Source: Verrucomicrobiota bacterium (GTDB lineage Bacteria; Verrucomicrobiota; Verrucomicrobiia; Opitutales; Opitutaceae). From it: 64,000 bases of DNA. Positions 1 through 64,000 of the stretch are shown here, piece by piece. The stretch covers positions 1 through 64,000 of the forward strand of contig JAUWBF010000004.1 in assembly GCA_030601755.1 (NCBI GenBank), in the 5' to 3' direction. Below the pieces are notes generated by a model. It ran no database searches and was not told the DNA's origin. It saw only the letters and a program-made list of their open reading frames with translations. The first letter of the stretch is position 1. Every line of letters begins with the position of its first letter. The translations under genes were made by a program, and so were the position numbers.

Positions 1-86
1 CGCTGCTCCGTCCTCCCGCTCATCGCCCATGCGCTCAACTCCGCCTTCTGCTCCTCATCCAGCTTCACCTCGGGTGATCTTCTCAT
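1..86 (-). CDS. Transposase N-terminus, IS630-type, cut by window edge
   Basis: Reading leftwards from an ATG at 86, the frame gives MRRSPEVKLDEEQKAELSAW and stays open to base 1. A short basic start followed by an acidic EEQ..EL helix resembles the N-terminal helix-turn-helix of IS630/Tc1-like transposases. Only about 28 residues are visible, so no catalytic residue can be checked. An ATG at 93 lies in another frame. It could instead be a remnant of an old element beside the tRNA integration site. The family call is from recall of the N-terminal pattern only. Confidence 0.5.
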   Translation of the reverse strand, partial: MRRSPEVKLDEEQKAELSAWAMSGRTEQ

Positions 87-330
87 GGCTCATTTGAACG
101 TGCCCTCTCTTATTTGTCACATTAATTATCGGGCACTACACTACGTGGTTTCGACTTTGGACTTTCGACCTTCAGGCCTTGGACGGCGGCTCTGCCGCAC
201 TGCGCCGTTCCCCGGCGCAGTGGATTGGCTTGGGTTTGATTCCGCCTCACGACGCGATGACGCATCATTTTTTTTGAAAAAACCTATTGACCCTCGGTCC
301 TCGTGCGCTTTGCTCCTCGTCTCTTCTTAA

Positions 331-1642
<1,312 letters not shown>

Positions 1643-1646
<4 letters not shown>

Positions 1647-1858
1647 GCGTTGAGCCCTCCGGTTAGGCGTTCGACGTAGGTTGCCAGCGCATCCGCGGGG
1701 ATACGAGCCGACCGCCCGATTTTGACCGGACGTGGAAAGCGCCCCGCCGAGATTTTACGGTGAAGCGTGCGCGTGCTGAGTGAAAGACGTGCGGCCGCAT
1801 CCTTGATCGTGAGAAGCAACGGGGAGCCTGTTTGTTGCTGAGTCTTCATCGGTTTCAT
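1643..1858 (-). CDS. Excisionase-like HTH DNA-binding protein
   Basis: A 71-residue protein with a MerR/AlpA-type winged helix (HTH_17): LTIKDAAARLSLSTRTLHRK, then a basic wing (GRFPRPVKIGRSARIP). This fold is used by excisionases and by AlpA-like activators of integrase genes. The position directly before the integrase, with ATGA overlaps at both ends, supports a recombination-directionality or integrase-control role. Start chosen at the ATG overlapping the upstream stop; a second Met at codon 4 is possible. Confidence 0.8.
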
Positions 1859-2583
1859 ACGAAGAAACGGCCCTCCGCTTTGGCTCGAGAGATCGGGCCG
1901 AGTTGTTCGACAGCTTCCAGTTTGGCGGTCTCGATATCCTCAAATGACCACGCGATGTTGTTTTCAAAAACGGCCAATATTTGGCACCCCACGGTCATCA
2001 CTTCGGCCATGTCATAGACAACAGCATCCCGTGAGGGATAGTCCTGCACGTCGATCACGCCCCCGTCTCTGCCAACGAAGGCCATCGCAAAGGGCACGGT
2101 CTTCGAAGCGTTTTTGAATGTGTCGAAAACCTCCACTAACTCCGCCGCGTATCTCTGAGCCGCAGCTTTTGAGGAGTGGATATTTACCGGACGGTCTTGG
2201 GCTTTGCTCACCATTTCATCCATGATACCGCCCCGCTCGATTAGCTCCGCACGAAGCTCATCCCAGTTCAGGGCACGAAGCTTTTGCGACATCGATTTTC
2301 TCGATGTGAAATAACCATGGAACGCGCTCGCGCTGGTATTCCCATCCGCGAATTCGACGTCCAAGTTCACGCCTTTTGAATCAAAGAAGAACCAGAAGGA
2401 AAAATCGTTAGGGATGATCGCCATGACTCCCTCGACAAACAGGTTTGCTTGTTCCTGCAGCGCCACCGGCAACGAAGCGGTGATTTTCCTGTAGCCTTCA
2501 CGGGGTAGGTAGACCTGACCGTCATCGGCCAGACCGGTTGCGAGCAATTTCATGGAAAGGCGGCGAATGTCGTCTTTGTTCAT
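1855..2583 (-). CDS. Hypothetical protein of the integrase operon (242 aa)
   Basis: No family recognised. The chosen start (MNKDDIRRLS) has a strong AAGGAGG ribosome site about six bases upstream and overlaps the preceding stop by ATGA; the frame remains open 21 codons further up. The protein is soluble, without membrane segments. It has an aromatic stretch (SFWFFFDSKGVNLDVEF) near residue 70 and a C-terminal half resembling a small alpha/beta domain. Being locked between an RHH-like gene and the excisionase by 4-nt overlaps, it is probably cargo or control for the mobile island. Confidence 0.75.
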   Translation of the reverse strand: MNKDDIRRLSMKLLATGLADDGQVYLPREGYRKITASLPVALQEQANLFVEGVMAIIPNDFSFWFFFDSKGVNLDVEFADGNTSASAFHGYFTSRKSMSQKLRALNWDELRAELIERGGIMDEMVSKAQDRPVNIHSSKAAAQRYAAELVEVFDTFKNASKTVPFAMAFVGRDGGVIDVQDYPSRDAVVYDMAEVMTVGCQILAVFENNIAWSFEDIETAKLEAVEQLGPISRAKAEGRFFV

Positions 2584-2906
2584 GCTTCGTCCTCCTTGGT
2601 GAAGGCGTCGAACAACGCACGTTTTGCGGCAACCTGTTCGCGACATTCGTCCAGAAAGTCCGCGAGTGCAGTTAGCTTGATGTCACCTTTCGGGGCTACA
2701 GCGGCCGTCAAAAACCGCGTCACGATTTCCGTGAGAATCGCGGAGCGGCGCAGGTTGATGCAGTGGCTCATTGCATCAATCGCCGTCTTTTCTCGTTCGG
2801 TCACGGTGAAGCACACCGTGGAGTTTCTGGGCTCAGTCGGGTTCCGCCCTGGGCGATGTCCCGTCAATGGCCCCTCGTTTGTTTTTTGGTCTGGAAGGGA
2901 GGTCAT
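2580..2906 (-). CDS. Ribbon-helix-helix-like protein heading the integrase operon
   Basis: A 108-residue protein. A short polar tail (1-30) precedes a segment STVCFTVTEREKTAIDAMSH with a following helix, the pattern of a ribbon-helix-helix DNA-binding fold (beta strand then two helices); a charged C-terminal helix ends in ...FTKEDEA. It opens the integrase operon and is preceded immediately by three identical palindromes, so autorepression is a natural inference. No Shine-Dalgarno sequence precedes the ATG. The RHH assignment rests on pattern only and may be wrong; a MobC-like protein is the main alternative. Confidence 0.6.
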   Translation of the reverse strand: MTSLPDQKTNEGPLTGHRPGRNPTEPRNSTVCFTVTEREKTAIDAMSHCINLRRSAILTEIVTRFLTAAVAPKGDIKLTALADFLDECREQVAAKRALFDAFTKEDEA

Positions 2907-2958
2907 GACCTATAGGTCGAGCAACCTATAGGTTTTGTCAAGCAATAACCTATAGGTT
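2907..2958 (-). promoter_or_regulatory. Promoter with three copies of palindrome ACCTATAGGT
   Basis: Perfect palindromes lie at 2908-2917, 2924-2933 and 2948-2957; the last two extend to AACCTATAGGTT. On the minus strand a consensus -35 TTGACA (2941-2936) lies between copies two and three, and a -10-like element overlaps copy one. Initiation would then fall at or very near the ATG at 2906, giving a short or leaderless mRNA. Bound repressor would cover the promoter completely. Confidence 0.7.
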
Positions 2959-3010
2959 GTGGATTGGTTGGCCGGACAGCAGTTAAATTTGCCCTGAGTC
3001 GAAGCCGCAG

Positions 3011-3643
3011 TTGTCCTCTGCGGAGCTGGCCGCGGTTGCGGGAGCCTGCACGTTGCGCACTCTTCAAAAAGATGAGATGCTTTTTCGTCAGGGAGAAAAA
3101 GCTGAGGGTTTCTATGTCATGCAAACCGGCGCGGTGAGCATCTTCAGCCTCACGCCCGACGGACGGGAACAGATCATTTGCATCTTTCGTCGGCCGGAAA
3201 GTTTTGCCGAAGCCACACTCGCCACCGTCGAGACCTATCCCGCCAACGCCGTCGCCTTGGAGGCTTCGCAGGTGGTCGTCGTCAGCAAGCCACGTTTCAT
3301 CGACCTGATCCGGCGCCAGCCCGAGCTCTCGTTGCAGATGCTGGGCTCGATGAGTCAGCACCTGAAATACCTCGTGCAGTTGCTTCAAGACTTCAAAGGA
3401 CGACAGATCGAGCACCGTCTGGCGGAATGGTTGCTGCGTCAGTCGCCCGCTGCGGAGGTTGGCTGTCCGGTGGGCTTCGAGCTGCCAATGTCCAAAAAAG
3501 TGCTCGCCGGACAGCTCGGCGTGACCAGCGAAACCTTGTCCCGCACTTTCGCCCGTTTTCGGAGGGAAGGGCTTATCGCGGTGCAGGGGGCGCACATTCA
3601 GATTGTCGATGTCGGAGGGCTCCGAGCCTACGGCGATCTGTAG
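3011..3643 (+). CDS. Crp/Fnr-family transcriptional regulator
   Basis: About 210 residues: an effector-binding beta-roll (roughly 10-120, with FRQGEKAEGFYVMQTGAVSI), a long dimer helix, and a Crp-type winged helix (MSKKVLAGQLGVTSETLSRT is the recognition region). The N-terminal cysteine cluster of classical FNR is absent, so oxygen sensing by an Fe-S cluster is unlikely; a heme or NO-sensing Dnr-type role is possible. The only start is a TTG in the middle of the usual first helix (LSSAEL), and an in-frame stop lies at 2984. The 5' end therefore looks trimmed, perhaps at the island junction. A near-perfect Fnr-type box lies 500 bp downstream. Confidence 0.85.
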   Translation: MSSAELAAVAGACTLRTLQKDEMLFRQGEKAEGFYVMQTGAVSIFSLTPDGREQIICIFRRPESFAEATLATVETYPANAVALEASQVVVVSKPRFIDLIRRQPELSLQMLGSMSQHLKYLVQLLQDFKGRQIEHRLAEWLLRQSPAAEVGCPVGFELPMSKKVLAGQLGVTSETLSRTFARFRREGLIAVQGAHIQIVDVGGLRAYGDL

Positions 3644-3664
3644 CCTCTACTATCGCTGTCGGCC

Positions 3665-4105
3665 TCAAAGATAAAACATACCTTTGGCCAGGAGCACGAT
3701 TCCCAGCATCACCGCGCCGACGATGCGATGCGTGTATCTGAAACGGCACACATCCATCGTGCCCTTGCGCGCGGCTCGCATGGCGGAGACAAACACTCCC
3801 AGCACGATGAACGTGAGGGCCACCTTGGCGGAGAGCAGGAGGCCAAACTTGGTGTGGAAAAAATCGGGCCTCGAACTGAAGTGTATCCAGAACATGGCTC
3901 CTCCTGACAGATAGAGCAAAGCGACGACCACGGGCATGAACCCGCGCACCCGCCGAGGAATCGCATCCGCGAGCTGCCGTCCTGTTTCATCGGGAAGCCC
4001 GCGTTCGACCGGCTCGATAACCAACACCTCGAAGAACACAGCCCCGACGAATGTCAGCGCGCACAAAAGATGAATGGTGACAAAGAGACCGTAGAAGGAA
4101 GCCAT
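3665..4105 (-). CDS. CopD-like integral membrane protein
   Basis: A 146-residue protein with four predicted membrane helices. H12 in the first helix (TIHLLCALTFVG) and a conserved His in the last (YTHRIVG) match the CopD / DUF2269-type family, proposed to handle copper or heme-linked electron transfer. Start chosen at MASFYG; sixteen more codons are open upstream, but they would contain the Fnr-type box and are better seen as promoter. Convergent with the Crp/Fnr gene and divergent from the HPP gene. The exact substrate is not visible from sequence. Confidence 0.75.
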   Translation of the reverse strand: MASFYGLFVTIHLLCALTFVGAVFFEVLVIEPVERGLPDETGRQLADAIPRRVRGFMPVVVALLYLSGGAMFWIHFSSRPDFFHTKFGLLLSAKVALTFIVLGVFVSAMRAARKGTMDVCRFRYTHRIVGAVMLGIVLLAKGMFYL

Positions 4106-4139
4106 GCCGCCAGCATGCCAGACCCGCTCGCTCCCGACC

Positions 4140-4153
4140 TTGATCTGGATCAA
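4140..4153. promoter_or_regulatory. Fnr/Dnr-type box
   Basis: TTGATCTGGATCAA is a perfect TTGAT-N4-ATCAA palindrome in the divergent region between the CopD-like and HPP genes. It suggests anaerobic or NO-responsive control by a Crp/Fnr protein, plausibly the one encoded at 3011-3643. It lies 35 bp before the CopD-like start and about 30 bp before the TATAAT of the HPP gene. Confidence 0.65.
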
Positions 4154-4169
4154 TTCAGGAAATGATAAA

Positions 4170-4189
4170 CTATCGTATGGCGATATAAT
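4170..4189 (+). promoter_or_regulatory. MarR-type operator overlapping a TATAAT -10 box
   Basis: The segment 4170-4186 contains TATCG-N5-CGATA, a variant of the ATATCGTA-A-TACGATAT palindrome found at 6983-7005 and 7084-7100. A consensus -10 TATAAT (4184-4189) for the HPP gene overlaps its right half, so binding would repress. The -35 region (around 4161-4166) is weak, consistent with dependence on the Fnr-type box. Confidence 0.55.
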
Positions 4190-4332
4190 TATTGACCCGC
4201 CTTAGGCCCAATGAGTGGATGAATGTTTTTCATCAATCCATCATATCTGCTCATGAACCTTCACGTGCCCGAAGCCATACACGCGTCATTCGCGTCATTC
4301 CTCCAGTCAGGAGGCCTGCCAGCCTGCGCCGC

Positions 4333-5097
4333 ATGATTGCCACTCGCAACCCCGTGGCTCCCGCCCGTAGTCCCGGCCTTTCACAAAGAACGCTTGATGC
4401 TGCCGAGCGCTGGCTCGGCATCGAGTTGAACGTGGTTGGTATCCGTGAAAAAGTCCTGTCGGGGGTCGGAGGCTTTATCGCGATCCTGCTGCTGGTTATC
4501 GTGAGCACCCGGGTGCTTCCGTTTTCCGGGGCGTCATGTGTCATCGCGTCGATGGGAGCGAGCGCGGTGTTGTTGTTCGCGGTTCCCCATGGACAACTTT
4601 CTCAACCGTGGCCGGTCATCGCAGGCCACGGCATTTCGGCGCTCATTGGCGTGATTTGCGCCAGGTTTATCCCTTCAATTCCGTTGGCCGCCGCCTGTGC
4701 AGTGGGTCTTGCAATCGCCGCGATGCACCAGCTCCGGTGCATCCATCCTCCGGGCGGGGCCACTGCCTTGACCGCGGTTATGGGCGGGGAAGCCGTGCAT
4801 GCGCTGGGTTTTCATTTCGTGTGGACTCCCGTGGTCCTCAACGCGCTTCTGATGGTGGCGCTGGCGGTTGCCTTCAGCCTGCCTTTTTCGCGGCGCCGGT
4901 ATCCCGCGGGGGCCGTGCGCCTTTCCAAGCGCAAGCCGCCCGCCAGCGCGGATCCCGACCACGAGACGATTGTTCACGCCCTGCGATCACTCGATTCTTT
5001 CGTGGACATCACCGAGGACGATTTGATCGCCCTCTGCCGTGACATCGACGACCAGCGCAAGAAACTCCGGACCCAGAAGAGTCGTGGCGAGCGTTGA
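4333..5097 (+). CDS. HPP-family integral membrane protein
   Basis: A 254-residue membrane protein of the HPP family, named for a conserved His-Pro-Pro motif, here HPPGGATALTAVMGG. A second family signature is SMGASAVLLFAVPHGQLSQP. Four to five membrane helices are followed by a charged cytoplasmic tail (about 190-254). Some plant and cyanobacterial relatives take part in nitrite/nitrate transport. The frame is open from a TTG at 4192, but the -10 box at 4184-4189 makes that start impossible; ATG 4219 and ATG 4333 remain, and the latter gives the usual family length. Convergent with the DUF488-MarR gene, four bases away. Confidence 0.85.
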   Translation: MIATRNPVAPARSPGLSQRTLDAAERWLGIELNVVGIREKVLSGVGGFIAILLLVIVSTRVLPFSGASCVIASMGASAVLLFAVPHGQLSQPWPVIAGHGISALIGVICARFIPSIPLAAACAVGLAIAAMHQLRCIHPPGGATALTAVMGGEAVHALGFHFVWTPVVLNALLMVALAVAFSLPFSRRRYPAGAVRLSKRKPPASADPDHETIVHALRSLDSFVDITEDDLIALCRDIDDQRKKLRTQKSRGER

Positions 5098-5100
5098 TGC

Positions 5101-6015
5101 TCACTCAGGGGTTTCGGTGGCGGCCCGACGGAGCAAATCGGCGATTTGCGGGCCGACCACATGCAGCTCGGCTCGATGAGCCTGATAGAGTTTTTCCAGG
5201 ATTTTGAAGCCCTTGGCTGTAAGCGAAACCCGCACCTGCCGACGGTCTTCCTTGGATGGTGTCCGTAACACGAGTTTCAGGCGCTCCATTCGTTTCGTCA
5301 GGCCGACGGCCGTATGATGGGCTACCTGCATTTGCTCGGCCAGCTCACCTATCGTCACCCAGTTTTTGCCCGGGAAACCCTCGATGGCCAGCATCGCCTG
5401 ATACTGGTGCGGGGAGACTCCATGACTGACGGCGGCTTGTTCGCTAAAGCCCAGAAATTTTCTCAGGCGGTAACGAAACTCTGACAACAGCTCCAAATCG
5501 GCTTTGGTCAGGCTGGCGGGCTTGCGGGAAGGAGGCATGGGCATTTTAGAACCCGAGATTTCTCCCGGTGACAACAAGATGCCGTGTCCGGAATCAGAAC
5601 CGCCTAAAAATTCAAGCAAGGCCACCGCGTGGTTGTGAACGCCGTCGCGCGCCGAAATCAAAAGCGTGACGGGGCCCTGCCTCGCACGTTCGAGCAAGGG
5701 TTCGATGAGTTTTCCCGAGTGCCTCAACTTGGAATGATAGCGCCTCCGAAACTCATGCCAGCGTGCCGGGCGATGTCCGAACCATTTTCTCAATGCCGCG
5801 CTTGGTGCGATGTCCTTTATCCAGGCATCGAGCGCGAGGGTCTTCTTGCTCAAACCCCGCGGCCAAAGACGGTCGATCAACACGCGGTATCCGTCATCGG
5901 GCGATGGCTTCTCGTAAACTCGCTTCCAGCGAAGATGCGGAGCTTCGTTGTCCTCGAACTCGTGCAACCAGCATGGAGGGCTGGCATACTGTCGACATTG
6001 GTCCGCGCCGTTCAT
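5101..6015 (-). CDS. DUF488 (YeaO-like) - MarR regulator fusion
   Basis: One uninterrupted 304-codon frame holds two families. Residues 31-140 match YeaO-like DUF488: KRVYEKPSPDDGYRVLIDRL, WPRGLSKK, then LLISARDGVHNHA. Residues 158-304 are a complete MarR winged-helix protein with SPHQYQAMLAIEG, the recognition region AEQMQVAHHTAVGLTKRMER and the wing PSKEDRRQVRVSLTAKG. A Met at 158 (base 5544) could start a free-standing MarR of normal length, but no good ribosome site precedes it. It is the last gene of a GNAT-DUF3088-DUF488/MarR operon. The operators upstream of that operon are its probable targets. Confidence 0.85.
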   Translation of the reverse strand: MNGADQCRQYASPPCWLHEFEDNEAPHLRWKRVYEKPSPDDGYRVLIDRLWPRGLSKKTLALDAWIKDIAPSAALRKWFGHRPARWHEFRRRYHSKLRHSGKLIEPLLERARQGPVTLLISARDGVHNHAVALLEFLGGSDSGHGILLSPGEISGSKMPMPPSRKPASLTKADLELLSEFRYRLRKFLGFSEQAAVSHGVSPHQYQAMLAIEGFPGKNWVTIGELAEQMQVAHHTAVGLTKRMERLKLVLRTPSKEDRRQVRVSLTAKGFKILEKLYQAHRAELHVVGPQIADLLRRAATETPE

Positions 6016-6044
6016 CGGAGAGATCGCACGGGGACAGACACATT

Positions 6045-6404
6045 TCAGTAGGCAACGCCTATGTCGTGAACGTGCGCCAGGTAGGCTTCAATGTTTGCGG
6101 CCCCGGCGACAAAGGCCTTGCCATGAGCTCGCTGAACGCCGGGAGGAGAGGGTAAGTCAGCCGAAGCATCATCGCCGAGAACCAACACCGGACAGCCTTG
6201 GTTTTCCTCGCCGATCAATGCGGCCAGCTCCGCTCTTGGACGCTGAAACTCCACATAGCGGACGTGAACGTGACTCCAGAGCTGGGGATAATATTCGAAA
6301 AGGCCCGCCACCTCGACGCATTCCCGGCAAAGATAGCGGATATTCCCGCGGTTGGGATCCATGAAATCTGGCTTCAGTAAATAGAGGGTGTCGTGTGAGG
6401 GCAT
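6045..6404 (-). CDS. DUF3088-family protein
   Basis: A 119-residue protein matching the DUF3088 pattern: N-terminal DTLYLLKPDFMDP, a CxxC pair in YLCRECVEVAGLF, and ALIGEENQGCPVLVLGDD in the middle. The family has a thioredoxin-like outline and unknown function. It begins 18 bases after the GNAT stop and ends 29 bases before the DUF488-MarR start, so the three genes are probably one transcript. Confidence 0.82.
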   Translation of the reverse strand: MPSHDTLYLLKPDFMDPNRGNIRYLCRECVEVAGLFEYYPQLWSHVHVRYVEFQRPRAELAALIGEENQGCPVLVLGDDASADLPSPPGVQRAHGKAFVAGAANIEAYLAHVHDIGVAY

Positions 6405-6422
6405 GGCTAAGCGTGCTACTGG

Positions 6423-6752
6423 TTATTTGGTCGCGAGAGAGGAGGCCGTAGGGCGGTCAAAATGGATGACATCCGCAAACTCCGGGTGCCGCTGCACGTA
6501 GTCCGCCACAAACGCGCAGCGTGGGATCACCCTCCACCCCAGCTCTCTGGCCTTTAATAAAGCGGCACGCACCAGAGCCGCGCCTGCTCCCTGGCCACGA
6601 AGCATGACGGGCACGTGGGTGTGCTCGAACCAGATGTCGCCATTGCCCACCAACGTATATTCCAGCATTGCCGTTGCCCCGGATTCGCTCAGCTCGAAGC
6701 GCCGCCTTTCGATGTGATGAACAATGGGAGGAGCGGAAGGGTCGTGGATCAT
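6423..6752 (-). CDS. GNAT-type N-acetyltransferase (YjdJ-like)
   Basis: A 109-residue small acetyltransferase. The acetyl-CoA pyrophosphate loop is RGQGAGAALV, preceded by FEHTHVPVMLRG and followed by RVIPRCAFVADYVQRHPEF, the signature of the single-domain YjdJ/Gtn-like family. The acceptor is unknown. First gene of the operon ending in the MarR fusion; its upstream region (6753-7136) carries two operator-like palindromes. Confidence 0.88.
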   Translation of the reverse strand: MIHDPSAPPIVHHIERRRFELSESGATAMLEYTLVGNGDIWFEHTHVPVMLRGQGAGAALVRAALLKARELGWRVIPRCAFVADYVQRHPEFADVIHFDRPTASSLATK

Positions 6753-6982
6753 GATGACGCGGCAATAGGCTTAGCGTATGTTCAATCGGATTTGATCGTG
6801 GCGAGACGGAGTTTGCGTTCCTCCTTCATTCGGCTCATTCGCGATGTTTACGCGTAGCCCGCGGCTGGCTTTCTTAATGTTTTTCACGCTCATGATTCAG
6901 GGAGGAGTTTTGCCCCGCGAAATCCGCGGACGGCGATAGCGTTAAGCATGGCTTCGTCATCTCCCTCAGATTTCGCCGGGGT

Positions 6983-7005
6983 TTAATATCGTAATACGAT
7001 ATTAA
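6983..7005. promoter_or_regulatory. Perfect 23-bp palindromic operator (MarR type)
   Basis: Eleven-base arms (TTAATATCGTA and its exact complement) flank a single central A. The 17-bp core ATATCGTAATACGATAT recurs at 7084-7100 with one mismatch and, more degenerate, at 4170-4186 and 9035-9051. Length and symmetry fit a MarR dimer site; the regulator is inferred to be the adjacent DUF488-MarR protein. Confidence 0.72.
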
Positions 7006-7083
7006 TGCAGGGGAATGCAACCTCAAAAGAGGCCGGGTAAGAGCTCTTCCTGCGGTATCAATCCGACGACTGATCAAATAAAC

Positions 7084-7100
7084 ATATCGTAATAGGATAT
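7084..7100. promoter_or_regulatory. Second MarR-type operator, upstream of ClC
   Basis: ATATCGTAATAGGATAT differs from the core of the 6983-7005 palindrome at one base. It lies 37 bp before the ClC start and touches its putative -10 box. Confidence 0.65.
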
Positions 7101-7136
7101 TATTTATGCATCCCGTATGGACCACGATCCATTGAT

Positions 7137-8933
7137 ATGCCTGCATCTCTTTCCCGTCACCGTGCCCGCTCGGTCTCCCCGTTGCGTTTTCTGGTCCTCG
7201 CCTGCCTGGCGATCCTGATCGCCGCCTTGTCAACGCTTGCGGCGCACCTGCTCCATTTGCTGATCGCGGTTCTGACGCAGTTCGCGTTCTACGGGCGACT
7301 GTCGACCGAGTGGGCCTCGGCGTCAGGCCATACTCGCGGGGCGTGGGTTATCCTGATCCCGGCCGCGGGAGGAGCGGTGATCGCGCTGATGGCCCGTTTC
7401 GGGGCGCGTGCGGTTATCGGGCATGGCATTCCCGAAGTGATGCAACAGGTATTGAGCAATCGGAGCCGCATCGCTCCGCGGGTGGCATTGCTCAAGCCCT
7501 TGTCCTCGGTGATCTCTATCGGCAGTGGCGGACCATATGGTGCGGAAGGTCCGGTGATCGCGACGGGCAGCGCGCTGGGTTCGCTGGTCGGACAGGCTCT
7601 GACAATGACGGCGACCGAACGGAAGACCATGCTGGCCGCCGGTGCCGCCGCCGCAATGACCGCGATCTTTGGCAGCCCGGTGGCGGCGACATTGCTCGCT
7701 GTGGAACTGCTGCTTTTCGAGTTTCGTCCGCGTTCGTTCATTCTTGTGGCGATTTCCGCCGCCGCCGCGCAGGCGATGCGTTTCGCCTGGGGGGAACCTG
7801 CCGCCTTGTTTACCCTAGCCGGCCCCTCCACTTGGTCGGCGCCGGCCTCGACGTTACCGGTGTTTGTCGCCATCGGTTTGTTTGCCGGCGTGCTGGCGGT
7901 GCTGGCGAATTCGGCAGTGCATACGACCGAACATTTATTCGCCAAGCTGCCCGTCTCATGGATGTGGCATCCGATTATCGGGGGATTGATCGTCGGGGTG
8001 ATCGGCTGGATTGAGCCGCGAGTGTTCGGAGCCAGCTACGATGTAATCGGGGCTCTCCTCGCGGGGGATCTGACCCTCTCCGTGGTCGCGTTGGTCTGCG
8101 GCTTGAAGCTGGTGGCATGGGTTCTCTCTCTGGGCAGCGGAACTTCGGGCGGCACGCTGGCACCGATGCTGGTGGCGGGAGGAGGAATGGGTGTATTGGT
8201 TGGCGCTTTGTTTTCCTGGCTGCCGGCCGCTCCCGTGTCACCCCAACTCGCAGCCCTGGTGGGAATGGTCGCGTTTTTTGCCGGTGGTTCCCGCGCTCTT
8301 TTTGCCTCGGTGATTCTTGGCGTGGAAATTACCCAGCAGGCCGCGGTGCTTTGGCCGGCTGCATCAGGTGCCACGGTTGCCATGGCAACCGCCTTTCTCC
8401 TTTCAGGAAGATCCATCATGACCAGCCCGGTCGAGCAACAGGGGATACGTGTGCCGATGGATCTGGATGTCGACGCGTTCGCCCGGGTGACCGTCGGGCA
8501 GGTCATGGAAAAAGCGCCGCGGACCATTGTAGCGGACATGCGAGTGGAGGAGCTGGCTGGTCGCATCGCGGCCGGGGACCCTGAGGTTTGTCACCACCAT
8601 GCGCTGTTAGTAACCGAGACAGACGGCTCGCTAATCGGGATTGTGACTCGGAGGGATATTCTGAACGCGGCGGAGCAGGCAGGGACTGTCTCTCGGGTTC
8701 GCGATCTGATGAGTTGTCCTCTGATATGCTCTTGGCCGGATGAGTCGCTGGACGAAGCGCTGGACAGGATGCATGCTCATGACATCGGACGCCTCCCCGT
8801 GGTGGCCAGAAACGACCCGCGGCAACTAGTCGGCTATCTTGGGCGTGGTGCGGTTTTGTCCGCGCGTCGCATTTGTTCGGAGGACAGTATGAGCGCCGAA
8901 TCCGGATGGCTGGATCGACGTTCAGGACGCTGA
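7137..8933 (+). CDS. ClC-family chloride channel/antiporter with CBS domains
   Basis: A 598-residue ClC protein. The membrane core (about 15-425) shows the anion-path motifs HGIPE (96-100), GSGGPYGAEGP with gating glutamate E137, and GSGTSGGTLAPMLVAGG in the second half. Residues 450-575 form a CBS pair, with VVEQQ-type linker, VGQVMEKAPRTIVADM and VRDLMSC as the repeat starts. Family members are H+/Cl- exchangers or channels used in acid resistance and halide homeostasis. It is divergent from the GNAT-DUF3088-MarR operon and shares its operators, so it probably belongs to the same stress regulon. Confidence 0.93.
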   Translation: MPASLSRHRARSVSPLRFLVLACLAILIAALSTLAAHLLHLLIAVLTQFAFYGRLSTEWASASGHTRGAWVILIPAAGGAVIALMARFGARAVIGHGIPEVMQQVLSNRSRIAPRVALLKPLSSVISIGSGGPYGAEGPVIATGSALGSLVGQALTMTATERKTMLAAGAAAAMTAIFGSPVAATLLAVELLLFEFRPRSFILVAISAAAAQAMRFAWGEPAALFTLAGPSTWSAPASTLPVFVAIGLFAGVLAVLANSAVHTTEHLFAKLPVSWMWHPIIGGLIVGVIGWIEPRVFGASYDVIGALLAGDLTLSVVALVCGLKLVAWVLSLGSGTSGGTLAPMLVAGGGMGVLVGALFSWLPAAPVSPQLAALVGMVAFFAGGSRALFASVILGVEITQQAAVLWPAASGATVAMATAFLLSGRSIMTSPVEQQGIRVPMDLDVDAFARVTVGQVMEKAPRTIVADMRVEELAGRIAAGDPEVCHHHALLVTETDGSLIGIVTRRDILNAAEQAGTVSRVRDLMSCPLICSWPDESLDEALDRMHAHDIGRLPVVARNDPRQLVGYLGRGAVLSARRICSEDSMSAESGWLDRRSGR

Positions 8934-9311
8934 CGCGCTACGTAAATGAGCTGGGGAGACATCGTCTCCTCGAGATGCATGGCGCTTATGCAGTGCGGCC
9001 TACTTGCTTATTCGTGCGCCCTGCGGCTTGACGTTCTGCGTAATACGATAATGAATGTTGTTCACACCCCATGGCATCCACCGGACAACTTCAAGCGAGT
9101 GCTGTCGCGAGCAATGAGCTCGTGATCTTTCCCTCCGTGCCCGGGGCGAAGGTCGCGTAACGCATCGGATACGTCCGAAGGTTACGTTCGTCCCCGGGTT
9201 GACCCTGCTAGAAGTCCCCTGCGCCCCTGTTCCGGGCGTTGTTTTGTATCGCCATTCCTCCTTGAGCAATGGGGCCTGTTTGTGCCCCGCCAGGAGGGGG
9301 CGCCCCCTGTC
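8934..9311. other. Gap between ClC and the Rnk-like gene
   Basis: No convincing gene. A frame on the minus strand (9000-9362) gives an Arg/His-rich sequence without family resemblance. At 9035-9051 a 17-mer retains the core and right half of the MarR-type palindrome (CGTAATACGATA) but not the left arm; it may be a decayed or weak site. Confidence 0.4.
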
Positions 9312-9722
9312 ATGCCCATGCTCCCTATGATTAAATCCATCACTCTCTCCAAGTCTGACCATATCATGCTTCAGGCTTATGTTGAACGCTCTCGGTTCTT
9401 GTCATCGCAAGCTCGCGAGTCGTGGCAGAGTCTCGGCGAAGAGCTTCGACAAGCCTACGTCGTGCCCGATTATCAGGTTCCCGCGAATGTCGTCCGTATA
9501 GGCTCGGCGTTCACCGTGAGTTATCTGGACACCGATGAACGTGAGACGTTCGTCCTCGTTCATCCTGAGCTGGGGAATATTGCGGAAGGCCGCCTCTCCA
9601 TAACCACGCCCTTGGGAATGGCTGTTATCGGTTTCGCTGCCGGCGATGAAATCGACTGGGTAATGCCCCGTGGACTTCGTCGTCTCCGCCTGGTGGCGGT
9701 GAAACCTCCCCATGACCACTGA
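9312..9722 (+). CDS. Rnk / GreA-GreB C-terminal domain protein
   Basis: A 136-residue protein of the Rnk (regulator of nucleoside diphosphate kinase) type: a short N-terminal helical part, then the GreA/GreB-like C-terminal fold (VRIGSAFTVSYLDTDERETF, TPLGMAVIGFAAGDEIDW). Rnk proteins bind RNA polymerase near the secondary channel without the cleavage finger. Start chosen at ATG 9312, 14 bases after AGGAGG at 9291-9297; ATG at 9318 or 9327 is possible. The next gene, a cupin, follows after 33 bases. Confidence 0.85.
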   Translation: MPMLPMIKSITLSKSDHIMLQAYVERSRFLSSQARESWQSLGEELRQAYVVPDYQVPANVVRIGSAFTVSYLDTDERETFVLVHPELGNIAEGRLSITTPLGMAVIGFAAGDEIDWVMPRGLRRLRLVAVKPPHDH

Positions 9723-9755
9723 AATAACCTTCTGAATCAATTAAACCAAAGTAAC

Positions 9756-10121
9756 ATGAATTCGAATACACATATGCAGTCCATCCCGGCATCCCCGTGG
9801 TCCTTTAGTCAAAGCCTTCCTTCACAGGACGGCTTGGACTCTGAAATCCTCTTGCTTGCCCCCGGTGCCGAACACGAATTGCCGTCCATCGCTCGCAGCA
9901 GGGCGTTCTTCACGATAAGCGGGAGTGTCACCGTCTCGGAGGAGTCCTCGAATCACATCATTTCGGCCGATAATCTGGTCACTGTTCCCAAGAGTCGTCC
10001 CTATGTGGTGCATAATAGGGGGGACACTGCAGCCAAGGTTCTCGTGCTGGCACTCCCTGCACCTCGAGTCGAATGGAGGCTTTTTGTTCCAGGTGAACCC
10101 GATATCCCCACATCCGACTAG
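9756..10121 (+). CDS. Small cupin-fold protein
   Basis: A 121-residue single-domain cupin-like protein: SRAFFTISGSVTVSEESSNH, then ADNLVTVPKSRPYVVHNRGD and AAKVLVLALP match the two cupin beta-hairpin regions, though the metal-binding histidines of cupin motif 1 are missing, so it is probably not a metalloenzyme. Its TAG stop lies inside a CTAG that resembles the end of the neighbouring insertion element, so the natural C-terminus may have been altered. Confidence 0.65.
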   Translation: MNSNTHMQSIPASPWSFSQSLPSQDGLDSEILLLAPGAEHELPSIARSRAFFTISGSVTVSEESSNHIISADNLVTVPKSRPYVVHNRGDTAAKVLVLALPAPRVEWRLFVPGEPDIPTSD

Positions 10122-10188
10122 GTATAGTGGAGCACGAGTTGGTCTTGCAATTTGTGTCAATCGACACGCCTAGTCTTTGAAGACTAGG
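10116..10188. repeat. Cluster of CTAG sites, possible decayed insertion-element ends
   Basis: Three CTAG tetramers lie at 10118, 10170 and 10184. The segment 10169-10188 is an inverted repeat (CCTAGTCTT, two bases, AAGACTAGG). The segment from 10116 begins GACTAGGT and reaches CACGAG after nine bases, like the IS5 left end (GACTAGGT, eight bases, CACGAG). The piece 10116-10175 starts with GACTAGG and ends with its complement, so it may be the remnant of an earlier related element. Confidence 0.4.
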
Positions 10189-11021
10189 TGCTGTCGTCAC
10201 GAGATTATGTTGATATGGCGGCAACGGCATCGACGGATGCTTGAATGAAGCAAAGCCATCGGCGACATGACATCTCAGATCGGGTGTGGGCGATATTGGA
10301 ACCGCTGCTGCCGGGGCGCGAGGGCGGCTGGGGAGGGGTTGCGCGGGACAATCGGCAGTTCATCAATGCGGTGTTATGGATACTGCGCACGGGTTCGCCG
10401 TGGCGTGATTTACCGCCGGACTACGGGGACTGGAAGAACACGCACCGCAGGTTTTGCCGCTGGCGGGACAAGGGGCAGTGGGAGGGGTTGCTTCAGGGGT
10501 TGATCAAGGAGCCGGATTTCGAGTGGCTCATGATCGACGCCAGCCACGTCAAGGCGCATGCGCACGCAGCCGGGGCGGTCGGGGGCACCGAGGACATCGG
10601 TCTGACAAAAGGGGGCGAAACACCAAGATACATCTGGCCGTGGATGCGCATGGTATGCCGGTCCGAGTCATTATTACGGCAGGTCCCGTGGCTGATTGCA
10701 CACAAGCTGAGGAGTTGATCAGGGGCTTGCCCGCCCAGTGCCTGCTGGCCGACAAAGGCTACGATACCGACGCCATCGCCGCAGCCGCCCAGGCTGGCGG
10801 CATGGAGCCGGTCATCCCGCCGCGCAGCAATCGCAAGCAGCCCCGCCAATACGACCGCCACCTCTACAAGCTGCGCCATTTGGTCGAAAACGCCTTCATG
10901 AAGCTCAAGGGCTGGCGTGGCATCGCCACCCGCTACGCCAAGCGAACCTCATCTTATCTGGCTGCCGTTCACATCCGCTGCGCAATCCTCTGGGCCAACA
11001 TCTCGTGCCGACACCACCTAG
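10184..11021 (+). mobile_element. IS5-family insertion sequence (IS427-like), about 830 bp
   Basis: The terminal inverted repeats 10184-10205 and 11000-11021 match at 20 of 22 positions. Both ends carry CTAG, read as the target duplication (10184-10187 and 11018-11021), leaving an 830-bp element whose ends read GGTG[C/G]TGTCG. Size, ends and a frameshifted DDE transposase fit the IS427/IS1031 subgroups of IS5. The right copy of CTAG supplies the TAG stop of the FAD-GH78 gene. Confidence 0.85.
10245..11017 (+). CDS. IS5-family transposase, two frames joined by a frameshift
   Basis: The first frame (10245 to about 10610) encodes the N-terminal DUF4096-like domain (SDRVWAILEPLLPGREGGWG) and the first catalytic Asp in MIDASHVKAHAHA. 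Homology continues in the -1 frame after AAAAGGGGG at 10607-10615: KIHLAVDAHGMPVRVIITAG, the second Asp in LLADKGYDTDAI, and the Glu in LVENAFMKLKGWRG. All three DDE residues survive, and the A4G5 run is a plausible programmed slip site. The downstream frame has no stop inside the element and reads on into flanking DNA, so the C-terminus depends on the insertion site or a stop has been lost. Confidence 0.85.
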
Positions 11022-14000
11022 CCCGGCACCCGTTCGCCGTGCTTCCGCCGAACCACCTCGACATTGGCAGGAGCACACACACTCAACATCACGAGACCAT
11101 CTTCACCACGTTCCGCGCGAACACGGATCGGACCGCGAATCGTCGGCACGACACCTTCGACGTAATCCAAATCACCGATTTGTGGATCAATCAGCACGCG
11201 ACCGTAGCCCGGCTCGAGCGGACGAACGCCGAGGATGTAACGCGCGGCGACATTAATCGGGGCGGTCGCCCAAGCATGGTTCCAGTCCTGGTTTGGCTTG
11301 AGGCTCTGGTCCCATGCCTCCCAGGTCAGCGTGGCGTCGTGATCGAGCATGTTGACCCAACTGCGCAGCCCGCCGCCGGTGATCAAACCGATGGCATGAC
11401 TCGCCTCGCCCGCCTCGAACAACCCATCCAGCAAATACTGCGCGGGATAGACCGAGCAGGCCATGCCACGCGACTTCAGGTAGCCGGCCACCGAGGCCTT
11501 GTGCTCCTCCGGCACGAGGCCGAACGCCAACGCGAACAGGTTGCCGTGCTGCGACACATGATCGCTGCCCTCGCCGTCGACATAGACTCCCCGGGCGGCG
11601 TCAAACAGCCGTTCGTTGAACACGCGCCGGACCTGCACGGCCTCACGGGCAAACATCCCCGCATCCTCGGCCCGACCCAGCACCGCCGCGATGCGCGACA
11701 TCAGCTCGAGCACGCGATGGTGGAACGCGTTCACGACCGTGTTCACATCGCGGAAATCAAACTCGTCACGCTCCACCGACGGCCAGTCGACCAGGTCTCC
11801 GACATCCGTGCGCTTAGATTCCGGATCACGCAGCCGACCGGTCATCAGCAGACCGTCCTCGCGCCGATGCTCCAGCAGCATCTTTACCGTGCGAAGAATA
11901 TCGTAGCAGCGGCTCAGCGATCGCTCGTCGCCCGTGGCCTCGTAGTCAGTCCAGGCCATGAACACCGAGTGCTGCTTCCACTCGGTCGGCCACGTCGGAT
12001 GCTTCAGCAGGTATTCGTGGGTGCGACGCGCCAGCGAGAACTCCCGGTCCACAGCGTAGTGGCTGAGCTGGTTGATGTAGGCATCGGCCTCGTAGGGAAT
12101 ACGCTCGCGGTCGCCATCGACATAAAACCCCGCGAATGTCGTCGCACGAATCGTGTGGTGGCAAAGCTCCCAAACCTTGTTCAGCACCGCGTCCGAAGAA
12201 TCGAAAACAGCCGCGTCGCCATCGAACGGATACTCGATCCGCATCAGAAACCCCGAGTGAACCGACACGCCCGGAACCACGTCCACCTCGGCGAAACGGA
12301 ACGGCATGACCACGCCCAGACTCGCGGGTAGATGAATCGCTGCCGGCCCGGTGTTGCGCGCGTCGGCGACCAAGGGCACGCGATAGCGCCGCCGCCCAGC
12401 CCGCACAGCCAGCCGAGACTCAGCGTAACGCACCGATCCCGGCGGCGAACGATCCAGCGCCCCGTCGCGCCACGCTTCACTCATGCGCACGACCAACTCG
12501 GCGTCGTCGGCCACGCACTCGACATCCAACTCCAACCAACCAAAGGCCTGACGCCCAAAGTCCATGGTCCATCCGCCCGACGATTGCTCCAGCCGCACCG
12601 CTGACACCTCGACGATCTCGAGTTCGTAGGCGCTGACTTCACCCGCGTCCTCCTTGGTCGCGTCGCCTTTCGGCAAGCCGGTGACAAAAAGCTGTGGCGC
12701 CGCCCACGGACTCGGCTCCGTTTCGCCGGATAGCCAGGTGCGCACGGTCCACCAAAGGCGTTCTCCCGCCTGTAACGGCGCACCGCCATAGGGCACGTTC
12801 AACGACTGCGCCGACTCGACTTGCCCGCTATCCCATAGATCGCCCTCCAGCTGCAGACACCCCGGGCGACGACCCACGCGGATCTGATACGCGCTCTGCG
12901 CAGGACCGGGTCGCCCGCCGTTGACCATCCAGCCAAAGGTCGGGCACGTCGTGCGCAACACCGTGCGCTCGGGGTGAGCCAGCAAATCACACAGCAGGCC
13001 GGCCGGGGCTTTATTCGACAAATGCATGGGGTTTGGGGTCACGTCGGCAGCATCAGGAACGATGGCACCGTGACAACGCAACAGCGTCCGCACCTCGCCC
13101 AGTGGCACTTCGCGCAACTCGCGCCCCGTGCTTGCCGCCAGCGCCGCGACCGCGCCAGCCACCTGCCCCATGGCCATGCCCGAGGCCTGCACGCGAAACG
13201 CCGAGTTGGCCTCCTGATCGCCCGATGCGCAGCGACCGGCCACGATCAGTCGGCGGCTGCCCTTAGGCAGTTGCGCACCCAGCGGAATCGTCGGGAACAC
13301 GCCCTCCTGCAGATAACGCGTGTCGATGCCGCCCTTGCCCGCTGCCGAGTGCAGGTCGATAGGATAAAAACTATGGCACAGTGAGTCCGCCCACACGCGC
13401 CCCGTCACATAATCCTCGCGCGTGATGCGTGTCTCGCCGTCGATCGTCACCGTTTCGCGGATACCGCACTCCGAAGCGCATGACTCGATGCTGAAGTTCT
13501 CCAGTCCGGGCCGGCCGCGCAGAAACCGCACGATGCGCAACATCGCCGCCCGCGCCTCCAGCTCCGCTCGTGTCCGCCCCTCGCTGGTCGATCCGTCCAC
13601 GCCAGGCACGTGGATCGAGTTCGCGCCGCGATTAAACAAAAACGCCGACACCGGCCGGTTGGCCGCCTGGAAATCCGATCGCAGCATGCGCCCCGCGGCG
13701 ACTTCCTCGACGAACGCCTGCTCCAGCGCGTCCTGATCGAGTTCCTCAAACACGTAGCCGCCCGCGCGCATCACCAACGTGCCCGGTTGCAACGCCGCGT
13801 TGCGCCGCAGCGGCAGGCCGGCCAGCGCCACCAGATTCGCGTCGGCCGTGCAGTCGACCAGCACTCCGGCCCGGACCTCGCGCAGCCCCTCCTTGCCACA
13901 CAGCGTGACGGTCCAGCCGTCGGGCTCGGATCGCACTTGCCCAGCCATGGTGTGAAACAACACGTCCGCACCGGACTCCATCACCAGCCGGTCTGCGACC

Positions 14001-14320
14001 GCAGCGTGCACCGGGATGTTCACCGACACCTGCATGCGCCAATGCCGTCCCTCGCGCCACGCGGCGAAGTCCGGTAGCGCACCGCCCGCCTCGCGCACCG
14101 AGGTGGTCACCCACTCCCAGCCGATGCCCGCAATCACCTGACGCCCCCACGCGTGAAACAACCCCGGGAAATTGACTCCGGCCACCGTGGTCGTGCCGCC
14201 AAGCATGCCGTTCTTTTCGACCAGCAGCGTGCGCGCGCCCGCCCGGGCCGCCTGCACTGCGGCCACCACGCCGGCGGACCCGCCGCCGACCACCATCACG
14301 TCATATTCGGAAGAGATCAT
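11018..14320 (-). CDS. FAD-dependent oxidoreductase fused to a GH78 rhamnosidase-like enzyme
   Basis: A 1100-residue fusion. Residues 1 to about 430 are an FAD_oxidored-type flavoprotein: the dinucleotide-binding YDVMVVGGGSAGVVAAVQAA, then GMLGGTTTVAGV, and the C-terminal FAD loop VAGRCASGDQEANSAFRVQA. From about 450 to the end it is a family 78 glycoside hydrolase: N-terminal beta domains, then a six-hairpin barrel with DGDRERIPYEADAYINQLSH (general acid region, about 735) and ATLTWEAWDQS (base region, about 998). No signal peptide is seen, so it is probably cytoplasmic. Start chosen at MISSEYD. It is divergent from an AraC regulator, and the TAG stop lies in the CTAG of the IS insertion. 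Confidence 0.88.
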   Translation of the reverse strand: MISSEYDVMVVGGGSAGVVAAVQAARAGARTLLVEKNGMLGGTTTVAGVNFPGLFHAWGRQVIAGIGWEWVTTSVREAGGALPDFAAWREGRHWRMQVSVNIPVHAAVADRLVMESGADVLFHTMAGQVRSEPDGWTVTLCGKEGLREVRAGVLVDCTADANLVALAGLPLRRNAALQPGTLVMRAGGYVFEELDQDALEQAFVEEVAAGRMLRSDFQAANRPVSAFLFNRGANSIHVPGVDGSTSEGRTRAELEARAAMLRIVRFLRGRPGLENFSIESCASECGIRETVTIDGETRITREDYVTGRVWADSLCHSFYPIDLHSAAGKGGIDTRYLQEGVFPTIPLGAQLPKGSRRLIVAGRCASGDQEANSAFRVQASGMAMGQVAGAVAALAASTGRELREVPLGEVRTLLRCHGAIVPDAADVTPNPMHLSNKAPAGLLCDLLAHPERTVLRTTCPTFGWMVNGGRPGPAQSAYQIRVGRRPGCLQLEGDLWDSGQVESAQSLNVPYGGAPLQAGERLWWTVRTWLSGETEPSPWAAPQLFVTGLPKGDATKEDAGEVSAYELEIVEVSAVRLEQSSGGWTMDFGRQAFGWLELDVECVADDAELVVRMSEAWRDGALDRSPPGSVRYAESRLAVRAGRRRYRVPLVADARNTGPAAIHLPASLGVVMPFRFAEVDVVPGVSVHSGFLMRIEYPFDGDAAVFDSSDAVLNKVWELCHHTIRATTFAGFYVDGDRERIPYEADAYINQLSHYAVDREFSLARRTHEYLLKHPTWPTEWKQHSVFMAWTDYEATGDERSLSRCYDILRTVKMLLEHRREDGLLMTGRLRDPESKRTDVGDLVDWPSVERDEFDFRDVNTVVNAFHHRVLELMSRIAAVLGRAEDAGMFAREAVQVRRVFNERLFDAARGVYVDGEGSDHVSQHGNLFALAFGLVPEEHKASVAGYLKSRGMACSVYPAQYLLDGLFEAGEASHAIGLITGGGLRSWVNMLDHDATLTWEAWDQSLKPNQDWNHAWATAPINVAARYILGVRPLEPGYGRVLIDPQIGDLDYVEGVVPTIRGPIRVRAERGEDGLVMLSVCAPANVEVVRRKHGERVPG

Positions 14321-14397
14321 CGTTCGCAAAAGGGGTTGAGGAACCCCCCGATGCTCGGCGCGGACCACGATTGCCTCAACGCGCGACGCTTCACAAA

Positions 14398-14417
14398 TTT
14401 ATAATAAATGTTATAAA
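14398..14417. promoter_or_regulatory. AT-rich inverted repeat in the FAD-GH78 / AraC divergent region
   Basis: TTTATAA (14398-14404) and TTATAAA (14411-14417) are separated by six bases in an otherwise GC-rich gap between divergent starts at 14320 and 14426. It is probably a core promoter or regulator site; the repeat ends eight bases before the AraC ATG. Confidence 0.45.
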
Positions 14418-14425
14418 AACAGCCG

Positions 14426-15310
14426 ATGGCCGATTCCGCCCACCTCATTGAAGCCCGCTCCGCGCTGAGTCGACGCCTGCGCTTCGCCGACTGGTCGGCC
14501 CTGCGCTACGCGTTGCTCTGGTGCTATGACGGGCCCGTGCCCAAGAGCGGACAGGAGGGCGATTTTTCCCAGCCCAACTTATCGTGCTGGCTGGTCCGCA
14601 AGGGTCGCGTAACCGTGACCGCGGCGGGCCGGTCGGTGACCGCCAAGGCCGGGCAATGGATCTTCGTGGCGATGCCGAGCCGTCATCAATCATTCAGCCC
14701 CGGCGCGGAGATCCTCTCCATGCACGTCCACCTGTCGTGGCCGGGCGGCGAGCCCCTGATGGAGCAAAAACACAGCCTCGTCTTCTCCGCCTCCGACCAC
14801 CCCGAACTGGAACGCCGGGCGTTGTCCCTGGTGCGTTTGGTGAAGCGACACTTCCCCAACGCCTCTGCCTTTCTCTCCCGCGAGCCCTGTTCGCTACCGC
14901 TCTACCTGGAGATTCAAAACCACCTGCCCCGCTGGATCACCGCCTACCTTGAGGTGCAGGCTGCGCACGGCGTGCATCCGCGGCGACTCGACGTCGACGA
15001 CAACCGCCTGCTGCAAGTCTGGGCCGAGCTTGACCGCCTGCCGCTGGGCCGGCGTTTTTCCGAGACCGCGCTCGTGAAAGGCGCGCCGCTGGCTCGCTCG
15101 CAGCTCAACGCGTTGTTCACACGCGCCGCCGGCCTGACCCCGCGGCGCTACTTCGAGCAACGCAAACTCGACGCCGCGCGCCAGCTGCTGACCACGCCCG
15201 GCGTCAGCCTCAAGGAGATCGCGGCCGACCTCGGCTTCCGCCACGGCTCACACTTCAGCCAGTGGTTCAAGCGCCTCCACGGCGCGCCGCCGTCGAGCCT
15301 CCGCGGTTAA
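14426..15310 (+). CDS. AraC-family transcriptional regulator
   Basis: A 294-residue regulator. The N-terminal part (about 25-125) is a cupin-like sensor (RKGRVTVTAAGRSVTAKAGQ, then SPGAEILSMHVHLSWPGG). The C-terminal 100 residues carry the paired AraC helix-turn-helix, with LTPRRYFEQRKLDAARQLL and ISLKEIAADLGF-like VSLKEIAADLGFRHGSHFSQ. Divergent from the FAD-GH78 gene, its likely target. It is paralogous to the regulator at 16017-16883; both share an N-terminal W.YDG.VP motif. Confidence 0.92.
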   Translation: MADSAHLIEARSALSRRLRFADWSALRYALLWCYDGPVPKSGQEGDFSQPNLSCWLVRKGRVTVTAAGRSVTAKAGQWIFVAMPSRHQSFSPGAEILSMHVHLSWPGGEPLMEQKHSLVFSASDHPELERRALSLVRLVKRHFPNASAFLSREPCSLPLYLEIQNHLPRWITAYLEVQAAHGVHPRRLDVDDNRLLQVWAELDRLPLGRRFSETALVKGAPLARSQLNALFTRAAGLTPRRYFEQRKLDAARQLLTTPGVSLKEIAADLGFRHGSHFSQWFKRLHGAPPSSLRG

Positions 15311-15320
15311 ACGCGCGGCT

Positions 15321-15977
15321 TCAGACGAACAGGTCCGGCAGATCCGCCCACTGCGCGTCGGGGTCGGCGGTGATGCGGGCGATCTTGGCGTCAAACGCCG
15401 CCCACTGCTCATCGGTGCACAGCTCGTAGCTGTGTCCCCAGAAATAGAATACAGGACAGCCGGTGGCCTTGACCGCGTCGTAGCGCTCCCAAAAGTCTTC
15501 CTTCAGAAAGTGACGGTCCGAGTGGTATTTCATCGGATCGGCCGGCGGGAAACCCGGCTCCACGTTTTTGGTCGTGCGGGCGTAAACATGCCCGGCCTCG
15601 CGCACCACGTCCGCCGTGGCGTCGTCATAGTCACCGAACGGATACACAAAGCCGAGCACCGGCTGCTGGAACCAGTCTTGGAGAATCTTGCGCGCGTCGA
15701 AGACCTCGCTCCGCCACTGCTCCAGCGGGATGCGCGTCGGCCACGGGTGCGTCATCGAATGGTTCGCGATGGTGAAGCCGTCATAAACGGAGCTCAGCTC
15801 GGAACGCGCGAGGCGTTGGATGACCTTGCCCCATTTCTCGTTGTGCCCGCCCTGACGGGTCTCCTTGTGCGTGGCGGGGTTCAGGTTGAACGAGGCCTTC
15901 GCCCCGTGCTTCCGGAGAATTTCGATCAGGCGGATGTCGTCATTGACGCCATCATCCCAGCATTGGACCACTTTCAT
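15321..15977 (-). CDS. NodB-type polysaccharide deacetylase
   Basis: A 218-residue carbohydrate esterase family 4-like enzyme. The first motif is QCWDDG with D8/D9 in place of TFDDG, and the zinc histidines are H73 and H77 in NHSMTHP. FVYPFGDYDDATADVVREAG is motif 3 and FYFWGHSYELC the last. There is no signal peptide, so it probably acts on an intracellular oligosaccharide. Immediately downstream of the AraC gene at 16017-16883 and on the same strand, 39 bases apart. Confidence 0.9.
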   Translation of the reverse strand: MKVVQCWDDGVNDDIRLIEILRKHGAKASFNLNPATHKETRQGGHNEKWGKVIQRLARSELSSVYDGFTIANHSMTHPWPTRIPLEQWRSEVFDARKILQDWFQQPVLGFVYPFGDYDDATADVVREAGHVYARTTKNVEPGFPPADPMKYHSDRHFLKEDFWERYDAVKATGCPVFYFWGHSYELCTDEQWAAFDAKIARITADPDAQWADLPDLFV

Positions 15978-16016
15978 AGGGTAAAGAGGTCATCACGACA
16001 TGTTCGCCGTCTGCGG

Positions 16017-16883
16017 TCAATGCCCCGCGCCGCGCGCCTCTCCCGGCGTCAGGCCCGTCGCCTGCTTGAACCAGCGGCAGAAGTGCGCCGCCGATCCGAA
16101 ACCGAGCGCGTAGGCGACTTGTTTCACCGTGGCGTTCTCGTCGCCCAGCGCCGCCCTCGCCGACTCCAGCCGGCGCTTTTGCAGATATGCCCGCGGCGTC
16201 ACCGCGCAGCCTTGCACGAACAGCCGGTCCAGGTGACCCGCGCTCAGGCCGACCCGCGCCGCCAGCTCGCGCTCGCGAAACGCCCGCGACCACGGCCAGC
16301 GGTCCAGCTCGCGCAACGCCGCCATCACGCGCGGGTCCAGCCCGCCCATGCGCTCGGGCGTCACCCCGGCCGCCACCACCGCCGCGAGATACGCCCGCAC
16401 CCAGCGCGAGAACAGTTGCTGCAACGCGAAGTAGGTCTCCATGCCCACCTCCGTGCGCCAGAGGTCCAGCCTCACCCCGGGAAACTCGCGCCGCACGAGC
16501 TTCACCAACGCCGTCGCCGCGCGCCCCAGCTCCGGCGCGCTTCCCGCCGGCAGCACCAGAGGTTCGCGGAGCAACGCGTCGCCCGACGGCCACTCGAGGC
16601 GAAAGCTCACCGAGAGGATCTCCGCGTCGTCGGAAAATTCCTGCCACGCCCCGGCCGCGTCCAACAACATCCACTCACCCGCGCGCGCCCGCCACGTCCA
16701 GCCGGACTTGCGCAACACCACGCCGCCCCGCCGCAACCACCAGGCCGCCAGAAAACCCTCGCGCGTGGGCGAACGGCGGTTCTCCGGAGGCACCGCGCCG
16801 TCGTAGGCCCACACCAGACGCGACTGGAGCGTGCCCCAATCCTCGACCGTCAGGCGCGCGCCCGTTTGTCCATTCGCCGGCAT
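16017..16883 (-). CDS. AraC-family transcriptional regulator
   Basis: A 288-residue paralogue of the regulator at 14426-15310: N-terminal sensor with LVWAYDGAVPPENRRS and AEILSVSFRLEWPSGD, C-terminal double HTH (RVGLSAGHLDRLFVQGC and TVKQVAYALGFGSAAHFCRW). Start chosen at ATG MPANGQ; a TTG ten codons upstream keeps the frame open. Two copies of TTGTGC, 23 bp apart (16883 and 16906), lie in the gap to the divergent FAD-oxidoreductase gene and could be AraC half-sites. Confidence 0.9.
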   Translation of the reverse strand: MPANGQTGARLTVEDWGTLQSRLVWAYDGAVPPENRRSPTREGFLAAWWLRRGGVVLRKSGWTWRARAGEWMLLDAAGAWQEFSDDAEILSVSFRLEWPSGDALLREPLVLPAGSAPELGRAATALVKLVRREFPGVRLDLWRTEVGMETYFALQQLFSRWVRAYLAAVVAAGVTPERMGGLDPRVMAALRELDRWPWSRAFRERELAARVGLSAGHLDRLFVQGCAVTPRAYLQKRRLESARAALGDENATVKQVAYALGFGSAAHFCRWFKQATGLTPGEARGAGH

Positions 16884-16971
16884 TGTGCGCAAATTCGTCA
16901 ATCTTTTGTGCAATCATGGCAATCCCCTTCCCTTGGCCTCGGACGGGGCCGGCGTCAGTCTGGGCGGCATC

Positions 16972-18276
16972 ATGACCCCCTCCACCTACCTTGAGCCCGC
17001 CCGCGAGTTGCCTGTGATCGACGAGGCCGACGTTGTCGTCGTCGGCGGCGGACCCGGCGGCCTCGGCGCCGCCATCGCGGCCGGTCGCGCCGGCGTGCGC
17101 ACCATTCTCATCGAGCGTTTCGGCACCTTTGGCGGCACCTGGACCGCCGGCATCCTGAGCGCGATCATGCCGTTCCCGTTCGTGCGCGGCCTGTTCAAGG
17201 AGCTGCACGAAAAACTCGCCGCCGACGGCGCTTGGCGCGGCTGGCACGCCGCCAACAACTACGGCGACGGCGGCACCTACGACAGCGAGGCCATCAAGGT
17301 TCTGCTGGACCGCATGGTCGTGGAGGCCGGCGTCGTGCCCTATTTTTTCACCGCGTTCTCCGACGTCGTGCGCGAGGGCGACCGCGTGACCGGCGTGATC
17401 GTCGAGTCCAAGGAGGGCCGCGCGGTCATCCGCGCGAAGCAGGTGATCGACTCCTCCGGCGACGGCGATTTGTGCGTGCGCGCCGGCGCGGAGTTTGAGC
17501 AGGGCCGCGGCGAGGACGGCGCGGTGCAGCCCATGACCATGATCTTCAAAATGGTCGGCGTGGACTCCGCGCGCGCCATCCGGGCCAAGCAGGCGGACCC
17601 CGACTTCACCAAGGCCTGGCAGGCCGCCAAGGCGGCCGGCGAGATCACCGTGCCGCGCGAGGACGTGCTCGCCGGCCCCAACCCGCGCGAGGGCGAGTGG
17701 AACTTCAACACCACGCGCATCGTCGGCAAGGACGGCACCAAGGTCCGCGACGTCAGCGACGCCATGATCGAGGGCCGCCGCCAGGTGGCCGAGGTCGCCG
17801 CGTTCATGCGCAAATACGTCGACGGTTTTCAGAACGCCATCGTCTCCGAGACCGCGCCGCACATCGGCGTGCGCGAGACACGCCGCATCCATTGCGACTA
17901 CAGCGTGACCAGCAAGGATGTCATCGAGGTCACGCCGTTCGAGGATTGCATCGCGCGCGGCAACTGGTTCATCGACATCCACAGCCCGACCGGCGAGGGC
18001 ACCGTGCGCATCCACCCGCCCGCGGGCAAGTGGTATGAGGTCCCCTACCGCAGCATCCGCCCGCAGGGCCTCGACAACGTGCTCATCGCCTCGCGTTGCA
18101 TCGACAGCTCGCACGAGGCCCACGCCGCCATCCGCATCACCCCGCAGGTCATGGCCATCGGCGAGGCCGCCGGACTCGCCGCCGCCACCTGTGTGAAGCA
18201 AAACCTCGCCTCCACCCGCGACGTCGACGTCAAGGCCCTCCGCGAGGAACTGCGCAAACGCGGTGCCTTCGTCTGA
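16972..18276 (+). CDS. FAD-dependent oxidoreductase (FAD_oxidored family)
   Basis: A 434-residue flavoprotein of the same family as the N-terminal half of the FAD-GH78 fusion. It has the dinucleotide fold ADVVVVGGGPGGLGAAIAAG, then ERFGTFGGTWTAG, IDSSGDGDLCVRAGAEF, GVRETRRIHCDY, and the closing FAD loop IASRCIDSSHEAHAAIRITP. These enzymes are frequent in Verrucomicrobiota and Planctomycetota polysaccharide loci; the substrate is unknown. Divergent from the AraC gene at 16017-16883. Start set at MTPSTYLEP. Confidence 0.92.
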   Translation: MTPSTYLEPARELPVIDEADVVVVGGGPGGLGAAIAAGRAGVRTILIERFGTFGGTWTAGILSAIMPFPFVRGLFKELHEKLAADGAWRGWHAANNYGDGGTYDSEAIKVLLDRMVVEAGVVPYFFTAFSDVVREGDRVTGVIVESKEGRAVIRAKQVIDSSGDGDLCVRAGAEFEQGRGEDGAVQPMTMIFKMVGVDSARAIRAKQADPDFTKAWQAAKAAGEITVPREDVLAGPNPREGEWNFNTTRIVGKDGTKVRDVSDAMIEGRRQVAEVAAFMRKYVDGFQNAIVSETAPHIGVRETRRIHCDYSVTSKDVIEVTPFEDCIARGNWFIDIHSPTGEGTVRIHPPAGKWYEVPYRSIRPQGLDNVLIASRCIDSSHEAHAAIRITPQVMAIGEAAGLAAATCVKQNLASTRDVDVKALREELRKRGAFV

Positions 18277-18298
18277 GGCTCGCGCAATCGCACCGGCC

Positions 18299-19198
18299 TC
18301 ACTTATCGGCCGGCGCGCCGATGAAGCCGCGCTCGCGCAGCCAGGCCGAGAGGTCAGCGGCCCAGCGATGTGGAGCCGACCCGTCGCGGATGCCCAGTCC
18401 GATGCCATGGCCGCCCTTCTCGTAAATGTGCAGCTCGAACGGCACGTGGTGGGTGCGCAACGCGGCGGCAAAAAGCATGGAATTTTCCATTTTCACACCA
18501 TTGTCCTCCCACGTGTGCCAGATGAAGCAGGGCGGGGTATGGTCGGTGACTTGCTTTTCATTGGAAAGCCCTTCGATCAGCTCGGGCGCGGGGTCTGCGC
18601 CAAGCAGGTTGTTGCGCGATCCCCGGTGAGTGAAGTCCCCCATGGTGATGACCGCGTAGCAGAGCACGCCGAGGTCGGGGCGCGAACTCAGGCGCTCGAC
18701 CGGGTCGGCGGCGTCGGGATCGCCCGCGTCAAAATGCGTGAGTATGGTCGAGGCGAGGTGACCGCCGGCGCTGGAGCCCATCACGCCGATACGCGACGGA
18801 TCGACGCGCCATTCGACGGCGTTGGCACGAACCAAGCGCACGGCGCGCGCCGCGTCGTTGAGCATGGCGGGATGACGGTAGCCCTTGGAGCCAAGCCGGT
18901 ATTTGACGACAAATGAGGCCACGCCCTGTTCGGTCAGCCAGCGGGCGTAGCCCTCGCCCTCGTGTTTCGCGAGACCGCCATAGCCACCACCGGGGAAGAT
19001 CACCATCGCCGCGCCCGAGGCCTTGTCGGCGGCCGGCGCGTAAAAGGTGAGCGTGGGAATGTCATGGTCCTCCATGCCCAAGGCACCGGTCGCGCCCTCC
19101 GGCCAAAGCGGCGTGGATAAGGGCGCGGCGACATCTTCGGCACGCATCACGGGGGCAAGACACAGGCACAGGGCGGCCACAAGCAGGCGGGGATTCAT
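18299..19198 (-). CDS. Secreted alpha/beta-hydrolase (acetylxylan-esterase-like)
   Basis: A 299-residue esterase with an N-terminal signal peptide (MNPRLLVAALCLCLAPVMRA). The oxyanion-hole region is VIFPGGGYGGLAKHEGEGYA, the nucleophile Ser is in GVMGSSAGGHLAS, and the catalytic His in YEKGGHGIGLG. This is the BD-FAE/Axe-type family linked to deacetylation of plant polysaccharides. It is convergent with the FAD-oxidoreductase gene, fitting the carbohydrate context. Confidence 0.9.
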   Translation of the reverse strand: MNPRLLVAALCLCLAPVMRAEDVAAPLSTPLWPEGATGALGMEDHDIPTLTFYAPAADKASGAAMVIFPGGGYGGLAKHEGEGYARWLTEQGVASFVVKYRLGSKGYRHPAMLNDAARAVRLVRANAVEWRVDPSRIGVMGSSAGGHLASTILTHFDAGDPDAADPVERLSSRPDLGVLCYAVITMGDFTHRGSRNNLLGADPAPELIEGLSNEKQVTDHTPPCFIWHTWEDNGVKMENSMLFAAALRTHHVPFELHIYEKGGHGIGLGIRDGSAPHRWAADLSAWLRERGFIGAPADK

Positions 19199-19298
19199 GG
19201 CAGCATGCATGCCGCGCCTGGCGCTCACCGCAAGCCGGGGCCGGCATGACCTCGATATTCATTTTGCAGCCGGTGGCTTTCTTTGCCGCGATGCCGCC

Positions 19299-19742
19299 AT
19301 GATCGTCCGTTTCGTCAAAAACCCGCCCGCCGCCCCCGCCGACACCCTCGTGTGCGTGCGGGATGACGGCTCCGAGTGGAGCGGCGACCTGTCGCGCGCC
19401 GGCGTGTTGCCCGTGCTCGCCGCGCGCCTCGTCGTCGAGTCGACGCTCGGCTGGACCGACGGCTGGTTCGGCACGCTCGCCCGCGGCGGCGAGCCCGACG
19501 ACACCACCACTGCGGCCCGCCAAAGCCGCCTGCTCGCCGCCCTCCTGCAGGCCGAGCAGTGGGGCGGCGCGTCCACGCCCGACGCCTTCCGCCAAAAACT
19601 CGAGGTCTCCTGCTCCGACGAAGGCGTGACCGCGCCCGCGCTCACCGACGACCAGCTCGCGCGCCTGCGCACGGAACTGCGCGCCTTCGGTGCCATCTGG
19701 CGCCCGCTTGTCGCGGGTCGCCACCACGACGTGCGCTGGTGA
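19299..19742 (+). CDS. Hypothetical protein, 147 aa
   Basis: No family recognised. MIVRFVKNPP opens a compact protein with a short basic beta segment (TLVCVRDDGSEWSGDLSRAG) and a helical C-terminal half rich in Ala/Leu/Arg. It lacks membrane segments and a signal peptide. Divergent from the esterase; the frame is open upstream to 19047, but those codons overlap the esterase signal sequence. Codon use matches the neighbourhood. Confidence 0.6.
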   Translation: MIVRFVKNPPAAPADTLVCVRDDGSEWSGDLSRAGVLPVLAARLVVESTLGWTDGWFGTLARGGEPDDTTTAARQSRLLAALLQAEQWGGASTPDAFRQKLEVSCSDEGVTAPALTDDQLARLRTELRAFGAIWRPLVAGRHHDVRW

Positions 19743-19754
19743 TCCGAGCGGGCT

Positions 19755-19855
19755 GGAGGAGGGGCCTTACGCCCCGATGTCGACCGCCCCCCCCGCAAAA
19801 GCGCCCGTCGCACGATCCAACGTCCAGCAGGTCGGGGCATAAAGTCCCCTGCTCC
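19755..19855. repeat. Imperfect inverted repeat, REP-like
   Basis: 19755-19777 (GGAGGAGGGGCCTTACGCCCCGA region) and 19832-19855 are near-complements around a C-rich loop; both carry a GGGGC..TA..G.CCCC core. They lie in the gap before the GbsR-like gene and could act as a terminator-like or REP-type element. Confidence 0.35.
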
Positions 19856-19894
19856 ACGACCAAGCCGTAGAAAAACGGCTCGACAATATCCTAT

Positions 19895-19912
19895 TTTCAG
19901 TAATTACTGAAA
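19895..19912. promoter_or_regulatory. Perfect 18-bp palindrome before the GbsR-like gene
   Basis: TTTCAGTAATTACTGAAA ends two bases before the ATG at 19915, where a ribosome site would normally be. A 14-of-18 match lies at 20507-20524 before the next gene. It is probably the operator of the GbsR/MarR-like protein (autoregulation). Confidence 0.7.
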
Positions 19913-19914
19913 TT

Positions 19915-20433
19915 ATGACCAAGGCCGAACGTTTCCAGCAGACCCGCGAACGCTTCATCACCCAGTGGGGCGCGCTCGGCACGCAGTGGGGCATCAACCG
20001 CACCATGGCCATGGTCCACGCCCTGCTCCTCGTCTCGCCCGAGCCGCTCACCACCGACGAGGTCATGGAGCAGCTTCAGGTCAGTCGCGGCAACGCCAAC
20101 ACCAACCTGCGCGAGCTCGTCGCCTGGGGGCTCATCCGCATCGTGCCGCGCAAGGGCGACCGCCGCGACTTCTACGAGGCCGAGAAAGACACCTGGAAGA
20201 TGTTCTGCACGATCGCGCGCGAACGGAAACGCCGCGAAACCGAGCCCGCCCTCGCCCTCCTTCACGAGTGCGCGGCCGAGACCGAGGACATCGCCTCCGC
20301 CGAGGCCAGGGAGTTCAACGCCCGCGTCTCCGACCTCGCCGACTTCGTCTCCCTCGCCAACACCGTCATGGACAAGGTCGCCTCCGCCAAGGACAGCTCC
20401 ATCGCGCCGAAGGTGCTCAAGTTCCTCGGCTGA
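19915..20433 (+). CDS. GbsR/MarR-like transcriptional regulator
   Basis: A 172-residue winged-helix repressor of the GbsR type: FITQWGALGTQWGINRTMAM opens the fold, LTTDEVMEQLQVSRGNANTN is the HTH and GLIRIVPRKGDRRDFYEAEK the wing. A helical C-terminal dimer domain follows. In Bacillus GbsR senses choline; here the downstream genes are two membrane proteins and a desaturase, so a membrane-lipid cue is a reasonable guess. The start sits at a perfect palindrome and has no visible ribosome site. Confidence 0.9.
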   Translation: MTKAERFQQTRERFITQWGALGTQWGINRTMAMVHALLLVSPEPLTTDEVMEQLQVSRGNANTNLRELVAWGLIRIVPRKGDRRDFYEAEKDTWKMFCTIARERKRRETEPALALLHECAAETEDIASAEAREFNARVSDLADFVSLANTVMDKVASAKDSSIAPKVLKFLG

Positions 20434-20506
20434 CGCCGGAAACCCACCACGCCGATCCAAGGCAACCCGCCCTCCGCCATCTCCAAACCAATCTCACGCC
20501 CCTTAT

Positions 20507-20524
20507 TTTCAATTTTTCCTGAAA
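20507..20524. promoter_or_regulatory. Second GbsR-type site
   Basis: TTTCAATTTTTCCTGAAA keeps both arms (TTTCA and TGAAA) of the 19895-19912 palindrome with the same spacing. It lies 12 bases before the start at 20537 and suggests separate control of the membrane-protein/desaturase genes. Confidence 0.55.
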
Positions 20525-20536
20525 CTACCAAATAAT

Positions 20537-20911
20537 ATGAACACAACCATCATCACCTACGCCCTCTATCTCGCGATCAGCCTGACGCTAACCGTATGGG
20601 TTGCCCGCACGCTGCATCGCAACGGGCGTCCGTTTCTGGTCGCGAGCTTTCACGGCGACGAGCGCCTGGCCGACGCGGTCAACCACCTGCTGGTCGTCGG
20701 CTTCTACCTGCTGAACTTCGGCTACATCAGCTTCAACCTGAAGGTCGGTCTCAAGCCCGCCGACCCCGCCGCCATCTTCGAGGTGCTCGGCACAAAGATC
20801 GGCGGGGTGCTGCTGGTCCTCGGCGCGATGCACTTCGCGAATCTGGTCATCTTCAACCGCCTCCACCGCAAACCCGCTCCGCCGCCCCTGCCCGCGGCCA
20901 CCACCCGATGA
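20537..20911 (+). CDS. Hypothetical membrane protein, 124 aa
   Basis: Three predicted membrane helices (about 5-22, 48-65 and 85-105) separated by short polar loops. A conserved-looking segment (FHGDERLADAVNHLLVVGFY) precedes helix two. No named family recognised. It overlaps the next start by ATGA and follows a GbsR-like operator, so it belongs to the desaturase operon. Confidence 0.75.
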   Translation: MNTTIITYALYLAISLTLTVWVARTLHRNGRPFLVASFHGDERLADAVNHLLVVGFYLLNFGYISFNLKVGLKPADPAAIFEVLGTKIGGVLLVLGAMHFANLVIFNRLHRKPAPPPLPAATTR

Positions 20912-21291
20912 AAAACTTCCTGCTAAGATTCCTGCTGCCGCCGGCCTACGCGGTTACGATTATCGCAACCATCGGGGTTTTTAGGGACGGCAATGTTGAA
21001 TATCTGCCCGCGGTTGTCGTCATGTTCCTCCCCTTTGCCTATGTCTTCGCTGGTCTGCCTGCGGGAGTGTTCGCGTTGATCATGGGAAGACTACAGCATC
21101 GCGGTTTTCGTCACGGAGGAGTGCGCCTGTTAACGGCAATGATTCTAGGAACAGGTGCGGGTCTTGTGATCGGGTTGATTCTCGCAGGGCCAGGAAACCT
21201 GGCGGTGTTTGTTCCTCTCGGCTTCGCCACCGGTCTGCTTGTCGAGCTGACCGTCGTCCTCACCGAAAACCGCAACCCCACCCGACCATGA
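20908..21291 (+). CDS. Hypothetical membrane protein, 127 aa
   Basis: Four hydrophobic segments (about 5-25, 34-60, 73-95 and 98-115) with little soluble sequence and no recognised family. Its base composition is somewhat lower in GC than both neighbours. ATGA overlaps join it to the preceding membrane protein and to the desaturase. Confidence 0.7.
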   Translation: MKNFLLRFLLPPAYAVTIIATIGVFRDGNVEYLPAVVVMFLPFAYVFAGLPAGVFALIMGRLQHRGFRHGGVRLLTAMILGTGAGLVIGLILAGPGNLAVFVPLGFATGLLVELTVVLTENRNPTRP

Positions 21292-22217
21292 GCACCGTCC
21301 ATCGCATGCAACCGCAAGGGCCGGAGACCAATCCCGTCGAGGGCACCGTCCGTTGGAGTCCGGTCAAGTCGATCTGGTTCTCCACGTTCCTCGTCGTGGC
21401 CGTGGTCGGCGGTTATTACACGTTCAGTCTGGACGCGGTGCTGGTCGGGTTCGTCACGACCGTGGTCACGCTCTGCCTCGGCCACACCATCGGGCTGCAT
21501 CGTTTGCTGATCCATCGCAGCTTCGAGTGCCCGCGTTGGCTGGAACGGCTGCTCGTGCACCTCGGCACGCTCGTCGGCATGGGCGGGCCGATGCAGATGC
21601 TCTACCTGCACGACATCCGTGACTGGGCGCAGCGGCATCCGCGCTGCCACTCGTTTTTCATTCATCGTCACGCCATGTGGAAGGACTTCCTGTGGCAGTT
21701 GCACGGCACGATCGAGCTCGCGCATCCGCCGCGCTTCGTCATCGAGCCGCGGGTGGCGGACGATCCCGTGCACCGCTTCATCCAACGCACCTGGATGCTG
21801 CAACAAGTGCCGCTGGCCGCGCTCCTCTTCGCGCTCGGCGGGCTGCCGTGGGTGGTTTGGGGCGTGGCGGTGCGGATCACGGTGTCGCTCATCGGACACT
21901 GGCTGGTCGGCTATCTGGCGCACAACCGCGGCGCGCGTGACTGGCAGCTGGAGGGCCACGCGGTGCAGGGTTACAACCTCGGCGGACTCGGCATGCTCGC
22001 GATGGGCGAAGGATGGCACAACAACCACCACGCGTTCCCCGAGTCGGCGCGACTGGGCTTGGAGCGGGGGCAGTTTGATCTCGGCTGGTGCGCGCTGCAG
22101 GCGCTGCAACGGCTGGGCCTTGCTTGGAATCTTCGGCAGCCCGCCGACCTGCCGCCCCGGCCGGAGTTGAGCCGACTCGACGGGCAAACGCCGGCGGGCG
22201 GGGCCGGCTCCGTTTGA
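21288..22217 (+). CDS. Fatty-acid (acyl-CoA type) desaturase
   Basis: A 309-residue membrane di-iron desaturase. Histidine boxes: HTIGLH (H66/H71), a second box around HDIRDWAQRHPRCH (H108, H117, H121), and HNNHH (H244/H247/H248). The usual second box HDWVRDHRxHH-type is altered here, with the residues spread out. Four membrane helices frame the boxes. It would introduce a double bond into acyl chains to adjust membrane fluidity. Last gene of the operon controlled by the GbsR-like regulator. Confidence 0.88.
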   Translation: MSTVHRMQPQGPETNPVEGTVRWSPVKSIWFSTFLVVAVVGGYYTFSLDAVLVGFVTTVVTLCLGHTIGLHRLLIHRSFECPRWLERLLVHLGTLVGMGGPMQMLYLHDIRDWAQRHPRCHSFFIHRHAMWKDFLWQLHGTIELAHPPRFVIEPRVADDPVHRFIQRTWMLQQVPLAALLFALGGLPWVVWGVAVRITVSLIGHWLVGYLAHNRGARDWQLEGHAVQGYNLGGLGMLAMGEGWHNNHHAFPESARLGLERGQFDLGWCALQALQRLGLAWNLRQPADLPPRPELSRLDGQTPAGGAGSV

Positions 22218-22229
22218 GCACGCGGTGCG

Positions 22230-22327
22230 GTAGGGGCCTAGCTCGCGAGGCCCATTGAGCGCGGCCAGAAAAATGGCCGGTTCTGTCAGGTCTGACGTCG
22301 AACGGGCCTCGCGAGCGAGGCCCCTAC
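22230..22327. repeat. REP-like nested inverted repeat
   Basis: Outer arms 22230-22253 and 22304-22327 are near-perfect complements (one extra A on the left side) and each is itself palindromic around CTCGCGAG. The interior carries two smaller hairpins: CGGCCA/TGGCCG (22262-22279) and GTCAG/CTGAC. It lies between the desaturase and the TrmH-type gene and looks like a mobile palindromic unit or an mRNA-stabilising structure. Confidence 0.65.
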
Positions 22328-22396
22328 AAGACGATCCGCAGGACGTGATGCAGGCACGGCTTGCGGACCGGCACGCGGACGTCTCCCATTGCTCCC

Positions 22397-23134
22397 ATGT
22401 TGACCAAGGCCCAGCTCCAGCGTCTGCGCTCGCTTCGCGAAAAGAAACACCGCGAGGCCGAGGGACTCTACGTGGTCGAAAACCCCAAGGTCGTGGCCGA
22501 GCTGCTGGCCGCCGGAGTCGCCTTTGCCGAACTCTACGCGACCGACGCGTGGCGCGCGCCGGCCAGCACCAAGCTGAAGCCCAGCGTCATCACCGCCGAC
22601 GAGATGACGCGCATCAGCCATTTCCCGACCCCGTCGGCGGTGTTCGCGGTGGGACGCATCTCGCGGGCGGCGTTGCCGGCGGGCGCGCTGGCGCGGGGAC
22701 TGACGCTCGCGCTCGATAACATCCAGGACCCGGGCAACGTCGGCACGTTGCTGCGCATCGCGGACTGGTTCGCGTTTGACCGCGTGGTTTTGTCGCCGGA
22801 GTGCGCGGACCTGTTTTCCCAAAAGGTCATCAACGCCAGCATGGGCTCCTTCGCCCGCGTGCAGACGTTCACGGTCGACCTGCCGGCAACGCTCGCCGAT
22901 GCCGGCGCGCCCGTGCTGGGCTGCGACCTCGGCGGCGACGACGTGCACGATCTCGGCAAACTGGAAAACGCCGTGGTCGTGATCGGCAGCGAGGGCCGCG
23001 GCCTGTCGACGGACGTCCGGCGGTTTGTCACTTATTACGTGACAATTCCCAAATACGGCGGCGCGGAGTCGCTCAACGCCGGCGTCGCCGCCGCCATCGT
23101 GTGCGATAACCTGCGCCGCGCACTCGGGCGGTAA
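22397..23134 (+). CDS. TrmH/SpoU-type RNA 2'-O-methyltransferase
   Basis: A 245-residue SPOUT methyltransferase. The N-terminal substrate-binding part (REKKHREAEGLYVVENPKVV) is followed by the knotted catalytic domain: motif 1 LALDNIQDPGNVGTLLRIAD with the catalytic Asn/Arg, motif 2 VVIGSEGRGL, and motif 3 IPKYGGAESLNAGVAAAIV. It methylates tRNA or rRNA ribose using S-adenosylmethionine; the target base cannot be told from the sequence. Start chosen at MLTKAQLQ. Confidence 0.92.
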   Translation: MLTKAQLQRLRSLREKKHREAEGLYVVENPKVVAELLAAGVAFAELYATDAWRAPASTKLKPSVITADEMTRISHFPTPSAVFAVGRISRAALPAGALARGLTLALDNIQDPGNVGTLLRIADWFAFDRVVLSPECADLFSQKVINASMGSFARVQTFTVDLPATLADAGAPVLGCDLGGDDVHDLGKLENAVVVIGSEGRGLSTDVRRFVTYYVTIPKYGGAESLNAGVAAAIVCDNLRRALGR

Positions 23135-23242
23135 CGCGGCAAGGCGTAAGGGTGGATCGCGGCCTCAGGACGCAAGGACGGCGCAGTCGCCGCGATCAAG
23201 CGCGCCAGAAACATAGCGCTCCACCCCAAAGCGCCGCGCGCC

Positions 23243-24241
23243 TCAGAACACGTAGCCGAGCGTTGTGAACACGCGGTGGTCGGAGCGGCCGGAGGCCACC
23301 GGGCGGATCGCCTCGAACTCGTATTCATAACGCAGGTTCGCGGTGACGTGGTCGGTGATCTGGCCGGTGAGCACCGAGTTGGCGCGCAGGCGGTAGTCGG
23401 TCATGTCCTCGGGCTTGAAGAGGTAGCTCGCATTGTTGGTGAAGGTCACGCGGTCGACGATCTTCCACGAGAGTTCGTGTGAGATGTCGCCAAGGATCTT
23501 GAAGCCGCTCTGGCCGAGGGTGGGCTCTGAGTATTGCAACGCGAGGCCGGGACCGATCGCGTAACGCAGGGCCGGGGTGTCGATCAGCGTGTAGCTGAAG
23601 CCCGCGATGTCCTCGAACTGGTTGGAAATGTCCTTCAGGTAGTCGTAGCTGTAGCTGAGGGTGTTGCGCACCGCCAGCCGGCCGCGGAACTGCTCGCGAA
23701 GGTTGAAGTTCACGTCGAGCTTGTCGGTGTTTCGCACCGAGTCCTGCTCGCCGTAGAGGTAGCGCACCATGAGGGACTGGCTGCCGGTGTCGGTGTCGCG
23801 CACGACCTCGCCGCGCAGGTAGGTGGAGTGCGTCGAGACGAGCGAACCGCGGGCTTGGTAACTGTAGCCGGCCTCGAGCGAGCGGCGCCAGCGGGCCGAG
23901 GGCTTGGCGGCGGGTTGTTCGGCGACGACCGCGGGGGCGGGTTCGACGGGCACGGGGTCGGCCTTGACCCAACCCGGGGCCTGCGCGGCGGGCTCGGCGG
24001 TGACGGGCGGCACGGCGACCAGGTCGGCGCCAGCCTTGGGCACGCGCAGCTCGCCGAGACCTTGGGAACGGAAAGTCCACTCGGTGTCACTCTCGGCGAC
24101 GAGCGAGCCGAGCAGGGTCTCGCCGGTGGCGAGCTCAAGCCGGTGCGTGGGCTGGGTCTGGGCCGAGGCCGCGATGGCGCCGGTGGTCAAAAAAAGGCCC
24201 GCCAGCCAAAGCCGGCGGACCGCGAAGGTCGTGATGGACAT
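23243..24241 (-). CDS. DUF481-family outer-membrane protein (YdiY-like)
   Basis: A 332-residue protein with a signal peptide (to about ASAQ, 27). A short SH3-like stretch (LELATGETLLGSLVAESD), a Pro/Ala-rich linker (70-120) and a DUF481 beta-barrel (about 122-332) follow. The C-terminus GYVF ends in Phe, the Bam signature. The role is unknown; relatives respond to acid or salt stress. Follows the next barrel gene on the same strand after 28 bases, so the two are probably cotranscribed. Confidence 0.88.
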   Translation of the reverse strand: MSITTFAVRRLWLAGLFLTTGAIAASAQTQPTHRLELATGETLLGSLVAESDTEWTFRSQGLGELRVPKAGADLVAVPPVTAEPAAQAPGWVKADPVPVEPAPAVVAEQPAAKPSARWRRSLEAGYSYQARGSLVSTHSTYLRGEVVRDTDTGSQSLMVRYLYGEQDSVRNTDKLDVNFNLREQFRGRLAVRNTLSYSYDYLKDISNQFEDIAGFSYTLIDTPALRYAIGPGLALQYSEPTLGQSGFKILGDISHELSWKIVDRVTFTNNASYLFKPEDMTDYRLRANSVLTGQITDHVTANLRYEYEFEAIRPVASGRSDHRVFTTLGYVF

Positions 24242-24269
24242 AGGTTGCGGTTAAGAAAAACGCCTCGCC

Positions 24270-25205
24270 TCAGAACGACCAGGTGGAGCCGAGCAGGCCG
24301 CGGCTGGAGCTGTAGCCGCCGTTGCCGGTCTCGCGCACGAAGGAGAAGCGCAGGCTGCGGCTCTTGGTGAGCTGGTAGGCGGCGGTGACGCCGTAGCCCT
24401 GGTAGGAGTCGACCTGCATGTCGTTGAGCGCTTGGGTGTCGGTCACGTAGACACCAAAGGTCCAGCGGTCCAGCATGCGGTAGAGTTGCAGGCCGTTGAC
24501 GAGCGTCTGCTGGTCGTCGCGCACGGGGTCGGGGTAGTTCTTGATGCCGTTGTTCCAGGCGAAGGAGACGGAGTTGCCCATGTTGACGACCCAGCCCGGC
24601 GAGAACTGCCAGGCGAACGAGCTGGAGAGGCCGGTGTTGAACACCCAGCTGCCGAGCTTGAGGTCGGTGGAGTCACGGTAGAACAAGCCGGCGGACGGGG
24701 TGATCTTCCAGCGATAGGGCACGTTGTCCTTCTTGAGGAAGGCCTGCCAGGCGTAGCCGGCGTTCAGGCCGATGCCGTAGACTTGCGCGTCATCGGTGAT
24801 CAACACGTCATCGAAGACCACCGCGGAGAGCGGGATGGTCACCTGCAACGTGCCGCGCTCGGTCATGCGACGGCTGTAGGGGATCTTGACGGTATAGATC
24901 TCGCCCTCCTGACCGTCCAAATTGAACGAGCCGCCGCCTACCTCGATGTCGATCGACTGCGCGGGTGGCGCGGTCTCGGTGGACCCGGAAATACCCGCGG
25001 TCTGCACCGAAGCGGTCTCGTCGGTGCCAAACTCGCGGGTCAACTCGTCGGCGCTGAACTGGCCGCCGGATTCAAACGCGAGCATCGAGGCGTCGCCGGC
25101 CGCCGAGAACGGCGCATCCTCGTAATAAGAGAAGCCAAGAAGTGTCGTGGCCGACACTCCGAACATCACGATCCAAGCCGCCGTCGTCCGATTGAACGTT
25201 TTCAT
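24270..25205 (-). CDS. Outer-membrane beta-barrel protein of unknown family
   Basis: A 311-residue protein with an N-terminal hydrophobic signal (AAWIVMFGVSATTLLG). Residues 30-90 are polar and low in structure; from about 100 the sequence alternates like a beta-barrel (TLQVTIPLSAVVFDD, YGIGLNAGYAWQ, GVTAAYQLTKSRSLRFSFVR) and ends in STWSF. It resembles a DUF3187- or porin-type barrel but no family is certain. Divergent from the AsmA-like gene. Confidence 0.7.
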   Translation of the reverse strand: MKTFNRTTAAWIVMFGVSATTLLGFSYYEDAPFSAAGDASMLAFESGGQFSADELTREFGTDETASVQTAGISGSTETAPPAQSIDIEVGGGSFNLDGQEGEIYTVKIPYSRRMTERGTLQVTIPLSAVVFDDVLITDDAQVYGIGLNAGYAWQAFLKKDNVPYRWKITPSAGLFYRDSTDLKLGSWVFNTGLSSSFAWQFSPGWVVNMGNSVSFAWNNGIKNYPDPVRDDQQTLVNGLQLYRMLDRWTFGVYVTDTQALNDMQVDSYQGYGVTAAYQLTKSRSLRFSFVRETGNGGYSSSRGLLGSTWSF

Positions 25206-25292
25206 GAGAGAGGTATTTTATCAGTTTTTAACATTTGCGGGATTAGGAGGGCTTGCCATACCGGTCAATAACTACCTGCAAACCAACTGCTT

Positions 25293-28200
25293 ATGAACCA
25301 CGAGGTCACCGACGACCAAAACTCTGACAACCCTCGGGGATGCAAACAGTTCTGGACTCGCCGCAAGTTGATTTGCCTGGCGGCGGTCTCCCTCGTTCCC
25401 GCCTCGCTGGTCTGGCCGGGCTGGCCGCTGCACCCGGTCGCCGCCGTGGCCGCGGGCCGTGCGCGCGACCAAGGGCTGGTTCTGCAAACGAAATCGCCGT
25501 GGCTGCGTATCCACTCCGACATGACGGCGCGTGTGACCGTCGGCTCCCTGCGGCTGGCCGACGCGGCCAATCCCGACGCGCTGTCCGCCGGGCGCGTCGA
25601 CCTCCGCTGGCAACTGGGCGGGCTCTTCTCGGGCAACCTCGCGCCGGCGTCCGTCCACATCGACGAAGTCGCCGCGCGCCTCGTCGCCGGCGAGGATGGT
25701 CTGCCGCGTTTCCTGACAATGCCCGCCGGCAACGAAACCACGCCGGCATCGGCGACGCCGTTCACTCCGGCCGATCTCTCCGGCAGCATCCTTCCGCGCA
25801 TCGACCATCCCCTCGCGCTCTCCGTCGGGCGGGTGCGCGTGGACTTGCCGCCGGGCCTGCCCGCCAAACAGGCCTCCGCAGGCCCGGTCGCGTTGGAACT
25901 CGGCCGGCCCGACGCCGACACGCTGCGAACCTCCGTTAACGTGCCCCTGCTCATCGACGACCGCCCCGGCGCGCTCGACCTCGCGCTCAACCTGCGTCTC
26001 TCCCGCGACTGGCTCGGCGATCTCGCGCTCGACGTGCAGGCCGCCCCCGCCGCCGGCCAACCGCCGCTGCGCGTCGCGTTGAAGGCCGCGCGCGATTCCG
26101 CCGACGCGCCCGCGACGCTGTCCCTGCACATCAACGACTGCGCGCCTGGCGCGTGGCTGCCGCTGCTTGGCCGCGACGACCTGCCGACCGTGGCCGGCGT
26201 CGTCGATCTCGAGTTCACCGCGCGCGGCGATCCGTTGAAAAACCGCCTCGACCACGCGGCCGCGCAAGTCGCCACCACCGGACTCACGGTCGTATCGCCA
26301 TTGATCGCACGCCCGCTCGTCGTGCCCGACACGCGGTTTGCATTGAACGTCGAGGACAACGGCGCGCGCGGCGCGATCGCGGCCTTCGCCACGCGCGCCG
26401 GCCCCTTCGCGATCCGCTCGCCCGGCATCCGCTGGGACACCGCCGGCGACACTGTTTCCGGCGAAGGCGAGATGCTCGTCGACGCCGTCCCGCTCGCGGA
26501 GCTGCTGAGCTGGCTGCCCGCCGAAACGCGCGCGCAATTGCCGCTCGCCGACGACGAGGCCGCCAAGATCGGCATCGACGCCACGCGGCTCGGGCTGCGC
26601 ATCGACGGCGACCGTCGCGACGGCCGGCCCAGGATCGCCTTCGACACCCGCGGTGGCCTCGTGCTCAACGGCAACCAACTCGTCGTCGAGGCCGGTGGCG
26701 TCATCGACACTGCCACCGGCGCGATGCAGGCCGACATCGCCGTGCCCGACTTCGTGCAGGCCCGCTGGCAACTCGCCGTCCTCCGCCGCTTCCCCGCCCC
26801 CGAGCTGGCCGCACCGCTGCGCGCCGAGGTCAAGCTCCGCGGACGCTGGCCCGACACGCTGGAAGAAGCGCGCTGGAGCGTCGTCGCCGGCGAGGGCCAC
26901 GTCGTGCCCAAGGGCCCCAGCCTGCGCTGGCTGGCAAAGCCGTTTCCGATCAGCTCGTTCACCCTCGCCGGCCGCATCGACGACGGCCTGAAAAAACTCA
27001 CCATCGAGCAACTCGCCTTCGCCAGCGGACGCGCCCGCTTCGCGCTCGACCGCACCGAGCTCAACTCCCGCCAGGCGCTCACCGCCGCCACCGCCGCCGA
27101 CACTCAGGCGCGCTTCACGCTCACTCTGGAAAACTGGTTCCCCGCCGACTTCCTCCCGCTGCTCGGACCGGAACTCGAGCAAGTCGTCGCGCCCGTCGCC
27201 ACCGACCTCGCGCGCATCGGACTCGAGCGGCTGGAAACCGGTGCCGAGGTCAACTTCCCCAGCCAACCCTGGCTCGACCCGACCATCCGCACGCTGAACG
27301 GCCGGCAAAGCGCGCTCGTGCGCGTCGGCGACGAACGCATCCCCGTCCAGGCGACCTGGACGCTCGACCCCGACACCGGTCGCGTCGCCGCGTCGTTTCA
27401 ATTGCCCAACCTCCGGCCCGACCGCCTCGCGCTGTCCGCCTTCGATCAAAGCCCCGTGCCGCCCTCCGCGCTCGACCTCGCCTTCGCCGTCAAGATCGGC
27501 GTCTCCGCCGACCCGCGCGCGCAGAGCCTCGACGCCATGGACCTGCGCGCCTCGGTCGATGTCACCGCCGAGAACGGCGCCATCAAGGCCAACCCGCTGC
27601 TCGCCGCCGACCTGCCCGTCGCCCGCATGGAGATGTCGGCCCGCGCCCGCATCCTGCCGCTGCGGCTGACCGACCTGCGCGTCTTCGCCGACTTCGCCGG
27701 CCCCACCCTGTTGATCGACGACGGCCGCGCGGACTTCGGCGCGTCCGGACTCGGCGCGATGCGCGTCGCCCTGCGCGAACTGCCGCTCGACTGGGCGCGC
27801 GCCCGCGTCCCCACGGAGTGGATACCAATCGAACTGCGCGACGCCCGCGTCGGCGGACAGCTGATCAGGCTCGACCTGCGCGCCGAGTTTCCCACGCCCT
27901 CCGGCGACGACGCCGTGCCGGATCCAACCGCGCTCGACCTCGCTGCCGAACTCCACGACCTGCGGCTCGCCCTGCCCGACAGCCCCGAGCTCTCCGTGCC
28001 GACCGTCGAGGCCCGCGGCGGCCTCGACCAACTCACCGTGCTCGTCCCGCGTGTCACGACCGACGGCGTCGAACTCACCAAGCTCCAGGCCGTCGTCGCC
28101 AAGCCCCTCGCCGTCGCCCCCCGCGCGGAGGTGTCGGGCAACGCCCGCGTCGACCTTGCCCGCATGCCCGCGCTGCTGGCGACGCCCCGCCTGCGCGAAC

Positions 28201-29750
28201 TGCTCCCGGACGGCCTCGCGCTCGACGGTCTGGCCGGCATCGTCGACGCCGGGTTCACCGCCACCGCGCCGCTTGAGCCGGCCAAGCTGCCCGCCGAACT
28301 GCGCGCCACGCTCGCCGTGAACGCCCGCGACCTCGCGCCGCCCGCCGCGCTGCTGCCGCCCGACATCCGGGTCGGCCCGACCGCACTCGCGCTCTCCGCC
28401 GACATCGCGGGCGAGAGCGCCGGCGGCAAACTCTCCATGCGCCCCTCCGCGCTAGTCGTTGCTCCGTGGCTGAACGGCCCGCCGGTGGTCGAGACGACGT
28501 TCGCGGTCACACGTCAAAAGGCCGACCTGCGCACCAGCATCGATCTTTCCAAGGTCGTGATCGAGACGCCCGAGGTTTGCTGGCGCAAGGCCGTCGGCCA
28601 ACCCGCCGCGCTCAACATCGAGGCTGCCGTCACCCTGCCCGCATCCGACACCGCCGCGCAGGTCGAGGCGTTGATCCAAGGCGAAGGCCTCGCCTTCAGT
28701 CCGCTGCGCACGCGTTTGTCGGCGGCGCTGGCCGACGAGCGCAACCCGGGCCTCAACCTCGCGCCACAGGTCGCGTTTTTCCGCCTGCGCGAGACGTCGG
28801 TCGGCCGCAGCTCGCTCGAACTCGACGTCGACCGCGCCGCCGACGGTGCGACCCGCGTCGCGCTGCGCTCACCCAAGCTCGACCTCGCCGAGTGGGTCGA
28901 GCGGCTGTCGCCGGCCATCGTCGCCTGGAACCGCGCGAGCGTCGCGCCGGCGACACCCGTTGCGACGCCGGCCGCGACATCGACAACCGCGCCGGCCGCG
29001 ATCACGCCGCTGGACCTGCCGGCGATCGACCTGCGCGCCGACATCGAGCGTATCGTGATGTCGGATACGCGGGACATCTCCGGCGTCGCCGTGGACGCCG
29101 CGCTGCGCGACGGTCTGCCCGCCCGGCTCACGTTCGCCGCCAACGCCGGCGGCGCGGCGCGCATCGATCTGCGGCTTGATCCCGCCGCGGGCCGTCACCC
29201 GTGGAGCTTCGCGATGACCGACATGGGCGGCTGGCTGCGCACGGGGGCCGCGCCGCTGGAGCGGGTGCCGTCCGCGCCCGACCTGCCGGACTCGACGCTG
29301 GAGTCGTTGCGCGCGTTGCCCGCGAGCTTCGTGGGCGGCGACATCGCGCTGCGCGGCACGGCGGATTTCCGCGACGCGGTCAACACGCTCGACGGCGGCG
29401 GTCGCGTCGACGGCCTCGTGCTGGAGCAGGAGCTGACGTTTCTGGCGCGCATCGCCGCGCTGGTGAAAAAGCGCGTGATCCTGCAAGTGCCGTTCAAGGT
29501 CTTCGACCTGCCGGCGTTCACCGTGTCGCCAAGCCGCGTGTCGTTGCAAAACATGCGCGTGGAGGGACCGCTCACGGTCACGTCGGACCGGCTCAACCTC
29601 GACTTCGCGCGCAACGAGATCGACATGGGCGGCAAGGTCCTTGGCATCGGCTTCGAGGTGGCGGGGCCGATCGACGATCCCCGCTTCTACCTCACCGAGA
29701 AAAACCTGCTCATCAAGGGCATCACCCAGCAAAACGACTTCGACTGGTGA
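25293..29750 (+). CDS. AsmA/YhdP-like giant envelope protein
   Basis: A 1485-residue protein with one N-terminal membrane anchor (ICLAAVSLVPASLVWPGW) and a long chain of beta-groove repeats rich in L.LRAD and DL.A patterns. The architecture fits the AsmA/TamB/YhdP family, whose bridge-like proteins move phospholipids between membranes. The C-terminal block (RVDGLVLEQELTFLARIAAL, GKVLGIGFEVAGPIDDPRFY) is the typical AsmA-like end. It stands alone on the plus strand; both opposite frames and the +1 frame stay open for long stretches because of high GC, and are not genes. Confidence 0.82.
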   Translation: MNHEVTDDQNSDNPRGCKQFWTRRKLICLAAVSLVPASLVWPGWPLHPVAAVAAGRARDQGLVLQTKSPWLRIHSDMTARVTVGSLRLADAANPDALSAGRVDLRWQLGGLFSGNLAPASVHIDEVAARLVAGEDGLPRFLTMPAGNETTPASATPFTPADLSGSILPRIDHPLALSVGRVRVDLPPGLPAKQASAGPVALELGRPDADTLRTSVNVPLLIDDRPGALDLALNLRLSRDWLGDLALDVQAAPAAGQPPLRVALKAARDSADAPATLSLHINDCAPGAWLPLLGRDDLPTVAGVVDLEFTARGDPLKNRLDHAAAQVATTGLTVVSPLIARPLVVPDTRFALNVEDNGARGAIAAFATRAGPFAIRSPGIRWDTAGDTVSGEGEMLVDAVPLAELLSWLPAETRAQLPLADDEAAKIGIDATRLGLRIDGDRRDGRPRIAFDTRGGLVLNGNQLVVEAGGVIDTATGAMQADIAVPDFVQARWQLAVLRRFPAPELAAPLRAEVKLRGRWPDTLEEARWSVVAGEGHVVPKGPSLRWLAKPFPISSFTLAGRIDDGLKKLTIEQLAFASGRARFALDRTELNSRQALTAATAADTQARFTLTLENWFPADFLPLLGPELEQVVAPVATDLARIGLERLETGAEVNFPSQPWLDPTIRTLNGRQSALVRVGDERIPVQATWTLDPDTGRVAASFQLPNLRPDRLALSAFDQSPVPPSALDLAFAVKIGVSADPRAQSLDAMDLRASVDVTAENGAIKANPLLAADLPVARMEMSARARILPLRLTDLRVFADFAGPTLLIDDGRADFGASGLGAMRVALRELPLDWARARVPTEWIPIELRDARVGGQLIRLDLRAEFPTPSGDDAVPDPTALDLAAELHDLRLALPDSPELSVPTVEARGGLDQLTVLVPRVTTDGVELTKLQAVVAKPLAVAPRAEVSGNARVDLARMPALLATPRLRELLPDGLALDGLAGIVDAGFTATAPLEPAKLPAELRATLAVNARDLAPPAALLPPDIRVGPTALALSADIAGESAGGKLSMRPSALVVAPWLNGPPVVETTFAVTRQKADLRTSIDLSKVVIETPEVCWRKAVGQPAALNIEAAVTLPASDTAAQVEALIQGEGLAFSPLRTRLSAALADERNPGLNLAPQVAFFRLRETSVGRSSLELDVDRAADGATRVALRSPKLDLAEWVERLSPAIVAWNRASVAPATPVATPAATSTTAPAAITPLDLPAIDLRADIERIVMSDTRDISGVAVDAALRDGLPARLTFAANAGGAARIDLRLDPAAGRHPWSFAMTDMGGWLRTGAAPLERVPSAPDLPDSTLESLRALPASFVGGDIALRGTADFRDAVNTLDGGGRVDGLVLEQELTFLARIAALVKKRVILQVPFKVFDLPAFTVSPSRVSLQNMRVEGPLTVTSDRLNLDFARNEIDMGGKVLGIGFEVAGPIDDPRFYLTEKNLLIKGITQQNDFDW

Positions 29751-29777
29751 TGCCCCCGCGGTAGCGGCGCGGGCGGC

Positions 29778-30539
29778 TCAGAAGTAGCCGCCTTTTTCAG
29801 TGATCTGGTGGACCGACTGGCCCTCGGCGACCCACGAGAAAATCTTCTTCTCGTTGGCCTTGATCTCCTCGGCGCGCACGAGGACGTCGTAGGCGATGTC
29901 GCGCGGGACGACGACCACGCCGTCGATGTCGCCAAGGACGACGTCACCGGGCTTGATCACGACGTCACCGATCTTGATCGGCAGTTGGTAGTGCGTGATG
30001 AGGCAGCGGCCGAGCGAGCCGTTCGGGATGCGGTGCTTGTAGAAGACCGGGAAGTCCTTCTCGAGGATCTGGTGCGTGTCGCGAATGCCGCCGTCGATGA
30101 TGGCGCCCTTGACGCCGAGGCCGACCGCGGTGGCGGTCATGACGCCGCCCCAGAGGGTGGCCTTCTCGTCGTTGGAGGTGTCCCACACGACCATGGTGTC
30201 GGCGGGCAGCTCGGAGATCATCTGCGTGCGGAAGGTCATCTCGCCGGTGATCTTGACGTTGGGCGCGCTCTTCACGGTGAAGGCGAGGCCGGCGACGGTG
30301 CGCTCGGGCCGCAGGGGCTTGAGGTGGCCGGGCAGGCACTGGTCGAGCAGCGCAAACTCGCGCAGCACGTCGCTGATCGCACCGGTGTAGAGCTGCTCGT
30401 AGCGGGCGAGCAGCTCCTTCACGGGGATCGGGAATTCCTTGGTCGAGACGGTCTCGCGCTGGGCGATGAGCTTCTCGAGTTTCATCATGCCCACTTCCTT
30501 TTTGTAGGCTTCGATATCGGCGTTGAGTTCCTTGGACAT
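29778..30539 (-). CDS. RraA-family aldolase (HMG/CHA aldolase-like)
   Basis: A 253-residue protein of the RraA-like fold. Key segments are YTGAISDVLREF, LWGGVMTATAVGLGVKGAII, the active-site loop DGGIRDTHQI with its Arg-Asp, and VVLGDIDGVVVVPRD with the metal-binding Asp. Family members are divalent-metal aldolases acting on 4-hydroxy-4-methyl-2-oxoglutarate or 4-carboxy-4-hydroxy-2-oxoadipate, or oxaloacetate decarboxylases. The position after SDR and mannonate-dehydratase-like genes suggests aldol cleavage of a sugar-acid intermediate. A 138-bp gap with an operator-like repeat separates it from the SDR. Confidence 0.9.
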   Translation of the reverse strand: MSKELNADIEAYKKEVGMMKLEKLIAQRETVSTKEFPIPVKELLARYEQLYTGAISDVLREFALLDQCLPGHLKPLRPERTVAGLAFTVKSAPNVKITGEMTFRTQMISELPADTMVVWDTSNDEKATLWGGVMTATAVGLGVKGAIIDGGIRDTHQILEKDFPVFYKHRIPNGSLGRCLITHYQLPIKIGDVVIKPGDVVLGDIDGVVVVPRDIAYDVLVRAEEIKANEKKIFSWVAEGQSVHQITEKGGYF

Positions 30540-30606
30540 AAGTTCGGTGCGGGTTGGGTTTGGCCGCGCTGCGGCCGGATGGAGGGTTCGGGTTCGGGTT
30601 CGGGGA

Positions 30607-30641
30607 AAATAAATACTAACCAGATACGTTAGTTTTTATTT
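30607..30641 (-). promoter_or_regulatory. AT-rich inverted repeat before the RraA gene
   Basis: Two 14-base arms (30607-30620 and 30628-30641) pair with one mismatch around CAGATAC; the inner part is ACTAAC/GTTAGT. The GC-poor arms argue against a terminator. It lies 70-100 bp upstream of the RraA start and is probably a regulator site (IclR or GntR type). Confidence 0.55.
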
Positions 30642-30677
30642 CGGGCCCGGGTGGCTGGGTGGTGGTTGCGGGTTGGG

Positions 30678-31448
30678 TCAGGCGAGGCCGAGGCCGCCGT
30701 CGACGAAGAGGTTTTGGCCGGTGATGTAGCGACCGGCGTCGGAACAAAGGAGCAGGGCCGCGCCCACGCAGTCGGCGCTTTCGCCGAAGAAACGCGCGGG
30801 GATGGCCGCGCGGACCTGCGCCGCGTAGTCGGGGTTGGCCAGCGCGTCGTTATTGCGGTCGGTGAGGATGACGCCGGGCGCGAGATTGTTGAGGGTGACG
30901 CCGGACGCGGCGAGGGGCTTGGCGAGGCCGGTGGCGAGCGCGGTCTGCGCGTGCTTGAGCGACGAATACGGCAGCATCTCCGGGTGCGGGCGGAGCTCCT
31001 GCACGCTGCCGATGGTGAGCACGCGACCCCACTTGGCGGCGGTCATGGCGGGCACGCAGAGCTGCAGGAGTTCGAGACTGGAGCGGTAGTTGACCGCGTA
31101 GTGGCGGTCCACTTCCTCGCGGGTAAAATCGGTCCAGTTTTTCTTGGTTTGGATCGAGGCGTTGAGGATTAAAATATCGATGCCGCCGAGGGCGGCCTGC
31201 GTCGCGTCATAAACGCGACGCGCGGCGTCGTCGGCGGCGAGGTCCGCCTGCACCACGCCGGAGCGGCGGCCGGCGGCGGCGACTTGGGCGGCGACTGCGT
31301 TGGCCTGGTCGGCGTTGCCGGTGTAGTGAACCATCACGTCGGCGCCGGCCTCGGCGAGGGCGACGGCGATCGCAGCGCCGATGCCGCGGGACGAACCGGT
31401 GACGAGCGCGTGTTTGCCGGTGAGATCAAAGGAGGCGGGAAGTTTCAT
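30678..31448 (-). CDS. SDR-family oxidoreductase
   Basis: A 256-residue classical short-chain dehydrogenase: cofactor motif TGSSRGIGAAIAVAL, NAS in ILILNASIQ, catalytic Ser-Tyr-Lys in IGSVQ and YSSLKHAQ, and C-terminal YITGQNLFVDGGL. Likely oxidises a sugar-acid hydroxyl, by context an aldonate or a 2-keto-3-deoxy derivative. It lies 9 bases after the UxuA-like gene in the same operon. Confidence 0.92.
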   Translation of the reverse strand: MKLPASFDLTGKHALVTGSSRGIGAAIAVALAEAGADVMVHYTGNADQANAVAAQVAAAGRRSGVVQADLAADDAARRVYDATQAALGGIDILILNASIQTKKNWTDFTREEVDRHYAVNYRSSLELLQLCVPAMTAAKWGRVLTIGSVQELRPHPEMLPYSSLKHAQTALATGLAKPLAASGVTLNNLAPGVILTDRNNDALANPDYAAQVRAAIPARFFGESADCVGAALLLCSDAGRYITGQNLFVDGGLGLA

Positions 31449-31457
31449 GGCGGGGGT

Positions 31458-32426
31458 TTAGACGTAGGAGATGCGGTGCGCATCGAGGATGCCCTTCATG
31501 TAGCCGACGGCGAAGAGACGGCCGAGCTGGGCGTAGCCGTGCGGGAGGTCTTCCTCGCCGGCCATGGAGGGCACGTGGTCGACGCGGATGGGGCCGGTGA
31601 AGCCGAGGTCGGCGTAGAGCTTGAGCTGCGCGGCCATGTCGGTCGGTCCGTTGTCGTGGAAGGTCTCGGTGAAGTCCTCGCGCGTGCCCTCGACGTCGCG
31701 GAAATGCACGAAGACGATTTTTGGCGAGAAGCGGCGCGCGGTGGCGACGATGTCCTCACCCATGGCGCGAAAGTTGGCCTGACAATAAGTGATGCCGTGC
31801 GCCGGCGAATCGCTGAACGCCATGGCGCGGGCAAAGGCATCGGCCGAGGTGAGGATGCGACCCACGCCGCGCAACGGCGAGAGGGGCGGGTCGTCGGGGT
31901 GCAGGCCCATCTTTACACCGGCCTGCTCGGCGACGGGCAGGACGCGGGTGATGAAGTATTCATAATTCTCCCACAGCTTTTCCTCGGTGACGCGCAGCGC
32001 GGGCGCGACGGGCTCGGGGTCGACGGCTTCGAGACGGAATCGGTTGCTGACGGCGCCGCCACGGGCGGGCACGTGCGGATCGGTGCGATACCAGCCGATG
32101 GTCGCCATGAAGTTGTAGCAGAGCAGGCCGATGCCGAGCTCGCCCATGTTGCGCAGCATTTGCTGGTAGCGGGCGATGTCGTCGTCGCGGCCGGGCTGGC
32201 CGAGCTTGATGCGCTGCATGTCGAACTGGTCGCCCTCGAGGCCGACGAGCTTGAGGCCGGCGTCGGCGAAGCGGTCGCGAATGGTGCGGAGCGCGTCGAG
32301 GTTGTCGGGCGCGGGCAGTCCGGTGAGGTCGGGCGCGCACTTGCAGATGGCGTGGGTGACGCCGACCTGGAGGGCGAGCCGCCACGAGCGGTCGGGGGTG
32401 GCGGGCAGGAAGTCGGCGAGGATCAT
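31458..32426 (-). CDS. Mannonate dehydratase family (UxuA-like)
   Basis: A 322-residue TIM-barrel protein of the mannonate dehydratase / sugar-phosphate isomerase fold. Metal and substrate residues appear in KMGLHPDDPPLSP, GITYCQANFRAMGED, FVHFRDVEGT and IRVDHVPSM, matching the UxuA pattern (His, Cys, His, Asp). It would dehydrate D-mannonate to 2-keto-3-deoxygluconate, though the neighbours suggest a related sugar acid. Overlaps the IclR gene by ATGA. Confidence 0.87.
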   Translation of the reverse strand: MILADFLPATPDRSWRLALQVGVTHAICKCAPDLTGLPAPDNLDALRTIRDRFADAGLKLVGLEGDQFDMQRIKLGQPGRDDDIARYQQMLRNMGELGIGLLCYNFMATIGWYRTDPHVPARGGAVSNRFRLEAVDPEPVAPALRVTEEKLWENYEYFITRVLPVAEQAGVKMGLHPDDPPLSPLRGVGRILTSADAFARAMAFSDSPAHGITYCQANFRAMGEDIVATARRFSPKIVFVHFRDVEGTREDFTETFHDNGPTDMAAQLKLYADLGFTGPIRVDHVPSMAGEEDLPHGYAQLGRLFAVGYMKGILDAHRISYV

Positions 32427-33256
32427 GCGGCGACGGGTTGGTTGCCTTGCAACTGCGCGGAGCAGGCGGCGGCCGCGAGGAGGAGTTTTTCGCGGTGGGC
32501 CTTGGAGCGCTTGCCGGCAAAGTCATCCGCGAAGCCGACGATGGTGAACACGCCGACGATGGCGCCGCGCTGGCCGCGGACGGGCGCGGAGAGGGCGTGC
32601 ACGCTGGGTTGATAGCCGCCGAAGTCGGCGCAGGCGCCGGTGCGCCGGCACTCGGCGATGCGCTTGTCGACGTCGGCGCGGGTCTGGTGGCCCCAGCACT
32701 CGGACGGGGCCCCGTCGAGGAGGCGGTTGCGCTCGGCGGCGGACAGCTCGCTGATGAGGGCCGCGCCGGAGGAGCCGAGCGCGAGGTGAAAGGTCGCGCC
32801 GACGCGCACGGACACGGCGGTCTCGCGGGGCGACTCGACGCGCGCGAGGGCGATGGCGCGGTCGTCCTGGCGCACGGAGAGTTTGGCGGCGAGGCCGGTG
32901 TCGGCGGCGAGCCGCGCGAGGTGAGGCCGCGCGGCCTCGATGAGGAACTCGTGGCTGGCGAGCGGCTGGAGCAGCGGCAGGAGGCCGAAGGACAATTCGT
33001 GGCGTCCACCGGGCGCGGCGCGCACCCAGTCCTCGGCCAGGAAGGTCTGGAGGATGCGGTAAACCGACGAGGTGGGGATGCCGAGCGAGAGGGCCAGCGC
33101 CTTGGTCGTGGTTTCCTCACGGCCCTCGGCGACCGCCTTGAGGACGGCAACGGCCTTTTTCAGGATGGGAACGGTGTGATCCGGCATGGCGGGAGGTTCG
33201 GGTTCGCGATCAAGCATGGCCGGATCGGCGTTGGGCTCAAGTTGGGTATTGGACAC
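32423..33256 (-). CDS. IclR-family transcriptional regulator
   Basis: A 277-residue IclR protein. An N-terminal winged HTH (ILKKAVAVLKAVAEG, ALALSLGIPTSSVYRILQTF) is followed by the GAF-like effector domain (LGSSGAALISELSAAERNRL, ALSAPVRGQRGAIVGVFTIV). The GTG at 33256 gives the longest frame; ATG 33217 or 33187 (MPDHTVP) is equally possible. First gene of the UxuA-SDR-RraA cluster and probably its regulator. Confidence 0.9.
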   Translation of the reverse strand: MSNTQLEPNADPAMLDREPEPPAMPDHTVPILKKAVAVLKAVAEGREETTTKALALSLGIPTSSVYRILQTFLAEDWVRAAPGGRHELSFGLLPLLQPLASHEFLIEAARPHLARLAADTGLAAKLSVRQDDRAIALARVESPRETAVSVRVGATFHLALGSSGAALISELSAAERNRLLDGAPSECWGHQTRADVDKRIAECRRTGACADFGGYQPSVHALSAPVRGQRGAIVGVFTIVGFADDFAGKRSKAHREKLLLAAAACSAQLQGNQPVAA

Positions 33257-33463
33257 AATTTTTCATTAGCGAATTCACACTATGGCAAAGCCGGCGGCGA
33301 CAAAGTCCGGTTTCAGCTCGCGGGCATGGCCGCGTGACAACGTGGTTGCGCGCCGATGGCTCCATCCAGGGCGGGTCGCGGGAGATGACCGTGCCTCGCC
33401 CGGCAGCCGGGAGCATCGACGGTCCGGAGCGTCGCAATACGCGCGGGGCGCCGGCGGGGAAGT

Positions 33464-34387
33464 TTATTCGATATCAGCGCCGGTGAGCTCGTCGTAGACC
33501 GCGCCCAGCGCGTCACGAAAGCGCGCGGTATTGGGCAGTTCCCAGTCGGCGTAGCCGGGCAGGCCGGTGCGGGCGAGGATCTGCACGCGGGGCTTGCGCA
33601 CGACGATCTCGCTTTGCACGAGGTCGCGCAGGCGTTCGAGGAAATCGGCGAAGACGAGCAGGTCGCGTCGGTCGCCGGTGACGCCATGGGCGGCGTGGCC
33701 GTGGCCGTAGATGTAGATCGTGTCGCGCTCGTAACGGGAAGGCAGCTCGCGCAGGAGCCGGATCCACGCCTGCACGTCGGCACCGCCGGGGTGGTCGATC
33801 ACGGGATACACGCGGTTGAAGACAAGGTCGCCAAGATGGACGACGTTGGCCTTTTGAAAATGCACGGTGGCGTCGCCGGCGGTGTGCGCGGGGCCGACGT
33901 GGCGGGCCTCGACGGTCTCGTCGCCGAGGTCGAGCCGCCAGGTGCGCTCGAAGAGCTCGGTGGCGTAGACTTGCTTGGCTAGGGTGAGATCGCGCTCGGC
34001 GCGGGCGCGTTGCAAGGCGGGCACGTAGGCGTGCGCGACGTGGCGGGCGGCGGCGGGCGCGAGCACGGGATTGCCGGCGGTGTGGTCGGGGTGGTGATGG
34101 GTGTTGATGAGCACGTCGAGCGCGCGGTCATCGCGTCCGGGTAGGCCTTGCAAAAAATCGCGCGCGGTGTCGGGGAACTGGCTGTCGACGGCGAGCAGGG
34201 CGTCGGGCGAGGCCAGCCAGCCGATGGTGCCGCCACGGGCGACGTAGGTGCCCACGCCGCGGCGCAGGGGCGTGAACCGGCCGGATTCATCGGGTCCGCC
34301 CGCCGGGGCCGCCGCGAGGCGGGGGCGAGTCAGCAGGCCGGCGCCCAGAAGGAGCGCGGAGCTGCGGATGAAATCACGGCGATGCAT
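33464..34387 (-). CDS. Metallo-beta-lactamase-fold hydrolase with Tat signal
   Basis: A 307-residue protein. MHRRDFIRSSALLLGAGLL is a twin-arginine leader. The metal motif is THHHPDHTAG, with further ligands in GPAHTAGDA and YIYGHGHAAHG. It belongs to the periplasmic MBL-fold hydrolases related to quinoprotein relay enzymes. Start chosen at MHRRDF; six more codons are open upstream. Monocistronic, divergent from the MFS gene. Confidence 0.88.
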   Translation of the reverse strand: MHRRDFIRSSALLLGAGLLTRPRLAAAPAGGPDESGRFTPLRRGVGTYVARGGTIGWLASPDALLAVDSQFPDTARDFLQGLPGRDDRALDVLINTHHHPDHTAGNPVLAPAAARHVAHAYVPALQRARAERDLTLAKQVYATELFERTWRLDLGDETVEARHVGPAHTAGDATVHFQKANVVHLGDLVFNRVYPVIDHPGGADVQAWIRLLRELPSRYERDTIYIYGHGHAAHGVTGDRRDLLVFADFLERLRDLVQSEIVVRKPRVQILARTGLPGYADWELPNTARFRDALGAVYDELTGADIE

Positions 34388-34506
34388 GGGCAAGGTATGA
34401 AACACCCAGACGGCCTAGGCCAAGTCTTACCTTGTTCAGGGGAGTGGGGTTGAGCCTCCCAGCGGTTTTGACGGCGGGGGCGAGTTGTGACGTGTTGGTT
34501 TCTCCC

Positions 34507-35727
34507 GTGAATTTCCCGTCCTCCCTGCGCGCACTCAACTCCCGCAACTATCGCCTCTTTTTCAGCGGCCAGAGCCTGTCGCTGGTGGGCAACTGGATGA
34601 CGATCACGACGACCGCGTGGCTGGGCTACGAGTTGTCGGACAGCGCCTTCGTGCTGGGGCTGCTGGGTTTCGCCAGCCAGATACCGTCGCTGGTGCTCGC
34701 CCCGTTCACAGGCTTGCTGGGCGACCGGTTCGACCGGCGGGGGTTGCTCACGGGGCTGACGGTGCTGGCGATGCTGCAATCGCTGACACTCGCGGTGATC
34801 ACCCACACCGGCGTAGTGACGGTGGGCTGGCTGCTGGCGCTGGCCGCGGTGCAGGGGTTGATCAACTCGGTGGAGTTTCCCACGCGGCAGTCGTTCGTCA
34901 TCGAGATGATCGACGACCGCAAGGACCTGCCCAACGCCATCGGGCTCAACTCCAGCATGTTCAACCTCGCCCGCCTGCTGGGTCCGTCGCTGGCCGGCCT
35001 AGCGCTGGTGAAGCTGGGCGCGACGGCCTGCTACGCGATCGACACCGTGACCTACCTGCCGGTGATCGGTTGCTTTCTCGCGATGCGTCCGCGGCCGCGG
35101 GCGGCGCGCGTCGGGGCGGCGGGTTCGCCGCTGGCGCAGCTGCGCGCCGGCTGGAGCTACGCCGTGCGCACGCCGTCGGTGCGCGCGCCGTTGATCCTGG
35201 TGTCGACGACGGCGATGTTTGGCTTCGCCGGCAACATGCTCGCGCCGGTTTTCGCGCGCGACGTGTTCCACGGCGATGCCGGCACGCTCGGCTGGATGTT
35301 CGCCTCGGTCGGCGCGGGCGCGCTGGTCGCCGCGGTGGTGCTCAGCAACCTGCCGTCCGTCGCCAAACTCGCCCGCTGGATCACACGCGGCGCCGTGCTC
35401 ATCGCCGTCGGCCTGATCGCCCTCGGCCTAAGCCCCAACCTGCCCTGCGCCCTCGCCGCCATGGGCGTGACCGGACTCGGCACGGTGTTCGCCATGGCCG
35501 GCAGCAACACGCTCATTCAGTCCTTCGTCGAGGACGACAAGCGCGGGCGTATCATGGGCCTGTTCGTCATGGCGATCAGCATGGGGCCGATCGGCAGCGC
35601 CATCATCGGCTACACCGCCGAGCACGCCGCCGGTCCGCGCTGGACGGTGATCGGCTGCTCGCTGCTGGTGGTCGCGGCGGCGTTGCGCTTTCGCCACGTC
35701 ATGAAGACCCGCCCGACGGTGGCGTGA
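34507..35727 (+). CDS. MFS transporter (EntS/MFS_3-like exporter)
   Basis: A 406-residue, 12-helix permease: NYRLFFSGQSLSLVGNWMTI in helix 1, GLLGDRFDRRGLLTGL in the loop between helices 2 and 3, and VEFPTRQSFVIEMIDDRKDL before helix 5, all typical of the MFS_3 drug/siderophore exporter group. Start at GTG 34507 fits the family; the frame is open upstream to 34432. Substrate unknown. Confidence 0.9.
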   Translation: MNFPSSLRALNSRNYRLFFSGQSLSLVGNWMTITTTAWLGYELSDSAFVLGLLGFASQIPSLVLAPFTGLLGDRFDRRGLLTGLTVLAMLQSLTLAVITHTGVVTVGWLLALAAVQGLINSVEFPTRQSFVIEMIDDRKDLPNAIGLNSSMFNLARLLGPSLAGLALVKLGATACYAIDTVTYLPVIGCFLAMRPRPRAARVGAAGSPLAQLRAGWSYAVRTPSVRAPLILVSTTAMFGFAGNMLAPVFARDVFHGDAGTLGWMFASVGAGALVAAVVLSNLPSVAKLARWITRGAVLIAVGLIALGLSPNLPCALAAMGVTGLGTVFAMAGSNTLIQSFVEDDKRGRIMGLFVMAISMGPIGSAIIGYTAEHAAGPRWTVIGCSLLVVAAALRFRHVMKTRPTVA

Positions 35728-35906
35728 GCGCGCGGCCTGCGGTGGTGGAAGGTGGGCTTTAGAATGACCACGCCGCGCGCCCGGGGGAAGGGGCGGAGGG
35801 AAGGGGCCGGGGAGGAGGGGGCCGGGAGAGTTGGACGAGCGATGGTTTCGCTCAAGGGACGTCCGCCACCGGTTGACGCCGCGCAACAAGCGGCTTGCCT
35901 CCGACC

Positions 35907-36455
35907 ATGTCTCGACTCTCGGCAGGCTACACCTTTCCCGCCCTTCAACTGCAGACCATTCACGGCGACGTCGTGGATGTGCCCGCCGGCGACGGCAGGT
36001 TCACCCATCTGCAGTTTCGCCGCTTCGCGGGATGCCCGATTTGCAACACGCACCTGCGGCCGTTCGCCCGCCGCGCGACCGAACTGGAGGCAGCCGGTAT
36101 TCGAGAAGTGGTCTTCTTCCACTCGTCCGCGGAGGCGCTACGGCGGCACGACGACGGCCTGCCCTTCGCCCTCGTCGCCGACCCCCGCAAGGAATTCTAC
36201 CGCCGCTTCGGCGTCGAGACCTCGCGGCTCGCCGTGCTGCATCCTCGCGCGTGGCTGGGCGGACTGCGGGGACTCTTCGCCACCAAGCCTGCCATCCGCA
36301 TCGAGAACGGCCCGCTCGGCCTGCCCGCGGACATCCTCGTCGACAGCGGGGGGCGCGTGGCGGCGGTCAAATACGGCAAGCACGCCTACGACCAATGGAG
36401 CGTCGACGAGCTGCTTGTCTTGGTGGCGAACGCGCGGACCACCGCGGCGGTCTGA
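35907..36455 (+). CDS. Peroxiredoxin-like AhpC/TSA protein
   Basis: A 182-residue thioredoxin-fold protein: LQFRRFAGCPICNTHLRPFA holds a CxxC instead of the peroxiredoxin TxxC, and FFHSSAEALRRH and LVADPRKEFYRRFGV follow the peroxiredoxin-like AhpC/TSA_2 pattern. Probably a thiol-dependent reductase rather than a classical peroxidase. Start at ATG MSRLSAG; a TTG lies four codons earlier. Confidence 0.85.
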   Translation: MSRLSAGYTFPALQLQTIHGDVVDVPAGDGRFTHLQFRRFAGCPICNTHLRPFARRATELEAAGIREVVFFHSSAEALRRHDDGLPFALVADPRKEFYRRFGVETSRLAVLHPRAWLGGLRGLFATKPAIRIENGPLGLPADILVDSGGRVAAVKYGKHAYDQWSVDELLVLVANARTTAAV

Positions 36456-36571
36456 TCGCGGACGGCATCCAACACGCGACATCCGCGAGCGCTGCGAACC
36501 GGCCAACTGTAACCGGCGCGGGCGCAATCGGCACAGTCACCACCGGCACGGTGCGACGTCGTTTTGTGCAT

Positions 36572-36588
36572 GACGGCGCAAAGCCGTC
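36572..36588. repeat. Short GC hairpin upstream of HupE
   Basis: GACGGC-GCAAA-GCCGTC forms a 6-bp stem with a five-base loop, 18 bases before the HupE start, with no T-run. No riboswitch consensus was recognised in 36456-36606. Confidence 0.35.
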
Positions 36589-36606
36589 GCCACTAGGTTG
36601 CGCGCG

Positions 36607-37188
36607 ATGCCACCGGCCGCTCCAGACGTATCCTTCGGTCCGTTTTTCCGACTCGGCATCGAGCACATCTTCACCGGCTACGATCACCTGCTGTTCCTGC
36701 TCGCGCTGCTGTTGGTATGCACGCGCTGGCGCGAGCTGCTCGCCATCGTCACCTGCTTCACGGTCGGCCACACGGTGACGCTCGGCCTCGCCACCGCCGG
36801 ACTGGTGAACCTGCCGCCACCGGTGGCCGAGCCGCTCATCGCATTCACCATCCTCTTCGTCGGCGTGGAGAATGTGTTGCGGCGGGGCACCTCCGGCTCC
36901 GCGCGCTGGGCGCCGACGCTGCTGTTTGGGCTCGTGCATGGTTTCGGCTTCGCCACGGTGCTGCGCGACCTCGGGGTCGGCCAGCAAGGAGGCGCGCTGG
37001 CGCGGCCGCTCTTCGCCTTCAACCTCGGCGTCGAATGCGGCCAGTTGCTCTTCGCCGCCATCGTGCTGCCACTGCTGTGGCGGGCGCGACGCCACCCCGC
37101 CTTCGTGCGCACGGGCGTGCCGGCTCTGTCGGCGCTGATCGCGTTGACGGGCTTCTATTGGTTGGTGGAACGGTTGTTGCTGGGCTGA
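36607..37188 (+). CDS. HupE/UreJ-family membrane protein
   Basis: A 193-residue, six-helix protein with the family signature GIEHIFTGYDHLLFLLALLL, followed by CFTVGHTVTLGLA and LLFGLVHGFGFATVL. Conserved His and Asp residues in the helices fit Ni/Co/Cu uptake. The TonB-dependent receptor downstream suggests a metal-acquisition locus. Start at MPPAAPD; a TTG lies three codons earlier. Confidence 0.88.
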   Translation: MPPAAPDVSFGPFFRLGIEHIFTGYDHLLFLLALLLVCTRWRELLAIVTCFTVGHTVTLGLATAGLVNLPPPVAEPLIAFTILFVGVENVLRRGTSGSARWAPTLLFGLVHGFGFATVLRDLGVGQQGGALARPLFAFNLGVECGQLLFAAIVLPLLWRARRHPAFVRTGVPALSALIALTGFYWLVERLLLG

Positions 37189-37195
37189 GCCGCCC

Positions 37196-37600
37196 ATGCC
37201 TCGTCGCCTGACCACGTTATTCGCCCGCAGTCCGCTGTGGCTGCTGATCGTCGCGTGGTTCTGCGCCAACAGCCCGCAGGAACTCACCCTGCATGTCTTT
37301 GAATGGGCCGGACAGGCCCGCCACTTCTCCCACCAAGCCTCGCTCCGCGCCGACGTCTCGCGACTGCTCGCCGGCAACCCGGAGCGTCCCGTGTGCATGA
37401 TCGCCGAGCGCGCGCCCGACACCCCGGACAACCGCGCCGCGCCGCACGCCGAGCTGGTGGTCAACAAGCTCCTCTACACCATCGAGGCCCGCGACGCGCT
37501 GACCGCGCCGGACACAGGACCGACCCACACCGCCCGCGGTGCCCCGCCCCGCGCGACCGTCCGCGCGGACGACGTTCCCCACCCGCCCCCGAGAGCCTGA
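37196..37600 (+). CDS. Hypothetical protein with N-terminal membrane segment
   Basis: A 134-residue protein: one hydrophobic segment (SPLWLLIVAWFCAN, 12-25), a His-rich soluble part (FEWAGQARHFSHQA) and a Pro/Arg-rich tail of low complexity. No family recognised. It lies 7 bases after HupE and before the TonB receptor, so an accessory role in the same uptake system is possible. The tail may be spurious. Confidence 0.5.
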   Translation: MPRRLTTLFARSPLWLLIVAWFCANSPQELTLHVFEWAGQARHFSHQASLRADVSRLLAGNPERPVCMIAERAPDTPDNRAAPHAELVVNKLLYTIEARDALTAPDTGPTHTARGAPPRATVRADDVPHPPPRA

Positions 37601-37751
37601 CCCGCCGCCGGCGACGCGCGCCCACCCTGCGCCGCCCCGGCCAACCGTCGCTCCACCCATCGGACGATCCCGCGCGCCACCGGCTCCGCGCGAGTGATCA
37701 CACCGTCGTTCGCCAGCCTCCGGGCCGCTTCGCGCGCCCATCCGTGTCATC

Positions 37752-39836
37752 ATGCAACTCTCCACCCGCTTACTCTTCGCATTCGTTTCCACCGGCGGAC
37801 TCCTCTCCGCCCAATCCACCGAAACCGCCGCGCCTTACGAGGCGCCGGCCCAAACGCTCGAGCCCGTCGTCGTCTACGGACGCTCGCTCGATCTCATCGG
37901 CGAGGCCTCCGCGGCTTCCGACGGCTTCGTCGGCAACACCGAGCTGGCCGCGCGCCCTTGGTTGCGTCGCGGCGAACTCCTCGAGGTCGTGCCCGGCGTC
38001 GTCATCACGCAGCACTCCGGCAGCGGCAAGGCCAACCAGTATTTCCTGCGCGGCTTCAATCTCGACCACGGCACCGACTTCGCGGTCACCGCCGACGGCA
38101 TGCCCATCAACCTGCGCACCCACGGCCACGGCCAGGGCTACACCGACCTCAATTTTATCATCCCCGAGCTCGTCGAAGGCATCGCGTATCAAAAAGGTCC
38201 CTACCACGCCGCCAACGGCGACTTCGCAACCGCCGGCGCCGCGCAGTTCACCTTCGTCGACTCGCTGCCCGCCGGCCTGCTCAAGGTCGAATACGGCGAG
38301 GACAACCACGCCCGCCTCGTCGCCGCCGACTCGCTCGCCGCGTCCTCCGGCGGCGTCACCACCGTGGCATTGGAGGCCTCCTACTACGACGGCCCCTGGG
38401 TCAACCCCGAGAACGGCCGCCGCCTCAACGGCTTCGCCCGCCACGTCTGGGACTCCGGCGACGCCCGCCACGCCGTCACCGCCCTCGCCTACCACGGCGA
38501 CTGGGACTCCACCGACCAGGTGCCGCTGCGCGCCATCGCCTCCGGCCTCATCGACCGCTTCGGCGCCATCGACCCCAGCGACGGCGGCGACAGCGACCGC
38601 GCCAGCCTCTCCTACGACGCCGGGTGGACCGCGCCCGACGCCCGCACCGCGCTCAACCTCCACGCGATCTACTACCGCATGGATCTGTATTCAAACTTCA
38701 CCTACTTCCTCGACGACCCCGTCGACGGCGACCAGTTCAACCAGCGCGACGAACGCGGCGTCTTCGGCGGCTCCCTCGCCCGCACCTGGGACTCCGAACT
38801 CGGCGGTCGCCCGCTCGAGACCACCGTCGGCCTCCAGGCCCGCCACGACGTCATCGACGTCGGCCTGCACCGCACCGCCAACCGCGCCCGCCGCTCCACC
38901 GTGCGCACCGACCGCGTCAACGAAAGCAGCGTCGGCCTCCACGCCGAGTCCACCCTGCGCGTGAACGACTGGCTGCGCGTGCAGCCCGGCGCGCGGCTCG
39001 ACGCCTACGCCTTCGACGTCGACAGCGACCTCGCCGCCAACTCCGGTCGCGAAACCGACGCCCTCCTCAGCCCCAAGCTCAACATCGTCCTCGGCCCCTG
39101 GGCCAGGACCGAATTCTACCTGAGCGCCGGGCAGGGTTTTCATAGCAACGACGCCCGCGGCACCACCATCACCGTCGATCCCGCCGACGGCGTCACCCCC
39201 GTCGCCAGGGTCGACCCGCTCGCCCGCGCGCGTGGCGTCGAGGTCGGCGTGCGCACCTCGGCCATTCCCGGCCTCGTCAGCACGCTCAGCGTCTGGGCGC
39301 TCGAGCTCGACTCCGAGCTGCTCTTCGTCGGCGACAGCGGCGCCACCGAGGCCAACGACAAGACCCGCCGCCACGGCGTCGAGTGGGCCAACTTTTACCA
39401 TGCCAACGACTGGCTCGCCTTCGACGCCGACGTCTCCCTCACCCACGCCCGCTACGTCGACGACGCCGGCGGCGCGCCCAACATCGGTCGCCGCATCCCC
39501 GGCTCCATCGACACCGTGCTCACCGGCGGCGTCATCGTCGACCTGCCCGGCGGCTGGTTCGGCAGCCTGCGCGGCCGCTACTTCGGTCCCCAGCCGCTCA
39601 TCGAGGACAATTCCGTCGAGGGCAAGTCGTCGCTCACCTTCAACGCCATGGTCGGCTGGAAAAACCGCGACTGGGAAGTCAGCCTCTCGGTGCTCAACCT
39701 CCTTGATCGCGACAACAACGACATCGTCTACTACTACGAGTCGCGGCTCCCCGGCGAAGGCGCGCCCGTGGCCGACCTGCACCTGCACCCCGCCGAGCCG
39801 CGCACCTTTCGCCTCGCGGTGACGCGACGCTTCTGA
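37752..39836 (+). CDS. TonB-dependent outer-membrane receptor
   Basis: A 694-residue receptor. A signal peptide (to about LLSAQS) is followed by a plug domain with LEPVVVYGRSLDLIGEASAA as TonB-box region and LLEVVPGVVITQHSGSGKAN / YFLRGFNLDHGTDFAVTADG as plug core. The 22-strand barrel ends in FRLAVTRRF. The plug matches the HupE-linked receptor group, so the ligand is probably a metal chelate. No cobalamin riboswitch is recognisable in the 151-bp upstream gap. Confidence 0.93.
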   Translation: MQLSTRLLFAFVSTGGLLSAQSTETAAPYEAPAQTLEPVVVYGRSLDLIGEASAASDGFVGNTELAARPWLRRGELLEVVPGVVITQHSGSGKANQYFLRGFNLDHGTDFAVTADGMPINLRTHGHGQGYTDLNFIIPELVEGIAYQKGPYHAANGDFATAGAAQFTFVDSLPAGLLKVEYGEDNHARLVAADSLAASSGGVTTVALEASYYDGPWVNPENGRRLNGFARHVWDSGDARHAVTALAYHGDWDSTDQVPLRAIASGLIDRFGAIDPSDGGDSDRASLSYDAGWTAPDARTALNLHAIYYRMDLYSNFTYFLDDPVDGDQFNQRDERGVFGGSLARTWDSELGGRPLETTVGLQARHDVIDVGLHRTANRARRSTVRTDRVNESSVGLHAESTLRVNDWLRVQPGARLDAYAFDVDSDLAANSGRETDALLSPKLNIVLGPWARTEFYLSAGQGFHSNDARGTTITVDPADGVTPVARVDPLARARGVEVGVRTSAIPGLVSTLSVWALELDSELLFVGDSGATEANDKTRRHGVEWANFYHANDWLAFDADVSLTHARYVDDAGGAPNIGRRIPGSIDTVLTGGVIVDLPGGWFGSLRGRYFGPQPLIEDNSVEGKSSLTFNAMVGWKNRDWEVSLSVLNLLDRDNNDIVYYYESRLPGEGAPVADLHLHPAEPRTFRLAVTRRF

Positions 39837-39936
39837 GCCAACCACGCAGCCGCGCGCAAACCCCGCCGCCGCCCCTCGCACCCGCGATCATTTTGATCGC
39901 GACCGGCGGGCGCGCGTGCGGTGATCGGCACCCGCC

Positions 39937-40653
39937 ATGTTCTCCCCCGCGATCGAAAAACAACGCCGCCAACTCTACTCCGCCGCCGTCGAGGGCATGG
40001 AGGAGCGCGTCGAGACCGCCGCCACCGCGGAGGACATGCTCGCCGCGCTGCACTGGGGCATGGCCCTCGTCGAACGCGCCCACGACGAAACCCCGGCGAA
40101 AATCCGCCGCACCGTCGCCTGCCGCGCCGGTTGCGACCACTGCTGCACCACGCTGGTCGACGTGCAGGCCCACGAGGTTTTTTATGCCGCCGAGCACATC
40201 CAGCTGAATTACTCGCCCGAACGGCTCGCCTCCCTGATCGAACGCCTCGCCGCCCACCGCGCGCGCCACGAGGCACTCGGCCCCGACGCCGCCCGCGAGC
40301 GTCCCTGGACCAAGTGCGCCCTGCTCGGCGCCGACGGCCGCTGCACCATTTACGAGAGCCGCCCAGCGATCTGTCGCGTGCACCACACCACGGATGCGTC
40401 GGCCTGCGCGGCGTTCGCCACCGACCCCGAGGTCGACCTCGACGCCGTCTACGTGCCGCCGTTGCGCGCCCGCATGTTCGCAGTGATGGTCGGCATCGAC
40501 GAGGCCATCGAAGCCGCCGGTTACGACGACCGCTCCTACGATTTCAACTCCGCGCTGCACGAGGCCCTGACCAACAGTCTCAGCCGCGCGCTCTGGATGC
40601 GAAAACTCCCCGCGTTTCCCGACGGCTGCCTGTCGGAGCGAGAGCAGGATTGA
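39937..40653 (+). CDS. YkgJ-family zinc/iron-chelating cysteine-cluster protein
   Basis: A 238-residue protein with the YkgJ cysteine cluster: ACRAGCDHCCTTLVDV, then KCALLGADGRCTIYESRPAICR. The N-terminal 60 residues are helical. YkgJ-type proteins bind a metal centre of unclear role. Terminates before a strong hairpin, convergent with the LacI gene. Confidence 0.9.
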   Translation: MFSPAIEKQRRQLYSAAVEGMEERVETAATAEDMLAALHWGMALVERAHDETPAKIRRTVACRAGCDHCCTTLVDVQAHEVFYAAEHIQLNYSPERLASLIERLAAHRARHEALGPDAARERPWTKCALLGADGRCTIYESRPAICRVHHTTDASACAAFATDPEVDLDAVYVPPLRARMFAVMVGIDEAIEAAGYDDRSYDFNSALHEALTNSLSRALWMRKLPAFPDGCLSEREQD

Positions 40654-40692
40654 GCGCCGTTCTTCACCCGCCGCCTGAAACTATCCGCAAAG

Positions 40693-40724
40693 ACATCACC
40701 GTAGGGTTGATTCCTAGGGTGATG
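40693..40724. terminator. Hairpin between convergent YkgJ and LacI genes
   Basis: ACATCACC-G-TAGG pairs with CCTA-G-GGTGATGT around GTTGATT: a 12-bp stem with one G/G mismatch. It has no T-run but sits 40 bases after the YkgJ stop and 76 before the LacI stop, so it may end transcription from both sides. Confidence 0.5.
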
Positions 40725-40799
40725 TTGCCGGCGGAGCGAACGGGCACGCCGGTTACTTCAGCACATACCAGAGCTGCATGTTGCTGTCCGTGACAGCGC

Positions 40800-41846
40800 C
40801 TACCTCCACCTCACCGTGGCCCCGTCCCTCCATGTGCCCGCGATCAGCGACACTTCCGGCGTTGTTGGCAATCCCGCGTGATTGAGATAGAGTTCGCGAG
40901 CCAGCAGGTTGATGGTTCCGCGTCCCACCTCGTGCGTGCGCGCATCCATACCCGCGTGGCCGGTCAAGTGGCGCACCGGCACGGCGACGACCCCCGCTTC
41001 CCCCGGCACCCGGACTCCGATCTCCCGCAGCCAGCCCATGACGGCGGAATCCGTGGTCATCACGCACTCCGGTCGATAGCGGCGGAACCAGCGCACAAAA
41101 TTGTCGCGCGAAGGCAGCACCTCCCAACCGGACACCAACGGGACCCTCATCTCGCGCGGCTGTTGCTCCCTCCATGCGAGGTAGCGGCCCGAAATGGTGT
41201 AACCGACGTTTGCGTCGAGCGCATGAGAAAACGCGAATCCGATTCGCCGGTAATCTCGCTTCTGCAACTCGGTCAGACAGGCGTTCATGCCCTCCATGTA
41301 ATCCGTCGAGGTGCGATGCACCGGCAGGGTCGCCCGCGCGTGGAATCCAGCCGCAACCACCGTGAAATGCCGCCAGTCGCAGTCCGGATAATCTCGCTCC
41401 AAGCCTCCGCCAGGGAAGAGCACGACACCGCGAATGCCCCTTGCGCGCAGGATTCTCGTCAACTGGCCTCCAGTGGGTGGATGCCCGCCATGCACCGGAA
41501 ACTCCTCGACCAAAAACCCAAGTTCATCCGCGCGCTCCACCAACCCCGCGTGCAAGTCGGAGTAGAACTCGTGCGGTTCCTTCCATGATCGGATGGGCTC
41601 GTCGAATTTTGTCAGAACCGCGATTACCTCCCGGGTTCGCTTGCGACGGGAAGCGACCAACGCCGCCACCAAGGGATTCGGCCTGTAGCCGGCAGTCTTC
41701 GCCAAAGCACGTATTTTCTCCCTCAACTCGGCGCTCACCTCCGAACTCCCGCGCAAGGCGAGCGACACGGACATGACGCTGCACCCGGCCATCCGGGCCA
41801 CGTCTTTCATCGTAACCATTTTCGATTCGCTCCGCGGCTCTTTCAT
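40800..41846 (-). CDS. LacI-family transcriptional regulator
   Basis: A 348-residue repressor. HTH TMKDVARMAGCSVMSVSLAL and the hinge region RPNPLVAALVASRRK are followed by a periplasmic-binding-protein-like sensor domain (LRARGIRGVVLFPGGGLERD). Start chosen at MKEPRSE; the frame is open 13 codons upstream. It is divergent from the first glycan gene, and an identical palindrome lies before both glycan promoters. Confidence 0.92.
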   Translation of the reverse strand: MKEPRSESKMVTMKDVARMAGCSVMSVSLALRGSSEVSAELREKIRALAKTAGYRPNPLVAALVASRRKRTREVIAVLTKFDEPIRSWKEPHEFYSDLHAGLVERADELGFLVEEFPVHGGHPPTGGQLTRILRARGIRGVVLFPGGGLERDYPDCDWRHFTVVAAGFHARATLPVHRTSTDYMEGMNACLTELQKRDYRRIGFAFSHALDANVGYTISGRYLAWREQQPREMRVPLVSGWEVLPSRDNFVRWFRRYRPECVMTTDSAVMGWLREIGVRVPGEAGVVAVPVRHLTGHAGMDARTHEVGRGTINLLARELYLNHAGLPTTPEVSLIAGTWRDGATVRWR

Positions 41847-41890
41847 GGGCGGCCCGACTCCAGCGCGGATTCCCCGCGCCGCCAAGCAAA

Positions 41891-41904
41891 CTTTATCATT
41901 AAAG
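41891..41904. promoter_or_regulatory. LacI-type operator 1
   Basis: CTTTATCATTAAAG, with arms CTTTA/TAAAG. An identical 14-mer lies at 45774-45787, and both are followed after 30-40 bases by CGACGTAG or CGGACGTAG. It lies 44 bp before the LacI start and 49 bp before the fusion-gene start, so it can serve both directions. Confidence 0.75.
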
Positions 41905-42045
41905 CTTCGCGGCCTTCGCCAACCGCCATCCGTCGGACGTAGGGACGTTGCTTATGCCCCACCCCATTATTCCACCCGCCCTCCGCCTCCCGCTCCTGCT
42001 CGCGGGACTGGCGTTCACCGATCATCAGGCCTCCGCCACCACACT

Positions 42046-43251
42046 CACCAATCCCTCGCTGTTCGCCCCGAATTATTCAAGCAACGCCAAGGTCACCCAG
42101 TCGGCGGTCGGCGCGACCTCGGCCGCCACCCTCGACGCACTGACCGAATTCTGGGTCGTGCACGATTTCACCGGATTCGCAGACGGATCCAATGACCTCG
42201 CCTTCAGCTCCGGAGATATGCCCGGCATCCGGTTCGATTTCAGCGGAGGCATCCATCCGACCACCGGAAATGAGCTGACCAACACCACCTTCACGACCTC
42301 GGACGCGAGCGCCATTCGCATCCAGTCAAACACGACGACGGCCACGACCATCAGCGGCCTGATCGATTTCACCGGAGCCCAGGTAAACGCCGCCGCCTTC
42401 ACCCTGGCGGGCAATCGCTTCGACCGTGTCGCGACCATCACCGTCTCCTTTCTCTCCAGGGACTCCGCCAATCCGACCGCGCTGTCCACCCAGACCTACG
42501 TCGGCACGGGTTCGCCCTCGACCAACGGCCTCTACTTCGGCTATGCGGCGGACCCCGGACGGGGTATCGGCGGCATCCTTATCGAGATCGAACTCAACTC
42601 CGGTTCCACCACCTCCATCTTCGGCCTCGACGACGTGGGCTTCTCACTAACCGATCCCCTTCTGTTCGAACCGGAGTATTCCACCAATCCCAAAATCACC
42701 TGGTCCGCCGCAACGGCGACTGCGGCCCCGGCCATCGACGCCCTCGACGGGTTTCGGGTCGTGCGCGATTTCACCGGATTCGCAGACGGATCCAACGACC
42801 TCTCCTTCAGCTCCAAGGATATGCCCGGCATCCGGTTCGAATTCAGCGGAGGCATCCATCCGACCACCGGAAATGAGCTGACCAACACCACCTTCACGAC
42901 CTCGGGCGCGAGCGCCATTCGTATCCAGTCAAACACGACGACGGCCACGACCATCAGCGGTCTGATCGATTTCACCGGAGCCCCGGTAAACGCCGCCGCC
43001 TTCACCCTTGCGGGCAATCGTTTCGGCCGCGTGGCGACCATCAAAGTCACCTTCCGCTCCGAGGACTCGGCCAATCCGACCGTCCTCTCCACCCAGACCT
43101 ACAACGGCACGGGCTCGACCTCGACCAACGGCCTCTACTTCGGCTATGCGGCGGCCCCCGGACGGGGCATCGGCGGCATCCTTATCGAGATCGAACTCAA
43201 CTCCGGTTCCACCACCTCCATCTTCGGCCTCGACGACATGGGCTTCTCGCC
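42046..43251 (+). repeat. Two tandem 603-bp repeats inside the fusion gene
   Basis: Repeat 1 (about 42046-42648) and repeat 2 (about 42649-43251) share long identical runs, for example from 42164 and 42767 (period 603 bp, 201 codons). Each encodes one domain (LF.P.YS.N.K, FTGFADGSNDL, SGGIHPTTGNELTNTTFTTS, FGLDD.GFS). The sharpest similarity is in the middle, suggesting a recent tandem duplication. Confidence 0.85.
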
Positions 43252-43941
43252 CATGACCGCCCATCGCGTGCCTGTCACCGCCCGCTGGCGGGATGACGGG
43301 GCCTGGGCCGATTCGCCTTCCGTGATCACCAATCACAGCGACGACGGCGAGGCCGGCGCCCGCGTGGTGAGCCAGGGCTTCGCCCAACTGTTTCTCTCCC
43401 TGCCCGCGCTGGAAATTGGCGCGGTTTATCGCGTGCGCCTCGACGCCGAGCTGTCCGGCCAGATCGAGACCGTCTCCGTGCGTGTCCGCAAGCGCGCCCA
43501 ACCCTACACGCTGTTCGGCTCCCGGGATTTTGTGAACGAGGACAACCAACTCGCGTCCGAACTCCAGTTGCGGACCCCCGCCTCGACGCAGGCCGATGAG
43601 TTTGGGCTCTATCTGGTAGTCACCGGGGCGGGCGTCCTCGACATCGCCCGGGCCACCCTCGAACGCCTGCCCGGCTTCGACATCCCCGAGGACCCGGTCG
43701 GGCCCCGCGGCCAGTTGCTGGCCAATCCCGGCTTCGCCTTGCTCGACGCCGGCTGGGCGCTCCAAAACGCCCATGTCGGGACCACTCCGTCCTCCGGCAA
43801 CCACCTCTTGCTCGAGCCGCAGGCAGGCAGTCGCGCCGTCGCCCTCCAACTCGAACCGGTGACGCTCCGCATCGGGCAAAGCTACGAAATCGAAGTGGTC
43901 GGCCAGAACCTCGCCGGGCTGCAAACACGGCTGCGCGGCGC

Positions 43942-43950
43942 GGGGGGGGG
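43942..43950 (+). other. G9 homopolymer at the frameshift
   Basis: Nine consecutive G residues. Upstream homology is in the frame of 41954, and downstream homology (from ACG at 43951) is shifted. The intact paralogue carries ten non-repetitive bases at this point, so a G10 state would restore the frame. Confidence 0.8.
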
Positions 43951-45773
43951 ACGATATACAGCTTCACGCTGGACGCCGGGCAGGACGGTCGCTGGACCAC
44001 ACGGTTCTCGCTCACTCCGCCCGACGCCGGGGTCCTCGAATTGAGCCGCTCCGCCGTCCTCGACATCTTCGCCACGTCCGGTTCGCCCGTCCTTGAACGC
44101 GTCGGCCTGCTGGAAGCTCCGGCGCATTTCCCACCCGACCTCCCCGTCCGGCTTCCCGAGGCTGCGGTGAGCTTTGCGGCGGCAGGGCTCCGGACACCCC
44201 GTGTCGTGAGCGGCACCCCGCTCACGCTGACAGTGCGGACCGACGGGGTGGATGCCGGGAGCCGCCTGCTGGTAAACATCCGCGACTGGGATCGCACCCT
44301 CGTCCGCCAGATCGATCGGACAGTCGGCACACTGCCCGACGGCACCTCCGGATTCGTCGCCGCCGGGGTGCAGCTCCCTCCCGGCTGGTTTGACACCGAG
44401 GTCGGCCTGCCCGATCACGGCGATACCCACGTCCATCTCATACCGGGAGAAATCGCGGTGCTGCCGCCGGTGGACGCGCCCGAGCCCGACGACGACGCCG
44501 AAGCCTGGGTGCTCGGACATCACCTCCAATACTGGCGGTCCGCGGGCCCCCATGAGCCGCGCGACTACAGCCTGGCTCCCGACGCGACGGAGACGCTCGC
44601 CGCCGCTCGCTCTCTCGGCCTGCAATCCACGCGTTTTCATCCGCCCATGACGACGAAGTGGTGGCACGTGGAGCCCGTGCGAGGAGAATGGAAGTTCTCC
44701 GACGAACTCATCGAAGCCCCACTCGACGCCGACATCAGCGTGCTCGGCACGTTGGACGGCACCCCCCGCTTCGCCAGCTCCGCCCCTCCGGCAAAATTGG
44801 CCGCGACCAAAGGCTGGCCGCTGAACTGGGCCGTGTATCCCGCCAAAAACCTCGCCGACTGGCGGACCTACGTGCGCACCACCGTCACCCGCTATCGCGA
44901 CAGCGTGCGTGCCTGGGAAATCTGGAACGAACCCGACAGCCGCATGTTTCTCGGCCTGCCCGACGGCACCGACACGCCCGAGCGCGTTTACACCTCTCTG
45001 GTGAGCGCCGCCGCCGAGGAGATTCGCGCGATCGACCCCGCCATCATTATCGTGGCCGGATCCGTCACCGCCGGAGGCCAGGAGTTTCTGGTGCGGGCCA
45101 TCCAGGACGAGGGGCTGCTGGACCATTGCGATGTCATCTCCTTCCACGGTTACGGTCGGGTCCGCGCCTCCGACCGCGGGGCCGACGCCTTCGCCAATCT
45201 CGTCGGCGCCATTCACCAAGCCGCCGGCCCCGGCCGCGAGGTCGTGATCTGGGACACCGAGGCGGCGATCGGCACGCTGCCCGAAGGCCGGGCCGGGCTC
45301 CGCATCGCGGAAACCGAGCTCAAGGGCATCCTCGCCCGTCGCGCCGCCGGCATCAACCGCCTCTATTTCTACAACGGCTTTCGGAGGGACGACCCCCTGC
45401 ACGGCGACTTCCGCGTGCTCTGGGGTTACGACGACCGCCGGCCTCTCGCCATCCAGCCCCTGCTCGCGGCCTCCCAGTGGCTGCTCGCCGGCTCCGAGTT
45501 CGAAACCGCGCTCGTTGATGAGCCCGAAGGCGCGCACGTTTACGTTTTTCGGCACGCCGATGGCCGGCGCATCGCCGCCGGCTGGACCTCCGCCCCGTCC
45601 GGTTCGACTCAATATCAGCAAACCGGCCCCTTCGTTTCCGGTCGTATTTTCACCCAGACCGGCGCGGACACCGGCCGCTACGAGGGCGGGGTGCTGCCCC
45701 TGACCACTTCCGTCCGATACTTCGACCAAACCCCCTGAACCCCGCTCGGCAGTTCTCCGGGCCGTCAGACCTG

Positions 45774-45787
45774 CTTTATCATTAAAG
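45774..45787. promoter_or_regulatory. LacI-type operator 2
   Basis: CTTTATCATTAAAG, identical to the site at 41891-41904, 43 bp before the PEP-CTERM gene. It suggests that the LacI regulator at 40800-41846 also controls the PEP-CTERM, pyruvyl transferase and hydrolase genes. Confidence 0.75.
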
Positions 45788-45830
45788 TCCCGTCGTCTTT
45801 GCCCTCCGGCCTTCGCCCGACGTAGAGATA

Positions 45831-46625
45831 ATGCCGCTCCCTCACCTTATGAAAACCTCAACCTCCTCCTCCCGATACATCCGCCTTCCGCTCCTGCTTG
45901 CGGGACTGGCGTTCGCCGGCCAGCAAACGTCCGCCCTCACCCTGACTGATCCCTCACTGTTCGCCCCGAATTATTCGAGCAACGCCAAGGTCACCCAATC
46001 GGCGGTCGGCGCGACCTCGGCCGCCACCCTCGACGCACTGACCGGATTCTGGGTCGTGCGGGATTTCACCGGCTTCACCAGCGGTTCGAACTCGATCGCT
46101 TTTACCTCCACTGATCTGCCCGGCATCCAGTTCAGCTTCAGCGGGTCGATCCAGCTCGACAACACCGGGAACGAAATCACCAACGCCACTTTCGCGACAT
46201 CCGGGTCGAGCGCCATTCGGATCCAGGCCAACACGACAAATGCGGCGACGTTGACCGGTCTGATCGACTTCACGGGCGCCGGTGTGAACGCCGTGGCGTT
46301 CACCCTGGCCGGAAACCGCTTTGCCCGCGTGTCGGACATCACGGTGAATTTCCTCTCCGAAACGTCCACCGTCCTCTCGACCCAGACCTACACCGGCACC
46401 GGGTCGAGCTCCGCCATCGGCCTCTATTTTGGTTACGAGGCGCCTTCGAGTCAGACGATCGGAAGCATCTCGATCTCGGTGACGCTCGACAGCGGCTCGG
46501 AGACCGTGGTCCTGGGCCTCGACGATGTGGGTTTCTTCTCGACCATCCCCGAACCCTCCTCCGCCGCCATGCTGGTTGGCTCCGCGGGACTGTTGCTGGC
46601 GAGCATCCGTCGCCCACGGCGCTGA
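45831..46625 (+). CDS. PEP-CTERM sorting domain protein
   Basis: A 264-residue secreted protein: signal peptide (LPLLLAGLAFAGQQTSA), a beta-sandwich domain paralogous to the repeats at 42046-43251, and the C-terminal sorting signal IPEPSSAAMLVGSAG with a hydrophobic helix and the basic end RRPRR. The tail is recognised by exosortase and usually goes with exopolysaccharide loci. Start at ATG 45831; the ATG at 45849 (MKTSTSSS) would also leave the signal peptide intact. The next gene follows after 46 bases. Confidence 0.92.
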   Translation: MPLPHLMKTSTSSSRYIRLPLLLAGLAFAGQQTSALTLTDPSLFAPNYSSNAKVTQSAVGATSAATLDALTGFWVVRDFTGFTSGSNSIAFTSTDLPGIQFSFSGSIQLDNTGNEITNATFATSGSSAIRIQANTTNAATLTGLIDFTGAGVNAVAFTLAGNRFARVSDITVNFLSETSTVLSTQTYTGTGSSSAIGLYFGYEAPSSQTIGSISISVTLDSGSETVVLGLDDVGFFSTIPEPSSAAMLVGSAGLLLASIRRPRR

Positions 46626-46671
46626 CCAAACCGCGCCCCGACGCTCTCCCCTCAAGCCTGCTCATCCCCCC

Positions 46672-47937
46672 ATGTCTTTGACCGCACAAAAACCGGTCGG
46701 CGGCCTTGCCGTCGATAAATGTCCGCTCCCTCGCGTCCCGCATTTACTCGTCCGCTCTTCCTGGCAGACGGTCAACATCGGCGATATCAGCCACACGCCG
46801 GGCCTGCTGCGGCTGCTGGAGACCCATCTCCCCGCAGCCCGGATCACGTTGCTCGCCCGAAATCTCGGACATGGCGTGAGCGCGGTGCTCCGCCACCACT
46901 TCCCCCGGGTCGAAATCATCGAGGAGCCTGAGACACCGGACGGACTTCCCGCCACGGCGGCCGGACAGCATGCCTGGGCCGCGGCCGACATGTTCATCCA
47001 CGGCTCCGGTCCCTATGTCGTGGCGCGCGCCGAACTCTCGGCCTGGGCCGCGACCGGGAGACCCTACGGCATCTATGGCGTCTCTCTTGAGGAGTTTGAC
47101 CCGGATTTGATCGCGCTCCTATCCGGGGCCGACTTCGTCTTTTGCCGAGACACCACCACGTTGCGGGCCGTCCGCGCCGCCGGTGTGCGCATGAACCCCT
47201 CCTCCTGCCTCGGCTTTGCTCCCGACGCCGCCTTCGCCGCCACCGACGCGGACGAACGGGCCGCCGACGCCTTTCTCGCCGCGCACAGACTCGAGCCCGG
47301 CAAGTTTATCTGCGTCGTCCCGAGGCTTCGCTACACCCCTTATCACCGGATTCATGATCGCCCCCCCACGCCTCGCGAGATGGAGCGCGCGGAGATCAGC
47401 GAAACCTACCGCGAACGTGACCACGACACGCTCCGCACCATCGTTTCCCGCTGGGTCCGCGACACCGGGCTCAAGGTGCTCGCCTGTCCTGAAATGACCT
47501 ATCAGGTCGATCTTGCCCGGACAGAGCTCGTGGAACCGCTTGCGCCGGCGATCCGATCACATGTCGTGTGGCGCGACACCTACTGGCGCAACGACGAGGC
47601 CGCCGGCATTTACGCCCGCGCTTTCGCCGTTGTCAGCGTCGAGATGCACTCTCCCATTCTCGCCTTCGCAGCGGGCACCCCGGCCATTCATCTGCGCCAA
47701 CCCAGTGACACCGTAAAGGGCCAGATGTGGAGGGACATCGGCCTGCCCGAGTGGATATTCGAGATCGACGACACCGACGGTCACGACATCGCTGATCTCC
47801 TGCTGCAAATGCACCACCACCCAGACCGAATCGCGGCCAAGCTGTCCTCCGCCCGAGCCCACGTAGCCCGGCTGCAGGCCCAATCGATGGAAATCGTAAG
47901 ACATTATTGCGAAGCCTTCTCCTCGGCTGCCCGCTAA
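46672..47937 (+). CDS. Polysaccharide pyruvyl transferase family protein
   Basis: A 421-residue protein of the PS_pyruv_trans fold: NIGDISHTPGLLRLLETHLP near the N-terminus, GPYVVARAELSAW, PYGIYGVSLEEFDPD and FCRDTTTLRAVRAAGV in the middle, and VVSVEMHSPILAFAAGTPAI near the C-terminus. Such enzymes add pyruvate ketals to surface polysaccharide, although many relatives have no tested activity. Between the PEP-CTERM protein and the intact hydrolase, probably in one transcript. Confidence 0.87.
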   Translation: MSLTAQKPVGGLAVDKCPLPRVPHLLVRSSWQTVNIGDISHTPGLLRLLETHLPAARITLLARNLGHGVSAVLRHHFPRVEIIEEPETPDGLPATAAGQHAWAAADMFIHGSGPYVVARAELSAWAATGRPYGIYGVSLEEFDPDLIALLSGADFVFCRDTTTLRAVRAAGVRMNPSSCLGFAPDAAFAATDADERAADAFLAAHRLEPGKFICVVPRLRYTPYHRIHDRPPTPREMERAEISETYRERDHDTLRTIVSRWVRDTGLKVLACPEMTYQVDLARTELVEPLAPAIRSHVVWRDTYWRNDEAAGIYARAFAVVSVEMHSPILAFAAGTPAIHLRQPSDTVKGQMWRDIGLPEWIFEIDDTDGHDIADLLLQMHHHPDRIAAKLSSARAHVARLQAQSMEIVRHYCEAFSSAAR

Positions 47938-47977
47938 ACTCATCCCCTTGCCCCCTGTGACCTCACTCCTTTCAGCC

Positions 47978-50524
47978 ATGCCGGCCCGCCCCCGCCGGCT
48001 TTCGCCGCTTCTGTTTATTTTCGTCTGTTTTGCGGCCCCGTGCCTTGCCCAAGTCGCCCACCGCATCCCGTTCGCGACACCATGGCAGGACAACGGAGCG
48101 TGGGCCAACTCGCCCGCCAACATTTCCCGCCACACCGCCGAGGCCGGTGCCCGAGTGGAAAGCCAAGGCTTCGCCCAGATCTTCCTCCCCATGCCCGCGC
48201 TCGTCGAAGGCGCTATCTATCGCGTGCGCGTCACCGCCGATCTCGCCGGCCAGATCGAGACCGTTTCCGTGCGCGTGCGCAAACGGGTGCTGCCCTACAC
48301 CTTGTTTGGCTCCCGCGATTACGTCACCCAGGACAATCGCATGGCGGCCGAACTCCAGTTTCGGACTCCCGCCTCGACGCAGTCCGGCGAGTTTGGGCTC
48401 TTCCTGATCGTCACCGGCACGGGCACGCTCGACGTCACCCGCACCACACTCGAGCGTCTGCCCGAATTTGACATCCCTGCGGACCCAGTCGGGCCACGCG
48501 GCCAGTTGCTCGCCAATCCGGATTTTGCGCTGCTCGACGCTGGCTGGGTTCTCGCGCAGGCTCGCATCGAATCCGATCACCAGTCCGGCGGGCGGCTAGT
48601 GCTCTCCCCGGAGCCGGGTAGCCCCGCCACCGCCGTTCAGATTGAGCCGGTTGCCTTGCGCCTCGGCCAAAGCTATCGCTTGGAAGTATCCGGCGAAAAC
48701 CTTGCCGGTCTGCATGCGTCGCTGCGCGGCGCGAAACGCGAGACGATCCGCCGCTTCACGCTCGACGCCGGCGAAAACGGATTCTGGAGCACTCGGTTTT
48801 CCCTCACCCCGCCCGAATCGGGGCTTCTCGAGTTGAATCGTCCCGCCGTCCTGGGAATCACCTTCGCATCCGGCTCCGCCGTGCTGAAGCATGTCCGTCT
48901 GGTTGAGTCGCCGGACCATCAAGCGCGGTCCACCGTCGTGCCGCCCGCCGCCAACGTTAGCTTCGAAGTCGCAGGCCGGCGGGTGCCCCGCGTCGTGGGC
49001 GGCGATCCGCTTTCCCTTGCGGTGCGCACGTCCGGGATCGATGTCGGCACGCCTCTTTCCGTCCGCATTCGCGACTGGGACGGCACCGTCGTGCGGCAGG
49101 TTGACCGACCGGTCGGCCGACTTCCCGACGGCACGACGGGATTTGTCGTCACCGGCGTGCAACTGCCCCCCGGCTGGTTCGACACCGAAGTGGGGCCGCT
49201 CGACCGCAACTCACCCGCCGTGGCGACCGTGCCCGGCGAGATCGCCGTGCTACCGCCCATGACGGATGCGACTCCGTCCGACGCTTCCTCTTGGGTGCTC
49301 GGTCATCATCTCCAATATTGGCGAACCGAAGGATCGCAGGAACCCCGCCGCTACTTACTCGCCCCCGATTCGGACTCCACCTTGGAGGACGCGCGACGCT
49401 TGGGCGTGCAATCCGTGCGTTTCCACCCGCCCATGACGACAAAATGGTGGCAGGTAGAGCCCGTTCGGGGCCAATGGCGATTCACTGACGAACTCATCGA
49501 CGCGCCCCTGGCCCACGGGATCAGCGTGCTCGGCATGCTGGACGGCACCCCCAGATTCGCCAGCTCGGCGCCCGCGCTCCAACTGGAAGCAAGCAAGGGC
49601 TGGCCGCGCAACTGGGCCGTGTATCCCGCCAAAAAACTCGACGACTGGCGCGCCTACGTGCGCACCACCGTCACCCGTTATCGCGATCGCGTGCGCGTTT
49701 GGGAAATCTGGAACGAACCCGACAGCCGCATGTTCCTCGGCATGCCCGACGGCGCAGGGGAGCACGACACGCCCGAGCGCGTTTACACCTCGCTGGTGCG
49801 CGCGGCGGCGGCGGAGATTCGCGCGATCGATCCCGGCATCAAAATCGTGGCGGGCTCGGTCACCGGAGGCGGTCTTAAGTTTCTCGTCCGGGCGATCCGG
49901 GACGAGGGACTGATGGAACATTGCGACGTGATTTCCTTCCACGGCTATGGTCGCGTGCGCGCCTCCGACCGCGGGGCCGGCGCCTTCGCCGACATCGTTG
50001 GAGCCATCAACCGGGCCGCCGGGAGAAAGGTCGAGATATGGGACACCGAGGCCGCGCTCGGCACCATGCCCGAAGGCCGCGCCGGACTCCGTATCGCGGA
50101 GACCGAGCTCAAGGGCATCCTCGCCCGGCGCGCCGCCGGCATCAACCGCCTCTATTTCTACAACGGCTTCCGGAGGGACGACCCCCTGCACGGCGACTTC
50201 CGCGTGCTCTGGGGCTACGACGACCGTCGGCCCCTCGCCATCCAGCCCCTGCTCGCGGCCTCCCAGTGGCTGCTCGCCGGCACCGAGTTCGAAACCGCAC
50301 TCGTCGACGAACCCGAAGGCGCCCACCTTTACGTTTTTCGCCGCGCCGACGGCCGGCGCGTCGCCGCCGGCTGGACCTCGTCGCCATCCGGGGCGACCCG
50401 GCACCAGGCCGGGTCGTCGTTCCGCTCCGGCCGCATCTTCACCCAAACCGGGGCCGACGCCGGACGGTATGAAGACGGCGTGCTGCCGCTCGTCTCCTCG
50501 GTCCGCTACTTCGTCTTGCCCTGA
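47978..50524 (+). CDS. Secreted clan GH-A glycoside hydrolase (intact paralogue)
   Basis: An 848-residue enzyme. A signal peptide (LLFIFVCFAAPCLAQ) is followed by about 430 residues of beta-rich domains (PFATPWQDNGAWANSPANIS, LRLGQSYRLEVSGENLAGL) and a TIM barrel with E580 in WEIWNEPDSRMF as acid and E691 in EIWDTEAALG as nucleophile, 111 residues apart. The pattern fits GH39- or GH5-like members of clan GH-A; no exact family is certain. The C-terminal third is almost identical in DNA to the frameshifted copy (for example 50165-50275 against 45380-45490). A frame upstream at TTG 47948 is open. Confidence 0.88.
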   Translation: MPARPRRLSPLLFIFVCFAAPCLAQVAHRIPFATPWQDNGAWANSPANISRHTAEAGARVESQGFAQIFLPMPALVEGAIYRVRVTADLAGQIETVSVRVRKRVLPYTLFGSRDYVTQDNRMAAELQFRTPASTQSGEFGLFLIVTGTGTLDVTRTTLERLPEFDIPADPVGPRGQLLANPDFALLDAGWVLAQARIESDHQSGGRLVLSPEPGSPATAVQIEPVALRLGQSYRLEVSGENLAGLHASLRGAKRETIRRFTLDAGENGFWSTRFSLTPPESGLLELNRPAVLGITFASGSAVLKHVRLVESPDHQARSTVVPPAANVSFEVAGRRVPRVVGGDPLSLAVRTSGIDVGTPLSVRIRDWDGTVVRQVDRPVGRLPDGTTGFVVTGVQLPPGWFDTEVGPLDRNSPAVATVPGEIAVLPPMTDATPSDASSWVLGHHLQYWRTEGSQEPRRYLLAPDSDSTLEDARRLGVQSVRFHPPMTTKWWQVEPVRGQWRFTDELIDAPLAHGISVLGMLDGTPRFASSAPALQLEASKGWPRNWAVYPAKKLDDWRAYVRTTVTRYRDRVRVWEIWNEPDSRMFLGMPDGAGEHDTPERVYTSLVRAAAAEIRAIDPGIKIVAGSVTGGGLKFLVRAIRDEGLMEHCDVISFHGYGRVRASDRGAGAFADIVGAINRAAGRKVEIWDTEAALGTMPEGRAGLRIAETELKGILARRAAGINRLYFYNGFRRDDPLHGDFRVLWGYDDRRPLAIQPLLAASQWLLAGTEFETALVDEPEGAHLYVFRRADGRRVAAGWTSSPSGATRHQAGSSFRSGRIFTQTGADAGRYEDGVLPLVSSVRYFVLP

Positions 50525-50566
50525 CCGCTCTCCGTCTGCCCCCCATTCCCTCCACCCCAATTGCCC

Positions 50567-51241
50567 ATGAACCCCCGGCCCTACTCTCTCCCTCGCCACG
50601 GCTTCACTTTGGTCGAACTGCTCACGGTCATCGCCATCGTGGGCATCCTGGCGTCGATCATCATCGTCTCGATTGGCAAGGTTCGCGCCTCGGCCCGTGA
50701 CACCCGTTGCCTGAGCAACCTTCGGCAAATCGGCATACTGTTTACCCTGTATCGGGCGGACAACGACAACCGCCTGCCGGTGGACATCCAAGTGGATCAA
50801 GCCACCAACGCGACCAGGACTTGGGACAACTATCTGAAGGATTACCTACAGAACAGCTCTACCGGAGCGCGTGCAGCAGACGTCTTCGGGTGTCCGTCGG
50901 TTGTGCCGGATGCCAACACGCTCTCAGTCCAGTCGTCCTATGGCATCAACTACCATCTGGGATCCAACCAGACTCCGAGACTCAAGATCCCCTTTACATC
51001 CATCGCGCGGCCAAGCGAAACGTTCCTCGTCACCGACTCCGATGATCGCGCGTTCAGGCGCGATTCGCAAAGTCTGATGCAAAACGGAAACAGTCGCTAC
51101 GATATCCCTCCCGTCGAGCGCCATTCACGTCGCTTCAACATGCTCTATGCCGACGGTTCGGTGCGCATCCTCAATTTCAACGCCATGCCGTGGGGTGCCA
51201 CCCATTCCGGAACCGAACCGCCTTGGGGGCCCGGCTCCTGA
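50567..51241 (+). CDS. Pseudopilin-like H-X9-DG protein
   Basis: A 224-residue protein with a type II secretion/type IV pilin N-terminus: a prepilin cleavage site before FTLVELLTVIAIVGILASII, then a soluble domain, and near the C-terminus HSRRFNMLYADG, which is His, nine residues, Asp-Gly. This H-X9-DG motif marks the DUF1559-like surface proteins frequent in Planctomycetota and Verrucomicrobiota. Located directly after the hydrolase; it might be its export or adhesion partner. Confidence 0.9.
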   Translation: MNPRPYSLPRHGFTLVELLTVIAIVGILASIIIVSIGKVRASARDTRCLSNLRQIGILFTLYRADNDNRLPVDIQVDQATNATRTWDNYLKDYLQNSSTGARAADVFGCPSVVPDANTLSVQSSYGINYHLGSNQTPRLKIPFTSIARPSETFLVTDSDDRAFRRDSQSLMQNGNSRYDIPPVERHSRRFNMLYADGSVRILNFNAMPWGATHSGTEPPWGPGS

Positions 51242-51256
51242 ACGCCACGGCTTTAT

Positions 51257-52045
51257 TTGCCCGCCGTTTTTCCATTGATCCTCATTCGTCGTCGCCACGT
51301 CCCTTCGCCCTCCTCTTCCCCCGCGCCCTTGCCCGAGGTCGCCTCGCGTCACCTCGCCGCATCACGCTTCGCCTTGCTCAAACAAGGCCCATGGCAGGTG
51401 TTTTTCCACTACGGCCAGATCAACCGCTCCCACTCGCAGGCCGAGGCGCTCAACTGGTCGGCCACCCTCGACGGCATCGACGTCGCGCACGACCCCGGCA
51501 CCGTCGGCTACGGCTCCCCGCTCTCCAACGGCTACTACCGTCGCGGCCTCTGCCACAACGTCCCGCTCATCGACGGCGAAGGCCAAATGCCATGGAAACC
51601 CGGCGCGCTCACGACCTTCGACGCCGAACGCGCCGTCATGACCGGCGATCAGCCCGACTACCGCCCCGGCGCCTCCGCGCGGCGCACCCTGCGCATCGAG
51701 GGCGACGACCTCATCGATGAGGTCGTCGTCACCTGCACAGATCCGCACCGCGCGGACGCCCGCCTTGGTCTCGCGCTCCATCTGCAAGGCCGGGCCATCC
51801 TGCCCGCCGCGTTCACGCCCACCGCCGACTTCGCCGTCAGCCGCACCGAACCCTTCCGCCATTGGCTCGACGTGCGCTCGGCGACTTTCGAAAACCACGC
51901 GGAGATCGAGGTCGAACTCTCGGGAGGACCCCGCCTGCTCGTGCGGTTCTCCACTCCCGGACGCTTCATCCTCCACCAAGGCTCCTCGCCCGACTTCCCG
52001 CCCGCCCGCCGCGGCGTCCGCACCGGCGTCGGCCCGATGGCGTGA
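51257..52045 (+). pseudogene. Heparinase II/III-like C-terminal fragment
   Basis: About 230 residues resemble the C-terminal beta-sandwich of heparinase II/III family lyases: KQGPWQVFFHYGQINRSHSQ, TLDGIDVAHDPGTVGYGSPL and YRRGLCHNVPLI. The N-terminal (alpha/alpha) toroid with the catalytic Tyr/His is missing, the only starts are TTG or internal, and the end is abrupt. It is probably a remnant of a polysaccharide lyase gene. Confidence 0.7.
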
Positions 52046-52293
52046 TGCAACATCGCCGGCAACCCCGCGTAGGAGTGTTCCAGCCGCCAGCCGGCGGCGG
52101 TGCTGACAGAACACGAGGATTCGGGGCACGGCATTTCTGAGTCGGACGACATACGCACAGCCTCCGCCGAAAATCCCTCCGTGTCTAGAGGCGGCCACAC
52201 ATGCCGCCACGATGCAAATTGCCATGGTTCGATTGCCTTGTTTGGCCACCCGCATCCACTGTGCGTCACCCTCGGACAATTTTGGGATACACC

Positions 52294-52785
52294 ATGAGCT
52301 CCACCGGTCTTCATCCTCAGGTTCGCATCGGTCACGTGCATCTGCGCGTCGCCGACCTTGAACGTTCACTGCAATTTTATTGCGGAGTGCTCGGCTTCGA
52401 GCTGACGCAGCGCTACGGCACGCAGGCGGCGTTCATCTCCGCAGGAGGCTACCACCATCACATCGGCCTGAACACGTGGGAGAGTCTTGGCGGCAACCCG
52501 CCCCCGCCCGGCAGCACCGGACTGTATCATCTGGCGATTCTCTACCCCGACCGCCCCAGCCTAGTGGACTCCTACCGGCGGCTACACAACGCTAACATCC
52601 GTCTCGACGGCGCCGCCGATCATGGTGTGAGCGAGGCGCTCTACCTTCGCGACCCCGATGGCAACGGCGTGGAACTCTACCGGGACCGCCCCGAAAACGA
52701 ATGGCCCCGCCGCCCCGACGGGACCCTCAACATGACCACCGACCCGCTCGACCTGCGCGACCTGTTGTCGACGTTGGAAGATTAA
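52294..52785 (+). CDS. VOC-family (glyoxalase/extradiol dioxygenase fold) protein
   Basis: A 163-residue CatE-like protein: HVHLRVADLERSLQFYCGVL, GTQAAFISAGGYHHHIGLNT, GLYHLAILYPDRPSLVDSYR and ALYLRDPDGNGVELYRDRPE. The His in GHVHL, the His in GLYHLA and the Glu in VELYRD are the candidate metal ligands. Probably a 2,3-dioxygenase-like or glyoxalase-type enzyme; substrate unknown. A 248-bp gap without a gene precedes it. Confidence 0.87.
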   Translation: MSSTGLHPQVRIGHVHLRVADLERSLQFYCGVLGFELTQRYGTQAAFISAGGYHHHIGLNTWESLGGNPPPPGSTGLYHLAILYPDRPSLVDSYRRLHNANIRLDGAADHGVSEALYLRDPDGNGVELYRDRPENEWPRRPDGTLNMTTDPLDLRDLLSTLED

Positions 52786-52806
52786 AATCCCACAACGGCT
52801 CGCCCG

Positions 52807-53610
52807 CTACTCAAGTTCACCCGCAGCCGGCTGCGTGTCCTTCAGCGCCACGCCACTGACGCCGAGGCGCGCGGACTCGATGAGCAGGTGCGCGAGCTTT
52901 CGCGCCGCCAACGCCGGCGGCAGACCCTCGGGGCGGATGTTCGACACGCAGTTGCGATCAGCATCGGTGCAGGCGGTGTTCGGCCGGTGCGTCAGGTAGG
53001 CGCCGAGACTGTCCGGCATGCCGAGTCCCGGCCGCTCGCCGAGCAACATCAGCGCGTGCCGCGCCCCCAGCAGCTCGCCGACCTCGTCCTGCAACTTAAC
53101 GCGACCAAATGGCGCGAGCAGGATCGGAAACAGCGTCCAGCCGGCCGCGGCCAGCAGCCCGGCGAGCAACGTCACCGTCTCCACCGCGTGACGCTCCGCG
53201 GCCTGCGCCGCGAGCCCGTCGGACACGATGATGACCAGATCGCGCCGCCCCCACTGCGCCGCCTTCGCGGACAGCTCCGCGCGAGACTCGTCGGACAACC
53301 GCCGCCCCAGATCGGGCCGCACCAGATAGGTCTTCTTGTCGCCGACTGCCGTCGTGATCGCCGCGGTCTCAGAGCCTCCCGCGGCCAGCCGCCCCGCCAA
53401 GCCCTCGGCATCAAACGGCGCCATCACCGCGTCCCGCGCCCGCGCATGCGACAGACGAAAATCCAGCACCGTATCCGTCCGTTGACTACCGCCCGAGCGC
53501 CCCAGCGCGATCCGCGCCGAGGTGTAGCGGCGCAGCGTCGCCCAAGGATCACGGCCGGCGGGCGCTTCGGACGCCAACGGCGTCAGAGGTTGGTCACTTG
53601 AATCGTCCAT
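52807..53610 (-). CDS. eutC: Ethanolamine ammonia-lyase small subunit
   Basis: A 267-residue EutC protein: RDPWATLRRYTSARIALGRS, LDFRLSHARARDAV and GERPGLGMPDSLGAYLTHRP with the cobalamin-contacting Cys-rich end TDADRNCVSNIRPEGL. It forms with EutB the adenosylcobalamin-dependent enzyme that turns ethanolamine into acetaldehyde and ammonia. Start at MDDSSDQ inside the last 17 bases of eutB, so the subunits are translated together. No microcompartment genes lie nearby. Confidence 0.96.
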   Translation of the reverse strand: MDDSSDQPLTPLASEAPAGRDPWATLRRYTSARIALGRSGGSQRTDTVLDFRLSHARARDAVMAPFDAEGLAGRLAAGGSETAAITTAVGDKKTYLVRPDLGRRLSDESRAELSAKAAQWGRRDLVIIVSDGLAAQAAERHAVETVTLLAGLLAAAGWTLFPILLAPFGRVKLQDEVGELLGARHALMLLGERPGLGMPDSLGAYLTHRPNTACTDADRNCVSNIRPEGLPPALAARKLAHLLIESARLGVSGVALKDTQPAAGELE

Positions 53611-54976
53611 CGCTGAGCAGGGCATGTTTTACTCCGACCGGCAGCAGGCGGCGGCCTTCGGACGCGATGCGCATTTTTTCGAGCCACACCTCGAACTCGG
53701 GGGCGGGTTTCAGGCCGAGGACCTGGCGCAGGTAGTGGCTGTCGTGGAAGCTGGTGCTCTGGTAGCCGAGCATGATGTCGTCGGTGCCGGGGATACCCAT
53801 GATGAAGTTGCAGCCGGCGACACCGAGCAGCGTGAGCAGGTTGTCCATGTCGTCCTGGTCGGCCTCGGCGTGGTTGGTGTAGCACACGTCGACGCCCATC
53901 GGCAGGCCGAGGAGCTTGCCGCAGCAGTGGTCCTCGAGGCCGGCGCGGATGATCTGCTTGCCGTCATAAAGATACTCGGGGCCGATGAAGCCGACCACGG
54001 TGTTGACGAGCAGCGGCTTGAACGGACGCGCGACCGCGTAGGCGCGCACCTCGCAGGTCTGCTGGTCGAGACCGTGGTGCGCGCCGGCCGAGAGGCACGA
54101 GCCCTGGCCGGTCTCGAAATACATGACGTTGTCACCGACGGTGCCGCGCTTGAGCGACAACGCGGCCGCGCGGGCCACGGCGAGCAGATCGAGCTTGATG
54201 CCGAAGCTTTTGTTGGCGGCCTCGGTGCCGGCGATGGATTGAAAGACGAGATCGACCGGCGCGCCCCGCGCCATGCAATCGATCGCGGTGGTGACGTGCG
54301 CGAGGATGCAGGACTGCGTGGGGATCTCGTAACGGCGGACGAGCTCGTCGATCAACCGCAGCAACGTCTCCATGGCGGCGGCGCTGTCGGTGGCGGGGTT
54401 GATGCCGATGACCGCGTCGCCGCAACCGTAGAGCAACCCGTCGAGGATCGACGCGGCGATGCCCTGCGGATCGTCCGTCGGATGGTTCGGCTGCAGACGG
54501 ACGGAGAGGCGCCCCGGCAAACCGATGGTCGAGCGAAAGGCGGTGACGACGCGGCACTTCTTGCCCACGAGCACGAGGTCCTGGTTGCTCATGAGCTTCG
54601 ACACCGCGGCGACCATCTCGGACGTGAGTCCGGGCGAGAGCGCGGTCAGCACCTCGGCGTCGGTCTCGTAGCGCAGCAGCCAGTCGCGGAACTGCCCGAC
54701 CGTCAGACCGGCGACGGGCGCGAACGCGGCGCGGTCGTGCGTGTCGATGATCAGCCGCGTGATCTCGTCCTGCTCGTAAGGAATCAGCAGGTCCTCGAGG
54801 AAGCGCGTGAGCGGCACGTCGGCGAGGCAGAGCTGGGCGGCGACGCGTTCCTCGGCGGAAGCCGCGGCGACACCGGCGAGCACGTCGCCGGAGCGATGCG
54901 GCGTGGCCTTGGCCATGAGCTCCTTGAGCGTGGCGAAGGAGTGCCGGGTCTTGCCGATGGTCGTCGCGAAGCTCAT
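53594..54976 (-). CDS. eutB: Ethanolamine ammonia-lyase large subunit
   Basis: A 460-residue EutB protein with the TIM-barrel core; landmarks are LGLPGRLSVRLQPNHPTDDP-type IGLPGRLSVRLQPNHPTDDP, YGCGDAVIGINPATDS, FQSIAGTEAANKSFGIKLDL, MYFETGQGSCLSAGAHHGLD and CYTNHAEADQDDMDN. It is the first gene of the eut pair and probably the start of a transcript preceded by a large inverted repeat (54989-55116), so its promoter is unclear. No EutA reactivase or acetaldehyde dehydrogenase lies in the window. Confidence 0.97.
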   Translation of the reverse strand: MSFATTIGKTRHSFATLKELMAKATPHRSGDVLAGVAAASAEERVAAQLCLADVPLTRFLEDLLIPYEQDEITRLIIDTHDRAAFAPVAGLTVGQFRDWLLRYETDAEVLTALSPGLTSEMVAAVSKLMSNQDLVLVGKKCRVVTAFRSTIGLPGRLSVRLQPNHPTDDPQGIAASILDGLLYGCGDAVIGINPATDSAAAMETLLRLIDELVRRYEIPTQSCILAHVTTAIDCMARGAPVDLVFQSIAGTEAANKSFGIKLDLLAVARAAALSLKRGTVGDNVMYFETGQGSCLSAGAHHGLDQQTCEVRAYAVARPFKPLLVNTVVGFIGPEYLYDGKQIIRAGLEDHCCGKLLGLPMGVDVCYTNHAEADQDDMDNLLTLLGVAGCNFIMGIPGTDDIMLGYQSTSFHDSHYLRQVLGLKPAPEFEVWLEKMRIASEGRRLLPVGVKHALLSDGRFK

Positions 54977-54988
54977 GTGGACGGAGTC

Positions 54989-55116
54989 TTAACGCAAAGG
55001 CGCGAAGACGCAAAGATCTGAAGACCGTAGCGCAGGCTTCCAGCCTGCCGTCGAAATAGGAATGCAGGCTGGAAGCCTGCGCTACTCAACTTTGCGTCCT
55101 GGCGTCTTTGCGTTAA
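54989..55116. repeat. Nested REP-like inverted repeats
   Basis: Outer arms: 54989-55015 against 55090-55116 (TTAACGCAAAG-type ends). Inner arms: 55027-55048 and 55064-55085, a perfect 22-base complement, each containing a smaller GCAGGCT/AGCCTGC palindrome. The element lies between the kinase gene and eutB and could be a mobile palindromic unit or a transcript terminator. Confidence 0.8.
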
Positions 55117-55152
55117 AAATATGCGCATCGTCGAGGTGTTGTTGATCAGACC

Positions 55153-56181
55153 TCAGGCGAATTTTGCCAAGTAGTCGTCGGCGAGATTCAGCGTGTCGTC
55201 GGTGAATTGCGGGCCCATGGCCTGGGCCTGCGCGGTGTCGGCGTGCGAGCCGACCCATGCGACGAGCAGCAGGCGGCGCAGCATGATGAAGGTGGGGATC
55301 TCCGCGATCTCCTGCTTGGAGAGTTTGCGCAGGGCGGTGTAGCCGCGCAGCCACGCGTCGATGTAGGCCTGCAGGTCGGGATGCGTCTCGATGAAGCTGA
55401 GCGCGGCGGCGAGGTCGTAGATGAACCACGAGTGTCCGCAGTCGTCGAAGTCGATGACGGCAACCTGCCCCTCGTGCACGAGCAGGTTGGCGGCACGCAG
55501 GTCGGCGTGGATGAGGCCGAAGCGTTCGCGTCCGTAGCCGATGGCGTCGACGCGGCGGCGGATCACGGGGAGGAGCTTGGCGAGCTTGCGCTGTTTGGCG
55601 GGCGTCATGCCGAGGCCTTCCTGCCAGCGTCCCCAGTGGGGCTTGTCGCCGATCATGGTCTCGAAGTCCCAGCGTTCACGCAGCACGGGGTGCGGTGGCT
55701 TCCACGCGGCGGCGTGCAAGTGGAGACGCGCGGTCACGCCACCAAGCAGCTCGAAGGCCGCGAGGCGGTTGGTGTCGTCGGGTTCGGTGCCTTCGACAAA
55801 CGTCATGAGCACGCAGTGGCGCGGCTCGGGCACGGCGGGGTGCCAGACGTATTGAATGGCCTCGCCGTCGCGACCGGGCACGGGCTCGGCAATCACGATG
55901 GACGTGTCGCGCTTGAGCGCGTGCAACCAAGAGAGCTCGGTGAGGATGTTGATGCGCGGGTGGTAGCCGGGACGGTTGATGCGCAGCACGCGGCGCGGAC
56001 CCGAGGGCGGCGTGATCAGGTAGGTCGCGTTCTCCGAGTAGTTGAGCAGACGCACACCGGAGTCCGGCGACAGGTCGAAGAGCGGCAACGCCTGGCGGAC
56101 GAGTTTCTCGATGCGCGCCAGCTGCTGCTTGGTGGAGAGGGCGGCGAACGCGGCGGGGGTAATGGCGGCGACGGCGGACAT
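55153..56181 (-). CDS. APH-fold phosphotransferase (amino-alcohol kinase-like)
   Basis: A 342-residue aminoglycoside-phosphotransferase-fold kinase. Catalytic H225-A-D227 in GLIHADLRAANLLV with N232, and the metal D244 in VIDFDDCGHS; the nucleotide loop region is RVLRINRPGYHP. Relatives phosphorylate choline, ethanolamine, homoserine or hydroxylysine. The adjacent class III PLP enzyme resembles the ethanolamine-phosphate/hydroxylysine-phosphate phospho-lyases, which need such a kinase, so an amino-alcohol substrate is inferred. It lies 9 bases after the aminotransferase-like gene. Confidence 0.85.
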   Translation of the reverse strand: MSAVAAITPAAFAALSTKQQLARIEKLVRQALPLFDLSPDSGVRLLNYSENATYLITPPSGPRRVLRINRPGYHPRINILTELSWLHALKRDTSIVIAEPVPGRDGEAIQYVWHPAVPEPRHCVLMTFVEGTEPDDTNRLAAFELLGGVTARLHLHAAAWKPPHPVLRERWDFETMIGDKPHWGRWQEGLGMTPAKQRKLAKLLPVIRRRVDAIGYGRERFGLIHADLRAANLLVHEGQVAVIDFDDCGHSWFIYDLAAALSFIETHPDLQAYIDAWLRGYTALRKLSKQEIAEIPTFIMLRRLLLVAWVGSHADTAQAQAMGPQFTDDTLNLADDYLAKFA

Positions 56182-56190
56182 GACTCTGGC

Positions 56191-57465
56191 TTAAAAACTG
56201 GAGGCCGCGGCGGCGATGCCGTCGGCGGTGCGTTCGAGGATTTCGTCGCACTCGGCGGCGGTGAGCAGGAGGCCGGGCTTGAACTGCAGCACGCGCGGAT
56301 CGAGCTGCGAGAAGATCGCCCAGATGCCCTTGGCGTAGAGTTCACGCATGACGTGCTTGGCGCCCTCGGGGTGACCGTTGAACTCGAGCCCGAAGATCAC
56401 GCCGCGCTGGCGGATGCCGGTGAAGAAGCTGTGCTTCGTAATGATTTCTTCGAGACCGGCACGGAGCTTCACCGCGATACGGTCGACATTGGTGATGGTC
56501 TCGGGGCGCAGGGTGATTTCGAGCGTCTTGAGCGCGGCCACGCAACCGAGCTCGGAGCCACCGAAGGTCGAGATGTGGCCCCAGCCGTCTTCGTTGAGCC
56601 AGCCGCCGCCGGCCTCGTTGGTGATGACCGCGCCGATCGGATAGAGTCCCCCGGAGAGACCCTTTCCGGTGACGATGATATCGGGCTGCACGCCGTAGCT
56701 GGTGATGCCCCAGAGGTTGCCGGAGCCACAGCGCATGAGACCGGTCTGGACTTCGTCGGCGACGTAGAGGGAACCGTATTTCTCGCAGAGTTTTTTAACA
56801 CCTTGCAGGTAGCCCTCGGCCGGCAACGGAAAGCCGTAGGTCGCGGGGATGGTCTCCATGATGACGCAGGCGGCGTCGCCGGGAGACAGGGCGACCTCGA
56901 GCGCGGCCAGGTCATTGAAGGGGACCTTCACAAACTCATCGGGACGACCACCGCTCATGAACTGGTCGGCGTAGCGACCGTCGGCGGTGCCGAGCGCGAG
57001 ACCGGTGTGGCCGTGGTAGGCGCGGATGACGGAAACGATCTTCTTGCGCTTGGTCGCGTAGCGCGCGCACTTGAGGCCAATGTCGATGGCCTCGCCGCCG
57101 CCACTGGAGAATACCGCGTAGCGCATGTTAGGCGTCGCTGTTTGCACAAGCTTCTTGGCGAGCGCGGCGCGGCCGATGGCGGGGAAGTGATGGTTGCCTA
57201 CATCGAAGTGATCGAGGGCCTCCTTCAGCTCGGCGATGATCTCGGGGTTGCGGTGGCCGAGGTTGTAGGTGCCGCCGTTGAGATGCAGGTCGATCAGGCG
57301 ATGGCCCGACATGTCGTGCAGGAAGTAGCGCTCGCGTTTGCCGATGACGAGCGGCGTGCCTCGCGCGGCCCAGGCGTGGACCTTGTCGGGATTCCAGTAG
57401 GAGGCGCTGTCGGCGAGGACATCGGCCTTTGTTGCGTTAACGAGCGAATCGATGAGGGCGGACAT
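56191..57465 (-). CDS. Class III PLP enzyme (aminotransferase / phospho-lyase)
   Basis: A 424-residue fold-type I enzyme of aminotransferase class III: PLP Lys268 in IIVTGKGLSGG, D237 in VADEVQTG, and SSGGGEAIDIGLKCARYATK. The family includes omega-aminotransferases and the ethanolamine-phosphate phospho-lyases (AGXT2L1 type), which look alike by sequence. The neighbouring APH-fold kinase favours the lyase reading, in which phosphorylated amino-alcohol gives aldehyde, ammonia and phosphate. Start at ATG 57465; the frame is open further up into the next gene. Confidence 0.85.
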   Translation of the reverse strand: MSALIDSLVNATKADVLADSASYWNPDKVHAWAARGTPLVIGKRERYFLHDMSGHRLIDLHLNGGTYNLGHRNPEIIAELKEALDHFDVGNHHFPAIGRAALAKKLVQTATPNMRYAVFSSGGGEAIDIGLKCARYATKRKKIVSVIRAYHGHTGLALGTADGRYADQFMSGGRPDEFVKVPFNDLAALEVALSPGDAACVIMETIPATYGFPLPAEGYLQGVKKLCEKYGSLYVADEVQTGLMRCGSGNLWGITSYGVQPDIIVTGKGLSGGLYPIGAVITNEAGGGWLNEDGWGHISTFGGSELGCVAALKTLEITLRPETITNVDRIAVKLRAGLEEIITKHSFFTGIRQRGVIFGLEFNGHPEGAKHVMRELYAKGIWAIFSQLDPRVLQFKPGLLLTAAECDEILERTADGIAAAASSF

Positions 57466-57497
57466 AACAGTGACGGGGGTTTGAAAAAGGCGCGCGG

Positions 57498-58202
57498 TCA
57501 GGACGCGATGGCGGCGAGTGTCTCGTCGGCGGTCAGGACCTGACAGTAGATGTTGTTGATGATGGTGAGTTCCTGGCGGTGGAGATCGTCGGTGGCGGCG
57601 GCGCAGGCGTCGTCGACCACGATCACGTTGAAGCTTTCGTCGGCCAGGGAGCGCACGGTGCAGGCCACGCACTGGTCGGTGAAGATGCCAACGGCAACGA
57701 CGTTGCGGACGCGGAGGTTGTTGAGAATGAGGCGGAGGTTGGTGCCGGTGAGCGCGCTGTCGGTGGTCTTGGTGACGACGATCTCGTGCGGCAGCGGCGC
57801 GATCTGCTCCAACACCTGCGACTCGGGAGCGTGCAGCGGGAGGTTGATGTTGTTGAAGCCGGGACGCGCCTGACTGAGCGAGCGGTCGCGGCCGTCGGGC
57901 GTGAGGCTGGCGATGCGGGCGTAGATGACGTCGCTGCCGATCTCTCGGAAACGAGCGATGAGACGCTCGGTGGCGGGCAGCACGATGTTCTTCAGGCGCG
58001 AGCGAAACGGTGCCCAGCGTTCCCACTCGGCGACGTCAGAGGGCTTCGCATCCGTCGCCGGAGGAGGCGGCAGGTAGCAGGCCTGCAGGTCGATCACGAG
58101 GAGGGCGGTCTCCTTCGGATCGAGCACGATGTCGGGGAGCGAGTCCCCGTCCATGGTCTCGTAGTAGAAGGACCGATACGCGTTGCGCCAGCCGGTGCTC
58201 AT
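57498..58202 (-). CDS. Isochorismatase-like cysteine hydrolase
   Basis: A 234-residue hydrolase with the catalytic triad Asp38 (LLVIDLQACY), Lys145 (IVVTKTTDSAL) and Cys178 (FTDQCVACTVRS). Family members hydrolyse amides such as nicotinamide, carbamoyl-sarcosine or ureidoacrylate, or isochorismate. In the amino-alcohol context an amidase that frees an amine-containing substrate is possible. It lies 12 bases after the SDR gene and 32 before the PLP enzyme. Confidence 0.9.
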   Translation of the reverse strand: MSTGWRNAYRSFYYETMDGDSLPDIVLDPKETALLVIDLQACYLPPPPATDAKPSDVAEWERWAPFRSRLKNIVLPATERLIARFREIGSDVIYARIASLTPDGRDRSLSQARPGFNNINLPLHAPESQVLEQIAPLPHEIVVTKTTDSALTGTNLRLILNNLRVRNVVAVGIFTDQCVACTVRSLADESFNVIVVDDACAAATDDLHRQELTIINNIYCQVLTADETLAAIAS

Positions 58203-58214
58203 GATCGAACGTTC

Positions 58215-58991
58215 TCAGGCGGTGAGGGCTGCGGGCGACTCGGGCAGGATCTGGCCGCCGTCGACAGTGATGGTTTGGCCGGTGATGTAGCCGGCCTCGG
58301 CGGAGGCGAGGAAGGCGGCGGCGTGGCCGATGTCCTCGACGGTGCCGAGCTTGCCGAGCGGCACGCAGGCGGCGGTGGAGTTGATGTATTCCTCGCCCAT
58401 GCCGACGAGGGCTTCGGTGAGGATGTTTCCGGGCAACACGGCGTTGATGGTAATGCCGTCCTTGGCGAGCTCGATGGCGGCGGTGCGGATGAAGCCGAGT
58501 TGGGCGGCCTTGGTGGCGCCGTAGTGCGACCAGCCGGGGAAACCGGTGGTCGGGCCGGTGATGGACGAGGTGACGACGACGCGCGGCGCGGCGCTCTTCT
58601 TGAGCTCGGGCAACGCGGCCTGCACGCAGAGCATCATGCTGCGGACGTTGGTGACAAAGAGCCCGTCCCACGCCTCGTCGGTCATGTCGGCGAGCTTGCA
58701 GGCGGGGAAGGCGCCGGCGTTGGCGCACAGGACGTCGAGTCCGCCGTGGAGTTCGACGGCCTTGGCGACCATGGCGGCGACTTCGGCGCGGCTGGAGACG
58801 TCGGCTTTGAAGAAGGCGGCGGTGCCGCCGGCCGCGACGAGCTCGGCCACGGTGGCTTCGCCCTCGGCGGGTGTGCGGGCCACCACGAGGACCTTGGCGC
58901 CGTGCGACGCGAAGACGCGGGCGATGCCCTTGCCGATTCCCTTGCTGCCACCGGTGACGATGACGGACTTGTTTTTTAGCGATGCACTCAT
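58215..58991 (-). CDS. SDR-family oxidoreductase
   Basis: A 258-residue short-chain dehydrogenase: VIVTGGSKGIGKGIARVFAS, CANAG, catalytic Ser in VVTSSITG, YGATK, and C-terminal YITGQTITVDGGQILP. It probably reduces or oxidises a carbonyl/hydroxyl intermediate of the amino-alcohol pathway, for instance an aldehyde/alcohol or an amino-ketone. Directly upstream of the cysteine hydrolase and 28 bases after the transporter. Confidence 0.9.
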   Translation of the reverse strand: MSASLKNKSVIVTGGSKGIGKGIARVFASHGAKVLVVARTPAEGEATVAELVAAGGTAAFFKADVSSRAEVAAMVAKAVELHGGLDVLCANAGAFPACKLADMTDEAWDGLFVTNVRSMMLCVQAALPELKKSAAPRVVVTSSITGPTTGFPGWSHYGATKAAQLGFIRTAAIELAKDGITINAVLPGNILTEALVGMGEEYINSTAACVPLGKLGTVEDIGHAAAFLASAEAGYITGQTITVDGGQILPESPAALTA

Positions 58992-59019
58992 GTCAGGGTT
59001 TTATGGATACGTTCTCGGC

Positions 59020-59847
59020 TCAGTGTCCGCCGGCGGCCGCCGTGGCGCGGCGGGACTTGCGGGTGCTCCACTTGACGATGCCGAAGAGGACGAGCACGAG
59101 GATGATGGCGAAGAGGACGTTGAGCACGCCGACCGCCGGCACCATGGGCTGGTAGCCGCTGGTCATGCGGGCATAGAGCCACTCGGGCAGCGCGCTGTCG
59201 GCGCCGGTGGTGAATAGCGAGAGCGCGAAGTTGCCCCACGAGAGCAGCACGGCGAAACACGTCGCGCTGATCATACCGGGCAGCAGGAGCGGGATCGTGA
59301 TCTTGCGCAGGATTTGCCAGCGGGTCGCGCCCATGTCGCGCGCGGCTTCTTCGAGGGATTCGTCGAGACCGTAGGCCTGGATCGAAATGATCAGCGTGGT
59401 GATCGGCGCGATCCACACGGTGTGCGCGATGGCCGCGGTCCACCAGCTGGTCGTGACGTCGAGGAAGTTGAACCACATGAGCAGCGCGAGACCGAGGACC
59501 GACTGCGGGAAGAACAACGGCAGCAGCACGAGGCGCTGGAAGGTCTTGCGGCCTTTCCAACGGTAGCGGGCGTAGGCGAGCGCGGAGAAGAAGCCGATGG
59601 TGACCGACGCCAACGCGGTGACGACACCGATGCGCAGGCTGACGCTCACGAAGTCGTGCACCTGCGGCGAGGTGAGCGCGTCCTCATACCATTTGAAGGT
59701 GATCTGCTCCTGCGGATACGGGAACGAAAAGAAGCGGCGCTTGGAGAGGGAGGCGACGATGATGCAAAAGACCGGGAAGTAGAACACGAGCAGCACGAGG
59801 CCCGCGTAGAGGCTGAAACCGGCTTTCTGGGTGCGTGAGACGATCAT
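59020..59847 (-). CDS. ABC transporter permease (PotC-like)
   Basis: A 275-residue inner-membrane permease with six helices and the EAA loop LEEAARDMGATRWQILRKI. The sequence is of the PotC type (polyamine/iron family, BPD_transp_1). Downstream of the PotB-like gene by 9 bases. The substrate is inferred from context to be an amine or amino-alcohol compound. Confidence 0.9.
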   Translation of the reverse strand: MIVSRTQKAGFSLYAGLVLLVFYFPVFCIIVASLSKRRFFSFPYPQEQITFKWYEDALTSPQVHDFVSVSLRIGVVTALASVTIGFFSALAYARYRWKGRKTFQRLVLLPLFFPQSVLGLALLMWFNFLDVTTSWWTAAIAHTVWIAPITTLIISIQAYGLDESLEEAARDMGATRWQILRKITIPLLLPGMISATCFAVLLSWGNFALSLFTTGADSALPEWLYARMTSGYQPMVPAVGVLNVLFAIILVLVLFGIVKWSTRKSRRATAAAGGH

Positions 59848-59856
59848 GGCGGCGGT

Positions 59857-60744
59857 TTATTCGGAGGGCTTTTTGCCGAGCAGCTTCTCCAGGTCGAAGC
59901 GGGCGAGCGCGAGGAACACGACGATGGTGGTCAGCACGATGAAGAGCGTCGAAAGCGCCGAGCCGAGCGGCCAGTTTTGCGCGTAGGTGAACTCGGACTC
60001 GATGTCGGAGGCGATGGTGACGACCTTTTGTCCGCCGAGGATCTTGGCCTCGGAGATCGCGCCGACCGAAAGCACAAAGACCAGCAGCGAGCCGATCATG
60101 ACGCCCGGCATGGAGAGCGGCAGGTCGATCTTGCGAAACACCTGCCAGCGGCTCGCGCCGAGGTCGAAGGCGGCCTCGCGGACCTGGTCGGGCACCATGT
60201 TCACACCGAGCACCAGGGGGAAGAGCATGAACGGCAGGTAGACGTAGCACATGCCGAGCACGATCACCGGCACGTTGTAGAGCAGGGAGTCGATCTGCAG
60301 GCCGAACCACGTCTCGAGCAGGCCGCCGACGACGCCTTTTTTCATGAAGCCGATGACCCAGCCGAACAGTCGGATGTTTTCGGATACAAAGAGCGAGGTC
60401 GCGATCGCGTAGGTGATGAAGGCCGTGCCGCTGCGGAAGATCTTGGCCATGGCGAACGCCAGCGGATAACAGACCGCGAGCAGGATCACCACGGTGACCG
60501 CGGCGAGGCCGAGCGACCACATGATGGACTTGAAATAGGTCTGCTCAAAAATGGTGCGGTAGTTCTCCAGCGTGGGCGCCTGCAGCAGCTCGAAGGTTTT
60601 TGGCGGCATCAGGCCGAACCACACCACGCAGAGCAGCGGGGCGACGAAGCCGAAGAGCATGAGCAGCGCGAACGGAGAGGCGGACAACGCGCCCACGAGG
60701 CCGGGGCCGAAGCTGAATTTTTTCTTGGGCTGCTTGTCGCTCAT
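59857..60744 (-). CDS. ABC transporter permease (PotB-like)
   Basis: A 295-residue permease with about six membrane helices; the EAA loop is REAAFDLGASRWQVFRKIDL. PotB-type partner of the following permease. It overlaps the ATPase stop by ATGA, so all three core subunits are translated in a chain. Confidence 0.9.
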   Translation of the reverse strand: MSDKQPKKKFSFGPGLVGALSASPFALLMLFGFVAPLLCVVWFGLMPPKTFELLQAPTLENYRTIFEQTYFKSIMWSLGLAAVTVVILLAVCYPLAFAMAKIFRSGTAFITYAIATSLFVSENIRLFGWVIGFMKKGVVGGLLETWFGLQIDSLLYNVPVIVLGMCYVYLPFMLFPLVLGVNMVPDQVREAAFDLGASRWQVFRKIDLPLSMPGVMIGSLLVFVLSVGAISEAKILGGQKVVTIASDIESEFTYAQNWPLGSALSTLFIVLTTIVVFLALARFDLEKLLGKKPSE

Positions 60745-61811
60745 GACTCGAGGATCTGGCTGTCGGCGAGTTCCCAGCCGAGCAGGGCCTCGCCCGAGGC
60801 GCGCTCCTCGCGGAGGCGCTCGACGGTGAGGGTGCAGCCGGGGACGACCTCGACGTGATACTGGATGCGGGAGCCGAGTGAGAACTCGTTGAGAATCTTC
60901 ACGGGCACGGCGTTGCCGGCGGTCTCGCCCTCCTTGAGGAAGCGGAGCGACTCTGGGCGGATGAGGAGCTTGCGGGCGGCGCCGGGCTCAAGCGGCGCGG
61001 GCAGGTTGAGCGGGTAGGTCTTGCGGCCGGTGTCCCAGTTGGCGGTGGCGCCGCCGGCGGCGGTGATGTCGAGCAGGTTGACCTCGCCCATGAACTCGGC
61101 GACGAAGGCGTTTTTCGGCGCGGCGTAGATCTCGTCAGGACGGCCGATCTGCTCGATGACGCCGGCGCGGAGGATGGCGACGCGGTCGCTCATGACCATG
61201 GCCTCCTCCAGCGAATGGGTGACGTAGCAGAAGGTTTTTTTGGTGCTGCGCTGGATGTCCTTGAGCTCCTTCTGGAGCATTTTGCGCAGGCGGGCGTCGA
61301 GGGCGGAAAGCGGCTCGTCGAAGAAGAGGATGTCCGGGTCGTAGGCGAGCGCGCGGGCCAGGGCCACGCGCTGGCGCTCGCCGCCGGAACACTGGGTGAC
61401 GTTTTTGTTGTAGTAACGATTCGGGTCGAGATGGAGGAGCTTGAGCAGCTCCCAGGCGCGGGTGCGGCGCTCGCTTTCGCCTGCACCACGGATGGTCAGG
61501 GGGAACTCGACGTTCTTGCCCACGGTCATGTGCGGGAAGAGCGCGAGCGACTGGAAGACCATGCACGTAGGGCGCTTGTTGGGCGGCAGGTCGTTGACGG
61601 TTTGCCCTCGGATTTTCAGCGCGCCCTCGGTGGGTTTCTCCATGCCGACGAGCATGCGCAGGAGCGTGGTCTTGCCGCTGCCACTGGGGCCGACGAGGGT
61701 GAAAAATTCGCCGTCGGCGATCTGGAAGCTGACGTCGTTGACGGCGGTGAATTTGCCAAAGCGTTTGGTGACGCCGGCCACCTCGAGGATGGGTGCTGCG
61801 GATTCGTCCAT
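60741..61811 (-). CDS. ABC transporter ATPase (PotA-like)
   Basis: A 356-residue ATPase. Walker A VGPSGSGKTTLLRML, signature QCSGGERQRVALARAL, Walker B DILFFDEPLSALDARL, and the C-terminal TOBE-type domain (LLIRPESLRFLKEGE). Start at MDESAAPILEV, with a GTG or TTG alternative upstream. It couples ATP hydrolysis to import of the substrate bound by the PotD-like protein. Confidence 0.93.
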   Translation of the reverse strand: MDESAAPILEVAGVTKRFGKFTAVNDVSFQIADGEFFTLVGPSGSGKTTLLRMLVGMEKPTEGALKIRGQTVNDLPPNKRPTCMVFQSLALFPHMTVGKNVEFPLTIRGAGESERRTRAWELLKLLHLDPNRYYNKNVTQCSGGERQRVALARALAYDPDILFFDEPLSALDARLRKMLQKELKDIQRSTKKTFCYVTHSLEEAMVMSDRVAILRAGVIEQIGRPDEIYAAPKNAFVAEFMGEVNLLDITAAGGATANWDTGRKTYPLNLPAPLEPGAARKLLIRPESLRFLKEGETAGNAVPVKILNEFSLGSRIQYHVEVVPGCTLTVERLREERASGEALLGWELADSQILES

Positions 61812-61852
61812 TGGGTCCGTTGTGTCGATATGCGGGCGCAGGCAGGCAGTGG

Positions 61853-61883
61853 CCGCGGACCGGGCGCCCGGCACGGTCCGCGG
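61853..61883 (-). terminator. Strong GC hairpin between the binding-protein and ATPase genes
   Basis: CCGCGGACCG (61853-61862) pairs with CGGTCCGCGG (61874-61883) around an 11-base loop. It lies 34 bases after the PotD-like stop and 42 bases before the ATPase start. Without a T-run it is more likely an mRNA stabiliser that keeps the binding-protein message in excess than a full terminator. Confidence 0.6.
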
Positions 61884-61917
61884 ATTGACAAAAGCAGGCG
61901 TGATGCCGGCCGGAGGA

Positions 61918-63096
61918 TCAGCCCTCGCGGGTGCGCTTGGCCTCGTTGTAGATCGAGGTGAGCAGGTCGTTGTCCGGCACAACCTGGTAGTCGACGCTGC
62001 GGTTCATCTGATCTTCGAGAGTGTCCCAGTGGAAGCTGTTGAGCTCGTCCTTCTTGAATTTGTTGAACACTTCGGGCTGCGACATCTGGGTGACCGGATT
62101 GTGCGAGGCCTCGGCCATGGCGACGGTGTGGCAGATGTCGGGGCGCTGCACGTATTCGAGGAAGTCCTCGGCGAGCGGGCTGACGTCGGGGTTGTTGACC
62201 ACGGAGGTGAGTTCGAACCACTGGAGCGAACCCTTGCCGCCCTCGAGCGGGCCGCGGCGGGGGCTGATGTGGTGGACCTCGTTGAAGCCTTCGAAGCGGG
62301 CGACCGAGCAGGTGTAGATGCCGCCGGAGTAGATGGCGTCGATCTCGCCGTTGATGAGGGCCTGGTTGAGCTGGGCGGGATCGCCACTGATCATGGCGGC
62401 GTTGGCGAAGAGGGTCTGGGCGGTCTGCTTGAACTTTTCGACCTCCTCGGGCGTGTGCTCCTTGTAGGGCGAGAAGCCGGCGGTGATGCACATGTGCATG
62501 ACGTTCCAGTTGTCCCAGGCGAGCAGGCCGTATTTGCCCTTCATCTTCGGGTCGAGGAACATGGGCAGGCCCTGGTCCTCGGCCATGTCGACGGAGATCT
62601 TCTTGGTGTTGACCACGAAATTCATCGGGCCGAAGCGCTGCATCATGCCGATGAGTTCCTTGCCGTCGGGCGAGAGGGCGAACGGGTTGATGCCCATCTC
62701 CTTGTTGTAGAACATGGGCATCATCTTCTCGATGTAGGGCATGAAGCGCTCCATGCTGATGGGCTTGATGAGGCCCTCTCCCCACATCTGCTGACGGGCC
62801 CAGCATTGGTTGAGGTTGATGAGGTCCCAGACCTTGATCTCACCGGCGCGGAGCTTGTTGATCATGCTCGGGTCATCGGTGCCGGACTCGGCTTTAAGTG
62901 AGAGTCCCTTGTGCATCTTGCGGAAGGGATTGAGGACGTTGTCGGAGTTGTAACCTTCCCAACAGAGGATGTTCAGTTCCTTGTCCCGGCCGGCGGCCCA
63001 GGCCAGGTTCGGGACGGAGGAGAAGGCAAGTCCGGCGGCGGCGGCGCCCGCGAGCTTCATGAAGTCGCGGCGGCTGAAGTTATGCGTTGTTTTCAT
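61918..63096 (-). CDS. Extracellular solute-binding protein (PotD-like) with Tat signal
   Basis: A 392-residue periplasmic binding protein. FSRRDFMKLAGAAAAGLAFS is a twin-arginine signal, and the mature part has the PotD/PotF pattern (NILCWEGYNSDNVLNPFRKM, LQWFELTSVVNNPDV, GEIDAIYSGGIYTCSV). It belongs to the polyamine/spermidine-binding family; here a related amine or amino-alcohol may be the ligand. Start at MKTTHNFSRR. Divergent from the LysR gene, which is its likely regulator. Confidence 0.93.
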   Translation of the reverse strand: MKTTHNFSRRDFMKLAGAAAAGLAFSSVPNLAWAAGRDKELNILCWEGYNSDNVLNPFRKMHKGLSLKAESGTDDPSMINKLRAGEIKVWDLINLNQCWARQQMWGEGLIKPISMERFMPYIEKMMPMFYNKEMGINPFALSPDGKELIGMMQRFGPMNFVVNTKKISVDMAEDQGLPMFLDPKMKGKYGLLAWDNWNVMHMCITAGFSPYKEHTPEEVEKFKQTAQTLFANAAMISGDPAQLNQALINGEIDAIYSGGIYTCSVARFEGFNEVHHISPRRGPLEGGKGSLQWFELTSVVNNPDVSPLAEDFLEYVQRPDICHTVAMAEASHNPVTQMSQPEVFNKFKKDELNSFHWDTLEDQMNRSVDYQVVPDNDLLTSIYNEAKRTREG

Positions 63097-63173
63097 GTTT
63101 GGATAAAGGAACCGCCGGAGTTTCAGCAGGCACGATACCAGCTGATTTCCGCCTCCACCTATCCTTCCAATAG

Positions 63174-64000
63174 ATGCCATCTATACTTAACCACAGCGTC
63201 GAACTACGCCATCTGCTCTACTTCCAGGCGGTGGCCGAGCACGGGAGCTTCACCCGCGCCGCCTCGGTGATCGGGCTGCGCCAGCCGACGCTTTCCCAAC
63301 AGATCCAGCAGATGGAGAAGGCGCTGGGCGTGCCGCTGTTCGATCGCGCGCGTTCACGCTGCCGGCTGACGTCGGCGGGCGAGATGCTGCTGCCGTATGT
63401 GCGCCGCGTGCTGGCCGAAATGGAGAATCTGCGCAGCTCGCTCGACGACCTGAGCGAATTGCGCCGCGGCTCGTTGACTCTGGCGGTGCTACCCTCGCTG
63501 AACCACCGCCTGTTGCCGCAAACGCTCGCGCGCTTTCACCAGGAATACTCGGGCATCCACATCAAGATCCTCGAGATGTCGGTCGACGACATGGAGCGCG
63601 CCGTGGTGGCGGGCACGGTGGAGCTGGGCATCGGCGTCATCCCACCGGCGGAGCCGAGCCTGCGCACGCAGACGTTGTTCACCGAGGAATTGATGGCCGT
63701 CGTGCCGGCACTCGATCCGCTGGCCGAGCAGACCAGCGTGACCATCGACGACATCCGCGGGCGCCCGTTGCTCGCGCCGCCGCCGGGCTTCGGCACGCGC
63801 ACGATGTTATTGAAGGCTTTTTCCAAGGCCCGACGCGTCCCCCAGTTCGCGCTCGAGCTCAGCTCCGTCGACGTGTTGCTGCGCATGGTCGAGTCTGGCG
63901 GCGGGGTGGGCATCGTGCCGGCCTCGACGCTGTGGGACCGTCCGCAGGGCGACTACGCGGCGCTGCGGATCGTGCGCCCTACACTGTCGCGCGGCATCGG
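63174..64000 (+). CDS. LysR-family transcriptional regulator, cut by window edge
   Basis: The frame from ATG 63174 stays open to the last base (275 codons). The N-terminal HTH LRHLLYFQAVAEHGSFTRAA, then LRQPTLSQQIQQMEKALGVP, is a typical LysR DNA-binding domain; the remainder (LPQTLARFHQEYSGIHIKIL, ESGGGVGIVPASTLW) is the sensor fold. It is CynR/CbbR-like and divergent from the PotD-like gene by 77 bases, so it probably regulates the transporter and catabolic genes. The last 20-30 residues are missing. Confidence 0.92.
   Translation, partial: MPSILNHSVELRHLLYFQAVAEHGSFTRAASVIGLRQPTLSQQIQQMEKALGVPLFDRARSRCRLTSAGEMLLPYVRRVLAEMENLRSSLDDLSELRRGSLTLAVLPSLNHRLLPQTLARFHQEYSGIHIKILEMSVDDMERAVVAGTVELGIGVIPPAEPSLRTQTLFTEELMAVVPALDPLAEQTSVTIDDIRGRPLLAPPPGFGTRTMLLKAFSKARRVPQFALELSSVDVLLRMVESGGGVGIVPASTLWDRPQGDYAALRIVRPTLSRGI

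Follow-up and report, generated by a model that had tools for sequence, protein, structure and literature searches.

The window analysed here, a stretch of 64,000 nucleotides, contains four consecutive genes on the plus strand, which encode a PEP-CTERM protein, a protein of the PF04230 family, a predicted secreted glycoside hydrolase, and an H-X9-DG pseudopilin (Table 1). The initial annotation had described this arrangement, and it is real, with intergenic gaps of 46, 40, and 42 bp. The four genes form one unit. The gene set is not due to chance, because it recurs in relatives and because the adjacency of pilin and PEP-CTERM genes is strongly enriched throughout the genome. The unit is larger than first noted, as it also includes a duplicate on the upstream side (41954-45738) and, downstream, a heparinase fragment. 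The fragment starts 33 bp after the pilin gene, and PF07940 covers residues 30-176 of the 262-aa ORF 51257-52045, which lacks the N-terminal domain; a tblastn search of the window with heparinase relatives yielded no match, and the missing part was therefore not located. Among the genes of the unit, there is no SusC/SusD pair, no TonB receptor or transporter, and no predicted glycosyltransferase or polymerase gene. A TonB receptor is encoded at 37752-39836, beyond lacI and one unrelated gene.

Table 1. Genes and sequence features of the unit, with the evidence for each
Feature	Position	Strand	Basis
LacI-family regulator, divergent	40800-41819	-	PF00356 LacI HTH 50.3 bits, gene model
Candidate LacI operator 1, CTTTATCATTAAAG	41891-41904	.	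Genome-wide site search
Chimeric gene: signal peptide, two PEP-CTERM passengers, N-terminal GH part	41954-44044	+	Alignment, repeats
G9 run, frame shift in upstream GH copy	43942-43950	+	Alignment of the two copies, sequence
Remainder of upstream GH copy, catalytic part	44041-45738	+	75% identity to 47978-50524
Candidate LacI operator 2, identical 14-mer CTTTATCATTAAAG	45774-45787	.	Genome-wide site search
PEP-CTERM sorted protein	45849-46625	+	Signal peptide, C-terminal motif, Pfam
PF04230 (PS_pyruv_trans), Glu/Asp-x-His clade, GT-B fold, no export signal	46672-47937	+	Pfam, fold, alignment
Predicted secreted GH-A-type glycoside hydrolase, GH39-like (weak)	47978-50524	+	Signal peptide, NEP/WDTE motifs
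H-X9-DG (DUF1559-like) pseudopilin	50567-51241	+	N_methyl, literal motif
Heparinase II/III C-terminal domain fragment	51275-52045	+	PF07940 36.2 bits, operon spacing

Organization, regulation, and recurrence of the unit

The PEP-CTERM protein has an N-terminal signal peptide and, at the C-terminus, IPEPSS followed by a hydrophobic helix and the basic tail RRPRR. Its Pfam score of 17.2 bits is slightly below the cut-off of 20.7, and the genome encodes four exosortases. These features are those of known PEP-CTERM/exosortase sorting. What differs is that the individual loci link PEP-CTERM genes to pseudopilins and to enzymes acting on carbohydrates instead of exopolysaccharide biosynthesis genes. 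The pseudopilin carries a prepilin cleavage motif (N_methyl, 29.5 bits, above the cut-off) and near its C-terminus HSRRFNMLYADG, a literal H-X9-DG motif, with a TIGR04294 score of 15.7 bits just below the cut-off of 19. The hydrolase matches GH39 (PF01229) with 15.5 bits and its sister copy with 20.0 bits, both below the cut-off of 26, so that membership in GH39 was not obtained. NEP and WDTE motifs are readable in its sequence, which suggests that it is GH-A-like, an assignment by motif only. The genome contains relatives of this gene, in C131 and C30, with matches to GH10, GH5, or GH39.

The upstream copy begins with the signal peptide and the passenger of the PEP-CTERM protein, the latter doubled with a period of 603 nt. 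The two passenger copies are 69% and 64% identical to the PEP-CTERM protein, and the following part, fused in frame, is 64% identical to the glycoside hydrolase. Missing at the junction are the tail of the PEP-CTERM protein, the PF04230 gene, and the signal peptide of the hydrolase. The chimeric gene, which joined a duplicated passenger to a hydrolase and lost the sorting tail, thus represents domain shuffling beside its parents. Alignment of the two copies revealed that the upstream hydrolase changes frame at a run of nine G. The dN/dS between the copies is 0.29 upstream of the break and 0.23 downstream of it. Therefore, an old pseudogene was ruled out, and the break is a recent mutation, an assembly error, or a phase-variable tract. 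In the last case, phase variation would affect the gene of a predicted secreted enzyme. The locus may be decaying, given the fragmentary heparinase gene and the frameshift in the upstream hydrolase.

Next to the unit lies a divergent lacI gene. The 14-bp sequence CTTTATCATTAAAG occurs twice in the 3.55-Mb genome when up to one mismatch is allowed, at 41891 beside lacI and at 45774 in front of the PEP-CTERM gene. At L068, where a related LacI adjoins another PF04230 locus, the divergent region of that LacI contains CTTTACGATTAAAG. We infer that CTTTATCATTAAAG is a putative operator bound by LacI, and the unit is probably controlled by the adjacent regulator. The proposed link to LacI was thus retained, but not the single operator, because the sequence is present in two copies, one for each duplicated unit. 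Scans for sigma-70 promoters and for terminators gave no more hits than expected by chance.

The genome contains 12 strong relatives of the pilin. Eleven of them have a PEP-CTERM gene no more than 6 kb away (10% expected, binomial P 8e-11), and 8 of the 12 have a LacI gene no more than 10 kb away (9% expected, P 1e-6); these statistics were derived from the coordinates of search matches, and the binomial ignores contig ends. The window unit is one of about ten cassettes of an H-X9-DG pseudopilin and a PEP-CTERM gene in this genome, most of which are also near a LacI gene. Comparison of genomic neighborhoods revealed an ordered gene set in relatives. At L079 and L082, lacI is divergent from heparinase, PF04230, PEP-CTERM, and pilin genes, in this order, and at L082 a second, tail-less PEP-like protein precedes the pilin. 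L080, apparently Geminisphaera colitermitum TAV2, has the same four genes, with no LacI seen within the stretch. L109 (JB024) has lacI divergent from heparinase, PF04230, and PEP-CTERM genes, with no pilin seen. Variant loci with GH3, heparinase, or alginate lyase genes are found at L063 and L065, and PEP-CTERM and pilin genes are absent from the loci of many PF04230 relatives. The initial annotation would fall if the genes did not co-occur in relatives; because the set is kept in relatives, it stands in this respect. A precedent for the PEP-CTERM/pilin/LacI cassette was not found in the open-access full-text literature, and neither pilins nor PEP-CTERM proteins appear in the content of a paper on freshwater Verrucomicrobia.

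The PF04230 protein and its clade

The protein had been annotated as a polysaccharide pyruvyl transferase. The family match was confirmed (48.4 bits versus a cut-off of 25.3), but the residue modelled as a contact of phosphoenolpyruvate (PEP) and a context of assembly genes were not. The AF2 model has a pLDDT of 93 and shows a GT-B fold, with two Rossmann-like domains that together span the entire chain. The best structural matches in the PDB are UDP-GlcNAc 2-epimerases (Z about 24, rmsd 3.7-4.8 over 335-341 residues), and Pvg1 is absent among the 50 structural matches listed. Neither the protein itself nor a profile built from 38 relatives retrieved anything from the PDB by sequence. In a profile-profile alignment, E324-M-H326 falls on the R-M-H of canonical members, and the window protein thus has E-M-H in place of the RxH motif of ketal-pyruvyltransferases. 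Position 324 is Glu in 116 and Asp in 9 of 125 relatives, whereas the canonical members examined mostly have Arg and two have Ser. In Pvg1, R337-L338-H339 have been modelled as PEP contacts, the PEP site being known from a computed model only (PMC6801904). The alignment suggests that the clade has lost the presumed PEP-holding arginine of Pvg1 and has kept the fold and the histidine. N35, D38, R159, E274, E/D324, and K349 are invariant over the 125 sequences and E309 and H326 nearly so; these polar and charged residues look like an active site.

A genome scan retrieved at least 581 relatives, the best 80 of which belong to six phyla, i.e. Verrucomicrobiota, Bacteroidota, Planctomycetota, Acidobacteriota, Lentisphaerota, and KSB1. 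The gene is accessory, because only 19 of 195 genomes drawn from the phylum of the window carry a strong match. Signals were called by pattern rules, not by SignalP. Under a strict rule that allowed any start, 81 of 133 clade members have a Tat signal, compared to 0 of 19 canonical PF04230 proteins of the same class; under a relaxed rule, about 95 of 125 members have a Tat signal and 3 have Sec signals. PEP is not expected in the compartment to which most clade members are exported, and the export and the loss of the arginine agree with each other. Two relatives (L065, L070) have the PF04230 domain fused behind an alginate lyase, and another (L110) behind a BNR sialidase-like domain. The latter (L110:6726-10256) is a planctomycete protein of 1177 aa with a signal-like N-terminus and a further C-terminal region. 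An apparent fusion at L162 was rejected, as the upstream frame is merely open.

The immediate neighbors, tallied around PF04230 relatives alone, include SusD (7 of 56), TonB plug (6), and heparinase (3), and further GH88, GH1, GH3, DUF4838, and 3-keto-disaccharide hydrolase genes. Most neighbors share no family. In several Opitutaceae, a TonB receptor gene precedes the PF04230 gene. The assignable neighbors are mostly GH, PL, SusD, and TonB genes, and sugar transferases account for 2 of 51 downstream genes, so that a context of glycan assembly was not found. FAD_oxidored genes also adjoin several PF04230 relatives, and in the window, a single ORF on the minus strand (11018-14320) joins a FAD_oxidored domain to alpha-L-rhamnosidase domains. 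In the open-access full-text literature, no precedent was found for the clade or for Tat-exported PF04230 proteins, and a search of the open-access literature found no biochemistry of clade members. The clade is widespread and apparently undescribed.

The window copy has no export signal in any reading of its N-terminus, and the clade members at L079, L080, L082, and L109 likewise have none. Its branch is long, and its best identity is 51%. Because of the missing signal and the long branch, it may differ from the exported members; it should be cytosolic, where it presumably acts on imported oligosaccharides.

Proposed function and alternatives

The initial annotation had proposed a system that modifies and displays a surface glycan. 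The modification is unsupported, as the relatives are found among lyases, glycoside hydrolases, SusD, and TonB proteins, are mostly exported, and have lost the PEP arginine. The display part is still plausible, in so far as PEP-CTERM sorting is concerned. The lyase, hydrolase, SusD, and TonB neighbors, the export, and the loss of the arginine point to the breakdown of foreign polysaccharides. We consider it fairly probable that the unit is a LacI-controlled polysaccharide-utilization operon of an Opitutaceae-like verrucomicrobium, which is partly tandem-duplicated and contains a GT-B enzyme that has been repurposed for catabolism.

According to this proposal, LacI would bind CTTTATCATTAAAG and would be released by a sugar derived from the substrate. 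The glycoside hydrolase would be secreted and cut the polymer, and the exosortase-sorted PEP-CTERM protein and the pseudopilin would keep the machinery at the surface or export it there. As a GT-B enzyme for which PEP is no longer the donor, the PF04230 protein would process the glycan or fragments taken up by the cell. In most relatives it would do so as a Tat-exported protein or fused to a lyase or sialidase, and in the window copy and the clade with the heparinase-PF04230-PEP-CTERM order as a signal-less cytosolic protein that acts on oligosaccharides after their import. The recurrent heparinase II/III, the alginate lyase fusion, and GH88 make a substrate with a high content of uronic acid probable. 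Like SusC/SusD polysaccharide utilization loci, the unit has a regulator, a secreted GH or PL, and surface proteins, and its PF04230 relatives adjoin SusD and TonB receptor genes. Unlike them, it lacks SusC/SusD and appears to be under LacI control, and the PEP-CTERM and H-X9-DG proteins would fill the surface role.

We tentatively suggest that the E/D-x-H clade may well constitute a class of carbohydrate-active enzymes that are mostly exported and so far undescribed, in which a PEP-dependent biosynthetic scaffold was turned to polysaccharide breakdown, possibly as a pyruvate-ketal hydrolase. The best guess for the reaction, chemically suggestive but drawn only from family descent and rather improbable, is that a substituent, for example a pyruvate ketal, is removed. 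No pyruvate-ketal hydrolase or ketalase is described in the open-access full-text literature searched. The Bacillus 4,6-pyruvyl-galactose-releasing enzyme (PyrGal-ase) frees the whole PyrGal residue (cited in PMC6801904); it would be an analogue, compared by function alone, if the clade removes pyruvylated residues.

Alternatively, the clade could consist of non-catalytic, lectin-like GT-B proteins that bind glycans or serve as scaffolds, holding the polysaccharide for partner enzymes. The fusions set PF04230 beside catalytic domains, as might be expected for a binding module, and SusD-type binding proteins are among the neighbors, but the active-site-like pattern of invariant residues argues against this alternative, and we regard it as quite improbable. 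A further alternative, also of distinctly low probability, is that the protein is a genuine ketal-pyruvyltransferase in the cytosol. It would then decorate exopolysaccharide of the cell itself, to be displayed by the PEP-CTERM protein and the pseudopilin. The score above the family cut-off, the missing signal peptide of the window copy, and the general co-occurrence of PEP-CTERM systems with exopolysaccharide genes (PMC1569441) are in line with this alternative. The clade shares with Pvg1p, CsaB, and WcfO the Pfam family, the full-length GT-B fold, the N-terminal Asn-Gly region, the histidine of RxH, and a downstream lysine. However, it differs from them by Glu or Asp instead of the RxH arginine in 125 of 125 sequences, by Tat export or fusion to lyase and sialidase domains in most members, and by its location in degradation loci instead of glycan-assembly loci; in addition, the operon itself contains a secreted hydrolase and a heparinase fragment, and no predicted glycosyltransferase or polymerase gene. 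Lastly, the frameshifted hydrolase, the heparinase fragment, and the long branch of the PF04230 copy might suggest a relic that is partly duplicated, is decaying, and no longer serves a coherent function. This alternative is very unlikely in view of four intact, tightly spaced genes, the retained clade-invariant residues, dN/dS values of 0.23-0.29 for the hydrolase copies, and an exact operator-like site that was retained twice.

If a polysaccharide-utilization operon with a catabolic PF04230 enzyme is indeed present, the clade would be a new enzyme class that breaks down substituted acidic polysaccharides. Hundreds of genes that would be annotated automatically as polysaccharide pyruvyl transferase may be misassigned, as the signals point to secreted, catabolic proteins. 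In the LacI/pseudopilin/PEP-CTERM cassettes, Verrucomicrobiota would possess a logic of surface display, different from that of SusCD, with which to forage for polysaccharides.

Two further observations were made elsewhere in the window. A 1485-aa ORF on the plus strand (25293-29750) has a strong coding signal and no Pfam match. On the minus strand (52807-63096), EutC and EutB are encoded next to a class-III aminotransferase and an isochorismatase-like gene, which form an ethanolamine-type catabolic cluster.
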